From: Desulfotomaculum nigrificans DSM 574
Lineage (GTDB): Bacteria > Bacillota > Desulfotomaculia > Desulfotomaculales > Desulfotomaculaceae
NCBI RefSeq assembly: GCF_000189755.2
Contig: NZ_KI912183.1
Coordinates: 1,366,257 to 1,430,256, forward strand
Direction of reading: 5' to 3'
Length of the DNA stretch: 64,000 nt
A program made the translations under genes and the position numbers. The notes beneath the pieces were generated by a model that ran no database searches, was not told the origin of the DNA, and worked only from the letters and a program-made list of their open reading frames with translations. This document shows, in pieces, positions 1-64,000 of this stretch (positions within the stretch are counted from its first letter, which is position 1; every line of letters starts with the position of its first letter).

Positions 1-163
1 GCTGGGGCAATGCTTCTCTTATTTGCCTTAAACCCCGCTGGACAGTGGCCACCGGCTGCCCGTTGGTACGCAGGTACAGGCTTTCTAATACATTGGTATC
101 ATCATCCATAAAAACAATATTGGTGCTGACAGATCCTACATCAATGCCAAGGTAACCTTTCAC
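1..163 (-). CDS. 2-hydroxyacyl-CoA dehydratase activase (BadF/BcrA ATPase family), N-terminal fragment
   Basis: Only the first 54 residues are in the window; the gene runs off the left edge. It opens with GTG at 163, and the protein begins VKGYLGIDVGSVSTNIVFMD, the phosphate-1 loop of the ASKHA ATPase fold found in activators of 2-hydroxyacyl-CoA dehydratases and benzoyl-CoA reductases. Family members bind a [4Fe-4S] cluster between two subunits and push electrons to a partner enzyme using ATP. The start overlaps the stop of the next gene by one base (TAGTG on the minus strand), so it is the third gene of a tightly coupled operon. The cluster-binding cysteines lie outside the window. Confidence 0.85.
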   Translation of the reverse strand, partial: MKGYLGIDVGSVSTNIVFMDDDTNVLESLYLRTNGQPVATVQRGLRQIREALPQ

Positions 164-1263
164 TAGGAAGTTAAAGCCTCCTTTTGCTCGTGCTTTCTAT
201 GCAGTAAATCCACAAAAGCTTCCAACCGGGTGATCATGCCGGCCTCGCCGGAATGTTCATCCATAATCAGGGTCATGGTGGGCATACCGGTGTCTTCACT
301 GACCCGGGGTAAAATACTCTGGGCCACTATTTCCGGCATACAGGTAAAGGGTAAAATTTGAATGGCCCCGTCAAAGCCCTGCCGGGCATACCACACCGCG
401 CTGCCCACCGTTTCCTCACCATGTCCCCCCACAAAGTGGTTCAGATAGGGTGAGGCCACCTTTCTAAACCGCTGGCTGCTGCGGACATTTTTTAACAGAC
501 CCATGAACAGGTGGTCGTTGATCCATTCACTGAGCATGATGGAGCGATCCACCTCAACACCCATTTGGCCCAGATGCCGCTCTATGTTTTGATTGGCAAA
601 GGGCTCCAGCAGGGTATAAATCTCCCCAATGACCGCCACTTTTAAAACAGGCCGGTTTTTATCCACCGGCACCGCCTGCATAATTTCCCTGGCCCGGTTT
701 AAGGCCGCAGGCAAAGTACCGGGGCTATCGGCCCGGTCAATTTCGTCTATGGCTTGTTTTAAGGCCCGGTCGGTGGCCCCGGCTTTTAACTCCCGGGGCC
801 GGATTTGATAAGACATTCTCTCAATTTCGTCAGTGGCCCTGGCCTTTAAATAGCCATAACGAATGGCATTAATCACTTTAATCCAGGGACGGTTACCGGT
901 GATCTGCCGGATGCGGGTCAATAGTTCGCCAATATGTTTTTCCGGCGGTTCCAGCACCACCAGGTGATAGTCTACAGCCAGATCCTTTAATATTTCATGC
1001 TCCACATAGGCGTAATAACCAAAACGGCAGGGGCCGCAGCCCCCGGCCATCATAATGGTATCCGCCCCCTGTTCCTTGACCTCCAGGAAGTTGCCTATGT
1101 TTAACTTAAGGGGCAGGCAGGCAAATTCCGGGGCATTTTTAGCCCCCAGGGTCAAGGTGCGCTTACTGCAGGGTGGTGGCACCACCACGTCAATGTCCAG
1201 GTATTTAAACATGGCCTTGAGGGGCACATACATATAACCCATGTGCGGAAAAGTTACTTTCAT
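163..1263 (-). CDS. Acyl-CoA dehydratase activase-related protein (COG3581-like)
   Basis: A 366-residue protein of the family linked to 2-hydroxyacyl-CoA dehydratase activases. It contains the cysteine motifs FACLPLKLNIGNF (about residues 48-60), GGCGPCRFGYYAYVEHE (about 74-90) and FTCMPEIVAQS near 307, spaced as expected for Fe-S ligands. In many anaerobes this domain is part of one very long activase polypeptide; here it is a separate gene. Its ATG overlaps the TGA of the upstream gene (ATGA), and its stop overlaps the next start, so the three products are probably made in fixed ratio. Biochemical function of this domain is not established. Confidence 0.75.
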   Translation of the reverse strand: MKVTFPHMGYMYVPLKAMFKYLDIDVVVPPPCSKRTLTLGAKNAPEFACLPLKLNIGNFLEVKEQGADTIMMAGGCGPCRFGYYAYVEHEILKDLAVDYHLVVLEPPEKHIGELLTRIRQITGNRPWIKVINAIRYGYLKARATDEIERMSYQIRPRELKAGATDRALKQAIDEIDRADSPGTLPAALNRAREIMQAVPVDKNRPVLKVAVIGEIYTLLEPFANQNIERHLGQMGVEVDRSIMLSEWINDHLFMGLLKNVRSSQRFRKVASPYLNHFVGGHGEETVGSAVWYARQGFDGAIQILPFTCMPEIVAQSILPRVSEDTGMPTMTLIMDEHSGEAGMITRLEAFVDLLHRKHEQKEALTS

Positions 1264-2240
1264 CCGGCTGTCCTCCTCCAGCGTACCATATCCAAAAAGG
1301 CCTCTAACCTGGTGATAACGCCGGCTTCTCCGGTATGCTCGTCCAGGTTAATACTCATAAAAGGAATTTTTCCTTCCCGCCGGATATACCGCTCGATTAA
1401 TTCTCCGGTCATGGAATCCGGCCCGCAGGCAAAGGCCGCCACATGAATTATGCCGTCCACTTTTCCTTGCCTTTGATACTCCAGGGCCCCGCCGGTCATG
1501 CGCCGGGATAGGGTCCAGAAGAGCTTTTTGGGCAGCCTGCTCACACCCTGATTTACCATTTGCTCGGTAAGATTATCCGGCGTAAGTACCCTGGCCCCGG
1601 CTTTTTTGAGCCTGCCGATAATGTTCATGCTGATAAAGGGATCGTATATATTATAGGGGTGGCCAATTACGGCCAGGGTAAGATCAGCATTGTTATCAGC
1701 CTGCGGTGCCTCTTTACCTGCCAGCACCTGCATGGCTTCCTCCGGCAGCAGGCCCTGTTCCAAAAGTTTAATGTATCGGTTATGCACCTGTCTGGCCTGC
1801 CGGTAAGCCAGCCAGCTTTGCAGGGGGCTCTTGCCGAAAACAGCCCCCACTTGCCAGATAAATTGATTAATGTCCCGGCTGCTTTTTCTCATATTAACAG
1901 CAGTGTCAATAACCGGGGGCAGGCCGGGAATATTTTGTTTAACCATATCGGGAAAACCCAGGAATTTGGGACAAATATATTCCCTGCGGGCTACACTGAC
2001 CATGCGGGGTAAGAAGATATAGTCCACACCCTTGTCTACCATGTCCTGCACATGCCCGAAGGCCAGCTTTATGGGCAGACAGGCCTCATCAACACACCTT
2101 TGCACACCACGGGTCAAAATTCCCTTGGTGGTACGGCCGGAAACAACCACTTCCCCACCCAGCTGTTCTAGGAATTTCTTCCACATGGGGAAGTAATAAT
2201 AATAAAGTAATGCCCTCGGTATGCCCACCCGAACAGGCAT
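1260..2240 (-). CDS. Acyl-CoA dehydratase activase-related protein (DUF2229/COG3580-like)
   Basis: A 326-residue protein, first gene of the three-gene activase-like operon. It begins MPVRVGIPRALLYYYYFPMW, typical of the DUF2229 domain, and carries cysteines in CVDEACLPIKLAFGH (about residues 49-63) and in FACGPDSMTGELIERY near the C-terminus. The mirrored cysteine layout suggests it pairs with the following gene product as two halves of an Fe-S protein; that pairing is inferred. A good ribosome binding site (GAAGGAGGGG) precedes the ATG. No hydroxyacyl-CoA dehydratase substrate gene is visible alongside, so the partner enzyme is unknown. Confidence 0.75.
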   Translation of the reverse strand: MPVRVGIPRALLYYYYFPMWKKFLEQLGGEVVVSGRTTKGILTRGVQRCVDEACLPIKLAFGHVQDMVDKGVDYIFLPRMVSVARREYICPKFLGFPDMVKQNIPGLPPVIDTAVNMRKSSRDINQFIWQVGAVFGKSPLQSWLAYRQARQVHNRYIKLLEQGLLPEEAMQVLAGKEAPQADNNADLTLAVIGHPYNIYDPFISMNIIGRLKKAGARVLTPDNLTEQMVNQGVSRLPKKLFWTLSRRMTGGALEYQRQGKVDGIIHVAAFACGPDSMTGELIERYIRREGKIPFMSINLDEHTGEAGVITRLEAFLDMVRWRRTAG

Positions 2241-2318
2241 GGATACCCCTCCTTCGTAAAGACTCCATAAGTTAGTATTGGCAAAATTATGATATGATAT
2301 GCCTTTTATCTAAAAAGT

Positions 2319-2327
2319 TGGTATAAT
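2319..2327 (+). promoter_or_regulatory. Candidate extended -10 promoter
   Basis: TGGTATAAT is an extended -10 box (TG, one base, TATAAT) about 70 bases before the small plus-strand gene at 2399. No good -35 box is present, as is usual for extended -10 promoters. Confidence 0.45.
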
Positions 2328-2398
2328 ATTCCTCAGCAGTAACTACTAAGACTTTCCTTAGTTTTGTTTTTAATTTGTAACATGAAGGGGGATTTAAC

Positions 2399-2641
2399 TT
2401 GTTTAACGGTTGTGAGACTTGCAGCTCTGGCAGCCTGGGCGGTATTTCCGTGGGCAGCGGGGACTATATTACCCAGTTAACCAAAGTGGTGGGTATTGAT
2501 GAAGCTAATAAACTGCTGGCAGAAGGCTACTCCTTTGTCAGTATGTATTTTAACCAGGCAGAACAACAGGAGGTTTACATTTTAGCCACTTTTAAGCCAG
2601 CCACCAAAACAAAGCAGCCCATTGGTTTTATACCCAGGTAA
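2399..2641 (+). CDS. Small conserved-looking protein of unknown function
   Basis: An 80-residue protein starting at TTG (2399) behind the strong ribosome binding site GAAGGGGGAT. It begins MFNGCETCSSGSLGG, with a C-E-T-C pair that could bind metal, followed by an alpha/beta-like stretch. I do not recognise a family. It stands alone, divergent from the activase operon and convergent with the 46-residue gene at 2682, and is followed by a strong hairpin. The good ribosome binding site and terminator are the reasons for calling it real. Confidence 0.6.
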   Translation: MFNGCETCSSGSLGGISVGSGDYITQLTKVVGIDEANKLLAEGYSFVSMYFNQAEQQEVYILATFKPATKTKQPIGFIPR

Positions 2642-2650
2642 AATCAGTAA

Positions 2651-2675
2651 GGGCCAGGGATATGCTCCCTGGCCC
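2651..2675. terminator. Bidirectional hairpin between convergent small genes
   Basis: A perfect 10-bp stem (GGGCCAGGGA / TCCCTGGCCC) with a TATGC loop lies between the ends of the two small convergent genes. The U-tracts are weak on both sides. Confidence 0.6.
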
Positions 2676-2681
2676 GGTCAT

Positions 2682-2822
2682 TTATTTCACTTTCTTCTGC
2701 TTGGCAGATACTTTGGGTTGTTCGGTCAAACCCAATTCAGTACCCATCTCTTGCATAAAATCACGTGTACTATTGGCAGCCTTGGCCATTAAACCCGGCT
2801 TTTTCTCTTTACCCTTAGCCAT
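2682..2822 (-). CDS. Small basic protein, 46 residues, unknown function
   Basis: The ATG at 2822 is preceded by the near-perfect ribosome binding site GGAGGGGGTGA. The 46-residue product is lysine-rich at both ends (MAKGKEKKPGLMAKAANSTR at the start, AKQKKVK at the end) with a central amphipathic-looking segment and no cysteines or membrane segment. I do not recognise a family. It lies downstream of the formate dehydrogenase operon in the same direction but is separated from it by a terminator at 2940-2962, so it probably has its own promoter. Confidence 0.6.
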   Translation of the reverse strand: MAKGKEKKPGLMAKAANSTRDFMQEMGTELGLTEQPKVSAKQKKVK

Positions 2823-2939
2823 TGTTTCACCCCCTCCAGGGCATAGTCTAGGTATCATACAGCGGGTCTAAATATAATTTGTCTCACTAAAAGATAAATT
2901 ATAAATGGGCAATGAGAAATCTCTTGCCGCAAAAAATAT

Positions 2940-2962
2940 GGCAAGGGGACGGTTCCCTTGCC
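2940..2962 (-). terminator. Rho-independent terminator of the NAD-linked formate dehydrogenase operon
   Basis: On the minus strand an 8-bp stem GGCAAGGG / CCCTTGCC is followed within a few bases by ATATTTTTTG. It sits 8 bases past the fdhA stop codon. Confidence 0.75.
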
Positions 2963-2970
2963 GCATTCTG

Positions 2971-5649
2971 TTATATTTTCTCGATTTTCACAGCGCATAT
3001 CTTATACTCAGGAATTTTAGAAATGGCACATCTGGCCCCGTTGGTTAGTTGGTTTATAGCTACCTGAGGAAAGTGGAAGGAAGCAAAAACCATTCCCCGG
3101 GGCACGGTGGCCGATAAATTAACCGCCACTTTAACTTCACCCCGGCGGGACACTAATCTGACCCATTCCCCTTGGGCCAGGCCCAACCGGGCCGCGTCAT
3201 GGATGTTCATATCTAACATTTCCGCATCAACCTTTTGCACCAGGTCGCTGCGCAGGGTCATGGTGCCGGTATGGTAATGAACTAACCGGCGCCCGGTATT
3301 TAAGAGGAAAGGATATTCCTGATCCGGCAGTTCATCGGGCGGCAAGTAAGCCACCGCATGAAATTTGCCTTTACCCCGCATAAACTGAGGACTGTGCAAA
3401 TATTTGGTGCCGGGGTGGTCGGCAGCAGGGCAGGGCCACTGGATACCCCCGTTCTCTAACCGCCGGTAGTTGATCCCGGCATAAGAGGGGGTTAAACCAG
3501 CCATTTCGGTAAAAATTTCTGCCGGGCCGCTATAGTTCATGGGATAACCCAGGGCATTGGCCAGGGCGCAAATGATCTGCCAGTCCGGTTTGCTGTTGCC
3601 CAGGGGCTTAATGGCCTGGCGCACCCTCTGTACCCGGCGCTCGGTGTTAGTGAAGGTACCTTCCTTTTCGGCAAAGGTGGCCGCCGGCAGCACCACATGG
3701 GCCAGCTTGGCCGTCTCGGTGAGGAAAATATCCTGCACCACCAGGAAGTCCAAATTCTGCAGGGCCTGCCGCACATGATTGGCGTCCGCATCGGAGAGGA
3801 CGGGGTTTTCCCCCACAATATACATGGCTTTCATATCCCCCCGGGCGGCGGCATCCATCATTTCTCCCACTGTCAGACCGGGCCGACTGCTCAATTCGGC
3901 ACCCCAGGCCTGGCTGAATTTCTCCCGGTGCTTTTCTTCTGTTACTGACTGGTAACCGGTAAATACATTGGGCAGTGCCCCCATGTCACAGGCGCCCTGG
4001 ACATTATTTTGCCCCCGCAGGGGATTAACGCCGGTGGATTCCCGGCCGATCTGCCCGCACAGCAGCGCTAAATTGGCTGCTGCCAGAACATTACCGGTGC
4101 CGCTGACGTGCTGGGTCAGACCCATGGTATAAAGGATAGTGGCCCTGGCCGCCCGGGCATAGCTGCGGGCCACCTGCCTGATGGTGTCAGCCGGTACCCC
4201 GGTGATATCAGCAGCGTACTCAGGTGTATAAGCTGCCACTGATGCACAAAATGCCTCGAAGTCCTCACACTGGGACCGGACAAATTCTTTATCCCATAAA
4301 TCCTCAGCCAGGATGACCCGGGCCATGCTGTTCAGTAATACAGCATCTGTGCCAGGATTTAACTGCAGGTGGTAATGGGCCAATTCCGCCAATTCCGTTT
4401 GGCGGGGATCCACTACGGCTAAACATGCCCCCTGCTGCAAGGCCTTTCTAATCTTCAGGGAAATAATCGGGTGGGCCTCGGTGGTATTGGTACCAATGGC
4501 CAGGATAAAATCGGCCCCGGCAATTTCATCTATGGAGTTGGTCATTGCACCGCTTCCCAATGCAGTTGCCAGACCGGCAACCGTGGGAGCGTGTCAGAGC
4601 CGGGCACAATGATCTATGTTATTAGTACCTAACGCTGCCCTGGTCAGTTTACTCAGGAGGTAGTTTTCCTCATTGGTCATGCGGGCAGATGCCAGCACAC
4701 CAATGGCATCACCGCCATGATCCTGCTTAATTTGTTTTAACCGCCGGGCCACTTCGGCCAGGGCCTCATCCCAGCTGACCTCCTGGAATTCGCCGTTTTT
4801 CCGCACCAGGGGAGCGGTCAATCTGTCCGGATGATGAATAAACCCGTGACCAAAACGCCCCTTAACACACAGGTGCTGCCCGTTAACTCCGGTACCGGCG
4901 GCGGTGGCTCCTAAAACTTTACCGTCCTTCACCTGTAAATTGATTTGGCAGCCAACACCGCAGTAGGGGCAGGTGGTTTGCACCGAGGTTATTTCCCACT
5001 GCCGTCCTTTACCCATCATCTGCTTATTGGATAAAGCTCCCACAGGACATACCTGCAGGCAAGAACCGCAAAAGACACAGCCGGATTGGCTAAGGCCCCG
5101 GTCCATGGCGGTGGCCACTTTAGCATTAAAACCTCGGAAGGTAAAGTCAATGATGCTGCGCCCCACCACTTCGGAGCAGACCCGCACGCACTTGCCGCAT
5201 AAAATGCACTTGTTCATATCCCGCACGATAAATGGATTATCACTCTCCACCGGGAATGAACGGCTGGCCCCCAAAAAGGCCCCTTTTCTTACCCCGTAAC
5301 GATAAGCATAATTCTGCAGGGAGCAGGACCCGCATTTTTCGCAGGTCAAACAATCATCCGGGTGGTTAGCCAGCAGTAATTCCAATATGGTTTTGCGGGC
5401 TTCCATTACCCGGTCAGAATCGGTATAAACTTCCATACCGTCCCTGGCTTCGGTAACACAGGAAGCGGGCAGGTTGGACCAACCGGCCACCTCCACTACG
5501 CACATGCGGCAGCCGCCATAGCGGCTTAATTCCGGATCATGGCACAGGGTGGGGATGTCCAAACCCAATTGTCTGGCCGCCTCCAGAATGGTGGTACCCC
5601 GGGGTACGGTTACCGGTTGGCCATTTATATTTAAAGTTATATCGGACAA
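2971..5649 (-). CDS. fdhA: Formate dehydrogenase catalytic subunit, selenocysteine-containing, NAD-linked/bifurcating type
   Basis: An 892-residue selenoprotein read through an in-frame TGA at 4594-4596 (Sec at about residue 352, in HCARL-U-HAPTVAGL). N-terminal [2Fe-2S] domain, then Cys-rich motifs HPDDCLTCEKCGSC, CILCGKCVRVC and CVFCGSCLQVCPVGAL, then the CPYCGVGCQ cluster and the molybdopterin domains: the NuoG-like layout of cytoplasmic formate dehydrogenases that oxidise formate to CO2 or do the reverse. The TTG at 5649 is chosen because AGGGGGGTG lies 6 bases upstream; an ATG at 5682 would overlap the previous gene and has no binding site. It follows nuoE-like and nuoF-like genes, so electrons probably go to NAD(P) and ferredoxin; bifurcation is inferred. 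Confidence 0.93.
4565..4581 (-). promoter_or_regulatory. SECIS element of fdhA
   Basis: Beginning 12 bases after the UGA, the minus strand reads GTTGCC-GGTCT-GGCAAC: a perfect 6-bp stem closing a GGUCU loop, the apical feature bound by SelB in bacterial fdhF-type SECIS elements. The lower stem is less regular. Confidence 0.88.
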
Positions 5650-5662
5650 TAAAGTCACCCCC

Positions 5663-7612
5663 CTAGCAAGTAACAACGGCATTAAACTTACAGCTTGTTT
5701 GACATGCGCCGCATTTAATACATTTTTCGTTATCTATGGTATGTGGTGATTTTTTCTCCCCTCTGATGGCTTGTACCGGGCAATTTTTCAAACACAGGCC
5801 GCAGCCCCGGCATTTCTCCCCGTCAATGCGGTAATTAACCAGTGCTGAACACACTCCGGCCGGACAATGCTTATCCACAATATGGGCCAGGTATTCATTA
5901 CGGAAATACTTCAGTGTGGATAACACCGGGTTAGGACAGGCTTGCCCCAAACCACACAGGGAGGTAGTCTTAACCACCCGGCACAATCGTTCTAAATCAG
6001 CTAAATCGTCCATACCGGCCCGGCCCTGGCACATGCGCTCCAGGATTTCCAGCATGCGTTTAGTACCCTCCCGGCAGGGGGTGCATTTACCGCAGGATTC
6101 TGCCTGGGTAAAGGCCAAGAAGAACCTGGCCACATCCACCATACAGGTGTTTTCATCCATCACCACCATGCCGCCGGATCCTACGGTGGCCCCGGCTGAG
6201 GTCAAGGAATCAAAATCCACCGGCAAATCCAGGTGCTGCTCAGTGAGGCAGCCTCCGGAGGGTCCCCCCAGCTGTACTGCTTTAAATTTCTTACCATCCC
6301 GGATGCCGCCGCCAATGCCAAAGATAACTTCCCTTAAGGTGACACCCATGGGTACTTCCACCAACCCGGGGTTAGCCACCGCACCACTCAGAGCAAATAT
6401 CTTGGTGCCGGGGGAATTGGCGGTACCAATTTGCCTGAACCGCTCTGCTCCTATCCGAATAATCAATGGTATGTTGGCCAGGGTCTCCACGTTATTTAGC
6501 ACGGTGGGCTTTTGCCAAAGCCCCTTTTCCGTGGAGCGGGGCGGTTTCACCCGGGGCATACCCCTTTGGCCCTCAATGGAGGCCTGCAGAGCCGTCCCTT
6601 CGCCGCAAACAAAAGCCCCGGCCCCCTCTTTTAAGATGATGTCAAAATCAAAACCTGAATTTAGGATGTTCCGGCCCAGCAGACCCCACCGGCGGGCCTG
6701 CTCGATGGCAATTTTTAATCTTTTAATAGCCAGGGGATACTCCGCCCGACAGTAGATGTAACCAACCGTTGATCCCACGGCATAGCCGGCAATAAGCATG
6801 CCCTCCAACACCGCGTGGGGATCTCCTTCCAGTACCGAGCGGTCCATGAAGGCCCCCGGGTCCCCCTCATCAGCGTTACAAATTATATATTTAATATCTC
6901 CTGCGGCCCGGCGCGCCGCAGCCCATTTTTTGCCGGTGGGGAAACCGGCCCCACCCCGGCCCCGCAAGCCCGATTGTTGAACTTCTTCAATTACCTGCTC
7001 CGGGGCCATATGCTGCAGCACTTGAACCAGGCTGCGGTAGCCACCCACCGCCACATAATCAGCAATTTGTTCCGGATCAATGTAACCGCAGTTGGCCAAC
7101 AAGAGCCGTGTTTGTTTTGCATAAAATGGAATTTCTTTGGGGGTGCGGCAAGTTTTTCCTGCCCCGTCCCGGTAAAGCAAACGTTCCACTGCTTGTCCGC
7201 CAACTAAATGACTGGCTACAATCTCCGGCACATCACTGGCTTGGACTTTGGTGTAGAAAGTTCCCTCCGGCTCCACATGCACAACCGGGCCGTTTTCACA
7301 AAAGCCGTGACAACTGGTGCGCTTTACCTGAACTGTTGCAGTCAAACCCGCCCGGGCTATTTCTTGGCGCAATAATTCCGCTAATTGCGCAGAACCGGAT
7401 GATGAGCAGCCGGTACCGCCACAAACAATAATTTGTTTTTTATCTGCAGTCTCCGGCACCTTAACCGCATTGATCAGTTGCACCCTTTTCTCCCGGCACT
7501 GTTCATCAGTGTGACAGAGGGGCCCCTCAGTCCGACAGGTCAAGTATTGGGCGCAGGGTGCGGCCGGGCTGTGGCTGCATTGGGAGCAGCAGGCCTCCAT
7601 CAAATTCTGCAT
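5663..7612 (-). CDS. NuoF-like NAD(P)/FMN-binding electron-transfer subunit of formate dehydrogenase
   Basis: A 649-residue protein with, in order: a cysteine-rich head (residues 8-40), a thioredoxin-like [2Fe-2S] domain (CGGTGC and CHGFC), the NuoF FMN/NADH domain with GLRGRGGAGFPTGKKW and a glycine-rich NAD site, an SLBB segment, the ESCGKCTPCREG [4Fe-4S] motif, and two C-terminal [4Fe-4S] motifs (CRGCGLCLKNCP, CIKCGACQTSC). This is the architecture of HydB/HndC-type subunits of bifurcating hydrogenases and formate dehydrogenases. It sits between the NuoE-like gene and fdhA, 12 and 13 bases apart, so the three form one complex. A strong AGGGAGGG site precedes the ATG. Confidence 0.92.
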   Translation of the reverse strand: MQNLMEACCSQCSHSPAAPCAQYLTCRTEGPLCHTDEQCREKRVQLINAVKVPETADKKQIIVCGGTGCSSSGSAQLAELLRQEIARAGLTATVQVKRTSCHGFCENGPVVHVEPEGTFYTKVQASDVPEIVASHLVGGQAVERLLYRDGAGKTCRTPKEIPFYAKQTRLLLANCGYIDPEQIADYVAVGGYRSLVQVLQHMAPEQVIEEVQQSGLRGRGGAGFPTGKKWAAARRAAGDIKYIICNADEGDPGAFMDRSVLEGDPHAVLEGMLIAGYAVGSTVGYIYCRAEYPLAIKRLKIAIEQARRWGLLGRNILNSGFDFDIILKEGAGAFVCGEGTALQASIEGQRGMPRVKPPRSTEKGLWQKPTVLNNVETLANIPLIIRIGAERFRQIGTANSPGTKIFALSGAVANPGLVEVPMGVTLREVIFGIGGGIRDGKKFKAVQLGGPSGGCLTEQHLDLPVDFDSLTSAGATVGSGGMVVMDENTCMVDVARFFLAFTQAESCGKCTPCREGTKRMLEILERMCQGRAGMDDLADLERLCRVVKTTSLCGLGQACPNPVLSTLKYFRNEYLAHIVDKHCPAGVCSALVNYRIDGEKCRGCGLCLKNCPVQAIRGEKKSPHTIDNEKCIKCGACQTSCKFNAVVTC

Positions 7613-7624
7613 GTTTTTCCCTCC

Positions 7625-8110
7625 CTAATCACACTGGGCAATTTTCTTAACTGCCTTTTCCGGCGACAGTTGGCCCTGGGTATCCTCGTTAACCATCATC
7701 ACCGGGGCTAACCCGCAGGCGCCAAGGCAGGCCACTGTCTCCAGGGTGTAGCGTAAATCCTTAGAGGTTTCACCGGGCTCCAGGCCGGTTTGCTTTTTAA
7801 TGGCCTCCAGCACTTTGGCCCCGCCCCGTACGTGACAGGCAGTGCCCTGACATACTTTAATCACGTGACGACCCCTGGGTTGCAAATGAAACTGGGCATA
7901 AAAGGTGGCCACCCCGTAAACCCTGGCCGGGGGAATTTTTAATTCACCGGCTATTTGGTCAATTACTTCCGGCCCCAGGTAACCAAAAATCTCCTGGGCC
8001 TGTTGCAATACCGGTATTAAGGCACCGGGCTGCTCTTTATACTTGGTCAGAAGTTCCGCCAAACTTTTTTGTTTATCTTGATTATTTTGATTACAGCAAC
8101 AAAGAGACAA
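7625..8110 (-). CDS. NuoE-like [2Fe-2S] subunit of formate dehydrogenase
   Basis: A 161-residue thioredoxin-like ferredoxin of the NuoE/HndA family. The four [2Fe-2S] cysteines are visible in CQGTACHVRGG and CLGACGLAPVM, and the N-terminal helical domain has the usual ILQQAQEIFGYL-type sequence. The TTG at 8110 is preferred since AGGAGGTG lies 6 bases upstream; a GTG at 8119 falls inside that binding site. First gene of the formate dehydrogenase operon, behind a promoter at 8150-8177. Confidence 0.92.
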   Translation of the reverse strand: MSLCCCNQNNQDKQKSLAELLTKYKEQPGALIPVLQQAQEIFGYLGPEVIDQIAGELKIPPARVYGVATFYAQFHLQPRGRHVIKVCQGTACHVRGGAKVLEAIKKQTGLEPGETSKDLRYTLETVACLGACGLAPVMMVNEDTQGQLSPEKAVKKIAQCD

Positions 8111-8149
8111 ATTCAGCACCTCCTGAATTAGGAAAAAGTTCGGGCAATA

Positions 8150-8177
8150 ATTATAATTCTACAACATTTTTCGACAA
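8150..8177 (-). promoter_or_regulatory. Sigma-A-type promoter of the NAD-linked formate dehydrogenase operon
   Basis: TTGTCG (-35), 16 bases, TATAAT (-10) on the minus strand, about 40 bases before the NuoE-like start codon. Confidence 0.65.
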
Positions 8178-8207
8178 AGTACCAGCGTATATGTTATTGA
8201 CAAATTA

Positions 8208-8232
8208 AAAGATCGGTGCAGCACCGATCTTT
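8208..8232 (-). terminator. Terminator after tatC
   Basis: Perfect 11-bp stem AAAGATCGGTG / CACCGATCTTT with a 3-base loop, followed on the minus strand by TTTTAATTTG. It separates the exported formate dehydrogenase operon from the NAD-linked one. Confidence 0.8.
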
Positions 8233-8285
8233 GCGGGGACCTATTAATTTAATCGTTACAACAGCACCGTAACGTTATTTTCCAC

Positions 8286-9050
8286 TTAACCTTCTTCGGT
8301 TACTTCTTCCAATGCCTGTTTCCTGGCCTTACGTTTTTTAAGCCATTCCACCAACTTAACAATGGATACACTTATCTCGAACAGAATGTATATTGGTGCA
8401 GCCATCATCAGGGGAGTAATAATATCCGGTGAAGGAACCAGCACTGCCCCGGTAATCACTGAGATCAAAAGAGCAATTTTACGTTTCTTCACCATCCACC
8501 GGTAATTAATAATACCAAGTTGGGCCAGAAAGAACACAGCCAGCGGTAATTCAAAAATAACACCAAAGGGTAAAATAAACATCATGGCAAAGGAAACATA
8601 ATTACCAATGGTAAGCATGGGTAACAGCTCTTCGCCACCAAAATGCAGCAAAAACTTAACCCCCACACTGAAAACAGAGTAGAAAGCAAATACAATACCG
8701 GTAACAAAGAAAACATATGACACAATGACGAAGACGGTGAAGTAAACCCGCTCCATCTTGCGCAGGGCCGGCATGATAAAACTCCAGAACTGCCACAGGA
8801 TTATGGGTAGGGCGGTCAAAAAACCAAGGAACAGGCTAAGTTTAATTTTGGTCATCAAAGCTTCCATGATGCCAATATAATGCATTTTGTTACCGGTGCT
8901 GGTTACCGGCTGCAATATAATCTCCATTATCCGGTCACTAAAAAACCAGCACACACCGGCCATGACAAAAGTGGCAAGCAAAGAAATTATCAGCACCCGG
9001 CGTAATTCTTCCAGGTGCTCCATCATTGTTTGTTCTGTATCTTCTGCCAA
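8286..9050 (-). CDS. tatC: Sec-independent protein translocase TatC
   Basis: A 254-residue membrane protein with six predicted transmembrane segments and the TatC N-terminal signature MMEHLEELRRVL (residues 9-20), which contributes to twin-arginine signal recognition. It starts with TTG behind AAGGGGGGTAA. It is the last gene of the tatA-fdnG-fdnH-nrfD-fdhE-tatC operon, so the receptor subunit of the Tat translocase is co-transcribed with the Tat-exported formate dehydrogenase it presumably serves. The C-terminus is charged and lysine/arginine rich. Confidence 0.95.
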   Translation of the reverse strand: MAEDTEQTMMEHLEELRRVLIISLLATFVMAGVCWFFSDRIMEIILQPVTSTGNKMHYIGIMEALMTKIKLSLFLGFLTALPIILWQFWSFIMPALRKMERVYFTVFVIVSYVFFVTGIVFAFYSVFSVGVKFLLHFGGEELLPMLTIGNYVSFAMMFILPFGVIFELPLAVFFLAQLGIINYRWMVKKRKIALLISVITGAVLVPSPDIITPLMMAAPIYILFEISVSIVKLVEWLKKRKARKQALEEVTEEG

Positions 9051-9086
9051 GTTGATTACCCCCCTTCTGTTTTGCCGCTGTTACAA

Positions 9087-9902
9087 TTAAACCTGCTGTC
9101 TCCTGTCACCCCGCCGGTATCCCTCAGCCCGGGCCAGTTCATCCAAGTCAGCAGTGGCTAAATCTTCGCAAAACAGATCCACTTCCCCCACCACACGTTC
9201 ATCCACTGTTTTGAGATAACTCTTACAGTGATCGCAGAGGTAGACACGGTATTGTTTCTTATCCTCCAGGGTGATAAATGAGGCTTCGGAAGCATTATCA
9301 TCCTCACAGTAGGGGCAACCCAGTCTTTTGTAACGCCATTCTGTTTCACATCGCCCACAGTAAAGCTTGCGGGCACCTTCTTTGCCCACCAGCTTGGCCA
9401 TGGTGGGCTGGTCGCCGCAAACCGGACAATGGCTGGCGGTCCAGGATGTTAGGGGTAGTTGCTTTAGTACCGCCTGTCCATAGGATTTTAACAGTGGTTT
9501 AAAGGTATTCAAGGCAATGAAATCCAAAAGCTCTGCGGAAACCCGCAGCTCTTTGGCCCACCTGGCCTTGTGCCCGTTTATCAACAGTAAGGAATTAAGC
9601 AAATCTTTTCTTTGATCTTCGTCCAGCTGCTTTAAGGCCACCAAAAAATCCTCTGGCAGAGGTTGGGGGCCGACCTGCCATTTCTGGCAGGCCTCGGCCA
9701 CACTATAAAACCTGGTAAACAACTTTTCCGGATTAATCTCCGGCGGGCACACCGCCAAAGCAGGTGTACCCTGTTGCCATTGATTCACTTGCGCAGGATC
9801 CAGATTTACCTTCCACTCTAATGTATCAACATCATTATCTAGTTCCATTATTGCCAGGTAAAAATTGGCCAGTTTTTCTGCGTTGTTTCTTGTATTCTCC
9901 AT
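9087..9902 (-). CDS. fdhE: Formate dehydrogenase accessory protein FdhE
   Basis: A 271-residue cytoplasmic protein with the FdhE hallmark of four paired-cysteine (CxxC) motifs in the C-terminal half: CPVCGDQ, YCGRCETEW, CPYCEDD and CDHCKSY, expected to bind iron. In other bacteria FdhE acts in maturation of exported, Tat-dependent formate dehydrogenases. It lies between the membrane subunit gene and tatC, supporting the same role here. The N-terminal helical half is less conserved. Confidence 0.9.
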   Translation of the reverse strand: MENTRNNAEKLANFYLAIMELDNDVDTLEWKVNLDPAQVNQWQQGTPALAVCPPEINPEKLFTRFYSVAEACQKWQVGPQPLPEDFLVALKQLDEDQRKDLLNSLLLINGHKARWAKELRVSAELLDFIALNTFKPLLKSYGQAVLKQLPLTSWTASHCPVCGDQPTMAKLVGKEGARKLYCGRCETEWRYKRLGCPYCEDDNASEASFITLEDKKQYRVYLCDHCKSYLKTVDERVVGEVDLFCEDLATADLDELARAEGYRRGDRRQQV

Positions 9903-9925
9903 TAGAGCAGCTCCTTTGATCCACC

Positions 9926-11086
9926 TTAGGCAGATGCCTTGTGGTGTTCGTGTTCCAAAATATTAAAGTTTTCAGCAATGAAGCAGTAAGCTAAGCAGCC
10001 CAGGCTCACCAGACCAATACTTACTGCCCATTCCATAATGGACGGGAAGTACCAACCACCCAGAGCCTTAGACATACCGGTAAAGACTACGTTCATGCGG
10101 TTAAGGATTACCCCGCCGCTCACCAGTATACCAAAGGTAAGCAGGCCTTTACGGGTGGAACTGGCACCACTGAAGGCGATAAAGATGGGTATAAGCACAC
10201 CCAGAATGATTTCTGCCAGGAACAGATTACCTTCCAGGTTACCTGCAAACATTAAGTTAAATACGCCCCGGTTAGCCAGGTCATAGAATTTCAAGACCAG
10301 GTAAATGATCATAAACACCCCGGAAATTCTGACCAGACCCCGTAATACCGGGATGGGTACCTCATGGTTATAAGCTCTGCCGGCCAGGGTTGTTTCTACA
10401 CAAATCATGGCCGGACCCACAAAGAAGGAAGAAATCAGGAACATTAAGCCAATGTAAGGTGACCACCACAGAGGATAAAGTTTATCCACCATAATCAGGT
10501 ACAGACCGCCCAGCGAAGACTGGTGCAGAGTGGGGAAGATAATACCAATAATCATCAATACAGGCAATGCTTTTTTGAAAGCACTGTGGTATTTGGTGCC
10601 CACCTTTTCTGTGGCAATCTCAAAGAATTCCAGCACCTGGACGGTGGTGTAGCAGGACACACACCAGAAAACCTCAAACAGCACTGAGGTGTGACCCCAT
10701 GACACAAAGGGCCGCCAGAAGTTAAACCATTGCCCGATATCCATAAACAAACCGGCCATTACCAGCAGGTAACCTAACAAAGAGGTTAACATGGCGCTGC
10801 GGGCGATGGCATGATATTTATTTCTGTGCAGTACATGTACAATAATGGCGGTACCATAACCACCGCCGGCCAGGGCCACCCCGGTTAGTACGTCAAAACC
10901 AATCCAGAGCCCCCAGGGCCAGTGGTCATTTAAGTTAGTGGCCAAACCTAAGCCGGTGGCCAAACGGAAAATCATCACTGCTATACCAAGGCCTCCCAGC
11001 AGGAGGAGCACCTTGCGGGTGGGAGTCATTCTAAACTTCCACTTATATTCCGCGATTTCGCGGAGTAATCCTTTATTTTCCGACAT
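9926..11086 (-). CDS. NrfD/HybB-type membrane subunit (quinone-linked) of exported formate dehydrogenase
   Basis: A 386-residue integral membrane protein with about ten hydrophobic segments, including GLWIGFDVLTGVALAGGGYG early and ILGVLIPIFIAFSGAS late, as in NrfD, PsrC and HybB proteins that exchange electrons with menaquinone without haem. It replaces the cytochrome b subunit (FdnI) of proteobacterial formate dehydrogenase-N. Position directly after the iron-sulfur subunit gene indicates electron flow FdnG to FdnH to this protein to menaquinone; the quinone link is inferred. Confidence 0.88.
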   Translation of the reverse strand: MSENKGLLREIAEYKWKFRMTPTRKVLLLLGGLGIAVMIFRLATGLGLATNLNDHWPWGLWIGFDVLTGVALAGGGYGTAIIVHVLHRNKYHAIARSAMLTSLLGYLLVMAGLFMDIGQWFNFWRPFVSWGHTSVLFEVFWCVSCYTTVQVLEFFEIATEKVGTKYHSAFKKALPVLMIIGIIFPTLHQSSLGGLYLIMVDKLYPLWWSPYIGLMFLISSFFVGPAMICVETTLAGRAYNHEVPIPVLRGLVRISGVFMIIYLVLKFYDLANRGVFNLMFAGNLEGNLFLAEIILGVLIPIFIAFSGASSTRKGLLTFGILVSGGVILNRMNVVFTGMSKALGGWYFPSIMEWAVSIGLVSLGCLAYCFIAENFNILEHEHHKASA

Positions 11087-11134
11087 TATTTTTCCCCCCT
11101 GTAAACCAATTGGCTCGTCTTTTTTACCCGCTGC

Positions 11135-11947
11135 CTACATTTGTACATCTTTGCCACTCTCTTTAGCTATCTGTTCACGTCGCTTAGAGTAGTGATACAG
11201 AACTGTCAGTAGAGTACCCCAGCCCACAGCAATGATTGGGGTCCACTTGAGGAAGTTGTGGGAGTATTCGGGCAGCGGCCTGGTACCCAGGTTGGGACGG
11301 AAACCAAAGTTTTCAAAGGGTACATCGGAAATATATAACCAGGATGTACCGCCGGCCTCTTTTTCACCTAATACCTGTTTAAGATATTTGGGATCGCTGT
11401 TAATACGGCTCCAGGCCTCTTTCAGTAATTCATCCCGCTCACCAAACTTCAATGCTCCGGTGGGGCAGGAATCAACACAGGCCGGTGCCATGCCATAACC
11501 TAAACGGTCATACTTTCCTTCCGGGTCAAAGCAAAACTGGCATTTAGAAATTAACGGGAACTGTTTATCCCACTGATATTTAGGAATATCAAAGGGACAG
11601 GCCAGCATGCAGTAGCGGCAGCCCACGCAGAGATGCGGGTAGTAATGCACTGCCCCGGTTTTGGGATCCCTTTGTAATGCTTTGGCAAAGCAAGCCGAAG
11701 CACAGGCCGGATACTCACAGTGCATACACTGCCTTTTGGCCGACCGCATGGTATAGTCGTCACCTTTTTTAACTACTTCAATACGAACGTTGGTATAGGT
11801 ATACCCGTCTGTTTCAGCCGGGCTGGTCAAGCCATTAACAAATTCAGGTGTTCCGTTAGCCTGCAAATCATTCCATTGTTTGCAGGCCACCTGGCAGGCT
11901 TTACAACCTATACATTTGGTTATATCAACAAGTACGCCTTTTGGCAC
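11135..11947 (-). CDS. Formate dehydrogenase iron-sulfur subunit (FdnH-like)
   Basis: A 270-residue four-cluster ferredoxin. Cysteine motifs in order: CIGCKACQVACKQW (residues 12-25), CMHCEYPACASAC, CVGCRYCMLACPFDIPK and the CQFC/ACVDSCPTGAL pair. A hydrophobic segment near residues 236-255 (TPIIAVGWGTLLTVLYHY) is the usual C-terminal anchor facing the membrane subunit. No signal peptide is present, as expected for a subunit exported with FdnG by the Tat pathway. It lies 29 bases after fdnG. Confidence 0.92.
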   Translation of the reverse strand: MPKGVLVDITKCIGCKACQVACKQWNDLQANGTPEFVNGLTSPAETDGYTYTNVRIEVVKKGDDYTMRSAKRQCMHCEYPACASACFAKALQRDPKTGAVHYYPHLCVGCRYCMLACPFDIPKYQWDKQFPLISKCQFCFDPEGKYDRLGYGMAPACVDSCPTGALKFGERDELLKEAWSRINSDPKYLKQVLGEKEAGGTSWLYISDVPFENFGFRPNLGTRPLPEYSHNFLKWTPIIAVGWGTLLTVLYHYSKRREQIAKESGKDVQM

Positions 11948-11976
11948 TTATTACACCCCCCATTTAGCACTGCTCT

Positions 11977-14900
11977 TTAATGTTTGCTGGCTTTCTTGAT
12001 GTTACACAGGAAGGCCTTATATTCCGGAATATTGGTGTTCGGGTCACCTACACTGGGTGTCAGGTCATTGGCGCTGGCACCGGTGGCAATCCCTTGATAG
12101 CCAAAGCACCAGGGCATACCAATCACCTCAACTTCTTTACCATTAACGTTAAGGGGCAGGCATACCGCAGACACTGCCACTTTGCAGGTTATTTGACCCC
12201 GGACAGTTTCAATGACTACATCATCACCTGTTTTAACCCCGATTTTCTGGGCCAGTTTAGGTGAAATGTTGGCAAACATGTGAGCAGAAGCTTCAGCCAG
12301 TGATGGAGAACTACGGGTGACCGCACCACTCTGATAATGCTCCACCACCCGGTGGGTAGTACCAATATAAGGATATTTTTCACTGGCGGTTTCCGCCACT
12401 TTACTAAAGTCTCCCTTAAACCTGGTAGCTAAAGGCATATTCTGCTGTTTGGACAGAATATTTTTAACCGGACTCTCAATGGGTTCATAGTGTTCCGGTA
12501 ACGGGCCGTCATTGACGCCCTTAACGGCAAACAACCGACCATAACCTTCTTCATTCATAAAGAAGGATTGGGTTTTATCCGGCGGTATCGGAGTGGGTTT
12601 GCCATTGGGGTCCTTGGCCGGTTCTGCGGCCTTAAAGTCAGGCACATCGGCATTGTCCCAGTTACCTTTTACCGGATCCCACTTAATGATGGCCTTTTGC
12701 GGGTTCCAGGGATTACCTGCTGCATCGGCTGAACAACGGTTGTAAACAATACGGCGGTTGGCCGGCCAGGCGAAAGCAAATTGCGGGAACAGGCCCAGGC
12801 CGGATTTATCTTTCAGCAGCCGGCGTTTGGCCGCAACTGTCTTAGCTTCTTTGTCCATGGCCCAGTAACCGCTGAGAATCCAGCAGCCACAGGCAGTGGA
12901 GCCATCGTCAGCCAGCTTGGCAAAGCCGGGCAGAGCTTGCTTGGTGGCCACATCATAGCCGTTAATTTCCAGGGCTACCTGCTCAATGTTGGGCTCATCT
13001 TCGCCAGGCTTATCGTAATTCCAAACCATGTTAAGAATTGGGTCAGGGAATTTACCGCCATTCTGGTATTCTTTGCGGACTGCTTTAAACAGTCGGTCGG
13101 CAATCCACAGGTCACTCTTGGCTTCTCCTGGCGGGTTAACAGCTTTATAACGGAATTGAACCCAGCGGCCGCTGTTGGTAACGGTACCTTCTTTTTCATA
13201 GGACATGGCGGCAGGTAATAAGAATACTTCAGTCTTAATTTGGGTGGGATCTGCTTCCGGCCGGTGCCAGAAGGCTGCTGTCTCAGTTTCAAACAGGTCC
13301 ACAGCCACCAGCCAATCCAATTTTTCCAGCGCTTTACGTCCCTGGAAGGAAGACGGCCCACCAACAGCCGGGTTTTGCCCCCAGGCAAACATGCCTTTGA
13401 TCTTACCCTGGGACATTTGCTCAAAAATACCCATATGAGAACGGTTTTTGCCGTCATGTTTAGGAATCCAATCATAGGCAAAATCATTCTCTTTGGTGGC
13501 TTTGTCGCCGTACCAGGCTTTGAACATGCTGATTAGAAACTTCCCTTTATTGGACCAGTAACTGGTCTTGGGAACTTCCTTTTCGAGATAATCTTTTAGA
13601 GTCGGATGCTTGTCGGCATAAATCATGCCAATATAACCGGGCAGGTTATTGTTCAGCATGGCCATATCGGTGGAACCCTGCACGTTGGATTCACCCCGCT
13701 GGGCGTTCACACCGCCACCGGCAATACCAATGTTGCCCAACAGCAGCTGCAGCACGCAAAGGGCCCGGCAGTTCTGGGTACCGTGGGTGTGCTGGGTAAT
13801 ACCCATGGCGTAAACCACGTTACCTGCTTTATCCGGTTTACCGGTGGATCCGAACAGTTCGCAAACCTTTCTATAGGTTTCTTCCGGAGTACCGGTAATC
13901 TGGCAGACAGTCTTAATATCATAACGGCTTACGTGTTTCTTCAACAGTTGGAAAACACAGTTAGGATCCTGTAAGGTAGGATCTTTCTTTATTTGATCCC
14001 CGTCTTGCTGATACTGCCAGGTGGCGGTATCATAAGATTTTTTACCGTCTTTCTCGGTAAACCCGGAGAATAAACCATCCTCAAACTTATAATCAGGGTT
14101 AACCAGGAAACTGGCGTTGGTGTGGTTAATAATGTAATCCTTATGGTAGAGGTTGTTTTCAATTATATAGTTAATCATTCCGTTGATAAAGGCAATATCA
14201 GTGCCGGGACGCAACCGGGCATGGATATCAGCCATACCAGCGGATTTATTAAGTCTTGGGTCAACAACAATCAGCTTACCGCCCTTTTCTTTAGCCTTCA
14301 AAATCCATTTCATGGCCTGCGGGTGGTTCTCGGCTGAGTTGGAGCCAATCATCATGATTACATCAGAGTTTTTATAATCAATAAAATGGTTAGTCATAAC
14401 ACCCCGTCCAAAAGAAGCAGCCAGACCGGCTACTGTGGAGGAGTGTCAGAGACGGGCGTGGTGCTCTATATTTATAAGCCCCCACGATCTAAACATTTTA
14501 TGCAGTAAGTAGTTTTCTTCGTTATCCAGGGAAGCACTACCAAAGGTAGCAATGGCCGTGGTCCTGTTTACGGTAACACCCTTCGCATCCTTCTCCTCAA
14601 AGGACTCGTCACGGGTTTTCTTCACCCGCTTAGCAATTTCACTGAGGACCCAATCCCAGCTTTTTTCTTCCCACTTGGTGCTGCCGGGAGCCCGGTAGAG
14701 AGGCTTGGTTACCCGCAGTTTGTTGGTAATACGGCCTTGTTTCTTATCTATAACGTTATAAGTTTCGATGATGGCGTTACCTTTGGAGCAAAGGGAGCCT
14801 TCGTTAATGGGATGATCAGGGTCACCTTCGCAGAAGACAATCTTGTTGTTGCTGTCACTATAAAGAATAATACCGCAGCCGCAGCCGCAGAAGGCGCAGA

Positions 14901-15057
14901 CTGTATAGGTTTCTTTAACCTTTCTTATTTTGGAAGGTAATTTCTCACCGGTAATTTTACTCTCTGAATTAGAAGCAAGGGCAGGACTAGCCACGAGGGT
15001 TAGTCCAGCCCCTAAGCTTAAAGCTTTTAAAAAATCGCGCCTGCTTATTTTCCTCAT
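11977..15057 (-). CDS. fdnG: Formate dehydrogenase catalytic subunit, selenocysteine-containing, Tat-exported
   Basis: A 1026-residue selenoprotein with an in-frame TGA at 14446-14448 (Sec204, in HHARL-U-HSSTVAGLAASFG). It begins with a twin-arginine signal peptide, SRRDFLK at residues 5-11 and a hydrophobic stretch ending ASPALAS, so it is folded inside and exported. Near residue 53 the CAFCGCGCG motif binds a [4Fe-4S] cluster; the remainder is molybdopterin/tungstopterin oxidoreductase domain with the C-terminal dinucleotide-binding domain. It oxidises formate outside the membrane and passes electrons to the FdnH-like subunit. Length matches formate dehydrogenase-N/O catalytic subunits. The strong binding site GAGGGGGTT precedes the ATG at 15057. 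Confidence 0.95.
14416..14434 (-). promoter_or_regulatory. SECIS element of fdnG
   Basis: Shortly after the UGA, the minus strand reads AGTAGCC-GGTCT-GGCTGCT: a 7-bp stem with one G-U pair closing a GGUCU loop. Same loop and spacing as the fdhA element, with a different stem sequence, so the base pairing has covaried. Confidence 0.88.
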
Positions 15058-15120
15058 GTAACTTATAACCCCCTCGGTTTTACCGGGATTCTTTATAATG
15101 GGTTGATACTAGACGGATCG

Positions 15121-15357
15121 CTACTTTTTATCCCCGGATTCTTCTTTAGCCGGAGATAATTGCTCTTTTTTCTCTTCTTGTTGTTCAAAGTTGGCTGAAG
15201 TAGCCTTTCTGAACTCACTTACTGTCCTACCCATGGCTTTGCCCACCTCAGGTAATTTGCCTGGTCCAAAAATAATTAAAACCACAATAAGGATCAGGAA
15301 CAGGTGGGTTGGCTGGAGAATTCCCTCGAAGAAGGTGTCCACTCCCCTTTCTATCAT
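15121..15357 (-). CDS. tatA: Twin-arginine translocase pore subunit TatA
   Basis: A 78-residue protein with one transmembrane segment (about residues 15-30), the FGPGKLPEVGKAMG hinge and start of the amphipathic helix (30-43), then a charged tail, the standard TatA/E layout. It forms the protein-conducting part of the Tat translocase. First gene of the fdnG operon, 23 bases after the predicted transcription start. The ATG at 15357 has only a weak ribosome binding site; an AAAGGGGA sequence lies just inside the gene, so the true start could be slightly downstream. No TatB-like gene is seen, as is normal in Firmicutes. Confidence 0.92.
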   Translation of the reverse strand: MIERGVDTFFEGILQPTHLFLILIVVLIIFGPGKLPEVGKAMGRTVSEFRKATSANFEQQEEKKEQLSPAKEESGDKK

Positions 15358-15385
15358 TTATTAGTGAAACACGACTCTTGTCTTC

Positions 15386-15414
15386 ATTATGCCAAACAAA
15401 CAGGTGCTTGGCAA
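15386..15414 (-). promoter_or_regulatory. Sigma-A promoter of the tatA-fdnG-tatC operon
   Basis: TTGCCA, exactly 17 bases, CATAAT on the minus strand, with transcription start expected near 15380 just before tatA. Confidence 0.75.
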
Positions 15415-15568
15415 CAGGTATATCCGCTAGTGTCAGAAAATTTAAATAAAACTGGCAAAAAAAGGTTCGTAAACCTAATTAATTTGTGGTTAAATAGTTT
15501 TCTTACTGCCTCCTTTCCAAAATTTTTTGTACTAAGTATAATAATATTATATTTTTAGAACCATTTAA

Positions 15569-15625
15569 AAATACCAGGTTGTCCTTGGCCTGGTGTTTGC
15601 CGTAAAATACTGATATTCTTACGGC
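15569..15625. other. Two abutting stem-loops in the tatA-mobA divergent region
   Basis: The gene-free stretch 15358-15721 holds the tatA promoter and two directly adjacent hairpins. The first has a 10-bp stem, AAATACCAGG / CCTGGTGTTT (15569-15598). The second has perfect 7-bp arms, GCCGTAA / TTACGGC (15599-15625). They lie about 100 bases before mobA. They do not match a molybdenum-cofactor riboswitch that I can recognise. They could be part of a mobA leader, an old terminator or a protein-binding site. Nothing else is seen in this stretch. Confidence 0.4.
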
Positions 15626-15721
15626 TAATCTTAAAGTTACTTAATATTTAGGCTATTATAGATTTTTTTCACTAGCGGAAAAATGTAGACAAATATTATA
15701 TTAAAGAGATGTGATCAAAAC

Positions 15722-16333
15722 TTGTCTAAAAACGTGTTCGCCTCAGCCGTAATTTTGGCCGGTGGCAAAAGTAGTCGCATGAAAACAAACAAAGCCATGC
15801 TAAATTTACATGGCACAACTATGTTACAACTGGTTATTGACCGTTTACGTCCTGCTTTTAACGAAATTCTGATTATTAGTAATGAACCTGACCAATATAA
15901 ATATTTGGGATTACCTGTTTATTGTGATATTTTTCCCAACCGCGGACCCCTGGCCGGCATTCATGCCGGGCTGCAAAATATTACCACCAACAGAGCCTTT
16001 TTGGTGGCCTGCGACATGCCCTTTGTTAATACTCATTTGGCAAATGAATTATTATTAGAATTGGACCACTACCAAGTTGCTGTACCAAGACAGGGCAAGT
16101 TCCTGCAGCCCCTGCATGCAGCCTACAGAAAAGACTGCCTGCCCATGATTGAACAATGCCTGCAAACAGAACGGCCAAAAATTACTTCCTTTTATGATTC
16201 GGCCCGGGTAAAATACTTTGATTTTGACGAACATCCGGAATATGACTGGGATACCATTTTCTTTAATGTAAATACGCCGGAAGATTTTCAAGTAGCCCAG
16301 GCTATGGATTTGAAGGAAATACTTCATAGATGA
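15722..16333 (+). CDS. mobA: Molybdenum cofactor guanylyltransferase MobA
   Basis: A 203-residue nucleotidyltransferase with the signature VILAGGKSSRMKTNKAML (residues 10-27), followed by CDIFPNRGPLAGIHAGL and VACDMPF. MobA adds GMP to molybdopterin to give the bis-MGD cofactor used by both formate dehydrogenases encoded next to it. It starts at TTG 15722 behind AGAGATGTGA. Divergently oriented from the formate dehydrogenase operon, ending at a strong terminator. Confidence 0.92.
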   Translation: MSKNVFASAVILAGGKSSRMKTNKAMLNLHGTTMLQLVIDRLRPAFNEILIISNEPDQYKYLGLPVYCDIFPNRGPLAGIHAGLQNITTNRAFLVACDMPFVNTHLANELLLELDHYQVAVPRQGKFLQPLHAAYRKDCLPMIEQCLQTERPKITSFYDSARVKYFDFDEHPEYDWDTIFFNVNTPEDFQVAQAMDLKEILHR

Positions 16334-16344
16334 AAGGTGACAGT

Positions 16345-16374
16345 AAAAAGCGTCCGGTATACCGGGCGCTTTTT
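16345..16374. terminator. Bidirectional terminator between mobA and spoVAF
   Basis: AAAAAGCG / CGCTTTTT arms plus an inner CCGGTATACCGG palindrome, with A- and T-tracts on both sides, between convergent genes. Confidence 0.85.
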
Positions 16375-16386
16375 GTATTGGTTATG

Positions 16387-17916
16387 CTATTTTTCCCCCT
16401 GTTCTTCCTTTCCGCCGGGTTTACGGGCCGGTTCCGGCACTGCCTGCCGAATAGGATTACGGGGGTGCAAGATGGCCGGCCTGGTATTTCTAATTTCCAC
16501 CGGTGTACGAATAATCACCGACAGCATTTCTTTGGCGTTAAATGGAATCAAGGGCCACAGGTAGGGAACACCCAGGGACTTGGTTCTGGCCAAATAGGCC
16601 AGCGTAAATAAGGTGGCAATGATCAGTCCCGGTAACCGGAAGGCCGCTGTTGCTAACAACAGGAACAGCCTGACGATGCGCACCGCCCAGCTCATCTCAT
16701 AACTGGGAATCATAAAGGAAGCTACGGCAGCGATGGCCGTATACATGACCACTTCTGAACTGAACAATCCCACTTTAACGGCCACATCACCTATCAACAA
16801 GGCAGCAATGATACCGGTGGATGTGGCCAATGGTGTTGGTGTATGGATGGTGGCCAATCTAATCATATCAATGGCCAGCTCAGCCAGCAGAAACTGTCCG
16901 ATCAGCGGAATTTTTCCCATTTTGGAAGGCCCGATAAATTTCAAAGCAGGCGGTAGAAGCTCCGGCTGGACAGCGAACAAGAACCATAAAGGCAGGATAA
17001 ATAAAGTTATGGCCACACCTATGTATCTCACCCATCTGATATAAACACCAACCGGCGGCCCCTGGCGGTACTCTTCAGCAGCCTGCAGGTGGTCCCACAG
17101 GAAACTGGGGACAATAATTATGCTGGGAGATGTATCCACCATGATTAAAATTCGCCCTTCCAGCAGGTGGGTTACCGCCACATCCGGTCTTTCCGTAAAC
17201 CTGACCTTAGGAAACAGGTTGCCGTATTTACCCGGTTGGATTATCTCTTCAACGGCCTTTTCCGCCATGGGTATGCCGTCAATTTTGATCTTTTGTAAAT
17301 TCTTTTTAACTCTTTCCACCAATTCCGGGTTGGCAATATCTTCAATGTAGGAAATCACAATGTCTGTCTTGGACCGGGTACCCACTTGCATAGCCTCATT
17401 GCGAAGCCGGGGATCTCTTAACCGCCGCCTGATGAGCAGGGTATTCATGAGTATGGTTTCCACAAAGCCGTCCCGGGGCCCCCGTACTACCTTTTCCAAA
17501 TCCGGCTCTTGGGGTAACCGACCGGGATACTGGCGTAAATCAATAATTAAGGCCTGTTCTTCACCATCAATTAACAGAGCCAGTGGGCCGCTTAAAACCC
17601 CGTCAATGACCTTCTCCAGGTTGTCCACCAATTCCACCTGGATATGGTTGATATGTTCATTAAATAGTTTCTTCAGGCTGTTGGGACTAATATCGGACCT
17701 TTTTAGTTCATCCAGGTTGCGCAGGATAAGGGACATGATATCATCCTTAACAAACCCGTTCACAAAGTACATGGCAATTTCTTTGCCGCCCACATTAAAA
17801 CGCCGCAGTATAATGTCAAAACTTTTGCCATGGCCCATGATGTCATTTAAATACTTAATGTTTTTCTCCAGATCCGGATGCACCTTGGGGGCTTCCTTCT
17901 CTAACGCTGCCGGCAT
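16387..17916 (-). CDS. spoVAF: Stage V sporulation protein AF (GerA-family)
   Basis: A 509-residue protein of the GerAA/SpoVAF family. The N-terminal cytoplasmic half contains DSPSIIIVPS-like sequence (here DTSPSIIIVPSFLWDHLQ), followed by about five or six membrane segments in the C-terminal half and a charged tail. In Bacillus it affects spore germination together with SpoVA channel proteins in the spore inner membrane. ATG 17916 is chosen because AAAGGAG lies upstream; it overlaps the end of the SpoVAE gene by 62 bases, implying coupled translation. Confidence 0.88.
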   Translation of the reverse strand: MPAALEKEAPKVHPDLEKNIKYLNDIMGHGKSFDIILRRFNVGGKEIAMYFVNGFVKDDIMSLILRNLDELKRSDISPNSLKKLFNEHINHIQVELVDNLEKVIDGVLSGPLALLIDGEEQALIIDLRQYPGRLPQEPDLEKVVRGPRDGFVETILMNTLLIRRRLRDPRLRNEAMQVGTRSKTDIVISYIEDIANPELVERVKKNLQKIKIDGIPMAEKAVEEIIQPGKYGNLFPKVRFTERPDVAVTHLLEGRILIMVDTSPSIIIVPSFLWDHLQAAEEYRQGPPVGVYIRWVRYIGVAITLFILPLWFLFAVQPELLPPALKFIGPSKMGKIPLIGQFLLAELAIDMIRLATIHTPTPLATSTGIIAALLIGDVAVKVGLFSSEVVMYTAIAAVASFMIPSYEMSWAVRIVRLFLLLATAAFRLPGLIIATLFTLAYLARTKSLGVPYLWPLIPFNAKEMLSVIIRTPVEIRNTRPAILHPRNPIRQAVPEPARKPGGKEEQGEK

Positions 17917-18478
17917 TGTTAAAGCCACTCCTTTCAATAATTTCATGCAGGGCCCGGGTAGTCACCCTGGCCCCATAATGGTAATCATCCGCTCCCTCCA
18001 TCTTACCGATGTCCCCGATACCAACAATTACCGGCACATCCAAATCATTTAATATTTCCACCGTATCGCCTTGCAACAATCTTCTTTTGGTGGCTTTGCC
18101 AAATTTATTAACGGGACCGCTGATTAAGTCTCCTGATTTAAGCACCGAAACATCCACTTTGGCACCGTCACAACAAAAGCTATTGGAGGCTACGGCTAAA
18201 ACGCCCAGTATATTGATGTCAGGGTGATTATAAACTTCCAGCAAGGCCTTTTCGCCCAATCCCTGGCCTTCTTTACCCTTGTCGTCAAACATAACCACCA
18301 CCGGGTCATGGGCCGCACTTTTAATCAATTCCACTAATTCCTGTCCACTTAAGCGGGTTGGATTTCCGGCTGACATGGAAATACAACGGGCGCCAACGTT
18401 TTTGGCTGCCACCTCCAGTGTCCGGCGGGCTATTAAATCCCCATCGGTGACCAGAATAACATTGCGCTTTTCCGTCAA
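17855..18478 (-). CDS. spoVAE: Stage V sporulation protein AE (SpoVAEA type)
   Basis: A 207-residue soluble protein. It starts LTEKRNVILVTDGDLIARRT and continues with MSAGNPTRLSG, VVMFDDKGKEGQGLGE and ASNSFCCDGAKVDVSV, the conserved blocks of the SpoVAEA family (a Toprim-like fold has been proposed). TTG 18478 is preferred because ACAGGTGA lies 5 bases before it, matching the usual family N-terminus. The pair spoVAEA-spoVAF follows sigF, but spoVAA to spoVAEB, which separate them in Bacillus, are absent here. Confidence 0.88.
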   Translation of the reverse strand: MTEKRNVILVTDGDLIARRTLEVAAKNVGARCISMSAGNPTRLSGQELVELIKSAAHDPVVVMFDDKGKEGQGLGEKALLEVYNHPDINILGVLAVASNSFCCDGAKVDVSVLKSGDLISGPVNKFGKATKRRLLQGDTVEILNDLDVPVIVGIGDIGKMEGADDYHYGARVTTRALHEIIERSGFNNAGSVREGSPQGASGSGEKH

Positions 18479-18510
18479 CCAAATCACCTGTTTCTTTGGT
18501 TTAAAAACCA

Positions 18511-18541
18511 ATGCCATCAGGTATTATGCGTATGATGGCAT
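18511..18541. promoter_or_regulatory. Inverted repeat in the spoVAE promoter region
   Basis: Perfect 9-bp arms ATGCCATCA / TGATGGCAT flank 13 bases. On the minus strand the spacer contains CATAATA, which resembles the -10 of a forespore sigma-G promoter; the -35 (GAATTT) is poor. Confidence 0.35.
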
Positions 18542-18542
18542 A

Positions 18543-18575
18543 AAAAAATTCGGTTCAGCACGAACCGAATTTTTT
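18543..18575. terminator. Terminator between sigF and spoVAE
   Basis: A perfect 14-bp stem AAAAAATTCGGTTC / GAACCGAATTTTTT with a 5-base loop, about 80 bases past sigF, separates the sigF operon from spoVAE-spoVAF. Confidence 0.88.
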
Positions 18576-18658
18576 GTGTCTTCGCTGCGCTTATGGAAAA
18601 GACCGGTCTGCCCCTTGGCCTGAAAGGTTATCATCCTTATGTCCTAATAAAGGTTTTG

Positions 18659-19441
18659 TCAACTACCCGTCTGCATCATTAACTCTTTCAATTTTCTGAG
18701 GGCTTGTCTTTCCAGCCGGGATACCTGCACCTGGGACAGGCCCAGGCGGAGGGCTACTTCGGACTGGGTTTTATCCTCAAAAAATCGCCAAAGAAGAATT
18801 TGCCTGTCCCGCTCGGGTAATTCGATCAGCAGTTGCTTCACCGCCAGTTTCTCCAACCAGGGGGAATCGCCGTCATCTGCACCACTTAACTGATCAAGAA
18901 TATAAATGGGGTCACCATCGTCCTGGTGCAACGTTTCATAGATGGAAGTGGGGGTTTGGGCAGCCTCCAGGGCACTTACCACTTCCTCACGGTGGCAGCC
19001 TAATTCCTGGGCAATTTCGTTAATCGATGGGTCCCGCCCTAACCGGGCGGTTAAACGATCCCTGGTCTGCTGAATTTTGTAAGCTGTTTCCTTGAGAGAT
19101 CGACTGACCTTAACGGGGCTGTCGTCTCTCAAAAAACGCCTGATTTCCCCTACAATCATAGGCACGGCGTAGGTGGAAAATTTAACGTCATAGGACAAGT
19201 CAAACTTGTCAATGGCCTTCATCAGACCGATACAACCAATTTGGAATAAATCTTCCAACTCATAGCCCCGGTTGTTAAAGCGCTGCACCAAGTTAAAGAC
19301 CAGTTTTAAATTGCAGTTGACCAGTCTTTCCCGGGCATCTGCATCACCGGCCTGGGCCTTTTTAATCAGGTCCCTCATTTCTTTGTCCCCCAGCAGGGGA
19401 AACCGTGGCAGATTCATTTCCAAAAGTCTTGACGAACTCAT
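18659..19441 (-). CDS. sigF: Forespore-specific RNA polymerase sigma factor SigF
   Basis: A 260-residue sigma-70 family protein. Region 2 shows NLKLVFNLVQRFNNRGYELE and DLFQIGCIGLMKAIDKFD; region 3 shows RLGRDPSINEIAQELG; region 4 ends with LSQVQVSRLERQALRKLKEL. SigF is the first forespore sigma factor, held inactive by SpoIIAB and freed by SpoIIAA. The ATG at 19441 is chosen from AAAGGCGGG upstream and family length; longer upstream readings run into spoIIAB. The order dacF-spoIIAA-spoIIAB-sigF is the classical locus. Confidence 0.97.
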   Translation of the reverse strand: MSSSRLLEMNLPRFPLLGDKEMRDLIKKAQAGDADARERLVNCNLKLVFNLVQRFNNRGYELEDLFQIGCIGLMKAIDKFDLSYDVKFSTYAVPMIVGEIRRFLRDDSPVKVSRSLKETAYKIQQTRDRLTARLGRDPSINEIAQELGCHREEVVSALEAAQTPTSIYETLHQDDGDPIYILDQLSGADDGDSPWLEKLAVKQLLIELPERDRQILLWRFFEDKTQSEVALRLGLSQVQVSRLERQALRKLKELMMQTGS

Positions 19442-19457
19442 TGGCAACCCGCCTTTA

Positions 19458-19904
19458 CTAGTTTGCCCTGGCCTTGGCGCTCCGTAAACCGATATGCTTA
19501 AACATGGTGACGGTGGTACCTTCTCCCGGTGCCGAGTCCACCTGTAAACGGTCACTAAATGATTGCATAAAAACAAAACCTAATCCCATACGTTCCGGGT
19601 CAGTGGAATAGGCCGGCTGCATGGCCAGGTCAATATCAGCAATACCAATGCCATCGTCCTGTACCTTGATCTCCAGCCCCTCTTTATAAATGGTTACAGT
19701 TATTTTGATGGTTTTATCCGGCTTATTACGATAACCGTGAATGATGGCATTACCCACAGCTTCCGAAACCGCCACTTTAATTTCTTCTAATTCGGGAAGT
19801 GTACAATCCAACTGGGAAGCAAAGGCGGCCACCGCTACCCGGGCAAAACCTACATTATCCGGAATACTTTTAAACTCCATGGAACAGCGATTGATGATTT
19901 GCAC
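19458..19904 (-). CDS. spoIIAB: Anti-sigma F factor / serine kinase SpoIIAB
   Basis: A 148-residue GHKL-fold kinase. The ATP-binding boxes are EAVGNAIIHGY (N box), VQDDGIGIAD (G1) and RMGLGFVFM (G2). It binds SigF and phosphorylates SpoIIAA. GTG start at 19904 behind AAGGAGGAGT. It lies 12 bases after spoIIAA and 16 before sigF. Length matches the family. Confidence 0.97.
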   Translation of the reverse strand: MQIINRCSMEFKSIPDNVGFARVAVAAFASQLDCTLPELEEIKVAVSEAVGNAIIHGYRNKPDKTIKITVTIYKEGLEIKVQDDGIGIADIDLAMQPAYSTDPERMGLGFVFMQSFSDRLQVDSAPGEGTTVTMFKHIGLRSAKARAN

Positions 19905-19916
19905 CTGTACTCCTCC

Positions 19917-20255
19917 TTAAACAATCTTGGCCAGGGCCTGTGTCTCATCCGGACAGTCCTGCATAATCTGTAAAAGCCCTGATAATTCTAATATCCTTTT
20001 TACCGGCGGTTGGGCTCCCACCAATATAATTTGCCCTCCCTGTTGAACTAAACGTTTATAACGACCCAGGATCACCCCTAATCCGGAGCTGTCAATAAAG
20101 GTAACCCGGGATAGGTTGAGAATTAAGTGTTTTGCCTTTTTTTCATGAAGTAACTTGTCCAAGGCTAAGCGTAATTCATCGGCCACACCCAGGTCCAGTT
20201 CTCCTCCCAGGCGCACCAGTAATGTATTTTCTTTGTGTTCAATATCCAAGTGCAT
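19917..20255 (-). CDS. spoIIAA: Anti-anti-sigma factor SpoIIAA
   Basis: A 112-residue STAS-domain protein. The phosphorylation loop reads TFIDSSGLGVILGRYK, so the SpoIIAB target is Ser57 by alignment with Bacillus Ser58. Dephosphorylated SpoIIAA releases SigF from SpoIIAB. First gene of the sigF group; a hairpin at 20362-20391 separates it from dacF, so it probably has its own promoter. A GCAGGAGTC / GTAGAAAG pair upstream weakly resembles a sigma-H promoter. Confidence 0.96.
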   Translation of the reverse strand: MHLDIEHKENTLLVRLGGELDLGVADELRLALDKLLHEKKAKHLILNLSRVTFIDSSGLGVILGRYKRLVQQGGQIILVGAQPPVKRILELSGLLQIMQDCPDETQALAKIV

Positions 20256-20361
20256 TTACCCAGCCCTCTCCCTTCTATATGCTTCTTACTTTGTAGGCAA
20301 CTTTCTACCTTTCACCCGCGGACTCCTGCTAAATATTTCCATAAATATTGTCGAAATAACA

Positions 20362-20391
20362 AGGGCAGCCTGTCCATTGACAGACTGCCCT
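20362..20391 (-). terminator. Hairpin between dacF and spoIIAA
   Basis: Outer arms AGGGCAG / CTGCCCT and inner arms CTGTC / GACAG form a strong stem after dacF. The following TTGTTATTT is a modest U-tract, so some read-through into spoIIAA is possible. Confidence 0.6.
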
Positions 20392-20432
20392 CCGGATGTT
20401 GCCAATCCTATAATGCAAATCACCAAAGCTTA

Positions 20433-21650
20433 CTATTCCATCCCGTATACTCTGTTCAATATATCGTTGAAAAGTTTGAAAGGTGAAGCCTTGGGTACAT
20501 TATCGGCCGCTACCAGGTTAACCTTGAGAAGTTCCTGGCCGTCTTTTGTTACAACGTAATTGCCCACCACCTGTCCCTTCTTAACCGGGGCCTTTAGTTT
20601 GTCCGGCAGGTTAATTTGGCCCTGTACGGTTTTTTCCTGTCCTTTAGCCACCACTAAACCCACCGGGGCCTGGGTAATTACTTTAACTTTCTCCAAATCT
20701 CCTTTATCCACTTTAATTACTTTAATTACTTGTCCTTCTTCAGCCAGGTTTACGGCCTTATACCTGGCAAAGCCGTAATTAAAGATTTTCATGGTCTCCT
20801 GGAAGTGGGTTTTCGGCATGGGACATCCTAGAACCACCGAGATTAGGCGCAAACCGTCCCGCTTGGCTGAGGCAGCCAGACAGAATTTAGCTTCGTTGGT
20901 CCAACCGGTCTTGCCGGCATCTGTTCCAGGATACCATTTTAAAAGTTTGTTGGTATTCCAAAGTTTAAACTCGCCACCCCGTAAATCGTATTCATAAATC
21001 TTGGAAACTTCTCTAAATACAGGATATCTTAAGCATTCCCGCAGTACTTTAGCCATGTCCCGGGCCGAGGTGTAGTGATTTTCCACGGGTAACCCGGTGG
21101 GGTTGGAAAAATGGGTATTTTTCAGTCCCATGGCCTGGGCCTTTTCATTCATCATGGCCACAAAGGCCTCTTCAGAACCAGCTATCTGTTCGGCCATGGC
21201 TACGCTGGCGTCATTGGCCGAACCGGTGGCGATGGATATCAGCATTTCCTTGATGGTAAGCTGTTCCCCGGGTTCCAGGAAAATTTGTGAACCACCCATA
21301 CTGCAAGCATGTTCACTGGCTACCACTTTATCCGTCAGCTTAATTTTACCCTGGGCCTCGGCCTCGCAGATCAACAGCATGGTCATTAGCTTGGTTACAC
21401 TGGCCATGGGGCGTCTGGTATCAGGGTCCTTTTGAAATAGTACTTGCCCGGAATTATAGTCCATTAGAATTGCGCTTTCCGCAGTAGTATTTAGCTGAGC
21501 CGGGTTCTTGTTCCCTGTCCGGGCTTGGGGTGCCGGTTTCGGCTGTGGGGTGTTGGCCGCCGGGGCTGCCAGGGCGCTGGATAAGCACAAGGCCAATGAT
21601 AAAATTAGGCAGATTAGGGTAAATAAGATGGACTTCTTGGTGTTTTTCAT
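20433..21650 (-). CDS. dacF: D-alanyl-D-alanine carboxypeptidase (DacF-type, PBP5 family)
   Basis: A 405-residue exported penicillin-binding protein. Signal peptide at residues 1-29, catalytic S84-V-T-K87, S-A-N motif in GSANDASVAMAE, and K-T-G in DAGKTGWTNEAKF, then a C-terminal beta domain. It trims peptidoglycan stem peptides; in Bacillus dacF is a forespore gene upstream of spoIIAA, the same arrangement as here. ATG 21650 follows GGAGGGGG. The C-terminus ends in a short amphipathic sequence that may associate with the membrane. Confidence 0.94.
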   Translation of the reverse strand: MKNTKKSILFTLICLILSLALCLSSALAAPAANTPQPKPAPQARTGNKNPAQLNTTAESAILMDYNSGQVLFQKDPDTRRPMASVTKLMTMLLICEAEAQGKIKLTDKVVASEHACSMGGSQIFLEPGEQLTIKEMLISIATGSANDASVAMAEQIAGSEEAFVAMMNEKAQAMGLKNTHFSNPTGLPVENHYTSARDMAKVLRECLRYPVFREVSKIYEYDLRGGEFKLWNTNKLLKWYPGTDAGKTGWTNEAKFCLAASAKRDGLRLISVVLGCPMPKTHFQETMKIFNYGFARYKAVNLAEEGQVIKVIKVDKGDLEKVKVITQAPVGLVVAKGQEKTVQGQINLPDKLKAPVKKGQVVGNYVVTKDGQELLKVNLVAADNVPKASPFKLFNDILNRVYGME

Positions 21651-21731
21651 GAACTTTCCCCCTCCAAAATACTCTTTCACTTACTCCTATTATTGTTATC
21701 TTTTGGAGCGGTTATATGCGGCCAAAATGAA

Positions 21732-21755
21732 AAGAACTCCGCCATGGGAGTTCTT
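21732..21755. terminator. Terminator after pdp
   Basis: AAGAACTCC / GGAGTTCTT stem with a 6-base loop lies immediately after the pdp stop codon; U-rich on the minus side (TTTTCATTTTGG), T-rich on the plus side. Confidence 0.8.
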
Positions 21756-21757
21756 TT

Positions 21758-23056
21758 TTAAATTACCTCATAAACATATTTTATTTGCGGTGGTTTGACT
21801 TTACTGAAAGAGAAAGCATTTTTTATCATTTGTTCTGCCTCACCACATTCCTCCATATTGGTGTGCAGAATACAAATTGGTTCCCCTGCCTTAACCTCAT
21901 CACCAATCTTTTTGAGAATAGTTATGCCGGCAGAGTGATCTATCAGGTCGCCTTTTTTCTTTCTCCCGGCCCCCAGTAACATGGCTGTAATGCCTATGGC
22001 TTCTGCATTAATGCTTTCTACATAGCCACTTTGCCAAGCTTTAACCTCGATGTGGTTTTTGGCCTGGGGCAATTTATCCGGGTGATCAATTACCTCCGGA
22101 TTACCACCCTGTATTTGCACCAGCTCTTTTAGCTTAGCAAAGGCTTGGCCGGACTTAATAACCCTCTCCAGCTCCCGGTAGGCTTGATCAAAGTCCTTAT
22201 ATACTTCCCCTAATATGGTCATATAGGAAGCTATGGTTAAAGCCACAACAGTTAAATCCTCCGGGCCTTTCCCCTGCAGTACCGTAATGGCTTCCTTAAC
22301 TTCATTGGCATTGCCTATTTCATAACCCAAAGGCTGGCTCATATCCGTAATCACAGCGATGGTTTTTCTATTTAATGACTTACCTATCTCCACCATTGTC
22401 TGGGCTAATTCTTTGGCCTGTGCCAAAGACTTCATAAATGCCCCGGACCCAACCTTTACATCTAAGACGATGCAGTCAGCACCGGAAGCAATCTTTTTAC
22501 TCATCACTGAACTGGCAATCAGCGGAATACTGTCTACCGTATCGGTAACATCCCGCAGTGCGTAGAGCTTTTTGTCCGCAGGGGTAAGATTGGCACTTTG
22601 CCCGGCAATGGCCATCTTATATGTGTTGACATTATGAATAAATTCTTCCCGGCTGAGCTCGGTTCGAAATCCCTCGATGGATTCCAATTTGTCGATGGTG
22701 CCCCCGGTGTGCCCTAAACCACGACCGGACATTTTGGCCACCGGCACCCCAACAGCAGCCACCAAAGGTATAATAATTAAACTAACTTTATCTCCCACCC
22801 CGCCAGTGGAATGTTTGTCCACCTTGATACCCTTAATTGGTGATAAATCTATGGTTTCCCCGGAATGAACGATGGCGTTGGTGAAGTCAGCAATCTCCTG
22901 CTTGTTCATCCCTTTAAAGAACACCGTCATGGCGAAGGCTGACATTTGGTAGTCAGGGATCTCACCCCTGGTATAGCCTTGAATTATATAATCTATCTCA
23001 GCCCTGGTCAGGCTGCCGCCCTCTCTTTTTTTATGGATTAAATCTACCATCCTCAT
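21758..23056 (-). CDS. pdp: Pyrimidine-nucleoside phosphorylase
   Basis: A 432-residue enzyme cleaving uridine, deoxyuridine or thymidine with phosphate. It has KHSTGGVGDKVSL (phosphate loop), the MSGRGLGHTGGTIDKLESI signature, and a C-terminal domain ending near the stop. ATG 23056 gives the family length and the N-terminus MRMVDLIHKKREG, with AAGGAGGTC upstream. It follows deoB by 22 bases; together they turn nucleosides into ribose- or deoxyribose-5-phosphate. Confidence 0.95.
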   Translation of the reverse strand: MRMVDLIHKKREGGSLTRAEIDYIIQGYTRGEIPDYQMSAFAMTVFFKGMNKQEIADFTNAIVHSGETIDLSPIKGIKVDKHSTGGVGDKVSLIIIPLVAAVGVPVAKMSGRGLGHTGGTIDKLESIEGFRTELSREEFIHNVNTYKMAIAGQSANLTPADKKLYALRDVTDTVDSIPLIASSVMSKKIASGADCIVLDVKVGSGAFMKSLAQAKELAQTMVEIGKSLNRKTIAVITDMSQPLGYEIGNANEVKEAITVLQGKGPEDLTVVALTIASYMTILGEVYKDFDQAYRELERVIKSGQAFAKLKELVQIQGGNPEVIDHPDKLPQAKNHIEVKAWQSGYVESINAEAIGITAMLLGAGRKKKGDLIDHSAGITILKKIGDEVKAGEPICILHTNMEECGEAEQMIKNAFSFSKVKPPQIKYVYEVI

Positions 23057-23078
23057 CACTGCTGACCTCCTTCCGGTC

Positions 23079-24257
23079 TTAACCCAACACTTCCGGAGCA
23101 AAGCTGGTCCCCACCGGAAAGGGAACCCCGAAAAAGTCACCCAGGGTGGCGGCCACATCACTGAAGGAAGACCTGACCCCCAGATTTACTCCCTTTTTAA
23201 CCTGCTTACCATACACCAGCAGGGGCACATATTCCCTGGAATGATCGGTACTGACGGTGGTGGGATCACAGCCGTGATCCGCCGTAATGATTAATACCTC
23301 GTCCGGCAGCATGGCCGCCATAATTTCCGGTAATCTTTGGTCAAAGTCCTGCAGGGCTTTGGCGTAGCCCGGTACATTGTTCCGGTGCCCGTAAACTGAG
23401 TCGTATTCCACCAGGTTGGTAAAAATCAGCCCGCCGGTGGATTTGTGCATAAATTCTATGGTCTTATCCACACCGTCCATGTTATCTTTTGTCTTGGCCG
23501 TTTCACTGATGCCTTCCCCGGCAAAAATGTCATAAATTTTACCCACACCCATCACCTTAATACCGGCCCTGTGCAGGCTGTCCAGGATGTTCGGGCGCGG
23601 CGGCGGCACAGCATAATCATGCCGGTTGGCGGTGCGCCGGAAGGAACCGGGTTGACCCACAAAGGGCCGGGCAATTACCCGCCCCACTTTATGCTCACCG
23701 TCCAGCATTTCTCTGGCAATCCGGCAGATACGGTAAAGCTCCTCCAATGGAATGATCTCCTCATGGGCCGCCACTTGAAAGACGCTGTCGGCCGAGGTAT
23801 ATACAATGGGCTTGCCGGTCTGCATATGTTCCGGACCTAATTCCTCAATGATTTGGGTACCCGAGGCCACCACATTACCTAAAATTTGGCGGCCAATGCG
23901 CCTTTCAAACTCAGCAATTAAATCCGGGGGAAACCCGTGGGGGTAAGTGGGAAATGGCTTGTCCAGGATAATTCCGGCCATCTCCCAGTGGCCGGTGGTG
24001 GTATCCTTACCAACGGACTTTTCTGCCATTTTGCCATAGGCCCCCGCCGGATCAGTTACCGCCGCCACTCCGGCAATGGGATGAATATGGCCTAACCCCA
24101 ATCCGGCCAGGTTAGGTAACTTTAGCCCGTTTACAGCTTTGGCAATGTTAGCCAAAGTGTTACTGCCTTCATCACCATAGTCGGCGGCATCGGGCAAGGC
24201 ACCCACACCAACACTGTCTAAAACAATTAATGTTACTCGACTTACTTGTGTCTGCAA
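23079..24257 (-). CDS. deoB: Phosphopentomutase
   Basis: A 392-residue alkaline-phosphatase-superfamily enzyme interconverting (deoxy)ribose-1- and 5-phosphate. Metal and substrate motifs visible: [15 protein letters not shown] at the start, [11 protein letters not shown] around the nucleophilic threonine, and [11 protein letters not shown]...DHSREY near the C-terminus. TTG start at 24257 with AAGAGGTGACC upstream. It lies between xerD and pdp on the same strand, as in many Firmicutes. Confidence 0.96.
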
Positions 24258-24284
24258 AAACGGTCACCTCTTATGAATGGTTAA

Positions 24285-25175
24285 TTATGCGCGGGGGTGA
24301 GCATTGGTATAAACTTCCCGTAATCTGATTTTAGTCAGGTGAGTGTAAATTTGGGTGGTAGAAATGTCAGCATGACCTAACATTTCCTGCACCGACCTTA
24401 AATCCGCCCCATTTTCCAATAAGTGGGTAGCAAAGGAATGTCTCAGGGTATGGGGGGTAATATGTTTATTAATGTTAGCCTCCCGGGCGTATTTTTTGAG
24501 AATTTTCCAGAAACCCTGGCGGGTTAATCTTTTACCCTGCGCATTTACAAACAGGGCCCTGTGTTCGGTCTTACCTTTAGTTAGTTTCACCCTTGATCTG
24601 GCCAGGTATTCCCTGACGTAATGAGCTGCCACCGCCCCCAGGGGGATAATACGTTCTTTGGATCCTTTACCAAAACAGCGGATATATCCCATGTCCAGTT
24701 CTACATGCTCTATATCCAGAGTTACCATTTCTGAAACCCTGATGCCGGTGGCGTAAATCAGTTCCAGCATAGCTTTGTCCCGTAAACCGGCGGGGTCAGC
24801 CAATTGTGGCTGGCTCAGCAGTGCTTCCACTTCCGCAGTTGTCAGTACCTGGGGCAACCGCTGGCCTAACTTGGGGGACTCAAGGTTAACCGTAGGGTCT
24901 TCGGTCACCACCCCGTCAGCCAACAAAAAACGATAGAAATGCTTGAGGGCGGCTAAATGCCGGGAAATGGTGGCTGGTGCCTTGCCGCTCTTTTGCAGTT
25001 TGTACAGGTGTGTCAGCACGTGATTCCGATTGGCCTGGTCTATGGCGGTAACCCCTTGCTTTTTTAAATGAGACAGGTACTGGCTGAGGTCTATTCGGTA
25101 GGAGGCTAATGTATTTTGGGCTAAACCTCGCTCAACTGCCAGATAATGAATAAATTCTTGCAACCAACGTTCCAT
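24285..25175 (-). CDS. xerD: Tyrosine site-specific recombinase XerD
   Basis: A 296-residue tyrosine recombinase with an N-terminal SAM-like DNA-binding domain (residues 1-90) and a catalytic domain with R146, K170, H242, R245, H268 and the nucleophile Y277. Length, and context before deoB and pdp, fit the chromosome-dimer-resolving XerD/RipX rather than a mobile-element integrase. Start ATG 25175. Confidence 0.95.
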   Translation of the reverse strand: MERWLQEFIHYLAVERGLAQNTLASYRIDLSQYLSHLKKQGVTAIDQANRNHVLTHLYKLQKSGKAPATISRHLAALKHFYRFLLADGVVTEDPTVNLESPKLGQRLPQVLTTAEVEALLSQPQLADPAGLRDKAMLELIYATGIRVSEMVTLDIEHVELDMGYIRCFGKGSKERIIPLGAVAAHYVREYLARSRVKLTKGKTEHRALFVNAQGKRLTRQGFWKILKKYAREANINKHITPHTLRHSFATHLLENGADLRSVQEMLGHADISTTQIYTHLTKIRLREVYTNAHPRA

Positions 25176-25217
25176 GCTCCTCCCCCCTGACTTCTAAAAT
25201 TAGCCCAATAAAAAAGC

Positions 25218-25238
25218 AGTCCAAAATGTTTTGGGACT
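25218..25238 (-). terminator. Terminator before xerD
   Basis: AGTCCCAAAA / TTTTGGACT stem (one bulge) followed on the minus strand by GCTTTTTTATT, downstream of the DUF4227 gene. Confidence 0.75.
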
Positions 25239-25269
25239 ACTTCAACAAAAATCCATATAATTCCTTTAT

Positions 25270-25536
25270 TTATTTTTCACCGCGACGATAATTTCGCAGT
25301 TTATCAATTAATTTATTCAACCACCCGTGATCCACATGATCATCACAAACCTCGGCCACCGGTGCCTCCACACGCATGGGATGGCCGCTGGGAACGTCAT
25401 CTTTAGTATATAAACCGGAGGACTTAAGAAAACCCCACAATTGCACCAACAGGGTGGCCAGGACAGCCAGTACAAAAACAAATCTCAAGGTTTTCAATAC
25501 CTTTTCCTTGGCTTTGGTGATAAACACTACAAACAA
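25270..25536 (-). CDS. Small membrane protein, DUF4227/YqzK-like
   Basis: An 88-residue protein with one transmembrane segment (about residues 15-35, VLKTLRFVFVLAVLATLLVQ) and a polar tail with several histidines and arginines. The size, the position just upstream of xerD and the single N-terminal membrane segment fit the YqzK/DUF4227 family of spore-formers. Function is unknown. The family assignment rests on context and general resemblance. Confidence 0.6.
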   Translation of the reverse strand: MFVVFITKAKEKVLKTLRFVFVLAVLATLLVQLWGFLKSSGLYTKDDVPSGHPMRVEAPVAEVCDDHVDHGWLNKLIDKLRNYRRGEK

Positions 25537-25712
25537 TCTGCTTCCCTCCCGTGCCAGGTATAATCTTTTATATGCTTATCAAGTTATTAATAGACCCATG
25601 GCAAGAATTTTTTCCAAATTTTACTCATGGTTGAGAATAAAAAATGATTCACCAAACCTGAAAATATACCATATCCTGGTACAAAACAGTAAACATAAAA
25701 GGAGGAAAAGAT

Positions 25713-25946
25713 ATGGATGAATATCAAGCCCGATTTTTGGATGGTCAAAGCCCCTTTACCTTATTTTTAATTTTAATATTATTGATTTTAGGGACAGAAA
25801 GAGATGTGGAGACTTATTTAGAAAATGCGAAAAACTTTATTTTAGAAACCAGACGCGCTATGGAAAACGTCCGCAACGGTTATGAAGGCATGCAGGCAAA
25901 TATACAATCTTTTCATGCTAAACTATTGGACCTGCAAAAAAAATAA
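25713..25946 (+). CDS. Small protein with hydrophobic N-terminus and coiled-coil tail, unknown
   Basis: A 77-residue protein with AAAGGAGGAAAAG upstream of the ATG and a terminator downstream, so it is a convincing single-gene unit. A hydrophobic segment (about residues 14-28, PFTLFLILILLILG) is followed by a charged helical region rich in E, N and K that could form a coiled coil. No known family recognised; similar YrzQ-like or spore-associated small proteins occur in Firmicutes, but I cannot assign it. Confidence 0.65.
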   Translation: MDEYQARFLDGQSPFTLFLILILLILGTERDVETYLENAKNFILETRRAMENVRNGYEGMQANIQSFHAKLLDLQKK

Positions 25947-25957
25947 TATAAACTTTT

Positions 25958-25985
25958 AGACTCCAAATTTAAGGGGTCTTTTTTT
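25958..25985 (+). terminator. Rho-independent terminator
   Basis: AGACTCC / GGGGTCT stem followed by seven T residues on the plus strand, 12 bases after the small gene. Confidence 0.85.
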
Positions 25986-26043
25986 GGTCTAAATTCCTGC
26001 AGTAAAAGCATAGGATGTGGGGAAAGGTCTGGGGGTTGGTCAT

Positions 26044-26502
26044 ATGCCGAATAGTGCTAATTTTATGTTACTGTTGTTGCTAATTATCGGTTTTGCTGCC
26101 AATTCCAGCTTACTGGCAACCGCTGCTTGTATTTTACTGATTATCAGACTTTGTAAACTAAACAGGTTCTTTAATTTACTGGAACGGCGGGGGTTGGAAC
26201 TGGGGTTAATTTTTTTAATGCTGTCAGTCCTGGTCCCTTTAGCCCATGATAATATTTCCTATACCGATTTAGTACGAAAAACCATTTCCCCCCACGGACT
26301 GTTAGCTTTGCTGGGAGGGGCACTGGCCACCCATATGAACGGGGAAGGGCTTAAGCTGCTGAAATTAGACCCCCAGTTAATCTTCGGCATGGTGATTGGA
26401 TCTATTATTGGGATTGTCTTTTTGGGGGGTATCCCCATCGGCCCATTAATGGCGGCAGGATTGACGGCCTTATTTTTAGAAGTTATTTATTGGTTTAAAT
26501 AG
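26044..26502 (+). CDS. DUF441 family membrane protein
   Basis: A 152-residue protein with four hydrophobic segments and the DUF441 pattern: LGLIFLMLSVLVPLAHDNIS, a middle segment with LLALLGGALATHMNGEG, and the C-terminal GIPIGPLMAAGLTAL. ATG 26044 has GGGGGTTGG upstream and gives the family length; a GTG at 26017 has a poorer binding site. The family is of unknown function in the cytoplasmic membrane. Confidence 0.88.
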   Translation: MPNSANFMLLLLLIIGFAANSSLLATAACILLIIRLCKLNRFFNLLERRGLELGLIFLMLSVLVPLAHDNISYTDLVRKTISPHGLLALLGGALATHMNGEGLKLLKLDPQLIFGMVIGSIIGIVFLGGIPIGPLMAAGLTALFLEVIYWFK

Positions 26503-26516
26503 CTCACAAAAAATAT

Positions 26517-26546
26517 ACCCGGTGCTTCCGGGAGAAGTCGCCGGGT
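26517..26546. terminator. Bidirectional terminator between DUF441 and dctM
   Basis: ACCCGG / CCGGGT arms enclosing TTCCGGGA, with AT-rich tracts on both sides (ATATTTTTTG on minus, TAATTTTTAG on plus). Confidence 0.75.
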
Positions 26547-26577
26547 TAATTTTTAGTTGCGCAGCACCAAATCAATT

Positions 26578-27840
26578 TTAATGCACCCAGGTAGTTAAAG
26601 CCGGGATGTAAGTGATCAAAGCCAACACAAATATCATGACCGCCCAGAACTTTAACATCCCCCTGCTGAGGGTGCCCAAGGGTACCCCGGAAATATTACT
26701 GGAAACATAAAGGGCGGTGCCAACCGGTGGAGTTAACAGGCCAATGGTCAGGTTTACCACCATGATTAAACCAAATTGCACCATATCCACCCCTAAAGAA
26801 GTGGCTACCGGAGCTAAAACCGGAGTCAACAAAATAATGGCCGGCCCGCTGTCCAGGAACATACCTACTATTAATAAAATGATATTGATTAGCAATAATA
26901 ATGTATTTTTATCGTTAGTAAGTCCCAGCAAGGACTCCGTAATTGCCTGGGGAATTTGCTCACTGGCCAACAACCAGCTAAATAACGAAGTGGTACCAAT
27001 AATAAAGGAAATGACCGCCGTGTTAATTACAGATTCAGCCAGAATATCCGGAATTTTCGACCATTTTATCTCACGATAAACAAATTTACCAACCAGGAAG
27101 GCGTAAACAGCTGCCACAGCGCCACCTTCGGTGGGGGTAAAAACTCCGCCACGGATACCAACAATGATAATTACCGGCATCAGTAATGCCCAAATGGCAT
27201 TTTTAAACCTTCTGACTCTTTCATCCCAAGTCATTTTACCTTCGGTGGGATAATTATTTTTTCTGGCCACCATGTAAGAAACAATAAGGAAACCTAAACC
27301 AATTAACACCCCGGGTATAATACCGGCCAAAAACAAGTCGCCGATAGAAGTCTGGGCCGTTACACCGAAAATAATCATGGCGATACTGGGGGGAATAATC
27401 AACCCAATACTGCCGGCAGAAGCCACTAATGCCGCAGAGAAGGTCCGGTCATAGCCACGTTTAGTCATTTCCGGTACCATAATGGAACCAATGGCAGCGG
27501 TGTCAGCTACGCCGGAACCGGAAATACCGCCCATAATAATACCGCTGATGGAAACAACGTGAGCCAGGCTGCCACGGATATTCCCCACCAGGGACAGGGC
27601 AAAATCAATAATTCGGCTGGTAATTCCACCATTGTTCATCAGTGATCCGGCCAGCATAAACAGGGGAATGGCCATCAACGGAAAAGAATCAGTGGCGGCA
27701 AAAATCCGCTGGGTCACGATTTTTAGGGGATAGTCACCAACAAACACGATGGCCGCCAGGGAGGCTATACCTAATACAAAGGCCACCGGCACCCCTAATA
27801 AAACTAAGGCAAAGAATGTTACAAATAATACCGTGGCCAC
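26578..27840 (-). CDS. dctM: TRAP transporter large membrane subunit, system 1
   Basis: A 420-residue protein with about twelve hydrophobic segments, opening FFALVLLGVPVAFVLGIASL and containing GGISGSGVADTAAIGSIMVPEM, the conserved signature of DctM. It drives sodium-coupled uptake of an organic acid delivered by the binding protein. GTG start at 27840 with AATAGGGGGTG upstream. Last gene of the sigma-54-driven sugar-acid operon; a terminator follows at 26517-26546. Confidence 0.95.
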   Translation of the reverse strand: MATVLFVTFFALVLLGVPVAFVLGIASLAAIVFVGDYPLKIVTQRIFAATDSFPLMAIPLFMLAGSLMNNGGITSRIIDFALSLVGNIRGSLAHVVSISGIIMGGISGSGVADTAAIGSIMVPEMTKRGYDRTFSAALVASAGSIGLIIPPSIAMIIFGVTAQTSIGDLFLAGIIPGVLIGLGFLIVSYMVARKNNYPTEGKMTWDERVRRFKNAIWALLMPVIIIVGIRGGVFTPTEGGAVAAVYAFLVGKFVYREIKWSKIPDILAESVINTAVISFIIGTTSLFSWLLASEQIPQAITESLLGLTNDKNTLLLLINIILLIVGMFLDSGPAIILLTPVLAPVATSLGVDMVQFGLIMVVNLTIGLLTPPVGTALYVSSNISGVPLGTLSRGMLKFWAVMIFVLALITYIPALTTWVH

Positions 27841-27843
27841 AGA

Positions 27844-28314
27844 TTAGCACCCCCTATTGCGCATATCTTCAAAAAAGTTTTTTAATAAATATAATATAAT
27901 CAAAACACCACCAACGGGCAGTGCAATATATACATACTTCATGGGCATCTGGGTGGCAGCACTGACCTGAAATGCACCCAGTTGCAGTATTTGCCATCCT
28001 TCATAGGCTAAAACCGCACTAAAAATAATCATTAAAACATAACCAAACAACAGTATAACCTTATATAAAGGGACAGGCAGCTTTTTCACCAGGTTATCAA
28101 GAGCCACATGTGATCTCTCCCTTACTGCCAGGGCAGTGCCAAAAAAAGTAATCCAGACAAAGGTATATCTACCAATTTCCTCAGACCAGGACAAAGAGTT
28201 ATGCAGCGCGTACCTGGCCACCACCTGTCCAAATATGACGGTCACCATGACCAGCATTAAGAGGGCACAAAAGTAATACAATATCTTAAAGACGAGCCTT
28301 TCTATTCTTTCCAC
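27844..28314 (-). CDS. dctQ: TRAP transporter small membrane subunit, system 1
   Basis: A 156-residue DctQ protein with four transmembrane segments and SWSEEIGRYTFVWITFFGTA, the family signature. GTG 28314 is preferred since GGAGGGGGG lies 7 bases before it; longer readings would enter the hairpin that separates dctP from dctQ. It ends 3 bases before dctM. Confidence 0.93.
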   Translation of the reverse strand: MERIERLVFKILYYFCALLMLVMVTVIFGQVVARYALHNSLSWSEEIGRYTFVWITFFGTALAVRERSHVALDNLVKKLPVPLYKVILLFGYVLMIIFSAVLAYEGWQILQLGAFQVSAATQMPMKYVYIALPVGGVLIILYLLKNFFEDMRNRGC

Positions 28315-28345
28315 AAGCGGGCCCCCCTCCAAATTAGTAATATTA

Positions 28346-28382
28346 GTACGGTGTTGTCCTGTCAACGGAGACAACACCGTAC
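28346..28382 (-). other. Perfect 13-bp stem-loop between dctP and dctQ
   Basis: GTACGGTGTTGTC pairs with GACAACACCGTAC around an 11-base loop. No U-tract follows on the minus strand, so it is more likely an mRNA stability or processing element, or a partial terminator, that raises binding-protein output over the membrane subunits. Confidence 0.75.
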
Positions 28383-28394
28383 CGGTTCTTAACT

Positions 28395-29411
28395 TTACTT
28401 CAGCTCAACAATCTTCTGGTAGATATCCGGAGCAACCTTATCAGCAAATTTCTTGTGTACTGTCTTAGCTGCTGCAGCAAATTCCTCGATGTTGGGGTTA
28501 GTTACTTTCATGCCCTTGGCTTCCATTTCTTTTAATTCTTTTTCAGTTTCCTGTTTAACTAAATTATTTTCATAATCGGTAGCAACTTTAGCTGCTTCTT
28601 GGATGGCCTTTTGTTGTTCGGGAGTTAATTTTTCCCACGTCTTGTTGCTCATGGACATGGTCACATACTCATACTTGTGGTGGGTCATAGCAATATATTT
28701 TTGTACTTCATAAATACGTCCGCCATAAATGAAGGGGATGGGGTTTTCCTGAGCCTCAATTACGTTTTGCTGCAGGCCGGTGTAAACTTCGCCCCAGGCC
28801 ATGGGAGTGGGGTTGGCACCCATAGCTTTCCAGGTTTCAACCATGGCCGGGATTTCAGGCACCCGTAGTTTTAAACCTTGGATGTCTTTCAGTGAATTAA
28901 TGGGTTTGTTAGATGTTAATTCACGGGGTCCGCGCTCCCAGTAAGCCAAGTTGCGGATGTTAGCGTTTTTCAACAGTCTGTCATTTAGTTCCTGACCAAC
29001 AGGGCCATAAATGGCCTTTTTAAAGTGTTCCTCATCTCTAAACAGGTAGGGCAGCTCTAAAATCTGGAAGGATGGTTCAAAGTTACCCAGTACACCGGCA
29101 ATCAGAGCAAAGTCCACGGAACCCATTTGCAGGCCTTCAGCCATGTCTCTGTCGCCACCCAGGGTGGAGTTAGGATAGATTTTTACTTTTACCTGACCGT
29201 TGGTTCTCTTCTCTACTTCCTCAGCAAACTTCTCGGCACCTTTTTGCCACAGGTCGTTTTCACTTTGGATGTGGCCCAGTTTTAAGGTAATTTGTTTACC
29301 ATCGGCAGTTCCAGAATTAGCCTTGGTATTATCTTTACCGGAATCACTACCGCAGCCGGCAAATACCAACATACCAGCAATTAAAGTTAACACCAAAAGA
29401 ATTTTTTTCAT
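28395..29411 (-). CDS. dctP: TRAP transporter substrate-binding lipoprotein, system 1
   Basis: A 338-residue DctP-family solute receptor. Signal peptide with lipobox LVFAGC (acylated Cys about residue 20), then a mature domain with LKLGHIQSENDLW, GGDRDMAEGLQMGSVD, NLAYWERGPRELTS and the carboxylate-binding region LRVPEIPAMVETWKAMGANP with its arginine. RBS AAGGAGGG. Neighbouring kinase and PdxA2 genes suggest a C4 sugar acid such as threonate or erythronate as ligand; this is inferred. Confidence 0.94.
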   Translation of the reverse strand: MKKILLVLTLIAGMLVFAGCGSDSGKDNTKANSGTADGKQITLKLGHIQSENDLWQKGAEKFAEEVEKRTNGQVKVKIYPNSTLGGDRDMAEGLQMGSVDFALIAGVLGNFEPSFQILELPYLFRDEEHFKKAIYGPVGQELNDRLLKNANIRNLAYWERGPRELTSNKPINSLKDIQGLKLRVPEIPAMVETWKAMGANPTPMAWGEVYTGLQQNVIEAQENPIPFIYGGRIYEVQKYIAMTHHKYEYVTMSMSNKTWEKLTPEQQKAIQEAAKVATDYENNLVKQETEKELKEMEAKGMKVTNPNIEEFAAAAKTVHKKFADKVAPDIYQKIVELK

Positions 29412-29448
29412 TGTTAACGTAAACCCTCCTTAATTTAGTGGGAAACCC

Positions 29449-30468
29449 CTATGGGTGAACGATAATTTTTACAATATTCTCGGTCTTTTGGTCCAAAATT
29501 TCCAGACCCTTTTGGGTTTCTTCCATTGGCAGCCTTTGGGTAACAAACTCACTGAGGTCCATGCCGCCATTAATCATTTCCATAGCTTCCTGGAAATCCC
29601 TTGACTCATAAGTCATAGCACCGGATATCCTTTGCTCATTGAAAACCCAACTGTATGAGTCAACCGGAAACTTCTGAGTAATCATGGCCACTAACACCAT
29701 TTCACCCCGACGGCAGGTCATGGCTGAAGCTTGATCAATAATGGTAGGTGCACCGGCGGCAATGATGGTGGCATCAACGCCACGGCCATCAGTAAATTCC
29801 CTGACTAACTTAACGGCATCTTCTTTGACCGGATTAATAACCAATTCAGCACCCAATTTCTTAGCCATTTCCAGGTTAAAGGGTACGGTATCAGTGGCAA
29901 TGATATGCTTAAAACCATAGTGTTTAGCCACCATTAAGCATAACAGGCCAATGGTACCGGATCCTAGAATGGCAATGGATTCCTTGTTGGCCAAATCCAA
30001 CCGTCTTAAAACGTGTACCGCCACAGCCAGGGGCTCGGCCAGGGTCCCTACTTCATAACTCACCCCCTCAGCCAGTTTATAGGTGATGTCTTCCCGTGCT
30101 GCAAAATATTCGGCAAAGGTACCACACCATTTGGGTGTCCCCGGTACTGTTTTGTTGGTGCAGAGGTTGACTAAACCTCTGCGGCAAAACTCACACTCTC
30201 CACAACCAATCTGAGGTTCTACGGTAACTCTATCACCAATAGCCAAGCCGGTTACTTCAGCGCCAATTTCCACTACTTCACCAGCCACTTCGTGTCCCAG
30301 CACTGCCGGGGGTTTACGGAAGGCGTGGGTACCCTTAAACAGGTGCAGGTCCGAACCGCAAATACCGGCGGTTTTTACTTTGATTAAAACATCCTTGGGT
30401 CCGATGACCGGCTTGTCCATTTCTTTAATTTCTACTTTATATGGCTCAGTAACTACTGCTGTGCGCAT
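29449..30468 (-). CDS. Zinc-dependent alcohol/polyol dehydrogenase (MDR family)
   Basis: A 339-residue medium-chain dehydrogenase. Catalytic zinc ligands C37, H59 and E60; structural zinc cysteines C89, C92, C95 and C103; NAD site ILGSGTIGLLCL. The closest general resemblance is to sorbitol/L-idonate-type dehydrogenases. ATG 30468 follows AGGAGATGA. It sits in the operon between a threonine-dehydrogenase-like gene and dctP, so it probably oxidises a sugar acid or polyol that enters the pathway. The exact substrate is not visible. Confidence 0.85.
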   Translation of the reverse strand: MRTAVVTEPYKVEIKEMDKPVIGPKDVLIKVKTAGICGSDLHLFKGTHAFRKPPAVLGHEVAGEVVEIGAEVTGLAIGDRVTVEPQIGCGECEFCRRGLVNLCTNKTVPGTPKWCGTFAEYFAAREDITYKLAEGVSYEVGTLAEPLAVAVHVLRRLDLANKESIAILGSGTIGLLCLMVAKHYGFKHIIATDTVPFNLEMAKKLGAELVINPVKEDAVKLVREFTDGRGVDATIIAAGAPTIIDQASAMTCRRGEMVLVAMITQKFPVDSYSWVFNEQRISGAMTYESRDFQEAMEMINGGMDLSEFVTQRLPMEETQKGLEILDQKTENIVKIIVHP

Positions 30469-30484
30469 GTTCGTCATCTCCTAG

Positions 30485-31528
30485 TTAGGGAATTAATATC
30501 ATTTTACCGGGTGCACCGTTTTTCAAATCTTCAAAGGCCTTTTCAAAATCCTTTAAGGGATAAATTCCGCCCATAACCGGCTTGATGTCAAATTTCCCGG
30601 ATTTTAACAATTCATTGCACTGCCACCAGGTTTTGTACATTAATCTACCGGTAACACCAATCATAGTAGCTTCCTTATAAATAATGCCATCGGTTAAGTC
30701 CAGGGTAACCGGACCATTGGGTAGTCCCACCAAAGAGAAGCGGCCACCTTTACGAAGAACCTTTAAGCCTTCCTGAATGGCTTTGGGGCTGCCGGTGAAG
30801 TCAACCACCACATCAACACCCTGGCCGCCGGTGGCTTCCATAATGGTTTTAACCACGTCATCTTTACCAACCCGGAGAGTTACGTCGGCACCCATTTGTT
30901 TAGCTACGGCCAGTTTTTGCTCAAATACGTCAATGGCAAAGATTTTTGATGCACCGCAAGCAGCAGCCACGCCGACACCCATCAAGCCAATGGGGCCGCA
31001 ACCGTAAATGGCAGCAGTTTTACCGCCAATTTCACCGGAAAGTACACCGTGCACAGCCACGCCCATGGGCTCCAGCATAGCACCAACTTCATAACTAATG
31101 CTGTCATCTAATTTCCATGCACAATCCACCGGAAAGGCAATATATTCAGCAAATGATCCCGGAGTATGCACACCGATAATTTTCATATCTTCACAGATGT
31201 GCTGGTTGCCGGTTTGGCACTGGTAACATTTATTGCAGGGAATGTGGGTTTCACCGGCTACCCGGTCGCCTACTTTAAAGTTACGCACGGCTGAGCCAAC
31301 GGCTACCACTTCACCGGCAAACTCGTGACCAAATACCATGGGCAGGGTTACTCTTTGCTGGGCATATTCGGTCCAGGGGTAAATGTGCATGTCAGTACCG
31401 CAAATAGCGGTAGCTTTTACATTAACAAGAATTTCATTTTCCTTTATCTCAGGTATCGGCAGGTCTTCCCGGTAAACTGCACCCGGTTCTGGTTTCTCTT
31501 TAATTACACCTTTCATGAATTCAGGCAT
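30485..31528 (-). CDS. Zinc-dependent dehydrogenase, L-threonine 3-dehydrogenase-like
   Basis: A 347-residue MDR enzyme with the Tdh-like AICGTDMHIYPWTEYAQQRV (residues 41-60), catalytic ligands C43, H68 and E69, structural zinc cysteines C98, C101, C104 and C112, and NAD site IYGCGPIGLMGVGV. Despite the threonine dehydrogenase look, its place among sugar-acid genes makes a hydroxy-acid or sugar-acid substrate (for example converting one aldonate to its keto form) equally likely. ATG 31528 follows AGGAGGAATAG. Confidence 0.83.
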   Translation of the reverse strand: MPEFMKGVIKEKPEPGAVYREDLPIPEIKENEILVNVKATAICGTDMHIYPWTEYAQQRVTLPMVFGHEFAGEVVAVGSAVRNFKVGDRVAGETHIPCNKCYQCQTGNQHICEDMKIIGVHTPGSFAEYIAFPVDCAWKLDDSISYEVGAMLEPMGVAVHGVLSGEIGGKTAAIYGCGPIGLMGVGVAAACGASKIFAIDVFEQKLAVAKQMGADVTLRVGKDDVVKTIMEATGGQGVDVVVDFTGSPKAIQEGLKVLRKGGRFSLVGLPNGPVTLDLTDGIIYKEATMIGVTGRLMYKTWWQCNELLKSGKFDIKPVMGGIYPLKDFEKAFEDLKNGAPGKMILIP

Positions 31529-31559
31529 TTTCTATTCCTCCTGTCTTATAAAATTTAGG

Positions 31560-32591
31560 TTATTGTTGAACCCTGGATTGGGCCATTTGGATGGCCAGGT
31601 CAATGGCATCAACCATGCTTTCTTCATTGGCCCTGCCCTCTCCGGCTTTACCAAAGGCAGTACCGTGGTCAACGGAGGTGCGGATAATGGGTAGGCCTAA
31701 AGTACAATTTATACCGCTAACGGAAGTATACTTATTAGTGTTAACATCTAGTTTAAATCCGGTTAGTTTCACCGGAATGTGTCCCTGATCATGGTACATA
31801 ACCACCACGATATCATATTGACCGGCCAAAGCCTTAACAAAAACGGTATCCGGCGGAATGGGCCCATCTACGTTGATGCCGGCGGATTTAGCCTTTTCCA
31901 CAGCCGGGATGATGGCCCTGGCTTCCTCATCGCCAAACAATCCGTCTTCGGAGCAGTGGGCGTTCAACCCGGCCACGGCCACCCGGGGCTCGGCTTTACC
32001 CATCATTTTCATGGCCTCATTGGCCAGTTGAATAACTTTAAAGACCCTTTCCTCGGTGATCAAATCACAGGCCCGGCGCATGGAAACGTGGGTGGTGCAA
32101 TGGACTACCCGCAGGTCTTTGCTGGCCAGCATCATGGCATAATCTTTAGTTTTAGTTAAATCAGCAAAAATCTCAGTATGACCGGCGTAATGGTAGCCCG
32201 CCTGGTTTAAGGCTGCTTTATTAATGGGACCGGTTACCACCGCTTGCAGCTTGTCCTCCAGGGCCAGCTCAATTGCGGTTTTAATGTAGGCGAAGGCAGC
32301 CTTGCCAGCCACTGCGCTGACCTTCTTATACTCCCAGCCCCGGGGAGCCAGCATGTTCAGATTCAGACAGTCGATGGTGCCGTACTGACCTTTAGCCTCA
32401 CTTACATCAGAAATTTCGTTTAATTGTAAATCGGAATGGGTAAATTCGATGGCTTCTTTTAATGCCTCCAAGTCACCAATGACAATGGGGGTGCACCGGT
32501 CATAGAAGTCTTTTTTGGCCAGTGCCTTAACGCATATTTCCGCGCCAATTCCGGCGGGATCACCCATGGTTATACCTATTACTGGTTTCAT
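31560..32591 (-). CDS. PdxA2-type 4-phospho-D-threonate/erythronate dehydrogenase
   Basis: A 343-residue member of the PdxA family: GDPAGIGAEICVKAL at the N-terminus, AGHTEIFADLT (metal-binding His), and MYHDQGHIPVKLTGF near residue 270. PdxA2 proteins paired with DUF1537 kinases oxidise and decarboxylate 4-phospho-threonate or -erythronate to DHAP. The kinase gene lies 13 bases upstream, so this role is favoured over pyridoxine biosynthesis. ATG 32591 follows AAGGAGAGTG. Confidence 0.88.
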   Translation of the reverse strand: MKPVIGITMGDPAGIGAEICVKALAKKDFYDRCTPIVIGDLEALKEAIEFTHSDLQLNEISDVSEAKGQYGTIDCLNLNMLAPRGWEYKKVSAVAGKAAFAYIKTAIELALEDKLQAVVTGPINKAALNQAGYHYAGHTEIFADLTKTKDYAMMLASKDLRVVHCTTHVSMRRACDLITEERVFKVIQLANEAMKMMGKAEPRVAVAGLNAHCSEDGLFGDEEARAIIPAVEKAKSAGINVDGPIPPDTVFVKALAGQYDIVVVMYHDQGHIPVKLTGFKLDVNTNKYTSVSGINCTLGLPIIRTSVDHGTAFGKAGEGRANEESMVDAIDLAIQMAQSRVQQ

Positions 32592-32604
32592 TCTGTCACT
32601 CTCC

Positions 32605-33861
32605 TTAGGTTTTTGTTAAAAAACTGACAATGTTACTAAAAGAATCTTTATCACCAAACCCACCGGCTTTGGTAATGACCCTTAGGCCATGATTCCTGCC
32701 GCCGATCAGTGTACCCCAGGGAATACCGGGTAAAATTTCACTGCCCAAAATAATCCCCTGGGCACCCATGGCATTAAAAACATTAACAGCTGTGTCACCA
32801 CCGGTGACCACTACGCCGGTTACCAAGTTCTCCAAACTTAGTTGCATGGCCACCTGGCCAAAGCTTTCGGCAATTAGTTTGGCGTTACTCATCACGATAT
32901 CTAACTGGTAAGACTCTTCTTTGCTCTGTAACAGGGTATCAATGGCTATAACAGTTGTATTGCCTGCCCGTAAATATTCCCTGGCCACGGCCGTAACTCT
33001 GGCTATCTCCCCCCCGGCATTTCCCCCAATAATTTCCTGGGAGGACATAATAACCAGTTGCGCGGCATTTTGCTGTTGTAAAACTTTAATTTGCTCGGCT
33101 GTCACCGGATTGCAGGTGCCGGCTAAAAACAGAACAGAACTTTGACCTGCCTGTTGTGCCGGTTCCTCAGGAATCATTCTCCAGGCGTTGGGAAGCTGAG
33201 CGGCCAGGCCCGCCGATCCGGCCACCACGGATGTTTCGGCCATATCCTTGATGGCCAGGGCAATATTGGCTAAATCCTCATCCGTCACGGCGTCAATCAC
33301 AAAGATCTGCCGACCGGCGACCTTTAGTTCATTAATTTTTTGCCGGAGTCTTGATACTCCCAGTCGCACATCCGATAGTTCAATTAAGGCAATGGGCCTT
33401 TTGATATCCCTCTCTAACAGTCCCGGCACAAAACCGATGGGAAAAGGCTGACCCCCTTCTTCCGGGGAATTCCTCTTAATATACAGATAACCGTTTTCCA
33501 TAGTTCGGCCGTTGGCCGGGTAGGAAGGAACAATAAAGGCTAAATTTTGACCTGTTTCATCTAAAAGGGCTTCAATTTCCTTAGCCGGGTGTCCCCGCAG
33601 GGTAGAGTCAATTTTCTTATATAATCGTTTAAAACCTATGGAACCTAATAACCTGGCAATCTCCCGTACCCGCCGGTAGGCACCTTCGCTGTCCATCTTG
33701 CGTGTCTCAGCATTAATTGAGATTGTCTCGGCATCATTGGTTAAATCCTTGAGGGTTACATAATCGAAGACCACCAAAGTTGATAAACCAAACTTGCTGA
33801 ATTGAACCCCAGTATCGGTGGCACCGGTCAGGTCGTCAGCAATGATGCACAATTTTTTCAT
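32605..33861 (-). CDS. Four-carbon acid sugar kinase (DUF1537 family)
   Basis: A 418-residue kinase with the N-terminal signature CIIADDLTGATDTGVQFSKF, KKIDSTLRGH, and the C-terminal nucleotide-binding block GGDTAVNVF...IPWGTLIGGRNHGLRVITKAGGFGD (in pieces). DUF1537 kinases phosphorylate D-threonate, L-threonate or D-erythronate at C4 (known for OtnK/DtnK). First gene of the seven-gene operon. ATG 33861 follows AAAGGTGG and lies about 28 bases from the predicted sigma-54 start; longer readings would extend through the promoter. Confidence 0.9.
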   Translation of the reverse strand: MKKLCIIADDLTGATDTGVQFSKFGLSTLVVFDYVTLKDLTNDAETISINAETRKMDSEGAYRRVREIARLLGSIGFKRLYKKIDSTLRGHPAKEIEALLDETGQNLAFIVPSYPANGRTMENGYLYIKRNSPEEGGQPFPIGFVPGLLERDIKRPIALIELSDVRLGVSRLRQKINELKVAGRQIFVIDAVTDEDLANIALAIKDMAETSVVAGSAGLAAQLPNAWRMIPEEPAQQAGQSSVLFLAGTCNPVTAEQIKVLQQQNAAQLVIMSSQEIIGGNAGGEIARVTAVAREYLRAGNTTVIAIDTLLQSKEESYQLDIVMSNAKLIAESFGQVAMQLSLENLVTGVVVTGGDTAVNVFNAMGAQGIILGSEILPGIPWGTLIGGRNHGLRVITKAGGFGDKDSFSNIVSFLTKT

Positions 33862-33900
33862 TAAAAACCACCTTTGTTTTGTCTTGATGACCAGTGTTAT

Positions 33901-33916
33901 AGCAAGGTCCGTGCCA
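33901..33916 (-). promoter_or_regulatory. Sigma-54 (-24/-12) promoter of the sugar-acid operon
   Basis: TGGCAC-N5-TTGCT on the minus strand, a full match to the sigma-54 consensus with GG and GC twelve bases apart. Predicted transcription start about 33890. The gene upstream encodes a GAFTGA-containing sigma-54 activator. Confidence 0.88.
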
Positions 33917-33980
33917 ACCCACCGGCGGCACAAACCGACCTAATTATCACATTTTTCCCAATATAGCAAACAGTTGAATA

Positions 33981-33993
33981 TTTCAAAATGAAA
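33981..33993. promoter_or_regulatory. Candidate enhancer site 1 for the PrpR-type activator
   Basis: TTTCAAAATGAAA, inverted arms TTTCA / TGAAA with 3 bases between, centred about 98 bases upstream of the sigma-54 start. Confidence 0.55.
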
Positions 33994-33994
33994 A

Positions 33995-34030
33995 GCCCCT
34001 TTTCCCTATAAACTTCTGAGAACAAGGGGC
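33995..34030 (-). terminator. Terminator after the sigma-54 activator gene
   Basis: GCCCCTT / AAGGGGC stem with a 22-base loop, followed on the minus strand by TTTTCATTTTG. It separates the regulator transcript from the operon it controls. Confidence 0.7.
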
Positions 34031-34052
34031 GCCAAGCCTTATTATGTTTATT

Positions 34053-35969
34053 TCAATTTGTAAAAGACGTTTCATTTTGAAATCTTTTAATTTTCCTCCA
34101 CAGGGTGGTTGTACTAATGCCTAGCTTTTTAGCGGCCTCTTCCTTACTTTGGCAAGATTTTAATGTTTGCCGTATTATTTGGTCTTCTATTTCAGCCAAA
34201 GTGCCGGTCAAGTTTAAGCACCCGGCAGTCAATTTTTCTTGATCCTGCAGGGGCATAAAATTATCAGTCAATGCCTTAATATCTTCGGCTACAACCATAC
34301 TGCCATCCTTTAAAACAATTAACCGTTCCAATAAGTTTTTGAGCTCGCGAATGTTTCCCGGCCAGGTATGTTTTTGTAATGCCTGCAGGGCTTCATCAGT
34401 AAAATCAGGCAATTCAATTTGCAGTTTCTTAGCTAAGTCCCGGCTTAACACCCTGACCAGTACCGGAATATCTTCCATACGTTTCCTCAGCGGCGGTATG
34501 TTTAGTACCAAAATGCTCAGCCGGTGGTATAAATCCCGCCGGAACTTATCCTGTTTAATCAGTTCTTGTAAATTCCTGTGGGTGGCCGCAATAACCCTGA
34601 CATCAACAGGTATAACTTTGTCCCCACCTATCCGCATGATCTCTTTTTCCTGCAAGACCCGGAGCAGCCGGGCCTGAATACCGGGCGACAACTCACCAAT
34701 CTCATCCAGGAAGATGGTACCCCCGTGGGCCAACTCAAAGAGACCCTTTTTACCGCCCTTTTTGGCTCCGGTGAAGGCCCCCTCTTCGTAACCAAACAAT
34801 TCGCTTTCTAACAGACTCTCAGTTAAAGCGGCACAATTAATGGCCACAAATGGCCCGTTCTTGCGTTGGCTGGCGTTGTGGATGCCTTGAGCAAACATTT
34901 CCTTACCGGTCCCGGTTTCCCCGTTAATTAAGATAGTGGAATCCACCCGGGCAAACCTGCGGGCTTTTTCAATTGTATCCTGCATCAATGGACTGGTGGT
35001 GACCATATCCGAAAAGGAGTAGTGCGCCACCAGGCCCTTTAAATATTGCTCTTTTCTGGCCTTCTCCTCCACAGCCTGAATGTGTTTAATATCCTGCACT
35101 GTAGCCACTGCTCCCACTGTATGGCCGCTAATGACCACCGGAACCACGTTATGCACCAGGAGATTTCCTTTTACTTTACATAACTCACCAAAACGAAGTC
35201 GGCCAAACTCCAACACTTCCCGAAAGGGAATCTCAGGCAAAACCTTTTCGGCGGGCTTGCCCATAACTAAATCCCTATTTAACTGCATCATTTTTTCCGC
35301 CTCGGGGTTCATTAAAGTAATACACCCCTGCTGGTCCACCGCCACGATTCCCTCATAGGCAAACTCCAAAATAGTCTTTAATTGTTCCACCCGGGCTTGT
35401 TCCCGGCGCCGTACCACACCAATCTCCTGCGCCTCTCGAATGGCCTGGCTGATGGCCTCTTTCCCCGATGTAACCAACACCGAGGCCAGGCCATACTTTT
35501 GAGCCATGCGGATAGCCACTGCATCTCCCACCAATACATCCACACCCAGACGAATAGCCTCTTCAATGGCCTCCTGGGCTTCTGATAAATTGGCAATAAC
35601 AAGTTCATATATTTCTACGTCTAAAATATCTTCTAAACTCTTGCTGCCGTAAATTACATTTTGAAAACCAACCACACCTATTTTTTTTCCTTTTGATTTA
35701 GCCTGATTGATGGCCCTGATGATATCAAAACCGCTGATGGCTATTTCCACCACCGGCACATCAACAGATGCTCTAATGGCCGTAGCAGTACCACCCCGGC
35801 TAATAATAATTTCTGTGCTGTTTTGTACAAAATTGTTAGCTAAAGCAACTCCCTCAACCAAATCCCCGGTGGCAATGTCGATATTTTCTCCTAACTCCGC
35901 ACACACTTCGGAAGCCAGTAAGGCCAATTCTTCATAGGGTGCAATTACCGCTATTTTTAAGCCTCTCAT
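34053..35969 (-). CDS. Sigma-54-dependent enhancer-binding protein, PrpR N-terminal sensor type
   Basis: A 638-residue activator. Residues 1-190 form a PrpR_N receptor domain (ISRGGTATAIR, VGFQNVIYGS); about 200-300 is a PAS domain; 325-560 is an AAA+ domain with Walker A GETGTGKE (350-357), the sigma-54 contact loop GAFTGA (397-402) and Walker B GGTIFLDEIGEL; about 595-638 is a Fis-type helix-turn-helix. ATG 35969 follows AAGGAGACATGGAG. Placed immediately upstream of the sigma-54 promoter it presumably activates, it would respond to a sugar acid or a pathway intermediate bound by the PrpR_N domain. Confidence 0.93.
   Translation of the reverse strand: MRGLKIAVIAPYEELALLASEVCAELGENIDIATGDLVEGVALANNFVQNSTEIIISRGGTATAIRASVDVPVVEIAISGFDIIRAINQAKSKGKKIGVVGFQNVIYGSKSLEDILDVEIYELVIANLSEAQEAIEEAIRLGVDVLVGDAVAIRMAQKYGLASVLVTSGKEAISQAIREAQEIGVVRRREQARVEQLKTILEFAYEGIVAVDQQGCITLMNPEAEKMMQLNRDLVMGKPAEKVLPEIPFREVLEFGRLRFGELCKVKGNLLVHNVVPVVISGHTVGAVATVQDIKHIQAVEEKARKEQYLKGLVAHYSFSDMVTTSPLMQDTIEKARRFARVDSTILINGETGTGKEMFAQGIHNASQRKNGPFVAINCAALTESLLESELFGYEEGAFTGAKKGGKKGLFELAHGGTIFLDEIGELSPGIQARLLRVLQEKEIMRIGGDKVIPVDVRVIAATHRNLQELIKQDKFRRDLYHRLSILVLNIPPLRKRMEDIPVLVRVLSRDLAKKLQIELPDFTDEALQALQKHTWPGNIRELKNLLERLIVLKDGSMVVAEDIKALTDNFMPLQDQEKLTAGCLNLTGTLAEIEDQIIRQTLKSCQSKEEAAKKLGISTTTLWRKIKRFQNETSFTN
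34070..34082. promoter_or_regulatory. Candidate enhancer site 2 for the PrpR-type activator
   Basis: TTTCATTTTGAAA, the same inverted arms as site 1, centred about 187 bases upstream of the sigma-54 start and inside the 3' end of the activator gene. A weaker copy, TTTCAATTTGTAAA, lies at 34051-34064. Confidence 0.5.
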
Positions 35970-36107
35970 CTCCATGTCTCCTTAAGGGCTTTTGGGAACT
36001 AATTTTGACAATATTCGATCTCTTTCCTGCTTTTGAAGGGGGGAAATTATTAGTAGTTAACAGAAATGGAGGCTAAAATGACTTTATAAAAACTGTTTAT
36101 CAGCTAT

Positions 36108-36141
36108 AAAAAAAGGATTTATGGCTAAATGCCATAAACCC
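36108..36141 (-). terminator. Terminator overlapping the end of the FAH-family gene
   Basis: GGGTTTATGGC / GCCATAAATCC stem (one mismatch) with the stop codon in its loop, followed by TTTTTTT on the minus strand. Confidence 0.8.
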
Positions 36142-36889
36142 TTACATCGTTTACCATTTCTCCTAATTGGGGTCCACTTAATTTAATAACATCCCCAATG
36201 TTAAAGTTGCCACCACCCGGCGGTGTACCGGTAAGGATCACGTCCCCCGGTTCAAGAGTCATAACCCCGGAAATAAAGGCAATTAACTCCCTCACGTTAA
36301 ATATCATATCCGATGTATTGCTAAGCTGTTTCTGCTCACCGTTCACAGATACACTAATTACTGTATCATCAGGATCAATATCGGTAACAACATACGGCCC
36401 CATGGGGGTAAATGTATCAAAGGATTTTCCCTTGGTCCATGGTTTTCCTTTGATCATGTGATCTTTGGCAGTTACATCATTAGCTAAACAATATCCCAGC
36501 ACATAATCAAAAGCGGAATCAGCCGAAACATTCTTAGCCTGCTTGCCAATAATAACGGCCAGCTCAACCTCAAATGCCGGATTTTTTACAGCCGGAGGAA
36601 TTAATATACTGTCCCCGGGTCCAATTACACTGGACGGTGGTTTTAAAAATAACACCGGTTCAGCGGGAAACTCTACCCCTTTAGCCTGAGCCACAGCTTT
36701 GTAATTAAGACCAACCCCGATAACCTTGGTGGGCTTTACCGGTGGCAGAAGTTTTACTTCGCTAACCGGGTAGGATCTGTCTGTCAGGGTGTAATTATCA
36801 TAAATATTGCCTTCAATAACTCTTACTGTTTGGCCTTCAACTAAACCATAATATTCGTGACCTTCGGCTTTAAACCTGGCAAATTTCAT
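36125..36889 (-). CDS. Fumarylacetoacetate hydrolase (FAH) family protein
   Basis: A 254-residue enzyme with a short N-terminal domain and the FAH fold: IGVGLNYKAVAQAKG, FLKPPSSVIGPGDSI, the metal-binding FEVELAVIIG and YCLANDVTAKD, and VILTGTPPGGGNFNIGD. FAH proteins cleave C-C bonds or isomerise diketo acids. Following kdgK by 29 bases, it may act on a 2,4-diketo-3-deoxy or related sugar acid, as in non-phosphorylated rhamnonate and fuconate routes; this is inferred. GAGGTAACC precedes the ATG. Confidence 0.87.
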   Translation of the reverse strand: MKFARFKAEGHEYYGLVEGQTVRVIEGNIYDNYTLTDRSYPVSEVKLLPPVKPTKVIGVGLNYKAVAQAKGVEFPAEPVLFLKPPSSVIGPGDSILIPPAVKNPAFEVELAVIIGKQAKNVSADSAFDYVLGYCLANDVTAKDHMIKGKPWTKGKSFDTFTPMGPYVVTDIDPDDTVISVSVNGEQKQLSNTSDMIFNVRELIAFISGVMTLEPGDVILTGTPPGGGNFNIGDVIKLSGPQLGEMVNDVRVYGI

Positions 36890-36918
36890 TTTGGTTACCT
36901 CGCTACGCTAATTTTAAA

Positions 36919-37941
36919 TTAGCGCTGTACTCGTCCGGAGCCGTCACCGGCAGCCAGAGCTTTAACTTCACTTACGGTTACCAGGTTGACATCACCTTCA
37001 ATACTATGCTTCAAGCAGGAAGCAGCCACAGCGAATTCCAGTGCATCTTTTGAACTGTAATTATTGAGCAAGCCATAAATCAACCCGGCACCAAAGGAAT
37101 CACCGCCACCAACGCGGTCAACAATGTGGACCAGGTATTCTCTGGAGAAGTAGAAATCATTTCCGTCATATAACATGGCTGCCCATTTGTTGTCAGAAGC
37201 AGAAATACTGCCACGCAGGGTAATAGCTACTTTACTGAAGTTAAAACGTTCTTTGAGTTGCTTTGCCACATCTTTATAACCTTCATGGTTCAGTTTTCCA
37301 CTGATGATATCAGTGTCAGCGGCTTTAATGCCAAATACCTTTTCGGCATCTTCTTCGTTAGCAATGCATACGTCAACATATTCCATCAGGCCACCCATAA
37401 CCTGGCCGGCTTTTTCCGATGTCCAGAGGTTCTTACGGAAGTTCAGGTCACAGCTTACAGTTAAGCCTAAACGTTTAGCTGCCTTGCATGCTTCCAGGGC
37501 AATCTCAGCTACATTATCGCCCAGTGCCGGAGTAATACCGGTGAAATGGAACCACTCAGCCCCGGCAAAGATTTCGTCCCAGTTAAAGTCTTCCTTCCGG
37601 GCCTGGGAAATGGCAGAGTATTTACGGTCGTATACTACCTTAGAGGGACGTTGGGAGGCACCTTTTTCACAGAAATAAATGCCTAAACGCTCCCCGCCCC
37701 GGGCAATGTATTTGGTGCAAACTCCGAAACGTCTCAGGGAGTTAATAGCAGCCTGGCCGATGGGGTTATCAGGTACTTTGGTTACAAAAGCAGCATCCAC
37801 ACCAAAATTAGCCAATGATACAGCTACGTTAGCCTCACCGCCGCCATAAATGGCGGTAAATTTGTCAGCCTGCACAAAACGGAGGTATCCCTCAGGGGCC
37901 AGTCGCAGCATAATTTCTCCGAATGTTACTACCTTTGCCAT
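36919..37941 (-). CDS. kdgK: 2-keto-3-deoxygluconate kinase (PfkB family)
   Basis: A 340-residue ribokinase-type sugar kinase: N-terminal GEIMLRLAPEGYLRFVQA, substrate loop YGGGEANVAVSLANFG, NFRKNLW and the catalytic DRVGGGDSFGAGLIYGL with its aspartate base. It makes KDPG from KDG, which the next upstream gene (eda) cleaves. RBS AAGGAGAGG. Length and order eda-kdgK are typical of hexuronate/aldonate clusters. Confidence 0.94.
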   Translation of the reverse strand: MAKVVTFGEIMLRLAPEGYLRFVQADKFTAIYGGGEANVAVSLANFGVDAAFVTKVPDNPIGQAAINSLRRFGVCTKYIARGGERLGIYFCEKGASQRPSKVVYDRKYSAISQARKEDFNWDEIFAGAEWFHFTGITPALGDNVAEIALEACKAAKRLGLTVSCDLNFRKNLWTSEKAGQVMGGLMEYVDVCIANEEDAEKVFGIKAADTDIISGKLNHEGYKDVAKQLKERFNFSKVAITLRGSISASDNKWAAMLYDGNDFYFSREYLVHIVDRVGGGDSFGAGLIYGLLNNYSSKDALEFAVAASCLKHSIEGDVNLVTVSEVKALAAGDGSGRVQR

Positions 37942-37984
37942 GATGATCCTCTCCTTCTTATATTTCTTGATTATATTTAATTAA

Positions 37985-38632
37985 TTATTTAGTTCTTGCT
38001 TCTTTAATCTTGGCAATAAATTGTTGCGCTACTTCTGTTATGGATTCATAATCCCCGGTCTTAGCTCCGGCAGTTAAGTTACCACCTACACCAACTGCCA
38101 GGCAACCGTTCTTAATCCATTGACCAACATTATCTAGACTAACACCGCCGGTGGGCATCAGAGGTGCTTGTGGGAGCGGTCCTTTAACTGCTTTAATGAA
38201 GCCAGGTCCTAAAGTCTCTCCCGGGAATATTTTAATAACGTCAGCACCTGCTTCCATGGCTTCGACAATTTCTTTAATAGTCATACAGCCAGGCATCACC
38301 GGAACTTGATACCGGTTACATAATTTGATGGTTTCAAAGTTTAGAGAAGGGCTGACGATGTATTGGGCCCCGGCTAAGATAGCTGTTCTGGCAGTTTCCG
38401 GATCTAACACGGTACCTGCACCAATGATTATTTCACCAGACTTATAGATACTAGTCAGTTCTTTAATAACATCAGCGGCACCCGGTACGGTAAAGGTAAT
38501 TTCAATAGCCGCAACCCCGCCTTTTAGACAAGCATCCGCAATTTTTCGGGCCTTTTCCGGATTCTCGGCCCGTACCACGGCAACCAGGCCGCTATCCATG
38601 ATTTTCCGTAGAATCTCTACCTTTTGATGCAT
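37985..38632 (-). CDS. eda: KDPG/KHG aldolase
   Basis: A 215-residue class I aldolase splitting KDPG into pyruvate and glyceraldehyde-3-phosphate. The catalytic glutamate E44 is in AIEITFT and the Schiff-base lysine K134 in DVIKIFPGE; the phosphate-binding PTGGVSLDN follows. RBS GGAGGCGAT before ATG 38632. Preceded by an inverted repeat at 38676-38695 and by the GntR regulator gene. Confidence 0.95.
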
Positions 38633-38675
38633 GCAATCGCCTCCACATTAGTTGCAGGTTTTTATATGAACAGAA

Positions 38676-38695
38676 TAAATGCAATACTGCATTTA
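38676..38695. promoter_or_regulatory. Inverted-repeat operator candidate upstream of eda
   Basis: TAAATGCA / TGCATTTA, 8-bp arms around ATAC, 44 bases before the eda start. A partial copy, ATGCAATACTG, recurs at 39602-39612 upstream of the GntR gene. Confidence 0.5.
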
Positions 38696-38736
38696 AACTC
38701 TGTTACATCCCATAACCACTTAGCGTTCCCCACAAA

Positions 38737-39441
38737 TTACCTGTTACCATAAAAGTTTAAAAAGTCTTTTTTGGCTGACTCTATATGTTGGTTTAGTATA
38801 ATCTCAAATTCAACATCATCTTGATTGGCCAAAGCTTCTATTAAACGGTGATGCTCCGGATGATAAAGCTTAAGTTTTTCTAAAACATAACCGTATGTTC
38901 CTCTTCCGGCAAACCAAAGGGCATTTAATGAATCATACATCTTTATGATCTGATTATTTCCCAAAGCAACTATGAGGCTGCGATGAAATTCTATATCCAA
39001 ATTATTATATTTAAAGTAATCAAAGTTATCTTCCAGTAAAACATGATCCATTTCAATTAATATTTCTTTCATTACATGGAGTTGTTTTGTATCTAAATTC
39101 CGAATCAATTTCTTGCCGGCCCAAACTTCAAACATCAATCGTGCATCTAACAATTCAATAACTTTATCTACTTCAAAAGTAGATACAAAAGTTCCCTTCC
39201 TGGGGACAATATCCAAAAGTCCTTCCATACTTAATCTATTGAAGGCTTCTTTCACCGGAGAACGACTTACCCCATAGGCTTCGGCTATTTGAAATATATC
39301 TAATTTTTCACCGGGCTTTAGTTCCTGAGTATAGATGGCTTTTTTTAAGGATTCATAAACCTTATCCGCCAATTGTTTATGTTCAATAGGAGAAAAATTA
39401 GTATTATCGTTAGCTGTGGGTTTGCTAAAATCGACGCTCAT
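38737..39441 (-). CDS. GntR-family (FadR subfamily) transcriptional regulator
   Basis: A 234-residue regulator: winged helix (about residues 20-90, ending PVKEAFNRLSMEGLLDIVPR then KGTFVS) and an all-helical FCD effector domain with the metal-binding-type residues of sugar-acid sensors. Upstream of eda-kdgK-FAH on the same strand, it most likely represses them and itself in the absence of a sugar acid. Its own promoter carries a 24-bp palindrome. Confidence 0.92.
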   Translation of the reverse strand: MSVDFSKPTANDNTNFSPIEHKQLADKVYESLKKAIYTQELKPGEKLDIFQIAEAYGVSRSPVKEAFNRLSMEGLLDIVPRKGTFVSTFEVDKVIELLDARLMFEVWAGKKLIRNLDTKQLHVMKEILIEMDHVLLEDNFDYFKYNNLDIEFHRSLIVALGNNQIIKMYDSLNALWFAGRGTYGYVLEKLKLYHPEHHRLIEALANQDDVEFEIILNQHIESAKKDFLNFYGNR

Positions 39442-39481
39442 TTTACCCTACCTTCTATTTTTAAATATTCATCACCTCACC

Positions 39482-39505
39482 TAACATGTAACATGTTACA
39501 TGTTA
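39482..39505. promoter_or_regulatory. 24-bp palindromic operator of the GntR gene
   Basis: A perfect 24-bp palindrome with left half TAACATGTAACA. It lies 5 bases downstream of the -10 box, over the transcription start, a repressing position. A half-like copy, TGTAACATGTAAT, is at 39628-39640, about 90 bases upstream of the promoter. Confidence 0.72.
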
Positions 39506-39510
39506 CTTCT

Positions 39511-39539
39511 ATTATAAAACCAATTTCTTCTTGGGTCAA
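39511..39539 (-). promoter_or_regulatory. Sigma-A promoter of the GntR gene
   Basis: TTGACC, exactly 17 bases, TATAAT on the minus strand. Confidence 0.82.
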
Positions 39540-39642
39540 TAAGAATACTGAATTTACGAAAGATTTGTAATAAGTATGGATTCTTTCAGTGTTTTTGTCC
39601 ATGCAATACTGGAATCAGGTTTTTAGCTGTAACATGTAATAT

Positions 39643-39682
39643 AAAAAGGCTCCGCCGGTATAACCCCCGGATGAGCCTTTTT
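39643..39682 (-). terminator. Terminator of the SASP gene
   Basis: AAAAAGGCTC / GAGCCTTTTT stem with an inner CCGG-rich loop, starting one base past the SASP stop codon. Confidence 0.85.
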
Positions 39683-39683
39683 T

Positions 39684-39980
39684 CTAAGAATCAGAAAGCA
39701 ACCGCCTGTTTTTATAATTCCAGGCCAGCACTGCTTCAGCAAAGGTAACCATTTTTTTAGTCATACCACCACCAACTTTACCGTTTTGCCGGCTGGGTAG
39801 ATCGCCTTTATCGATCCAGGCGTAATCTGGCATCCCCAGCTCCGCAGCCATTTCATTTCTAAATTCCTCTAATGCAGGCTTAACATAGGGAGCTAATTCT
39901 TTGGGAACTAATCCGGTAGAAGCGGTTATTTTCATCAATTCTGTAGGATGAAAGTCTCTGCTAACCAACTCCTTGGACAT
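39684..39980 (-). CDS. Small acid-soluble spore protein, alpha/beta type
   Basis: A 98-residue DNA-binding spore protein. The conserved SASP blocks are visible: EEFRNEMAAELGMP, containing the region cut by germination protease, and DLPSRQNGKVGGGMTKKMVTFAEAVLAW. ATG 39980 follows GGAGGGGGACA. Expression is expected in the forespore under sigma-G. It is somewhat longer than classical Bacillus SASPs, with an N-terminal extension of about 30 residues. Single-gene unit with its own terminator. Confidence 0.88.
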   Translation of the reverse strand: MSKELVSRDFHPTELMKITASTGLVPKELAPYVKPALEEFRNEMAAELGMPDYAWIDKGDLPSRQNGKVGGGMTKKMVTFAEAVLAWNYKNRRLLSDS

Positions 39981-40087
39981 CTTGTGTCCCCCTCCTGACA
40001 AGATTTGTTTAAGCAAATTTTTTAGCATTCCCTATTGATGAATTTATTATGTCCGAAAAGGCTAATTTTTATGTTGGTAAATTAAGG

Positions 40088-40717
40088 TTAATTTAAAAGA
40101 CTGATGGTTGCTTTGATTAATTCCGGAGTTATATAGGCTTCCACCAATCCAGCTGCGGCAGCAATACAGCAAACCACCAGCATTAAACTGTGGTAACTAA
40201 CTATTCCCGGCCATACTGGTAAACTTGAATCCAAGAATCTCCTAATTAAAAGCCAGGAAAAAGACAAAGCCGCCACACCGGCCATAAAAACCGCCGGAAT
40301 TAATAAAATACTTTGCGGTACCACCGAGGCCAGAGCCAGTAAAATCCCCTGTCCTGTCTTACCCTGAGTAAGAAAGCTTAATGTAAAACCCAAGGAAAAA
40401 CCCCTGGCAAACAATAGAGCCAGAATGCCGGGTGTGCCGATAACTGTTAAGCCCAGCACATAAATAATGGATATGAAAAAAATATTATTGGTAATGGTGT
40501 TTTTAACCAACATCGGACGATCAATTTGCACACTGCCAACCTGGCTAACAAACACATCCAGGTATTCTGTAAGCCGGGTAGCTTGCTCCTGATCCAGGTT
40601 GTGTGCTCCCCAACTGCCACACCCCAGTCCGGCCAGCAACACTACCAGGGCTACCAAATACATGGGCCAACCCTTACGCAGGGAAGACCACCATATTTTT
40701 TTAAGATTACGGCGCAC
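40088..40717 (-). CDS. spoIIM: Stage II sporulation protein M
   Basis: A 209-residue membrane protein with about five hydrophobic segments and the SpoIIM/DUF95 pattern: NNIFFISIIYVLGLTVIGTPG, FARGFSLGFTLSFL and VVPQSILLIPAVFMAGVAAL. SpoIIM belongs to the DMP complex (SpoIID-SpoIIM-SpoIIP) that drives engulfment. GTG 40717 has GGGGTGATG upstream. Confidence 0.9.
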   Translation of the reverse strand: MRRNLKKIWWSSLRKGWPMYLVALVVLLAGLGCGSWGAHNLDQEQATRLTEYLDVFVSQVGSVQIDRPMLVKNTITNNIFFISIIYVLGLTVIGTPGILALLFARGFSLGFTLSFLTQGKTGQGILLALASVVPQSILLIPAVFMAGVAALSFSWLLIRRFLDSSLPVWPGIVSYHSLMLVVCCIAAAAGLVEAYITPELIKATISLLN

Positions 40718-40977
40718 GCCATCACCCCGCTGTACACATAGCACATTAAATTATATCTTGTACATGTTTATGCGGGTTGTAAAGACAGCATGCTCAGCCC
40801 GGGCTCTAATTTGGGCCGGCCAGGATTGCCGGTTGTCCCGACAGTTAATCCAATTCCAGCCATTCATTTTAGTTATATTTTGGGTTTGGAAGGTAAAAAT
40901 TTTTTCTAATTTAGTTCGTCTGAAACAAATTTATCCTCTATAATTAGATTAGACTTAGGAAAAAGGAGATGTGTTTT

Positions 40978-41769
40978 ATGCGAGCCGTATTTACATTAAC
41001 TTCACCGGAATCCAAGCGGTTATTAGGTAAGGCAGTCAGCCAATTACCGGAGGTTAAAAAGGCTTTAAAAGAAGGAAAAATTATCATCGGTAACGGTACT
41101 ACCAATGCTTATGTTGCCGAGGAACTGTTAGGAATACAGGTCGAAAAGGCTAAATATACCGTCGGCATTGTGAGTCAGGGAGTGCAGTGTGTTACTCCGG
41201 CAGAGGATAGAATCCCTTCTTTTGTATTGATTAACGGGGAAGTTAGCAAGGAGGACTGGCTTAAGGTATTGGACGAGTTCTCCGGAGAGGATGTTTTTAT
41301 TAAAGGAGCCAATGCCGTAGATCATGAAGGAAATGCCGGGGTATTTATGTCTAACCCCGCCGGTGGCACCATAGGAAAAGCCATCGGTACCCTGACAGCC
41401 CGGGGCTCACATTTAATTATACCGGTGGGATTAGAAAAAATGGTTCCTTCGGTCAAGTTGGCCGCCATGGCTGCCGGTATTAAAAAATTTGATTATTCCC
41501 TGGGCCAAAAGGTTGGCCTGATGCCCTTGATGTATGGTAAAGTAATTACCGAGTTAGAAGCCTTAAACCTGCTTACCGGCGTTAAAGCTGTTTGTTTAGG
41601 GTGCGGCGGGGTAGGAGGTTCCGAAGGAGCGGTAACCCTGGCCGTAGAAGGTAGCCAGCAAGAGGTTGAGGAAACAATGAAACTGGTTAAAGAAATTAAA
41701 GGAGAAAAGAATATCCCGGCTTTAAAGCAAAAATGCAAATGTGACCAACCCTGTGACCGTTGGAATTAA
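40978..41769 (+). CDS. Conserved-looking protein of unknown function with cysteine-rich tail
   Basis: A 263-residue soluble protein starting at ATG 40978 behind AAAAAGGAGATG. It has IIIGNGTTNAYVAEELLG near residue 35 and IKGANAVDHEGNAGVFMSN near 110, a glycine-rich block LGCGGVGGSEGAVTLA near 210, and ends CKCDQPCDRWN, a possible metal site. The alternating beta/alpha pattern and nucleotide-like glycine loops recall the NagB/RpiA/CoA-transferase group, but I cannot place it in a family. It is isolated between spoIIM and the IclR gene, with a terminator after it. Confidence 0.75.
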   Translation: MRAVFTLTSPESKRLLGKAVSQLPEVKKALKEGKIIIGNGTTNAYVAEELLGIQVEKAKYTVGIVSQGVQCVTPAEDRIPSFVLINGEVSKEDWLKVLDEFSGEDVFIKGANAVDHEGNAGVFMSNPAGGTIGKAIGTLTARGSHLIIPVGLEKMVPSVKLAAMAAGIKKFDYSLGQKVGLMPLMYGKVITELEALNLLTGVKAVCLGCGGVGGSEGAVTLAVEGSQQEVEETMKLVKEIKGEKNIPALKQKCKCDQPCDRWN

Positions 41770-41800
41770 CCCTTTTCTTATGTAAGCATAGTTACAAACT

Positions 41801-41838
41801 AAGGCGTCCGGGCCCTGATGATGGTTCCCAGACGCCTT
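41801..41838 (+). terminator. Rho-independent terminator
   Basis: AAGGCGTC / GACGCCTT stem, extended by GGG / CCC, followed by TTAATTTATT on the plus strand. Confidence 0.8.
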
Positions 41839-41944
41839 TAATTTATTAAATAAATTATTAACCGTAAAAAGATCATCCTTATTTCACCCGTAAATTGCTT
41901 GTATTAATTTATCTTTTAATAAGCATAATTGCTGTTGTTTAGTT

Positions 41945-42715
41945 TTAGCCTTTGTAACCTAACGCACGGGAAATTTGATTTGCAGTTTCGATTAGAGAAA
42001 ATTTCAAATTTGATTCAATAGCTTCAATAGTAATTCGCGGTGCCGGGCCAGAGATACTGATAGCGGCCACCACTCTACCATTGTGATCTTTAAGAGGTGC
42101 TGCAACACAGCGGACCCCTTCTTCTGCCTCCATATCATCAATGGCATAGCCATTAGCCCTGATGATATTCAGTTGATTAATCAAAGCTTTTTTATCTGTA
42201 ATGGTTCTCTCTGTCAGTTTTGGCATTCCATGTTTAGTAATTATTTTATCAATCTCCTCCTGCGACAGATCGGACAAAAGACACTTGCCCATACCGGTAC
42301 TGTGCAAGTAACTAAGAGAACCTACCTGGGAAACTAGCCTGACCGAATAATGGCCGTCTAATTTGTCTAAATATAAGCCACGTCCCTTGTGAATGATGCT
42401 TAAGAAGACTGTTTCCTTAGTAATATCATTTAATCTTTTAAGGTAAGGACGTGCTACTTTTCTAATGTCTAGCTCTTCCTGCACTTGAGCGCCTAATTGA
42501 AGGAATTTAACCCCCAGTTTATAACCCTTCTTTTCATCTAATTCGATATAACCCCATGATTCCAGGCTGGAAAGTATCCGGTATGTCGTAGCTTTAGGTA
42601 AATCTGCCAGTTGACTAAGTGATTTTAAAGTAAGCGTTTCTCGGGAATTTGCTATTATATCTACTAACATAAATGCTCTATCAAGTGACTGAATTTTGCC
42701 CTTTAACTCTTTCAC
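41945..42715 (-). CDS. IclR-family transcriptional regulator (KdgR-like)
   Basis: A 256-residue regulator: winged helix-turn-helix (residues 8-70, LKSLSQLADLPKATTYRILS) and IclR effector domain with VSQVGSLSYLHSTGMGKCLL and EAEEGVRCVAAPL. GTG start at 42715 with GGAAGGAGG. It closes the cluster containing the second TRAP system, and a palindrome at 44037 could be its operator. Regulators of this group sense keto-deoxy sugar acids in other bacteria. Confidence 0.92.
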   Translation of the reverse strand: MKELKGKIQSLDRAFMLVDIIANSRETLTLKSLSQLADLPKATTYRILSSLESWGYIELDEKKGYKLGVKFLQLGAQVQEELDIRKVARPYLKRLNDITKETVFLSIIHKGRGLYLDKLDGHYSVRLVSQVGSLSYLHSTGMGKCLLSDLSQEEIDKIITKHGMPKLTERTITDKKALINQLNIIRANGYAIDDMEAEEGVRCVAAPLKDHNGRVVAAISISGPAPRITIEAIESNLKFSLIETANQISRALGYKG

Positions 42716-42918
42716 AACTAACCTCCTTCCTCTTTAATCTTACCTATATATTTTTATAATTCGAAATTTTAAAATTATATCAAAAACTAAATTAGTTATT
42801 TAATACTGCAATCTATGGATAAATTAGTGGAAGAGTTGAGTGTAAACCACTTTTCACTCTTCCACTATAGTTCATCAATGAGTATTTATCTCTGTTCCAT
42901 TCCGGAACCATCTTGTGA

Positions 42919-44004
42919 TCAGAAATTTTCACAAGATAAGCGATCAACTAATTTGATTGCTTCTAAAACCATTTGACTGGTTACATTTACGGGCATGTTC
43001 TTCATATCATTGGCGTTGGCCGCAACTTCGGCAACTTTTTGCAAATCCGCTTCGGTAAGACTGGCGATTTCTGATAATTTAGTGGGTACACCACAGCCTC
43101 TGGCCAACTTAATTTCTTCTATAATTTCAGCTTCGCTACGTCCTTCCAGGGCCAGCAGACAGAGATTACCAAAACCTACTAACAGGCCATGTCCCAAGTC
43201 ATGGGCCGCAGGAATATTAGTAAAACCAAAGTAAACTGAGTGAGCTGCCGCACCCCGGCATTTGTCGCCACCAAGAATAGATGACATACCGGCATAAAAA
43301 ATTATGGCATCTATGGTATACTCCAGCGCATCAGTTACCTCTTGTTTTTCAATGGCGTCTTTAGCTCCGGGGCCAAACTTTTGGATTACTTCGTAGCAAA
43401 TTCTACCGTTATTAATACCCCCCATGGTCCAACTGCTGGCAGGTATTTTACTGGTGGTTGCCCTTAGTTCATACCATTTGGCCAAGGTGTCTCCCATACC
43501 GGCGGCCAGCCATTTTTCAGGTGCTTTGGCGATCACTGCCGTGTCAACAAATACACCTACCGGGCATGCCGATTGGTTAGTATTTTCTACATATTTCCCA
43601 TGCTCATCGTGAATAATTGAGAGTGGCGTGAGAGCAGCACAGGTGGCCGCAATGGTAGGTACAGTAATACATGGGATGTTATTTTTATAAGCAGCGGCCT
43701 TCCCGGTATCTAAAGCTTTACCGCCACCAACTGTTATAATTAATTCAGCACCTTTATTTAAAGCAATTTCACTTATTTTAGATATATTATCCCAGGTGCA
43801 CTCACCGCCATACCATTCAATGCCGACAACCTGCACCCCATGCTGCTTTAAGCTTGCTACAAGTTGCTCTTGTACTGCCTGTAAAGCCTGTTTACCTCCA
43901 ATAAGTAGAACCTTTTGAGCTTGCTTACTGCAGAACTCGCCTACACGTTCTAAAACTCCGGCTCCCCTTATATAAGCAGCCGGTATTCTAACGTCAGAAA
44001 TCAT
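42919..44004 (-). CDS. Iron-containing dehydrogenase, glycerol/hydroxycarboxylate dehydrogenase-like
   Basis: A 361-residue GldA-superfamily protein: NAD loop VGGGKALDTGKAAA, VPTIAATCAALTPLSIIHDE, metal ligands in GMGDTLAKWYE (Asp), GAAAHSVYFG (His) and DLGHGLLVGFG (His). PTIAATCAA with TPLS matches the hydroxycarboxylate dehydrogenase HcxA (YbdH) group rather than true glycerol dehydrogenases, which carry PTIASTDAP; this favours a 2-oxo/2-hydroxy acid as substrate. ATG 44004 follows CGAGGTG. Confidence 0.85.
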   Translation of the reverse strand: MISDVRIPAAYIRGAGVLERVGEFCSKQAQKVLLIGGKQALQAVQEQLVASLKQHGVQVVGIEWYGGECTWDNISKISEIALNKGAELIITVGGGKALDTGKAAAYKNNIPCITVPTIAATCAALTPLSIIHDEHGKYVENTNQSACPVGVFVDTAVIAKAPEKWLAAGMGDTLAKWYELRATTSKIPASSWTMGGINNGRICYEVIQKFGPGAKDAIEKQEVTDALEYTIDAIIFYAGMSSILGGDKCRGAAAHSVYFGFTNIPAAHDLGHGLLVGFGNLCLLALEGRSEAEIIEEIKLARGCGVPTKLSEIASLTEADLQKVAEVAANANDMKNMPVNVTSQMVLEAIKLVDRLSCENF

Positions 44005-44036
44005 AATCAACACCTCGTTTTACAATATAAAATGCC

Positions 44037-44052
44037 GTTTCATTATTGAAAC
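44037..44052. promoter_or_regulatory. Inverted repeat upstream of the iron dehydrogenase gene
   Basis: GTTTCA-TTAT-TGAAAC, 6-bp arms around 4 bases, 33 bases before the start codon. Similar to KdgR-type (IclR) operators. A weaker relative (TTTCATAATATGAGA) lies near 49117 upstream of the RspB-like gene. Confidence 0.45.
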
Positions 44053-44096
44053 ATACTTTTATCCTACTAAAATTTTTATAACCTAATGGACTACAC

Positions 44097-44921
44097 CTAA
44101 TTTTTATCAGTATAGCTGGATTGGTTTAGATGGATTAATCCAAAACCTCCATCCACCCTTAGAGTAATTCCGTTAATGGACGCAGTTTTATCGGCATCGG
44201 CTAAATATAGCACATGGGGTGCAATCTCCTGGGCTGATAAGAAGCGATGTTGAGCCGTTAAGCTAACTACTTCTTGCCCTCTGGCGGTATATGTGCCATC
44301 TTCATTGGTTAATAATTTCCGGTTTTGTTCACCAATGGTAAAACCAACGGCCAGGTTATTAACTCTACCCAGACCATAATGGCCATAGAGGTAGGCCATG
44401 CTCTTAGCCAGGTTTTCCACAGCAGCAAAGGCGGCTGAATAATGAACCACCCGGGCTATGGGCACAAAACCAGACATGGAAGTGATATTTACTACACTGC
44501 CCTGATAACCGGTCCTTTGTAGATAAGCCATATAGAGTTGCATGGCATACCACTTGGAGGTATAGTTATTATTTAACATTTTTACCGGCGCTTCCGGGTC
44601 CATGTTAATGAAGCCTTCTAAATCGTTAGCTGTAGCATCCGGCGAATTACCACCTGAACCGTTGATTACAATATCAATTTGCTTAAATCTTTTTTCTGTC
44701 TCTTCAAAAACCTTGGCCATTTGGGCATAGTCGGATGCATCCGCATTAAGGGCGATGGCGTTACTACCGCCCCGCCCGTTAACTTTTTCCGCTAATACAT
44801 GGGCTGACTTACCCCGGCTAACAATTACTAAATTCATACCTTCTTCAGCAAATAATGTTGTATAACCCTCGGCAATGGCACCGGCACCAAATAAAATCGC
44901 CGTTTTACCCTTTAAGCTCAC
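44097..44921 (-). CDS. SDR-family oxidoreductase, UxuB/fructuronate reductase-like, with altered active site
   Basis: A 274-residue Rossmann-fold protein resembling Gram-positive D-mannonate oxidoreductases by length and context (UxuA and TRAP genes nearby). The catalytic serine is present (NITSMSG), and the tyrosine is in HYSAAFAAVENLAKS, but the lysine four places after the tyrosine is phenylalanine (TTT codon). The cofactor loop is GAGAIAEG instead of TGxxxGIG. So either chemistry differs or the protein is not a classical SDR reductase. The C-terminal VDGGFGLIHL is normal. Confidence 0.8.
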   Translation of the reverse strand: MSLKGKTAILFGAGAIAEGYTTLFAEEGMNLVIVSRGKSAHVLAEKVNGRGGSNAIALNADASDYAQMAKVFEETEKRFKQIDIVINGSGGNSPDATANDLEGFINMDPEAPVKMLNNNYTSKWYAMQLYMAYLQRTGYQGSVVNITSMSGFVPIARVVHYSAAFAAVENLAKSMAYLYGHYGLGRVNNLAVGFTIGEQNRKLLTNEDGTYTARGQEVVSLTAQHRFLSAQEIAPHVLYLADADKTASINGITLRVDGGFGLIHLNQSSYTDKN

Positions 44922-44983
44922 GGTATCTCCTCCACATTGAATTAAAGCCGTAGCTTCAACTTATTTTTAAATTTTCAAAGCAA

Positions 44984-46258
44984 CTATTTCACAAGCAGAC
45001 TGGGTAAAAACAAGGTTAATGGAGGTACATAGGTTACTAAAGCTAAAATAATTAAGTTAACAATCAGAAAAGGCATCACAGCTTTACTGATCTGAACCAA
45101 AGAAATCCTTCCGATACTGGAGGTAATGTATAAGCAAACACCCACCGGCGGAGTAAGCAAGCCAAGTACCAGGTTTAACACACAGATAATGGCAAAGTGA
45201 ATGGGGTCAACACCAACACTGGTAGCCACTTTTAATAGTACAGGGAACAAGATGATTAAAGCCGCGATGGTTTCCATAAACATGCCCACAAATAACAGCA
45301 AGAGGTTGACCAGCAGCAGGATCAGGTACTTGTTTTCGGTAATGCCTAACATAAAGTCAGCTATCATTTGAGGGATTTGTTCACTCGATAAAATCCAAGC
45401 AAACACGTTGGCAAAGGCAACCAAGAGCATGATTGAGGCAGTCTGTACCGCTGACTCTACAAAAATTTTAGGCAAATCCTTCCATTTCAGCTCTTTATAG
45501 ATGAATAAACCTACCACCAGGGCATAAACCACAGCTATAATGGCAGCTTCCGTGGGTGTAAAGGTGCCGCCAATAATCCCCCACAGAACAACTACCAACA
45601 TCATGACAGCCCAGAAAGCACCAATAAAGGTTTTAACAATTTGTTTCAGGGAACTTCGCTCGCCCTTGGGATATCCTCGTTTTACCGCCAGATAATAAGC
45701 CATCGCGGCTGTACCCAGACCAATCAGTAAGCCTGGTATAGCACCGGCAATAAATAGCTTACTTACCGACAGACCGGTTAGGGTACCGGCGATAATCATA
45801 GGTAAACTGGGAGGAATAATCGGGCCGGTGGTGGAGGCCGATGCGGTAACTGCGGAGGCAAACTCAGCATCGTAGCCATCCTTTTTCATGGCCGGAATCA
45901 TCACACTACCAATACTGGCAGCGTCCGCCGCAGCGGTACCAGAAATACCAGCAAATACCATCGAGGCTCCAACATCTGCCAGAGCCAAACCGCCTCTAAT
46001 ATGACCCACTAAAGAATTGGAAAATTTTACAATTCGTTCGGTGATACCGCCACCACCCATCAGGTTACCGGCCAGAATGAAGCCCGGTATACAGAGCAAC
46101 ACGAAGGAATCAATACCAGAGAACATTTTTTGCGGTACGATATCTAAAGGAATACCTGCTGCGAGTAGATAAGCAAAAGAAGCCAAGCCTAAGGAAAATG
46201 CCACCGGTACACCAATAAACAGTGCTACCAAAAAAACTCCGAATAATATAAAAACCAC
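44984..46258 (-). CDS. dctM: TRAP transporter large membrane subunit, system 2
   Basis: A 424-residue DctM homologue of the system-1 protein, with PVAFSLGLASFAYLLAAGIP and GISGTAAADAASIGSVMIPAM. About twelve membrane segments. GTG start at 46258 directly follows the dctQ stop codon, behind GGAGGGCGTT. Partner of the following binding protein. Confidence 0.95.
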   Translation of the reverse strand: MVFILFGVFLVALFIGVPVAFSLGLASFAYLLAAGIPLDIVPQKMFSGIDSFVLLCIPGFILAGNLMGGGGITERIVKFSNSLVGHIRGGLALADVGASMVFAGISGTAAADAASIGSVMIPAMKKDGYDAEFASAVTASASTTGPIIPPSLPMIIAGTLTGLSVSKLFIAGAIPGLLIGLGTAAMAYYLAVKRGYPKGERSSLKQIVKTFIGAFWAVMMLVVVLWGIIGGTFTPTEAAIIAVVYALVVGLFIYKELKWKDLPKIFVESAVQTASIMLLVAFANVFAWILSSEQIPQMIADFMLGITENKYLILLLVNLLLLFVGMFMETIAALIILFPVLLKVATSVGVDPIHFAIICVLNLVLGLLTPPVGVCLYITSSIGRISLVQISKAVMPFLIVNLIILALVTYVPPLTLFLPSLLVK

Positions 46259-46741
46259 CTAACGCCCTCCTCCCTGGCAAAGTCCCTTAATAGTTTGAAA
46301 AATCTGTATTACCAGGTATATAGATATACAAATTGCCACGAAAGTAATACTGGCCTGAGGAATCGACATGGGGATGATCAGAGTTGGAGATGTTTGAATA
46401 GAACCTAGTTTAATAAAGTCAATACCTTTATAGGCAATAACCATCATAAAACCAACCAGAACCAGATCAATCAAAATTAATAATAAACTTTTTACTGTTT
46501 TAGGTAACAACCCAATTAATGTGTCCACAGTTGCAAAAGCCTTATCCCTGACGGCCAAACCGCCGGCAAAACAAATCATGTAGATGAACAGGTATCTGGC
46601 CGCTTCTTCAGTCCAGGAAGGCGCCTGGGGCAAGGCAAAGCGAGCAAAGACCTGCAGCACCACTACAACAATAAATCCCACTATACACAGCAGGGCACCG
46701 AATTCCAAAACCTTATCTAAAATTAGTTTCAGTTTTTTCAT
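46259..46741 (-). CDS. dctQ: TRAP transporter small membrane subunit, system 2
   Basis: A 160-residue DctQ protein with four transmembrane segments and the signature PSWTEEAARYLFIYMICFAGG. Stop abuts the dctM start, so translation is coupled. It lies downstream of dctP, separated by a 13-bp hairpin. Confidence 0.93.
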   Translation of the reverse strand: MKKLKLILDKVLEFGALLCIVGFIVVVVLQVFARFALPQAPSWTEEAARYLFIYMICFAGGLAVRDKAFATVDTLIGLLPKTVKSLLLILIDLVLVGFMMVIAYKGIDFIKLGSIQTSPTLIIPMSIPQASITFVAICISIYLVIQIFQTIKGLCQGGGR

Positions 46742-46769
46742 TACACCACTCCATTACGTGAACTTCTTT

Positions 46770-46799
46770 GTACAGGTCTGGCCAGTGCCAGACCTGTAC
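46770..46799 (-). other. Perfect 13-bp stem-loop between dctP and dctQ of system 2
   Basis: GTACAGGTCTGGC pairs with GCCAGACCTGTAC around a 4-base loop. No U-tract follows on the minus strand. It has the same place and stem length as the hairpin in TRAP system 1, but a different sequence. Confidence 0.78.
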
Positions 46800-46815
46800 T
46801 TTTGGTCACTAAAAT

Positions 46816-47847
46816 TTACTTGGTGTTAACAATTTGTTCGTAGAGGGCTTTTTGCTCGGGGGTTAAGACTTTCAGCACAGCTTCCTTAGCTTTAGCCTCA
46901 AAAGCGGCTTTATCAACATCAACAAAAGTCATACCCTTGTCTTTTAGAGTTTGTTCTTGTTTAGCCTCATCTTTTACAAACAGCTCATGTTCATAGTTTT
47001 GTAAATCTTTGGCGCAATCAAGGAATACCTTTTGTAAATCCTTGGGCATAGAATCAAACTGTTTTTTACCAATTACTACATAGATCCACCCACGAACGTG
47101 CTCAGTTTTATTTACATATTTTTGAACTTCATAGAAACCACCACTGTTAATCAGAGCTAAGGGGTTTTCCTGAGCTTCAATGGTATGTTGTTGCAGACCG
47201 GTAAATACCTCGGAGAAAGCCATGGGAGTGGGTTTAGCACCTAAAGCTTTCCATGTTTCAACAAACAGAGGAACGTTTGGTACGCGCATCAATAATCCTT
47301 TTAAGTCATCAGGTGATTTGATGGGTCTGTTAGAAGTTAGATTACGAGGCCCTCTTTCAAACCAGGCAATAGGCATAAGACCTGTCTTTTCAGTAATTTG
47401 TTTTTCAATTTGATCACCTATTGGACCATCGGCAACTTTCTTCAGGTGTTCAGAATCTCTAATAGCATAAGGAGTAGCCATCAGAGCTGCATAGGGGGCC
47501 CAGTTTTGCAGAGATTCACCGGTAATAGTCATGTCAACAGTTCCGGCTTGGATTCCCTGAATCAGATCCATTTCTTTACCTAATGACTCGTTGGGATATA
47601 TCTTAACTTCAATTCTGCCATTGGATTTTTCTTTAACATCTTTGGCAAACTTGGTTAAAGCAATATGCCAGGGATCTTGTTCGTTAGCTAAGTGACCAAG
47701 TTTAAAAACAAATTCCGGTTTTTTGGCTTCACCACTGTTGTTGGATTTTGAAGCTGTGTCTTTAGAGCCACCGCAGCCAACAGCGGCAACCATTAAAAAG
47801 ATGCTGACTAAACCAAGAATTGCGAACTTAAGAAACGGTTTTTTCAC
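46816..47847 (-). CDS. dctP: TRAP transporter substrate-binding lipoprotein, system 2
   Basis: A 343-residue DctP receptor: signal peptide with lipobox AAVGC (acylated Cys about residue 25), then FKLGHLANEQDPWHIALTKF, LGKEMDLIQGIQAGTVD, WFERGPRNLTSNRPI and LLMRVPNVPLFVETWKALGA, which contains the carboxylate-binding arginine. Neighbouring uxuA, RspB-like and LarA-like genes suggest a hexonate ligand such as mannonate, gluconate or galactonate; this is inferred. Confidence 0.94.
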   Translation of the reverse strand: MKKPFLKFAILGLVSIFLMVAAVGCGGSKDTASKSNNSGEAKKPEFVFKLGHLANEQDPWHIALTKFAKDVKEKSNGRIEVKIYPNESLGKEMDLIQGIQAGTVDMTITGESLQNWAPYAALMATPYAIRDSEHLKKVADGPIGDQIEKQITEKTGLMPIAWFERGPRNLTSNRPIKSPDDLKGLLMRVPNVPLFVETWKALGAKPTPMAFSEVFTGLQQHTIEAQENPLALINSGGFYEVQKYVNKTEHVRGWIYVVIGKKQFDSMPKDLQKVFLDCAKDLQNYEHELFVKDEAKQEQTLKDKGMTFVDVDKAAFEAKAKEAVLKVLTPEQKALYEQIVNTK

Positions 47848-47971
47848 TCTTTTTTCTCCTTTCGTTTCTAATAATTTCTGATTTCATTTGGTCACGCTTA
47901 AACTTAAATAATGATTTAAATTTAGTCGATCCCCCCCTGTCATAATGTATTGTTAAACTTTAACAAGCTAA

Positions 47972-48991
47972 TTAATTAAATAATAAAACTATTTTGCATA
48001 CGCTTTGGGGATCAGTTTCAATTAAATCGATAGCCTTTTTTACTTCAGTAAAATGAAACTGATGCGATATCAACACTTCCGGGCGCAATTCTCTATTATT
48101 GAACCACTCAATTACTTTGGGAAACTGCTTAGCATGCAGCCTGGAACCCCTAATATCCAGCTCATTCTTGGTTATGTCGAGCTGAGCAATGTTTGATGCT
48201 GTTTCAGTAAACCCAAGCACCACGATTCTACCGGCAGGTGAGGTAACCTTTATTGCCTCTTCCAATAGTTTCGGCAAGCCTACAGCTTCAACCACTACAG
48301 TTACCCCGAGGCCGTTTGTTTCTTTAAAAACTATGTCCGGTAAATCTTGTTTCGATGTATTGACAACAACATCGGCCCCCAGTTCCTTGGCTAACTCCAA
48401 ACGCTTGTCCAGCAAATCTGTAATAATACACTTGGCACCAATTTTCTTAACCACCTGCAGAACTATTAAGCCTATTGGCCCCGCCCCTAGCACCAATACA
48501 GTATCAGCTGCGGTTATTTCCCCGCGGGAACTAACCTGAGCGCCAATAGTGAAAGGTTCTATCAATGCTGCTTCCGGCCAACTTAAATCTTTTGAAATTT
48601 GATAAACACTTTTACCGGGTACAACCACATATTCGGCAAAACCACCATCAGTATGAACACCACGAACTTTTAAGGATTTACATACATTGTTTCTGCCGAT
48701 ACGGCAGGGGTAACATTCACCACAGCTTACCACCGGGTCAATGGCCACATGGTCACCAACTTTTAAATTGTCTACTTCTACTCCAACCTCAACAATCTCA
48801 CCTACAACCTCATGGCCAATCACCCTGGGGTAAGTGGCTACCGGGTTTGTACCGTGATAAATGTGAATGTCTGAACCGCAGATACCGGCCGCCTTAACCT
48901 TTACCAGCACATCTTGCGGGCCCACATTATCAGGTTTGGCCACTTCCTGTAGTTCTAAATTCCCCGGGGTATTAACTTTGATAACTTTCAT
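47972..48991 (-). CDS. Zinc-dependent dehydrogenase, RspB / L-galactonate 5-dehydrogenase-like
   Basis: A 339-residue MDR enzyme. AGICGSDIHIYHGTNPVATY followed by PRVIGHE, and DPVVSCGECYPCRIGRNNVC, closely follow E. coli RspB. Catalytic zinc ligands C38, H60 and E61; structural cysteines C90, C93, C96 and C104; NAD site VLGAGPIGLIVLQV. Enzymes of this group oxidise hexonates at C5 (L-galactonate, L-gulonate) to keto-uronates. ATG 48991 follows TGGGAGGTCG. Confidence 0.87.
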   Translation of the reverse strand: MKVIKVNTPGNLELQEVAKPDNVGPQDVLVKVKAAGICGSDIHIYHGTNPVATYPRVIGHEVVGEIVEVGVEVDNLKVGDHVAIDPVVSCGECYPCRIGRNNVCKSLKVRGVHTDGGFAEYVVVPGKSVYQISKDLSWPEAALIEPFTIGAQVSSRGEITAADTVLVLGAGPIGLIVLQVVKKIGAKCIITDLLDKRLELAKELGADVVVNTSKQDLPDIVFKETNGLGVTVVVEAVGLPKLLEEAIKVTSPAGRIVVLGFTETASNIAQLDITKNELDIRGSRLHAKQFPKVIEWFNNRELRPEVLISHQFHFTEVKKAIDLIETDPQSVCKIVLLFN

Positions 48992-49203
48992 GGAACGACC
49001 TCCCAACAAACTATAGAATCCTTTGTAAAAAATGAATTTTATGAATTTAGTAAACCAGAGCCATCGATACCATCCTACGCATTATCGCATCAGTAATCTC
49101 AATGAGCCCTAATGTCTCATATTATGAAATCACAGTTCATGTTTTAAATATAGAATATTTGATAATTATCGACTTTCCATTTTAAAGGTCGAATATATTA
49201 CAT

Positions 49204-50478
49204 TTATTTATAGTATTTTTTCTCCAATACCGGCATTATTTCTCCGCCGTGCTGAAAAACCCCAATTTTAGCATCAGGGCCCACCATTTTAAACGCTTGC
49301 TCCAAAGCTTGGCTCGGGGTATCTGCGTGTATGATACCAACCTTTTCTTTGTCAGCCTTAGGAATACCCGGACTTACCATAATACATGGTTTTTGCTTAA
49401 TTACCCGGCCCACATGCACCAAATGGGCGGCCACTGTTAAATCCTTAATTTTACCTTTGTTTACTTTATCCTGTACTTCTTCAAAAGTGCCGTAACCTTC
49501 TTCCAGTATAGTTTTATGCACCCGGGACACTCCCTCGGGACAAGGTGAAACAAGTATAATCACACCGCCTTTTCTTACAGCCAAGTCGGCAGAATATATG
49601 CCTTTAGCGGCCTGCCAGAGTTCTATATCGGCAGGATATGAGTCGTAAACAACAATATCAAATAGTTGCGGTATTTTAACCCCATACACCTGCTGGGCTA
49701 ATTCTACACCCTTGCGGTGAGCTGCTACCAAATCACCTACGAAAACACCAACCAACCGGCCTTTACCGTCTTGTACCGCATTAATGATTACCTTAAGGCC
49801 ACTTTCTCTGGCAACTTCCTCCATCTCCAGTCTTACGGAATTATCTGCTTTGCCCATAATATCGCAGCCCTCATATTTTGCACTAAGCCAGTGGGTTTGA
49901 CCAGTGGTTTCCGCCCCACATATTCCAGGTTGGACAATCTTACCCCCACCGCCATATCCGGCAACAACATGGGGCACAATATGCCCGATACCGATGGTAA
50001 AATCAGCCTCCAGAATAGCCTTGTTAATTATAATTTTGGTCCCATTTGGGGTGGTGCCGGTTTCCACTAAGGACTCTGTATCCTGCCAATGATGATCAAC
50101 TATTTTGTAGTTTTCGACAATTTCTTTGCCATACTTTTTAATTTTTTCTTCATTGGTCATGGGACGATGGGTACCCAAAGCAACCATAAGGGTTATATTT
50201 TCTTTTTTAACATTTACCAGTTCATTCATTAATTCAGGAAGAATTATATCTGTAGGCGTTGTTCTGGTAATATCGTCCACTAATATCAGGACCTTGTCAT
50301 CAGGCTTGACCATCTGATGAATAGGCGGTGTTCCAATAGGGTTTTGGAAAGCTTCCTGGATAATCTGTTTTTCAGACTTTTCTAATTTAACCTCAGTTGG
50401 TGAATAAATACCTACCAGATTTTGATCTGGAATCTCCAGAGGTTCAATATCAGCATAATGTTCAAATCTGATTAACAT
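49204..50478 (-). CDS. larA: LarA-family nickel-pincer racemase/epimerase homologue
   Basis: A 424-residue LarA protein. The residues that hold the nickel-pincer nucleotide in Lactobacillus LarA all have counterparts at conserved spacing: D69, R72, H104, H170, K180 (covalent attachment) and H196, in DDITRTTP, GTHRPM, GHIVPHVVAGYGGGGKIVQ and TTGQTHW. LarA homologues include lactate racemase and several sugar-acid 2-epimerases; in this uxuA cluster a hexonate 2-epimerase is likely, but that is inferred. No larB, larC or larE is in the window. ATG 50478 follows AAAGGAGC. Confidence 0.9.
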   Translation of the reverse strand: MLIRFEHYADIEPLEIPDQNLVGIYSPTEVKLEKSEKQIIQEAFQNPIGTPPIHQMVKPDDKVLILVDDITRTTPTDIILPELMNELVNVKKENITLMVALGTHRPMTNEEKIKKYGKEIVENYKIVDHHWQDTESLVETGTTPNGTKIIINKAILEADFTIGIGHIVPHVVAGYGGGGKIVQPGICGAETTGQTHWLSAKYEGCDIMGKADNSVRLEMEEVARESGLKVIINAVQDGKGRLVGVFVGDLVAAHRKGVELAQQVYGVKIPQLFDIVVYDSYPADIELWQAAKGIYSADLAVRKGGVIILVSPCPEGVSRVHKTILEEGYGTFEEVQDKVNKGKIKDLTVAAHLVHVGRVIKQKPCIMVSPGIPKADKEKVGIIHADTPSQALEQAFKMVGPDAKIGVFQHGGEIMPVLEKKYYK

Positions 50479-50588
50479 GTTTACATGCTCCTTTTATTAA
50501 AGTCTTGCAATTAAGTTATAAAATAGAATTTAATATTTTACATATTTTACCTTAATAGCCAATTAATTTTCATTGCCTAGCAAAAAAA

Positions 50589-50611
50589 CCATCAAGATTA
50601 AAGTTTGATGG
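50589..50611 (-). terminator. Terminator after the uxuA-gntR operon
   Basis: CCATCAA / TTGATGG stem followed by TTTTTTT on the minus strand, separating gntR from larA. Confidence 0.82.
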
Positions 50612-50643
50612 GTTTTGGGTTGGCTAAATTATTCTTTCCTTTA

Positions 50644-51321
50644 TCACCTAGCCTCTTTAAAATAATTTGGATTGGTCTTTTTTAATTCTTCTTTATCGAT
50701 AAGAACCAATTTCAGATGATTAGTTATAATTTCCTCACCAAGTCGAGGGTCCTTTCTTTTGATTGCGTCAACAATTTGTTGATGCTGACACAGGAGATGG
50801 CCCCAGTCATAATTTGTAGCCAATCGAAGTACTCTAATTCGCTTAAAATGTGTATTCATCGGTTGCATTGCCAGCCATATTCTTGCCTTGTTACACCCTT
50901 CAAAAATGGTGCGGTGAAGTTCTTCGTCTAAATCGAATACCCTTTTATAGTCTTGGTGATATGTACATAACTCTTGGTTTTTTAAGTTAATTTCAAGTGA
51001 AAGTAATTTATCTTCAGGAAAATTTTCACAGGCCAACTTGATAACAGCTTTTTCAAGTTGCTCTCGCATAAATCTTGCATCTTCAACCAGTGCCAAATCA
51101 ATTAAAGAAACCCTGGTACCCTTTTGGGGATATATTTCTAGTAACCCCTCTTGGGACAATTTAAGAAAAGCCTCTCTTACCGGAGTACGGCTAACCTGAA
51201 ACTTCTCCGAAATTTCCTTCTCGGAAAGACTTGTACCAGGTTTAAGCTCTAAATCTAAAATTTGACTTTTAAGCAGTTGATATACATATTCCCGGGTAGG
51301 ACTGGCATTTATTCGAGGCAT
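50644..51321 (-). CDS. GntR-family (FadR subfamily) transcriptional regulator 2
   Basis: A 225-residue regulator with a winged helix (SEKEISEKFQVSRTPVREAF, LKLSQEGLLEIYPQKGTRVS) and an FCD domain with aspartate and histidines for metal-dependent ligand binding. It lies 9 bases after uxuA on the same strand and probably represses uxuA from the palindrome at 52458-52475. Confidence 0.92.
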   Translation of the reverse strand: MPRINASPTREYVYQLLKSQILDLELKPGTSLSEKEISEKFQVSRTPVREAFLKLSQEGLLEIYPQKGTRVSLIDLALVEDARFMREQLEKAVIKLACENFPEDKLLSLEINLKNQELCTYHQDYKRVFDLDEELHRTIFEGCNKARIWLAMQPMNTHFKRIRVLRLATNYDWGHLLCQHQQIVDAIKRKDPRLGEEIITNHLKLVLIDKEELKKTNPNYFKEAR

Positions 51322-51330
51322 CGTACTTAC

Positions 51331-52404
51331 CTAGCTTTCTTCTTTCTTTAATTTTTCTAAGGTATCCCAGATACCCCATATATACATAATTCCTAAAGCC
51401 CGGTCATAGAGCCCATATCCCGGTCTACATTTCTCATTCCAAATATGTCTCCCATGATCCGGCCTGGCATATCCGGTAAAGTTGTTTTCATGATAGGCTT
51501 TAACAATATCTACAATATCTAATGAACCATCACAGGCACGGTGAGATGTCTCAACAAAGTCACCATTCTCATATATTCTTACATTTCTAATGTGAGCAAA
51601 AGCAATTCTATCCGCAAATTCTCTGACCATTTCCCCTATATTGTTTTCAGGGTTTGCCCCAAGTGAACCACTGCACAGTGTCAAACAATTGTATGGACTG
51701 TCAACAAGTTTTAGAAATCTCCTAAGATTCTCTTTATTGGTAATAATTCTTGGCAATCCAAAAACAGACCACGGCGGATCATCGGGATGTATGGCCATTT
51801 TAATGTCATTAACTTCAGCTACCGGAATAATTTGTTCCAAGAAATATTTAAGGTTATGCCAAAGATCTTCCTCAGTTACATTTTTATAAGCTTCAAAGAG
51901 ACTGGAGAGTTTACTTAATCTCTCTGGCTCCCACCCCGGCATAGTAAAGTCGGGGTTTTTAGCAATTTTATTCACCAAATCAATTGGATCCATATGGTCT
52001 ACCTTGGAAGTTTCGTAAAAAAGGGCAGTTGATCCGTCTTCCAGCTTTTTGGCAAGGTCTGTACGAGTCCAATCAAATACAGGCATAAAGTTATAGCAAA
52101 TTACTTTAACTCCAACCTTAGCCAGCTTTTCAATGGTTCTTTTATAATTTTCAATATATTTATCCCTAGTTGGCAGACCCAGTTTAATATCCTCGTGGAC
52201 ATTTACACTTTCCACAACATCAACGTTAAAACCGTATTCTTCTGCTTGTCTCTTTACTTCAAGTATTTTCTCCATGGGCCACTCTTCGCCAGCCGGCATA
52301 TCGTGTAAGGCCCAAACAATCCCTTCCACACCAGGGATTTGCCTGATCTGGTCAAGGGTAACACTATCGTTACCTTTACCATACCATCTAAACACCATTC
52401 TCAT
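51331..52404 (-). CDS. uxuA: Mannonate dehydratase
   Basis: A 357-residue UxuA protein that converts D-mannonate to 2-keto-3-deoxygluconate using a divalent metal. Typical UxuA motifs: MVFRWYGKGNDSVTLDQIRQ, GIVWALHDMPAGEEW, MAIHPDDPPWSVFGLPRI, HIRNVR and YARPDHGRHIW. Its product is the substrate of kdgK, 13 kb away in the same region. The weak ribosome binding site (AAAGT) before ATG 52404 is unusual for this window. Confidence 0.96.
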   Translation of the reverse strand: MRMVFRWYGKGNDSVTLDQIRQIPGVEGIVWALHDMPAGEEWPMEKILEVKRQAEEYGFNVDVVESVNVHEDIKLGLPTRDKYIENYKRTIEKLAKVGVKVICYNFMPVFDWTRTDLAKKLEDGSTALFYETSKVDHMDPIDLVNKIAKNPDFTMPGWEPERLSKLSSLFEAYKNVTEEDLWHNLKYFLEQIIPVAEVNDIKMAIHPDDPPWSVFGLPRIITNKENLRRFLKLVDSPYNCLTLCSGSLGANPENNIGEMVREFADRIAFAHIRNVRIYENGDFVETSHRACDGSLDIVDIVKAYHENNFTGYARPDHGRHIWNEKCRPGYGLYDRALGIMYIWGIWDTLEKLKKEES

Positions 52405-52457
52405 AGACTTTAAGCTTCACACCTTTTCTGATTGTTAACTATCAAATCCCCACTGCT

Positions 52458-52475
52458 ATACTACCATGGTAGTAT
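52458..52475. promoter_or_regulatory. 18-bp palindromic operator upstream of uxuA
   Basis: A perfect palindrome, ATACTACCA / TGGTAGTAT, 54 bases before uxuA. Probable binding site of the co-transcribed GntR regulator. Confidence 0.7.
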
Positions 52476-52602
52476 GGTTAAGTCAAGATAATTGTCGAAA
52501 TTTTAGATATGAATCTTAATATTTGTTATTATCACAAAGGTTTACGGTGTATTTACACCCAACCTAATTACGGTATTAAAGAAGTTATTTTTAAATATTA
52601 AA

Positions 52603-52635
52603 AAGTCACCAGGCTGCCTGTTTACCCGGTGACTT
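52603..52635 (-). terminator. Terminator of the ComB-like gene
   Basis: AAGTCACC / GGTGACTT stem followed by TTTTTAATATT on the minus strand. Confidence 0.82.
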
Positions 52636-52649
52636 CTTCATATCGTATA

Positions 52650-53333
52650 TTAAAGGGAACTTTTATAAGCCAAAAACCCTTCCTCTATAATCAGCTTCAT
52701 AATATACTCCGCCGCCAGCACATCTTCTAAAGAATTGGCACTGGCGGCCACCACACTGATGCCGGTAGCAAATTGATTGGCTGCCTCGATGGCCCTTCGG
52801 GCGGCGGCTTTGGCCGGAGCCGAGCCTCTTTTCTTTAATGTTCTGGCTACAGTGCCGGTAATTACCGCCGGGGCGCCGGCGGCCAGGGCTGCGTCATAGG
52901 CCACGCCGCCGGTATTGGTGGCGGCTACCACTACTCGACCTGCCAGGTCGCAAATCTTGGGGGTTTCGGCTCCCAGATTCGGAATAATGGCGGATACCTC
53001 CGCCCCCCCCTGGTGTATTCCCTGCAATACCCTGGAGGCGTTATTGGCCCTTTCCTCATCTGTACCCACCCGGGGTTCAGTTACCAGCACCACACTGCTA
53101 CCGGCCGCCAGTGCTATTTCGGCGGCCCGTCTGCCTACGGCTGCCGGATTTACTTCTACCGGCGGTTTAGCCCCATCGGGACTGGCCCCCAGTACAGCCA
53201 GGGCCCCGGCATCCAGGGCTGCTTCTAAGGTGGTGGACATATCAATAACATCCACCACCATCACCACCAACCCCTCCCGGGCTGCCCAGGCAGCCCCACT
53301 GGCATTGGCCGTCAGGGTCACATGCTTAAGCAT
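52650..53333 (-). CDS. ComB-like protein (2-phosphosulfolactate phosphatase family resemblance)
   Basis: A 227-residue protein with LVVMVVDVIDMSTTLEAALD followed by AGALAVLGASPDG, recalling the ComB family N-terminus (VVVIDVLRASTTI), and VVVAATNTGGVAYDAALAAG later on. True ComB dephosphorylates phosphosulfolactate in coenzyme M synthesis, but this alanine-rich homologue lies alone and has lost the usual arginine after the aspartate (DMS rather than LRAS), so another role is likely. ATG 53333 follows AAAGGAGTTT. Confidence 0.6.
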   Translation of the reverse strand: MLKHVTLTANASGAAWAAREGLVVMVVDVIDMSTTLEAALDAGALAVLGASPDGAKPPVEVNPAAVGRRAAEIALAAGSSVVLVTEPRVGTDEERANNASRVLQGIHQGGAEVSAIIPNLGAETPKICDLAGRVVVAATNTGGVAYDAALAAGAPAVITGTVARTLKKRGSAPAKAAARRAIEAANQFATGISVVAASANSLEDVLAAEYIMKLIIEEGFLAYKSSL

Positions 53334-53432
53334 TATGTAAACTCCTTTCAGCAAAACATAAACTTACTCACCTGGGCATAAGGGTTGCTTTTTCATCATA
53401 TACTGTCCCATAACCATAAGGAGGACGACCAT

Positions 53433-53564
53433 ATGACCCAGGTATATGTTTATGCGAACAAGGTATACTTCCTGAGCAAGGCTAAGGACTTATGCAAATT
53501 AATCCAGGGATATGCTGAGCAATATAGAACGGTACAAGAATTAATTAAAGCCAAGCTAAACTAA
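53433..53564 (+). CDS. 43-residue small protein, unknown
   Basis: ATG 53433 lies 5 bases after AAGGAGGACGA. The product starts MTQVYVYANKVYFLSKAKDL and ends in a lysine-rich helix; no membrane segment. The ribosome binding site is one of the best in the window. The coding frame overlaps the end of the convergent DUF3866 gene by 9 bases. I do not recognise a family. Confidence 0.55.
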   Translation: MTQVYVYANKVYFLSKAKDLCKLIQGYAEQYRTVQELIKAKLN

Positions 53565-54629
53565 TTCACTGACATAGACACCGGCAGCCCCCGCAGCTAA
53601 AAAGAATTCCGGGTCTTGCTCCACATTACGGCCCATGGTAGTTACTTTAATGTCATATTCCTTAAGGGCCTCCAGTGCCGGCCGGGCTTCAATAATAGCC
53701 AGATCGTGTTTTTGACTTATACCGCTGACTTCGGTTTGCTGCAGCACTAGCTCCATCTTGTCCGGAGCTAGCTTGGGCAGGGTCACGGTAGCTTTGGTTA
53801 AGGCAATTTTACCCAGTGCTGTGCGGGAATGGTGACTTAAGCCCCGGTGTCTTTCCCGGGCGTCAGCAAAGCTGATCCGGGGGATGGCAATTGGTTTGCC
53901 GCCAAGAATATTTACGGCATTAATAATTTCGCCCTGTTCTACGCCGGTAAAGCCGTATTGGGAAGCACTGCCCACAATACCAGGTCCCATGGCCACGATA
54001 ATTACATCGGCTTTCACCACCGCCCGACAAGCCAACAAGCCGGTATACACGTTGATGGCCTCTAAATCGCCGCCAAAGGCATGCCCGCAGGTAACCGTCC
54101 GGTGGATCAGTCCCTTTTGTTTTAGCTCATATACCAGGCGGGACAGAGGTAAGGGCAGGGCTGCCCCATCAGTCATTAAGTAAGCCACTTTTAACTGTCC
54201 CTGTCTCAGTTTCTTTAGGGCGGCAGCGGCGGGTGCAATCATGCTGTGCAGGGTACCAATAATCACCGGTATTCCCTTCAGTGATGATGCCTGCCGCATA
54301 GCCTCCGCAAAGGGACTGTCGGGTTCTTCCACCGATAAAACCTTAACCTGGCAGGGGCTATAGCGCATTTTCATGATATGCCCGATTTCGGTGACATCCA
54401 CTTCCGGGTGGGACAAGTTACCCACAACAAAATGAGCACCTCCGGTGCCCAATTTTTTATATACGGCGGTGGTATTTAAAATTACCTCATCCCCGGGCCT
54501 TACTTGACCGGTTAGTTCGTCATAATTAATGGCCTTTTGGGTGTTTCCTTCCACCTCAACCAGCAGTTCGGTAACACCCGGCCGGTGGGATGTGATTTCC
54601 TTTACCACACCCCTGCGCATACGAATCAA
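53556..54629 (-). CDS. DUF3866 family protein
   Basis: A 357-residue soluble protein with an N-terminal beta domain (GVVKEITSHRPGVTELLVEV), YKKLGTGGAHFVVGN, MKMRYSPCQVKVLSVEEPDS, VTCGHAFGGDLEAINVYTGL and VAMGPGIVGSASQYGFTGVEQGE (in pieces). These are the conserved blocks of DUF3866, widespread in Firmicutes and actinobacteria with no known activity. TTG 54629 is chosen for AAAGGAGGG upstream; ATG 54620 is the alternative. Confidence 0.85.
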   Translation of the reverse strand: MIRMRRGVVKEITSHRPGVTELLVEVEGNTQKAINYDELTGQVRPGDEVILNTTAVYKKLGTGGAHFVVGNLSHPEVDVTEIGHIMKMRYSPCQVKVLSVEEPDSPFAEAMRQASSLKGIPVIIGTLHSMIAPAAAALKKLRQGQLKVAYLMTDGAALPLPLSRLVYELKQKGLIHRTVTCGHAFGGDLEAINVYTGLLACRAVVKADVIIVAMGPGIVGSASQYGFTGVEQGEIINAVNILGGKPIAIPRISFADARERHRGLSHHSRTALGKIALTKATVTLPKLAPDKMELVLQQTEVSGISQKHDLAIIEARPALEALKEYDIKVTTMGRNVEQDPEFFLAAGAAGVYVSELV

Positions 54630-54778
54630 AAAAAGCCCTCCTTTGCGAGGTTCGACATCCAAACCATATTTGCAAAAATACCTAGAAAAATTATTAACAT
54701 TAATTTACTAATCTAAACTTTTGGATCTTTCCCGCTCCTCTATTTCGGTTAGTCTCTTGCGAATCAGCTTTACTTCTT

Positions 54779-55912
54779 TTACCCTTTCATCTCCTGGGCC
54801 ACTTTAATAATCTCCACCACCAAACGCGCATTATTGACTAAATCTTCTTCCATGATAAATTCGTCAGTGGTGTGCACCCTTTGCATACCAATGCCCAGGT
54901 TGACACAAGCAAGGCCCTTACCGTTAAAGACATTGGCGTCACTGCCACCTCCGGTCTTAGTTAGAATGGCTTCCACTCCGATATTCTTAGCCGCTTGTAC
55001 CGCTATGCGCACCGGCAGGGCCGCGGGGTTTAAATCAATCTCATCATATTCCTTCTCTACTTGCAAATCCAGGGTGGCTTGGAACTGCTCCACTGCTTTT
55101 TTGAGCTCATCCAGCATATGCTCCAGTTGGGCCTTGGCCTTGGCTGGTTTAATGCTGCGCACTTCCCCTTGGATGGTGACTTGTTCAGGTACAATATTGG
55201 TGGCTACACCACCGGAAATGATACCTATGTTAGAGGTGGTTTCACTGTCAATACGACCGGTATGCATATTGGCGATGGCGTGGGATGCCACCACGATGGC
55301 ATTAATGCCTTGTTCCGGAGCCATGCCGGCATGCGCTGCTTTGCCCTTAATGACAGCTTTAAAAGTATACTGCTGCGGTGCCTGGATGATAATTTCCCCG
55401 GCCGGTCCGCCACTGTCCAAAACAAATCCCATCCCGGCCTTGATCCGGCTGTAATCCAGCTTTTTAGCACCCACCAGGCCAATTTCCTCGCCTACGGTGA
55501 ATACCACCTGCAGACCGCCATGGCTGATGTTTTGCTCCTTAATTACTCGTAAGGCTTCTAAAATGGCGGCAATACCGGCTTTGTCATCAGAGCCCAGGAT
55601 AGTGTCACCGCTTGATTTAATCACCCCGTTTTGCCGCTGGGGCTTAACTCCTCGGCCGGGCTTCACTGTATCCATATGGGCAGAGAGCAGGAAGACCGGC
55701 CCGTTCCCTCCGTTACCGGGCCAAGTAGCAATTAAGTTGCCGGTGCCTTTACCCAATTCAACCTCAGAACCGGCATTGTCTTCAAAGACATCAAGTCCCA
55801 AGGCAATTAATTTTTCTGTCAGTAAATCAGCAATTTGCCTTTCCCCGCCCGATTCACTATCCACCTGGACCAATTCTATAAATTCACCAATTAACCTTTC
55901 CGCATTAACCAA
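54779..55912 (-). CDS. M20-family metallopeptidase, PepT-like
   Basis: A 377-residue di-zinc exopeptidase: LLSAHMDTVKPG (zinc His and Asp), LGSDDKAGIAAILE (bridging Asp), VVFTVGEEIGLVGAKKLD (catalytic Glu pair) and KTGGGSDANVFNGKG, with a lid domain in the middle. The sequence suits tripeptide or dipeptide hydrolysis; it could also be an amidohydrolase. TTG 55912 follows GGGGGTGG. Confidence 0.88.
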   Translation of the reverse strand: MVNAERLIGEFIELVQVDSESGGERQIADLLTEKLIALGLDVFEDNAGSEVELGKGTGNLIATWPGNGGNGPVFLLSAHMDTVKPGRGVKPQRQNGVIKSSGDTILGSDDKAGIAAILEALRVIKEQNISHGGLQVVFTVGEEIGLVGAKKLDYSRIKAGMGFVLDSGGPAGEIIIQAPQQYTFKAVIKGKAAHAGMAPEQGINAIVVASHAIANMHTGRIDSETTSNIGIISGGVATNIVPEQVTIQGEVRSIKPAKAKAQLEHMLDELKKAVEQFQATLDLQVEKEYDEIDLNPAALPVRIAVQAAKNIGVEAILTKTGGGSDANVFNGKGLACVNLGIGMQRVHTTDEFIMEEDLVNNARLVVEIIKVAQEMKG

Positions 55913-55939
55913 TGGAGCCACCCCCGTTTTAATATGAAA

Positions 55940-55970
55940 AAGGTCGATGACAAAAAATGCCACCGACCTT
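55940..55970 (-). terminator. Terminator after the 2-oxoacid:ferredoxin oxidoreductase operon
   Basis: AAGGTCG / CGACCTT stem followed by TTTTTCATATT on the minus strand. Confidence 0.82.
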
Positions 55971-55979
55971 ATTTTACCA

Positions 55980-56525
55980 TCATTTTAGTTCTTTAGCCAA
56001 CTGTACTCCTTTTTCTAAAGCCAGCCGGTTAACCGGAATCATATTATGCCGGCGGGCCGGCAGTACTTTCTTTAATGATTCTACTACGGCTTGAACAGAA
56101 ACAATACCGGTCAGTTCGATTAAGACCCCCAGGATTACGTTATTGGCTACCTTCACGCTACCTAACTCTTCAGCAATCTGGTTGGCCGGTATGGCTATGG
56201 CCTTAACATCGGTACGTTTGACCTGCTGGTCCACCAGGGAGGAGTTAATTAAAATAAGTCCTCCCGGCACCACCGTCTTTTCAAACTTGTCCAGCGAAGG
56301 CCTGTTCATCACTATTAATGTGGTGGGTTCAGTGACCAGCGGCGAGCTAATGGGCTCATCGGAAATGGTCACCCCGCAGTTGGCGGTACCTCCCCGCATC
56401 TCCGGGCCGTAGGAGGGAATCCAGGCCACTTGCTTGCCCTCAATCATGCCGGCATAGGCCATCAACTGGCCGGTAGAAAGGACACCCTGGCCACCAAAAC
56501 CTGCAATTAAGATTTCCTGCAGCAT
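55980..56525 (-). CDS. 2-oxoacid:ferredoxin oxidoreductase, gamma subunit
   Basis: A 181-residue protein with the gamma-domain pattern IAGFGGQGVLSTGQLMAYAG, WIPSYGPEMRGGTANCGVTI and SPLVTEPTTLIVMNRPSLDKF. It completes the TPP enzyme that decarboxylates a 2-oxoacid to acyl-CoA while reducing ferredoxin. It directly abuts the beta-subunit gene. Substrate class (2-oxoglutarate or branched-chain) cannot be told from sequence by eye. Confidence 0.93.
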   Translation of the reverse strand: MLQEILIAGFGGQGVLSTGQLMAYAGMIEGKQVAWIPSYGPEMRGGTANCGVTISDEPISSPLVTEPTTLIVMNRPSLDKFEKTVVPGGLILINSSLVDQQVKRTDVKAIAIPANQIAEELGSVKVANNVILGVLIELTGIVSVQAVVESLKKVLPARRHNMIPVNRLALEKGVQLAKELK

Positions 56526-57275
56526 TTATTTCACCTCCGCCGGTTCTTTGTACACACCCAGCGGGTAGTACGGGATCATATTTTCCTCCAGCCACTTCAG
56601 AGCTTCCCTGGGTGCCAAACCCCAGTTGGTGGGACAGGTGGACAGAACTTCCACCAGGGCAAAGCCCAATCCGGCCCGCTGGATCTCAAAGGCCTTTCTG
56701 ATGGCCTTTTTAGCCTGCATAATATGTTTGGGGTCATGTACCGAAACCCGGGCCACATAGGTGGCACCGTCCAGGGGGGCCAGCATTTCACACACCTTGA
56801 CGGGTAGCCCGTTAAGTTCCTTATCCCGCCCCCTGGGGGTGGTGGTGGTCTTCTGGCCCGGTAAGGTAGTGGGGGCCATCTGACCACCGGTCATGCCGTA
56901 AACCGCATTATTAACAAAGATCACCGAGATTTTCTCACTGCGGGCGGCGGCATGAACGATCTCGGCGGTGCCAATGGAAGCCAGGTCACCATCTCCCTGG
57001 TAAGCAAATACCATCCGGTCCGGCAGCGCCCGCTTAATACCGGTGGCCACCGCCGGAGCCCGGCCATGGGAGGCTTGAAACATATCTACGTTAAAGTAAT
57101 CATAGGCAAATACCGAGCAGCCCACCGGGCAAACACCAACAGTATTATCCTGTATACCCATATCATCAATTACCTCTGCCACCAAACGGTGGATGATACC
57201 GTGGGTGCAGCCGGGGCAATAGTGAAAGGGTTTATCGCTTAAGGCCCGGGGACGCTTAAAAATAACTTTAGTCAT
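56526..57275 (-). CDS. 2-oxoacid:ferredoxin oxidoreductase, beta subunit (TPP-binding)
   Basis: A 249-residue subunit with [39 protein letters not shown] and the TPP/Mg motif [19 protein letters not shown]...[16 protein letters not shown] (in pieces). Length and motifs fit KorB/VorA proteins with four-subunit organisation. Its start overlaps the alpha stop by one base. Confidence 0.94.
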
Positions 57276-58342
57276 TACTTTGCACCCCCTGCCACTAATT
57301 TTCTAACCTCAGCCAGCACATCTCTGGCCAGGGGCACCATCCCGCCACTGCGGCCATAGAAGTGTACCGGTCTCTTGCCGTTAACAGCCAGTTTGACGTC
57401 TTCCACCATTTGGCCCATGCTCATTTCCACACAGAGGAATTGCTCGGCATGGGCAGTGGCTTTGGCGTATACCTCGGCGGGGAAGGGCCACAGGGTAATG
57501 GGACGGATTAAACCGGCTTTAATGCCTTCGGCTCTGGCCTTGTCCACCACCGATTTGGCAATGCGGGCACAGGTGCCGAAACCGGTTAACACGATTTCTG
57601 CATCCGCCAGCCGGTATTCCTCCCAGCGGGTTTCCGCGGCGGTGATGGCCGCGTACTTGGCAAACAGTCTTTGATTAAGTTTCTCGCACTCTTCCGGCAC
57701 AATATATAGGGAATTAATAACGTTTGGTTTTTCCCGGCCCTTTAAGCCGCTGGCAGCCCAGGGTCTGGCCGGAATTTCCGGTACGGTCACTTCATCATCC
57801 AGTTCCACCGGTTCCATCATTTGGCCCAGAATACCGTCACCCAAAACCATCACCGGGGTGCGGTATTTATCGGCTAAATCAAAGGCCAACTGCATCATAT
57901 CAATAATTTCCTGCACCGAGGCCGGGGCCAGCACAATTAACTTGTAATCACCATGTCCGCCACCTTTAACGGACTGGAAATAGTCCCCCTGGGCCGGGGC
58001 GATATTGCCTAAACCGGGGCCACCACGCATGACGTTAACAATAACACAGGGGAGTTCCGCCCCCACCAGGTAAGAAATACCTTCCTGCATTAAACTGATA
58101 CCGGGACTGGACGAGGAAGTCATAACCCTCACGCCGGCGCCAGCAGCACCATAAACCATATTAATGGAGGATACCTCACTCTCAGCCTGTAGGAACACAC
58201 CGCCCACCTCGGGCATACGTTTGGCCAGGTAGTGGGGCAATTCACTCTGGGGGGTAATGGGATAACCAAAGAAATGACGGCAACCAGCCCGGATAGCACC
58301 TTCGCCGATGGCTTCGTTTCCTTTCATCAAAACCTTGCTCAA
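57275..58342 (-). CDS. 2-oxoacid:ferredoxin oxidoreductase, alpha subunit (KorA/VorB type)
   Basis: A 355-residue subunit: [70 protein letters not shown] and [17 protein letters not shown]. These are typical of VorB/KorA, the usual clostridial annotation being 3-methyl-2-oxobutanoate dehydrogenase VorB or 2-oxoglutarate synthase. ATG overlaps the ferredoxin gene stop. Confidence 0.94.
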
Positions 58343-58557
58343 GCCGGCTTCTCCTCCTTCACGACCTCAATTACCACATCAGGGCACATGCGGGCACACA
58401 TAGCACACCCCTTGCACTTATCCATTTCCACCACTGTGGCCGGGTGAAAGCCCATGGCGTTAATGTGTTCGGCGAGGATAATAATTTTCTCGGGACATAC
58501 GGCAATGCATAATTCACAGCCCTTACACCGTTCTTCCCGGAATGTTACTGTGGCCAA
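58339..58557 (-). CDS. Ferredoxin subunit, 2[4Fe-4S], of 2-oxoacid oxidoreductase
   Basis: A 72-residue protein with two clusters, CKGCELCIAVCP and CKGCAMCARMCP, and first gene of the oxidoreductase operon proper. It passes electrons to free ferredoxin. Its stop overlaps the next start (ATGA). Confidence 0.94.
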   Translation of the reverse strand: MATVTFREERCKGCELCIAVCPEKIIILAEHINAMGFHPATVVEMDKCKGCAMCARMCPDVVIEVVKEEKPA

Positions 58558-58590
58558 GTATCAATCCCTCCTTGCTATTGATCTAACTAA

Positions 58591-59283
58591 CTATTCACCA
58601 AAAGCATCTTCCCAGGGAGTTTTCATATAAAACTCCAGGGGTAAAATGTCTACCCCGGGCAAATTGGCCTGTACTTCGGCAGCCAGCTCCCTGGGCGAAG
58701 CCATAAAAGCCACCGGCAGTCCTAATCTGTCGGCCATCTGAGAAACTTTATGGTATCCCTCCAACATCACCGCAACATCGGTATGTCGGCCTAAATTAGT
58801 ATTGCTGACTAACCCGGTTATTTTCAGCCGGGAGTTTTTTTCAATACCCTGCATCATCTTTACCACACCGGCAAAATCCCTGGTTAAGGGTCGGCAGGTA
58901 TTAACCACTAAATATAAATTAAATCCTGTCGGGGGCAAATAGGGCTTAAACATGCCCAGGGCAATAGCTCCCACATCATCGCCCCCCACGTCACAAACAC
59001 AATATCCTTCAACCGCCTGCAGGGCTCCCCTGACGGCGGGGGTAATGGCCGGTACATCGGCATTAACCAGATGCCCCGGCGGACAGATGACCTTTAAGCC
59101 CTGGCCGGCCAGGTTGTCTTTGGCCAATCGGGTGCGAAAATAAGGGTTAATTATGTCCAAATCAACCAGCGAGACCTTTTCCCCTCGCTGCTGCAGCATA
59201 CGGGAGAAGTTAATGGAGATTTCCGTTTTGCCACTACCCAGGTTGGCAGTAAATATGGTCACAGGCTTGATGTCCAGTTTCAT
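58591..59283 (-). CDS. P-loop ATPase, MinD/ParA-like
   Basis: A 230-residue protein with a deviant Walker A motif, FTANLGSGKTEISINFSRML (residues 11-30), VSLVDLDIINPYFRTRLAK and CDVGGDDVGAIALG. It precedes the 2-oxoacid oxidoreductase genes by 33 bases on the same strand and so looks part of the operon. Function unknown; ParA-like ATPases near Fe-S enzymes may help in cluster or complex assembly, which is only a suggestion. Confidence 0.82.
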   Translation of the reverse strand: MKLDIKPVTIFTANLGSGKTEISINFSRMLQQRGEKVSLVDLDIINPYFRTRLAKDNLAGQGLKVICPPGHLVNADVPAITPAVRGALQAVEGYCVCDVGGDDVGAIALGMFKPYLPPTGFNLYLVVNTCRPLTRDFAGVVKMMQGIEKNSRLKITGLVSNTNLGRHTDVAVMLEGYHKVSQMADRLGLPVAFMASPRELAAEVQANLPGVDILPLEFYMKTPWEDAFGE

Positions 59284-59408
59284 TACACAACCCCCAATTC
59301 AAATTTAATATTTCGTGTAAATTTTCAAAAAACCTCCCCGAACAGAGGTAAAGAACAAATTATTCCTGCGAAAGATTAAGAGTAAAAACAAAAATAAATC
59401 AGTTGGTA

Positions 59409-60236
59409 CTAGTTTCGCCCCAACTGATCCAGGTAGTTTAACAGTTTATTTTTTTCTATTATCTTGGTTAGACTGTATTTCTCGGTCAGGATATGGAACC
59501 CGATCAAAAACACCAGGTAACCCAGCTTGATTGACGGCGGTAAAACCATAACGGAAGTAATACCAATGGCAGCACCCAGGGCATTGGAACCGGCATCTCC
59601 CATCATGGCCCCGGCCCGCAGGTCAGTGGGTAAGTATACCAGCAGCGCCCCGGCGGTTATCACTGCCCAGATTAAGTTATCAGATGGCCAACCCCCCAGG
59701 AACAGCAGCACTGCCCCCAATAAATAACCTTTGCCCGCCCGACCTGGTCTCAGGTCCAATAAGTTTATGGCATTAATGGACAGGGCAATAACCAGGGTAT
59801 TGACCACTATGGTTTTTAAGTTTCCCCCCAGAACAGCAGCCACAGCCAGAGCCATGAAGCCCCCGGCCAGCAGCTTAAAGCCGCCGGTGGTTAACTCTCC
59901 TTGCAGCATTTTCTTCACATGCCCTTTGAGACCGCTGTCTGCCCGGGAACCAAAGACATCATCCACAATTCCCAGCAATGTCATTGAACCAAGGGCCGTT
60001 AGATAGATTAAACCCGTAGTGCGATAAGGCTCTAAAAACATTAATAAGGCGGTGGGACACAGGACACTGAGAAAAAATAAAAGCCCCACCCCCACCGGGA
60101 TGTTGTCACCCCGAAAGTTAGCCCTGACAAATCCTGCTTGGGTAATAATTTTTAACACACTGGGCAAGGCCAACCTGGCAATACCTGAGGTAATAACCAG
60201 GGAAAGTACCATTAGCCAGTATGAGTTTTGCAGCAT
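59409..60236 (-). CDS. MraY/WecA-family polyprenyl-phosphate sugar-1-phosphate transferase
   Basis: A 275-residue membrane protein with about nine hydrophobic segments and the family's catalytic blocks: GIVDDVFGSR, the N-x-x-N-x-x-D set SINAINLLDLRPGRAGKG, and AGAMMGDAGSNALGAAIG. It would load a sugar phosphate onto undecaprenyl phosphate for envelope polymer synthesis. Shorter than typical MraY (about 320). Confidence 0.85.
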   Translation of the reverse strand: MLQNSYWLMVLSLVITSGIARLALPSVLKIITQAGFVRANFRGDNIPVGVGLLFFLSVLCPTALLMFLEPYRTTGLIYLTALGSMTLLGIVDDVFGSRADSGLKGHVKKMLQGELTTGGFKLLAGGFMALAVAAVLGGNLKTIVVNTLVIALSINAINLLDLRPGRAGKGYLLGAVLLFLGGWPSDNLIWAVITAGALLVYLPTDLRAGAMMGDAGSNALGAAIGITSVMVLPPSIKLGYLVFLIGFHILTEKYSLTKIIEKNKLLNYLDQLGRN

Positions 60237-60252
60237 GGAAACACCTCTTGTT

Positions 60253-60287
60253 GGCTTTTAGCTATTGGCCATTGGCTATTAGCTTTT
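60253..60287. repeat. Heptamer tandem repeat, five units
   Basis: Five 7-base units of consensus RGCYATT (GGCTTTT, AGCTATT, GGCCATT, GGCTATT, AGCTTTT) lie between two envelope genes. The tract can also fold on itself, because AGC and GGCC elements are partly complementary. Confidence 0.7.
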
Positions 60288-60332
60288 GCATATTATGTAT
60301 ACTAAACAAAGCCTTGATGCTTTACTTTTGAC

Positions 60333-61040
60333 CTAGTTTACCCGCCTGGTGCCGAAAATGCCGTATTTTAAAGCACACCCGGCCAGTACCCGGGCCACGT
60401 GCACAAATTGTTTACCCCGGTGCATGAACCCTCTAAGATCCCGGCCGGTCTCAGCATGGGACATTTGGGTGGGTACCTCCAGAACCCGCAAACCGGCCCT
60501 GGCCACTTTGATGGTGAGGGCCACTTCTACACCATAACCGGAGGCAAAGGGCAGTATCTCTTTTAAGACAGCCCGGTTCATTACCCTTTGCCCCGACAGC
60601 GGAGCATTACTTTCAAATCCGGCAAAATAACGTATACCGGCTCGGGCCAGGTTTTTGACCAAGCCAAAGCCGCCTTTCTTTTTGGCCCGGGGAAACCGGG
60701 CAATGGTCATGTCCGCGGTACCATCCAGTACAGGCAATATTAAGGCCCTGGCCTCCCTGGAACTTAAGCCCAGATCCCCATCCAGCATGGCCACCACATC
60801 GCCTCTGGCCCTGGCCACCCCGGCATTAAGGGCGCCGCCTTTACCCAAATTTTGCGGCAGTACTATCACCTGAGCCCCTGCCTTTTGGGCCAATTCGGCA
60901 GTATTATCGGCGGAGGCGTCATCCACCACAATAATCTCATCCACTTCGGGAATAGACTTAACGCCTTCAATTGTATCTACGATACGTAGGGCCTCGTTAT
61001 GAGCGGGGATTACCACTGACACCCGTACCGGTTGGGCCAC
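60333..61040 (-). CDS. Glycosyltransferase family 2
   Basis: A 235-residue GT-A enzyme: SVVIPAHNEALRIVDTIEGV, EIIVVDDASADNTAELAQK, LGKGGALNAGVARARG and VVAMLDGDLGLSSREA (with DxD). GTG 61040 follows TGGAGGTG, and overlaps the end of the SteB-like gene by 44 bases. Probably transfers a sugar to a lipid or envelope glycan. Confidence 0.88.
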   Translation of the reverse strand: MAQPVRVSVVIPAHNEALRIVDTIEGVKSIPEVDEIIVVDDASADNTAELAQKAGAQVIVLPQNLGKGGALNAGVARARGDVVAMLDGDLGLSSREARALILPVLDGTADMTIARFPRAKKKGGFGLVKNLARAGIRYFAGFESNAPLSGQRVMNRAVLKEILPFASGYGVEVALTIKVARAGLRVLEVPTQMSHAETGRDLRGFMHRGKQFVHVARVLAGCALKYGIFGTRRVN

Positions 61041-61926
61041 TGCGGACACCTCCAGTCGTATCAAAAGGCGGAAGCAACTGTTTAGCAGTGGGCTTGACCC
61101 CATAATGCCCGGGTTTACCCGCTATGGCCATCACCAAGGCCAATTGGCCCGGCGAGGTTTCCACATTATCCACTGTACTTACCCTTTTCTTTTGATAGTC
61201 CTTCATATAGGAATAGGTTACATCCGTTTCTTCAACCCCGAATACAGGTAGCTTCTGTTGTAAAAAATAATCAATCATAGGATAATCCACCACATCGGTC
61301 TTTACCAGAGCCTTATCCTGGCTGCCACCGATGAAAATCACCGCATCTATGGGTACACCATAGTCACCGGATAACTTAATTAAGTCAGCCTGGGCCAGGG
61401 TATTTAGTAAGGCCTGCTTTTCACCGGTTAAAATGCCCCGGGCTGTTTCTGTGGCAAGATAGCTAACTATTTGCTTGTCATCGGTAATTTTGAGTCCCAG
61501 TTCCTTGATTAAACGGTCCTTATGTCCCGTTAAATCAAAACCGTTTAAAACAGTGGTTACCGACTGAACAGTTGCTCCGGACATGGACAAAGTGTTCACC
61601 AGGTCATCCCGGAAACCATAACTGTTGGTTTCCACAATGGCAATTCTTTTCCCGGTTAACTTGCCGGCCACCAGGGGAGGCAACACCTGTTTTTCAAACT
61701 GTTTTTGTATATTGTTGTCAATTTCCAGGCTATTGGCCTTGGCTTGTACTGCTTCGTTTTTTTGCCGCAGTTCTTCCAGTTGAACCTCCAGCCTGTCCGC
61801 CAGCTGCTTTTGACGTTCCGCAATAGCATCGTTACCCAGCAACGCACTACCAATCAGGATACCAATGCCAAGGGCTATAAAAACCGCCACCAAAGAAGCA
61901 ATGTGGTAGCGATAATCTATTATCAC
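60997..61926 (-). CDS. steB: SteB-like protein (copper transporter/MctB family domain)
   Basis: A 309-residue protein: one N-terminal transmembrane segment (residues 9-29, IASLVAVFIALGIGILIGSA), a coiled coil (36-80), then an alpha/beta domain with IAIVETNSYGFRDDL and VFGVEETDVTYSYMKDYQKK. Family resemblance is to the actinobacterial MctB/SteB group. Paired with steA. GTG start behind AGGGGGAAA. A direct role in copper transport is not supported by metal motifs here. Confidence 0.8.
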   Translation of the reverse strand: MIIDYRYHIASLVAVFIALGIGILIGSALLGNDAIAERQKQLADRLEVQLEELRQKNEAVQAKANSLEIDNNIQKQFEKQVLPPLVAGKLTGKRIAIVETNSYGFRDDLVNTLSMSGATVQSVTTVLNGFDLTGHKDRLIKELGLKITDDKQIVSYLATETARGILTGEKQALLNTLAQADLIKLSGDYGVPIDAVIFIGGSQDKALVKTDVVDYPMIDYFLQQKLPVFGVEETDVTYSYMKDYQKKRVSTVDNVETSPGQLALVMAIAGKPGHYGVKPTAKQLLPPFDTTGGVRSGPTGTGVSGNPRS

Positions 61927-61938
61927 AACAATTTCCCC

Positions 61939-63060
61939 CTAAACTCCAAATATTAATCTCACGTTTAATACCAAAAGCCTAAATAGTTCCCTGGTGGGTG
62001 GGGCCATGGCAATTACCACTGCCAGCGGAACTAATCCGGCCAACAAAATCTGCCCCACATATTTCATTTTTAACCGGTTTCTATAGAGTTGGCTGACACC
62101 TTTGGCATCCACCAGTATATCTCCTACCTTCAAGCGAACCAAAAAGGTACTGGCCATACCTTTACGACCCTTTTCCAAAAAGTCCAGCATATTGGAATGG
62201 GTCCCCACGGCCACAATTAATTCCGTACCCTTTTCATAGGCCAGCATCATGGCAATATCTTCGCTGGTACCGGGGGCAGGAAATATTTTGGCCTGCAGCC
62301 CTAAAGACTCTACCCTGGCCAAACCCGGCGCCCGTCCGTCCGGATAAGCGTGAACCACCAGTTCAGCACCACTGCACAATGCTTTGTCAGTGATACTGTC
62401 CATATCACCAATTATCAAATCCGGGGTGTAACCAAATTCCATCAGGGCATCGGCACCCCCATCTACCCCCACTAACACCGGGTGAACCTCATCTATATAA
62501 GACTTAATGGCCATTAAATCTTCTTTGTAGTTATGTCCCCGGACCACAATCAGCGTATGTCTTCCTTTAAATGTGGTAGCTACTTCAGGCATGCTCAAGC
62601 CGCCGCAAACAAAATCAACTTCATTGCGGGCATAATCCAATGTATTGTGAATAAAACGCGATAAGACCCGGTCCATACGGCCCCGGGATTGCTCCATGTG
62701 TTCTTTAACCTGTTGTATGGTTAGTGGGATACCTTCGGCAATGGCTACTCCTTTTTTAAAAACAACGCTCCCCCGTATCTCCAATTCATCGCCTTCCGAG
62801 ACCAATTCCATAATTTCTTCACCGACAGCGTCAAGGATGGGTATGCCGGCTTCTAAAAGGGTTATTGGACCAAGGTTAGGGTAATCATCGCTTAATGAGG
62901 GTACGGCATTAATTACCGCCCTGACTTTAGCCGCAATAAGGGAGTCTGCCGCCACTTTATCTAACTCATGATGACAAATAACTGCAATTTCGTTGTGCTG
63001 AATTCTTTTGGTTAAATTCTTTGTTTTCTTATCAACCCTGGCGATCCCTTTAATACTCAT
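61939..63060 (-). CDS. steA: SteA-like cytokinetic/cell-envelope protein
   Basis: A 373-residue protein with a thiamine-pyrophosphokinase-like domain (GGADALMEFGYTPDLIIGDM followed by DSITDKAL) and a C-terminal membrane segment. The start ATG 63060 gives the SteA-like MSIKGIARVDKKTKNLTKRI; an upstream in-frame ATG at 63093 has no binding site. In Corynebacterium SteA-SteB recruit envelope-splitting factors at the septum. Adjacent glycosyltransferases fit an envelope role. Confidence 0.82.
   Translation of the reverse strand: MSIKGIARVDKKTKNLTKRIQHNEIAVICHHELDKVAADSLIAAKVRAVINAVPSLSDDYPNLGPITLLEAGIPILDAVGEEIMELVSEGDELEIRGSVVFKKGVAIAEGIPLTIQQVKEHMEQSRGRMDRVLSRFIHNTLDYARNEVDFVCGGLSMPEVATTFKGRHTLIVVRGHNYKEDLMAIKSYIDEVHPVLVGVDGGADALMEFGYTPDLIIGDMDSITDKALCSGAELVVHAYPDGRAPGLARVESLGLQAKIFPAPGTSEDIAMMLAYEKGTELIVAVGTHSNMLDFLEKGRKGMASTFLVRLKVGDILVDAKGVSQLYRNRLKMKYVGQILLAGLVPLAVVIAMAPPTRELFRLLVLNVRLIFGV

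Positions 63061-64000
<940 letters not shown>

Follow-up and report, generated by a model that had tools for sequence, protein, structure and literature searches.

Organization of the locus

The LarA homologue under study (the window LarAH) is encoded by an open reading frame at exactly positions 49204-50478 on the minus strand of the window (the whole stretch of 64,000 nucleotides that was analysed), with an ATG start and 424 amino acids. The surrounding genes lie on the same strand and are transcribed in the order uxuA, gntR, larA homologue, rspB-like gene, TRAP P, Q, and M genes, SDR gene, gldA-like gene, and IclR regulator gene. The gene had originally been described from the sequence as lying between an RspB-like dehydrogenase and gntR-uxuA, and this was the arrangement found, with the rspB-like gene downstream and gntR and uxuA upstream. 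The features of the cluster, with the kdgA and kinase genes of the same window, were as follows.

51331..52404, minus strand: uxuA, D-mannonate dehydratase; PRK03906 510 bits (cut-off 191), TIGR00695 448 bits (cut-off 199.55); closest solved structure 1tz9, a mannonate dehydratase
50644..51321, minus strand: GntR-family regulator; weak matches to several GntR subfamilies, all below cut-off
49204..50478, minus strand: LarA-superfamily protein (group A, defined below), candidate NPN-dependent hexonate C2-epimerase, from its Lar_N domain, pocket signature, tree, and model
47972..49009, minus strand: RspB-like Zn-dependent dehydrogenase; PRK10083 399.6 bits (cut-off 376); closest solved structure 4ilk, rspB
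46816..47847, minus strand: TRAP solute-binding protein (DctP family); TIGR00787 over cut-off
46259..46741, minus strand: TRAP small permease (DctQ-like), between the P and M subunits; TRAPQ homologues occur in similar clusters
44984..46258, minus strand: TRAP large permease (DctM); TIGR00786 445 bits (cut-off 268)
44097..44921, minus strand: SDR dehydrogenase, kin of UxuB-type D-mannonate oxidoreductase; PRK08277 192 bits, below the cut-off of 281
42919..44013, minus strand: GldA-like iron-containing dehydrogenase; PRK09423 279 bits, below the cut-off of 336
41945..42715, minus strand: IclR/KdgR-like regulator; BhcR 210 bits and KdgR 172 bits, both below cut-offs
37985..38632, minus strand: kdgA, KDPG/KHG aldolase; TIGR01182 190 bits (cut-off 156)
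36919..37941, minus strand: PfkB-family kinase, likely KdgK (KDG kinase); NF041633 605 bits (cut-off 700), KDG kinase model 238 bits

The RspB-like protein is a candidate L-gulonate/L-idonate 5-dehydrogenase. The solute-binding protein was 56% identical to 4pcd and 34% identical to 4pbq, a solute-binding protein of H. influenzae. We take the ligands of the 4PC9 and 4PCD structures to be D-mannonate and an aldonate; 4PBQ is a complex with L-gulonate (PMC5788505). The kdgA product was the sole match to the Aldolase family (PF01081) in the genome, and the PfkB kinase matched the kinase half of the aldolase/kinase fusion described by NF041633. A second acid-sugar block was observed at window positions 26578-39441 (minus strand). 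It contained a TRAP transporter, two zinc dehydrogenases, a PdxA-like protein, a sigma-54 activator, a DUF1537 kinase (D-threonate kinase-like), a FAH-like hydrolase, the KdgK-like kinase, KdgA, and a GntR regulator, which suggests a large acid-sugar catabolic island around this region.

The encoded protein is a member of the LarA superfamily

Profile search identified a Lar_N domain (PF09861) in the window LarAH at 209.7 bits (cut-off 23.3), and the LarA-family profile matched the protein at an E value of about 1e-95. Its best PDB matches were malate and lactate racemases, with Mar2 and LarA the closest solved relatives by sequence. An AlphaFold2 model (pLDDT 95) aligned with lactate racemase 8ezf at Z 50.7 over 404 residues and with the broad-spectrum Isosphaera pallida enzyme (9EIA) at Z 50.6. 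Against LarA, the Z score was about 50 at 29% identity, and against T. maritima GntE2 (4NAR) it was 38.8 at 24% identity. The Z score of about 41 against malate racemase Mar2 may be lowered by the extended conformation of the apo Mar2 structure (PMC7583248). Given this E value, the racemase matches in the PDB, and model Z scores of about 50, the window LarAH is a member of the LarA superfamily and chance resemblance is excluded.

Residues D69, R72, H104, H170, K180, and H196 of the window LarAH aligned with LarA D72, R75, H108, H174, K184, and H200 and were invariant among its closest homologues. All six had been listed in the original prediction, which assigned them to cofactor ligation at spacings identical to those of lactate racemase. 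Their presence was confirmed. In published work on LarA, however, R75, K184, and H200 bind the cofactor, whereas D72, H108, H174, and K298 take part in catalysis (PMC7583248), so a cofactor role for all six does not hold. The spacings also agreed except for the interval from the arginine to the following histidine, which is 32 in the window LarAH versus 33 in LarA. One residue had been overlooked: K292 is the counterpart of LarA K298. By alignment, both the cofactor set (R72, K180, H196) and the catalytic set (D69, H104, H170, K292) are therefore complete.

The window LarAH belongs to a lineage outside the racemase clade

No curated cut-off of an NCBIfam LarA-family model was reached by the window LarAH. 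Its highest score was with the malate racemase model (LarAH6, NF052593; 321 bits, cut-off 500), followed by the models for lactate racemase (LarA, NF033504; 295 bits, cut-off 460), LarAH10 (275 bits, cut-off 540), and the hexonate epimerases (group 18, NF052594; 109 bits, cut-off 500). Among 249 genomes, it was the top match (108 bits) below the hexonate-epimerase family proper.

An alignment-based scan of genome contigs identified homologues at 46-53% identity, while a single-sequence scan gave none; these homologues and the window LarAH are termed group A. Their hosts included Moorella, other Bacillota, Spirochaetales, Desulfobacterales, and a Candidatus Aerophobetes MAG, among others. No match to the window LarAH was found at E<=1e-60 in three other sampled genomes of its own genus, and given this patchy occurrence horizontal transfer of the gene is likely.

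A carefully built tree covered 64 proteins, a set without the HGR, Mar1, and GntE1 sequences. LarA, Mar2, LarAH10, and the broad-spectrum I. pallida enzyme formed one clade (100/100) and group 18 with GntE2 formed another (100/100). Group A lay outside both, with a 100/98 branch separating the racemase side. Forcing the window LarAH into the LAR/MAR/LarAH10 clade was rejected (AU p=0.011); its placement with group 18 and GntE2 was not rejected (AU p=0.35), although in the best tree it lay outside. Grouping with true lactate racemases, which would have spoken against the original prediction, was thus not observed. By sequence, group A is a lineage spread over several phyla, with the tested racemases on one side and the hexonate epimerases (GntE/group 18) on the other. 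It might coincide with a group left unassigned among the 25 of PMC7583248. If it is a lineage of hexonate 2-epimerases, it could be ancestral, linking racemases to GntEs, or gluconate epimerisation could have arisen in it independently.

The substrate pocket resembles that of hexonate epimerases

The substrate-specificity positions of the LarA family have been defined (PMC7583248, PMC11770544). The positions compared, in LarA numbering, were F175, F176, Y294, Q295, V297, W358, T359, A360, and I362, with the following residues in each group.

Window LarAH: V V W Q A A H L H (own numbering V171, V172, W288, Q289, A291, A351, H352, L353, H355)
Group A: mostly R V W Q A A H L H
Group 18: E V W L N A H L H
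GntE2 of T. maritima: E S W T G A H V N
LarA proteins: F F Y Q V W E/T/Q S/F I
Mar2: Y K Y Q Q H K A V

W294, A358, H359, L360, and H362 were common to group A and group 18 and largely to GntE2, and were not found in LarA, LarAH10, or Mar2. The corresponding helix-14 motif A-A-H-L-x-H had the same distribution and did not occur in racemases; because the alignment is gapped around helix 14, its register was set from the A-A-H core. At positions 175, 176, 358, and 359, where lactate racemases carry F, F, W, and E/Q, the window LarAH has V, V, A, and H, matching three of the four GntE/hexonate residues (E, V, A, H). The exception is position 175, in the loop next to the catalytic histidine. GntE has Glu here, the window LarAH has Val, and 14 of 16 group-A proteins have Arg; the substrate could therefore differ from that of GntE.

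Lactate racemase identity was thus ruled out by the missed NF033504 cut-off, the missing F, F, W, and E/Q residues, and the position outside the clade with its AU test. Malate racemase identity was ruled out by the missed NF052593 cut-off, the His rather than Lys at 359, and the same AU test.

Most group-A loci lie near hexonate genes, and group-18 enzymes occupy the slot of the window LarAH in related operons

Gene neighbourhoods were compared for at least one member of a hexonate gene set (UxuA, KdgK, KdgA, FGGY kinase, IlvD/Edd, UxaC, UxaA, D-2-hydroxyacid dehydrogenase) within 6 kb. Such a gene was present at 12/15 group-A loci, 11/15 group-18 loci, 4/10 LarAH10 loci, 4/15 loci of intermediate relatives, and 0/10 lactate racemase loci. 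Comparison of group A with LarA and LarAH10 together gave a Fisher p of 0.0006, a value that is biased because some reference neighbour families came from group-A loci and is indicative only. The remaining three group-A loci (L061, L064, L077) had no core hexonate gene within 6 kb, and PMC7583248 cautions that LarAH activity cannot in every case be predicted from neighbouring genes.

A D-2-hydroxyacid dehydrogenase gene was near 10 of the 15 group-A loci. The dehydratases nearby varied, being UxuA in the window, UxaA-like at L067, and IlvD/Edd at L035, L038, L062, and L065, and a DgoK gene was found near L063. At L033, L037, L038, and L062, the group-A gene stood beside kinase or aldolase genes rather than an RspB-like dehydrogenase. 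Among the LarAH10 family, loci L171, L172, and L173 lay near UxaA-like and TRAP genes, with IlvD/Edd also in L171 and L173; these neighbours fit the published action of LarAH10 on D-gluconate. A tandem of a group-18 hexonate epimerase and a second, unassigned LarA homologue was observed in L048 (8444-9751, 9738-11072). An operon of GntR, UxuB-type SDR, group-18 LarAH, FGGY kinase, 2-hydroxyacid dehydrogenase, KdgA, and TRAP genes was conserved in four genomes (L153-L156), its 2-hydroxyacid dehydrogenase being possibly a 2-ketogluconate reductase.

Clusters homologous to that of the window were found by searching genomes with the window UxuA and comparing the matches with group-18 positions. 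Two of them (L137, L138) contained, in one operon, TRAP Q-M, RspB, 2-hydroxyacid dehydrogenase, FGGY kinase, a group-18 LarAH, TRAP P, UxuA, and GntR. Identity to the window proteins was 54% for RspB, 53% for TRAP P, 55-56% for UxuA, and 43% for GntR, and the slot of the window LarAH was filled by the group-18 enzyme (608 bits, cut-off 500). A third cluster (L142) comprised TRAP, RspB (46%), UxuA, and KdgA together with an SDR that is genuinely of the UxuB type (437 bits, cut-off 281), and it had no LarA homologue. The shared core is similar to the L-gulonate pathway validated in H. influenzae (PMC5788505). The LarA-family enzyme is thus an add-on to a gulonate/mannonate operon, with two separate LarA lineages filling the slot. 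We regard this slot replacement as the strongest evidence for the function of the window LarAH.

Cofactor genes are encoded elsewhere in the genome

The window lies on a single 3.05-Mb contig that encodes two Lar_N proteins. The cofactor genes larB, larC, and larE had been expected outside the window, and a genome search located all three there: LarE scored 327 bits (cut-off 150), LarB 304 bits (cut-off 175), and a full-length LarC 133 bits for LarC1 (cut-off 90) and 149 bits for LarC2 (cut-off 50). These matches over curated cut-offs rule out absence of the cofactor genes from the genome. The larE and larB genes lie with a LarC1-only ORF and a neighbouring NiCoT-like transporter, at a distance of about 1.3 Mb from the window. 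This stand-alone LarC1 ORF (L055:8882-9670; C1:26882-27670) lacks LarC2, ends in the His-rich tail HLNPTEHKHTGPKHNEHRH, and is followed by a decayed larC fragment with stops (L055, about 12160-12440). The full-length LarC gene is about 2.25 Mb from the LarC1-only ORF.

The second Lar_N protein of the genome (L049:9734-10987, minus strand) scored 534.7 bits, over the malate racemase (LarAH6) cut-off, and this malate-racemase-type homologue lies away from sugar genes. QmoAB-like and AprA-like proteins, read by eye at L049:15149-19999, suggest a Desulfotomaculum-type sulfate reducer as the host.

Predicted function and alternative explanations

UxuA, the KdgK-like kinase, and KdgA are all encoded within the window. 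In the genome, no UxaC, Edd, or FGGY gluconokinase was found and no GntK exceeded its cut-off; the sole IlvD/Edd protein was IlvD, and the sole full FGGY match was GlpK. Because gluconokinase, Edd, and UxaC were not detected while UxuA, the KdgK-like kinase, and KdgA were present, C2-epimerisation to D-mannonate followed by UxuA would be the only gluconate route visible in a search that covered UxaC, IlvD/Edd, FGGY kinases, and GntK.

The residues, fold, cofactor genes, pathway genes, lineage, pocket signature, and neighbourhoods of the window LarAH are all read from sequence. From these data, we predict that it is an NPN-dependent 2-hydroxyacid epimerase acting on a C6 aldonate, most likely the D-gluconate/D-mannonate pair (probability about 0.6). 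NPN would be made by LarB, LarE, and LarC, encoded outside the window, and held by K180, H196, and R72. H104 and H170 would in turn remove and return the hydroxyl proton, while NPN would take and then return the C2 hydride, inverting C2. With D-gluconate and D-mannonate as the probable substrate pair, net flow in this genome would run from gluconate to mannonate. Mannonate would then be converted to 2-keto-3-deoxygluconate by UxuA, phosphorylated to KDPG by the KdgK-like kinase, and cleaved to pyruvate and glyceraldehyde 3-phosphate by KdgA. In relatives with FGGY kinases and IlvD/Edd, flow may run in the reverse direction, as proposed for T. maritima GntE2 (PMC7583248).

The original prediction of a hexonate C2-epimerase feeding UxuA was supported, with the pocket, neighbours, slot, and undetected gluconokinase and Edd all pointing to such an epimerase. 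The feeding of UxuA would be particular to this genome: a UxuA match at E<=1e-60 was found in 0/6 sampled group-A genomes, which rules out that group A always feeds UxuA.

Four alternatives were considered. In the first, which is unlikely but carries appreciable weight, an enzyme of the same class would act on another hexonate, converting L-idonate to L-gulonate; the RspB-like dehydrogenase would then form D-fructuronate and an SDR D-mannonate for UxuA. In a variant acting one step later, 5-keto-D-gluconate would itself be converted to D-fructuronate. On stereochemical grounds, both L-idonate/L-gulonate and 5-keto-gluconate/fructuronate differ only at C2, and their C2-C4 configurations match those of gluconate/mannonate. 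The cluster genes resemble those of the validated H. influenzae L-gulonate pathway (GulPQM, GulD, UxuB, UxuA, KdgK, KdgA; PMC5788505), the rspB-like gene is directly downstream of the window LarAH gene, and the solute-binding protein has its 34% identity to the L-gulonate binder 4PBQ. Since UxaC was not found, fructuronate for the SDR would have to come from an RspB-like or 5-keto-type source, and the replacement of Glu by Arg or Val next to the catalytic histidine may be a sign of this substrate difference. However, the window SDR fell under the D-mannonate oxidoreductase cut-off, the four group-A loci that adjoin kinase or aldolase genes do so in place of an RspB-like dehydrogenase, and L-idonate was not found among the substrates given in two LarAH surveys.

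It is improbable that the substrate is instead another acid sugar (such as altronate/allonate or galactonate/talonate) or an aldarate, with group A made up of enzymes with locus-specific substrates. The locus-to-locus variation in dehydratases, the DgoK gene near L063, and the loop residue unlike that of GntE would fit such a reading, but the presence of UxuA in the window cluster indicates mannonate in particular, and apart from the loop residue the pocket has the signature of D-mannonate/D-gluconate enzymes. A racemase of short 2-hydroxyacids (lactate, malate, hydroxybutyrate) merely located in a sugar-acid operon is very improbable: the malate racemase model gave the best NCBIfam score and Mar2 and LarA are the closest solved relatives, but every racemase cut-off was missed, neither the Mar2 Lys at 359 nor the LarA F-F-W residues are present, the racemase clade was rejected, and another protein of this genome passes the malate racemase cut-off. 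Finally, the truncated LarC1 and decayed larC beside larE-larB could mean that cofactor assembly is impaired and the enzyme inactive in this strain, but a second, full-length LarC elsewhere in the genome makes this scarcely credible.

Under the preferred reading, a D-gluconate/D-mannonate epimerase, the activity class is already known from GntE, and it is the group-A lineage and its slot replacement that look new. Group A as a whole may, although the odds run somewhat against it, be an undescribed hexonate 2-epimerase lineage with a racemase-side backbone and a GntE-type pocket, swapped with group 18 in the same uxuA operon. If the epimerase assignment is true, it would give a function to a widespread nickel-pincer branch whose tested members are covered by no NCBIfam model, and anaerobes without gluconokinase and Edd could use gluconate via mannonate and UxuA. 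The helix-14 motif and the Trp close to the catalytic Lys may then allow specificity to be read whatever the overall sequence similarity, and many other LarA homologues could be tested in this way.

Comparison with known systems

GntE1 and GntE2 are D-gluconate 2-epimerases of LarAH19/20 (PMC7583248), and LarAH15 has the same activity (PMC11770544). The kcat/KM of GntE2 is 11 s-1 mM-1 (PMC7583248). The window LarAH resembles GntE1 and GntE2 in its NPN-dependent epimerase architecture, W294/A358/H359 pocket, and sugar-acid context. However, it belongs to another sequence lineage and has Val, as most of group A has Arg, in place of the GntE loop Glu. With the 'putative hexonate epimerase' of NF052594 (LarAH group 18), it shares V176, W294, A358, H359, L360, and H362 and the same slot in homologous uxuA clusters; group 18 differs in E175, N297, and L295, where the window LarAH and group A have V/R, A, and Q.

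LarAH10 of Megasphaera elsdenii, a LarA homologue from outside the GntE lineage, is reported to act as a gluconate 2-epimerase, with D-gluconate among its 16 substrates (PMC11770544). In the best tree the window LarAH likewise lies outside that lineage, with such activity predicted, but the LarAH10 family falls inside the racemase clade and has another pocket, whereas the window LarAH is outside that clade.

The window cluster has in common with the H. influenzae gul operon a TRAP transporter, a Zn dehydrogenase, UxuA, a KDG-kinase-like protein, a KDPG aldolase, and an SDR in the role of UxuB (PMC5788505); the pathway steps in the window cluster are assigned by homology. Candidates for each gene of the gul-uxu set (TRAP, GulD-like, UxuB-like, UxuA, KdgK, KdgA) are present in the window by homology, with UxuA and KdgA over cut-off and the SDR below the UxuB cut-off. 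To this set the window cluster, in an unrelated host, adds a LarA-family enzyme.
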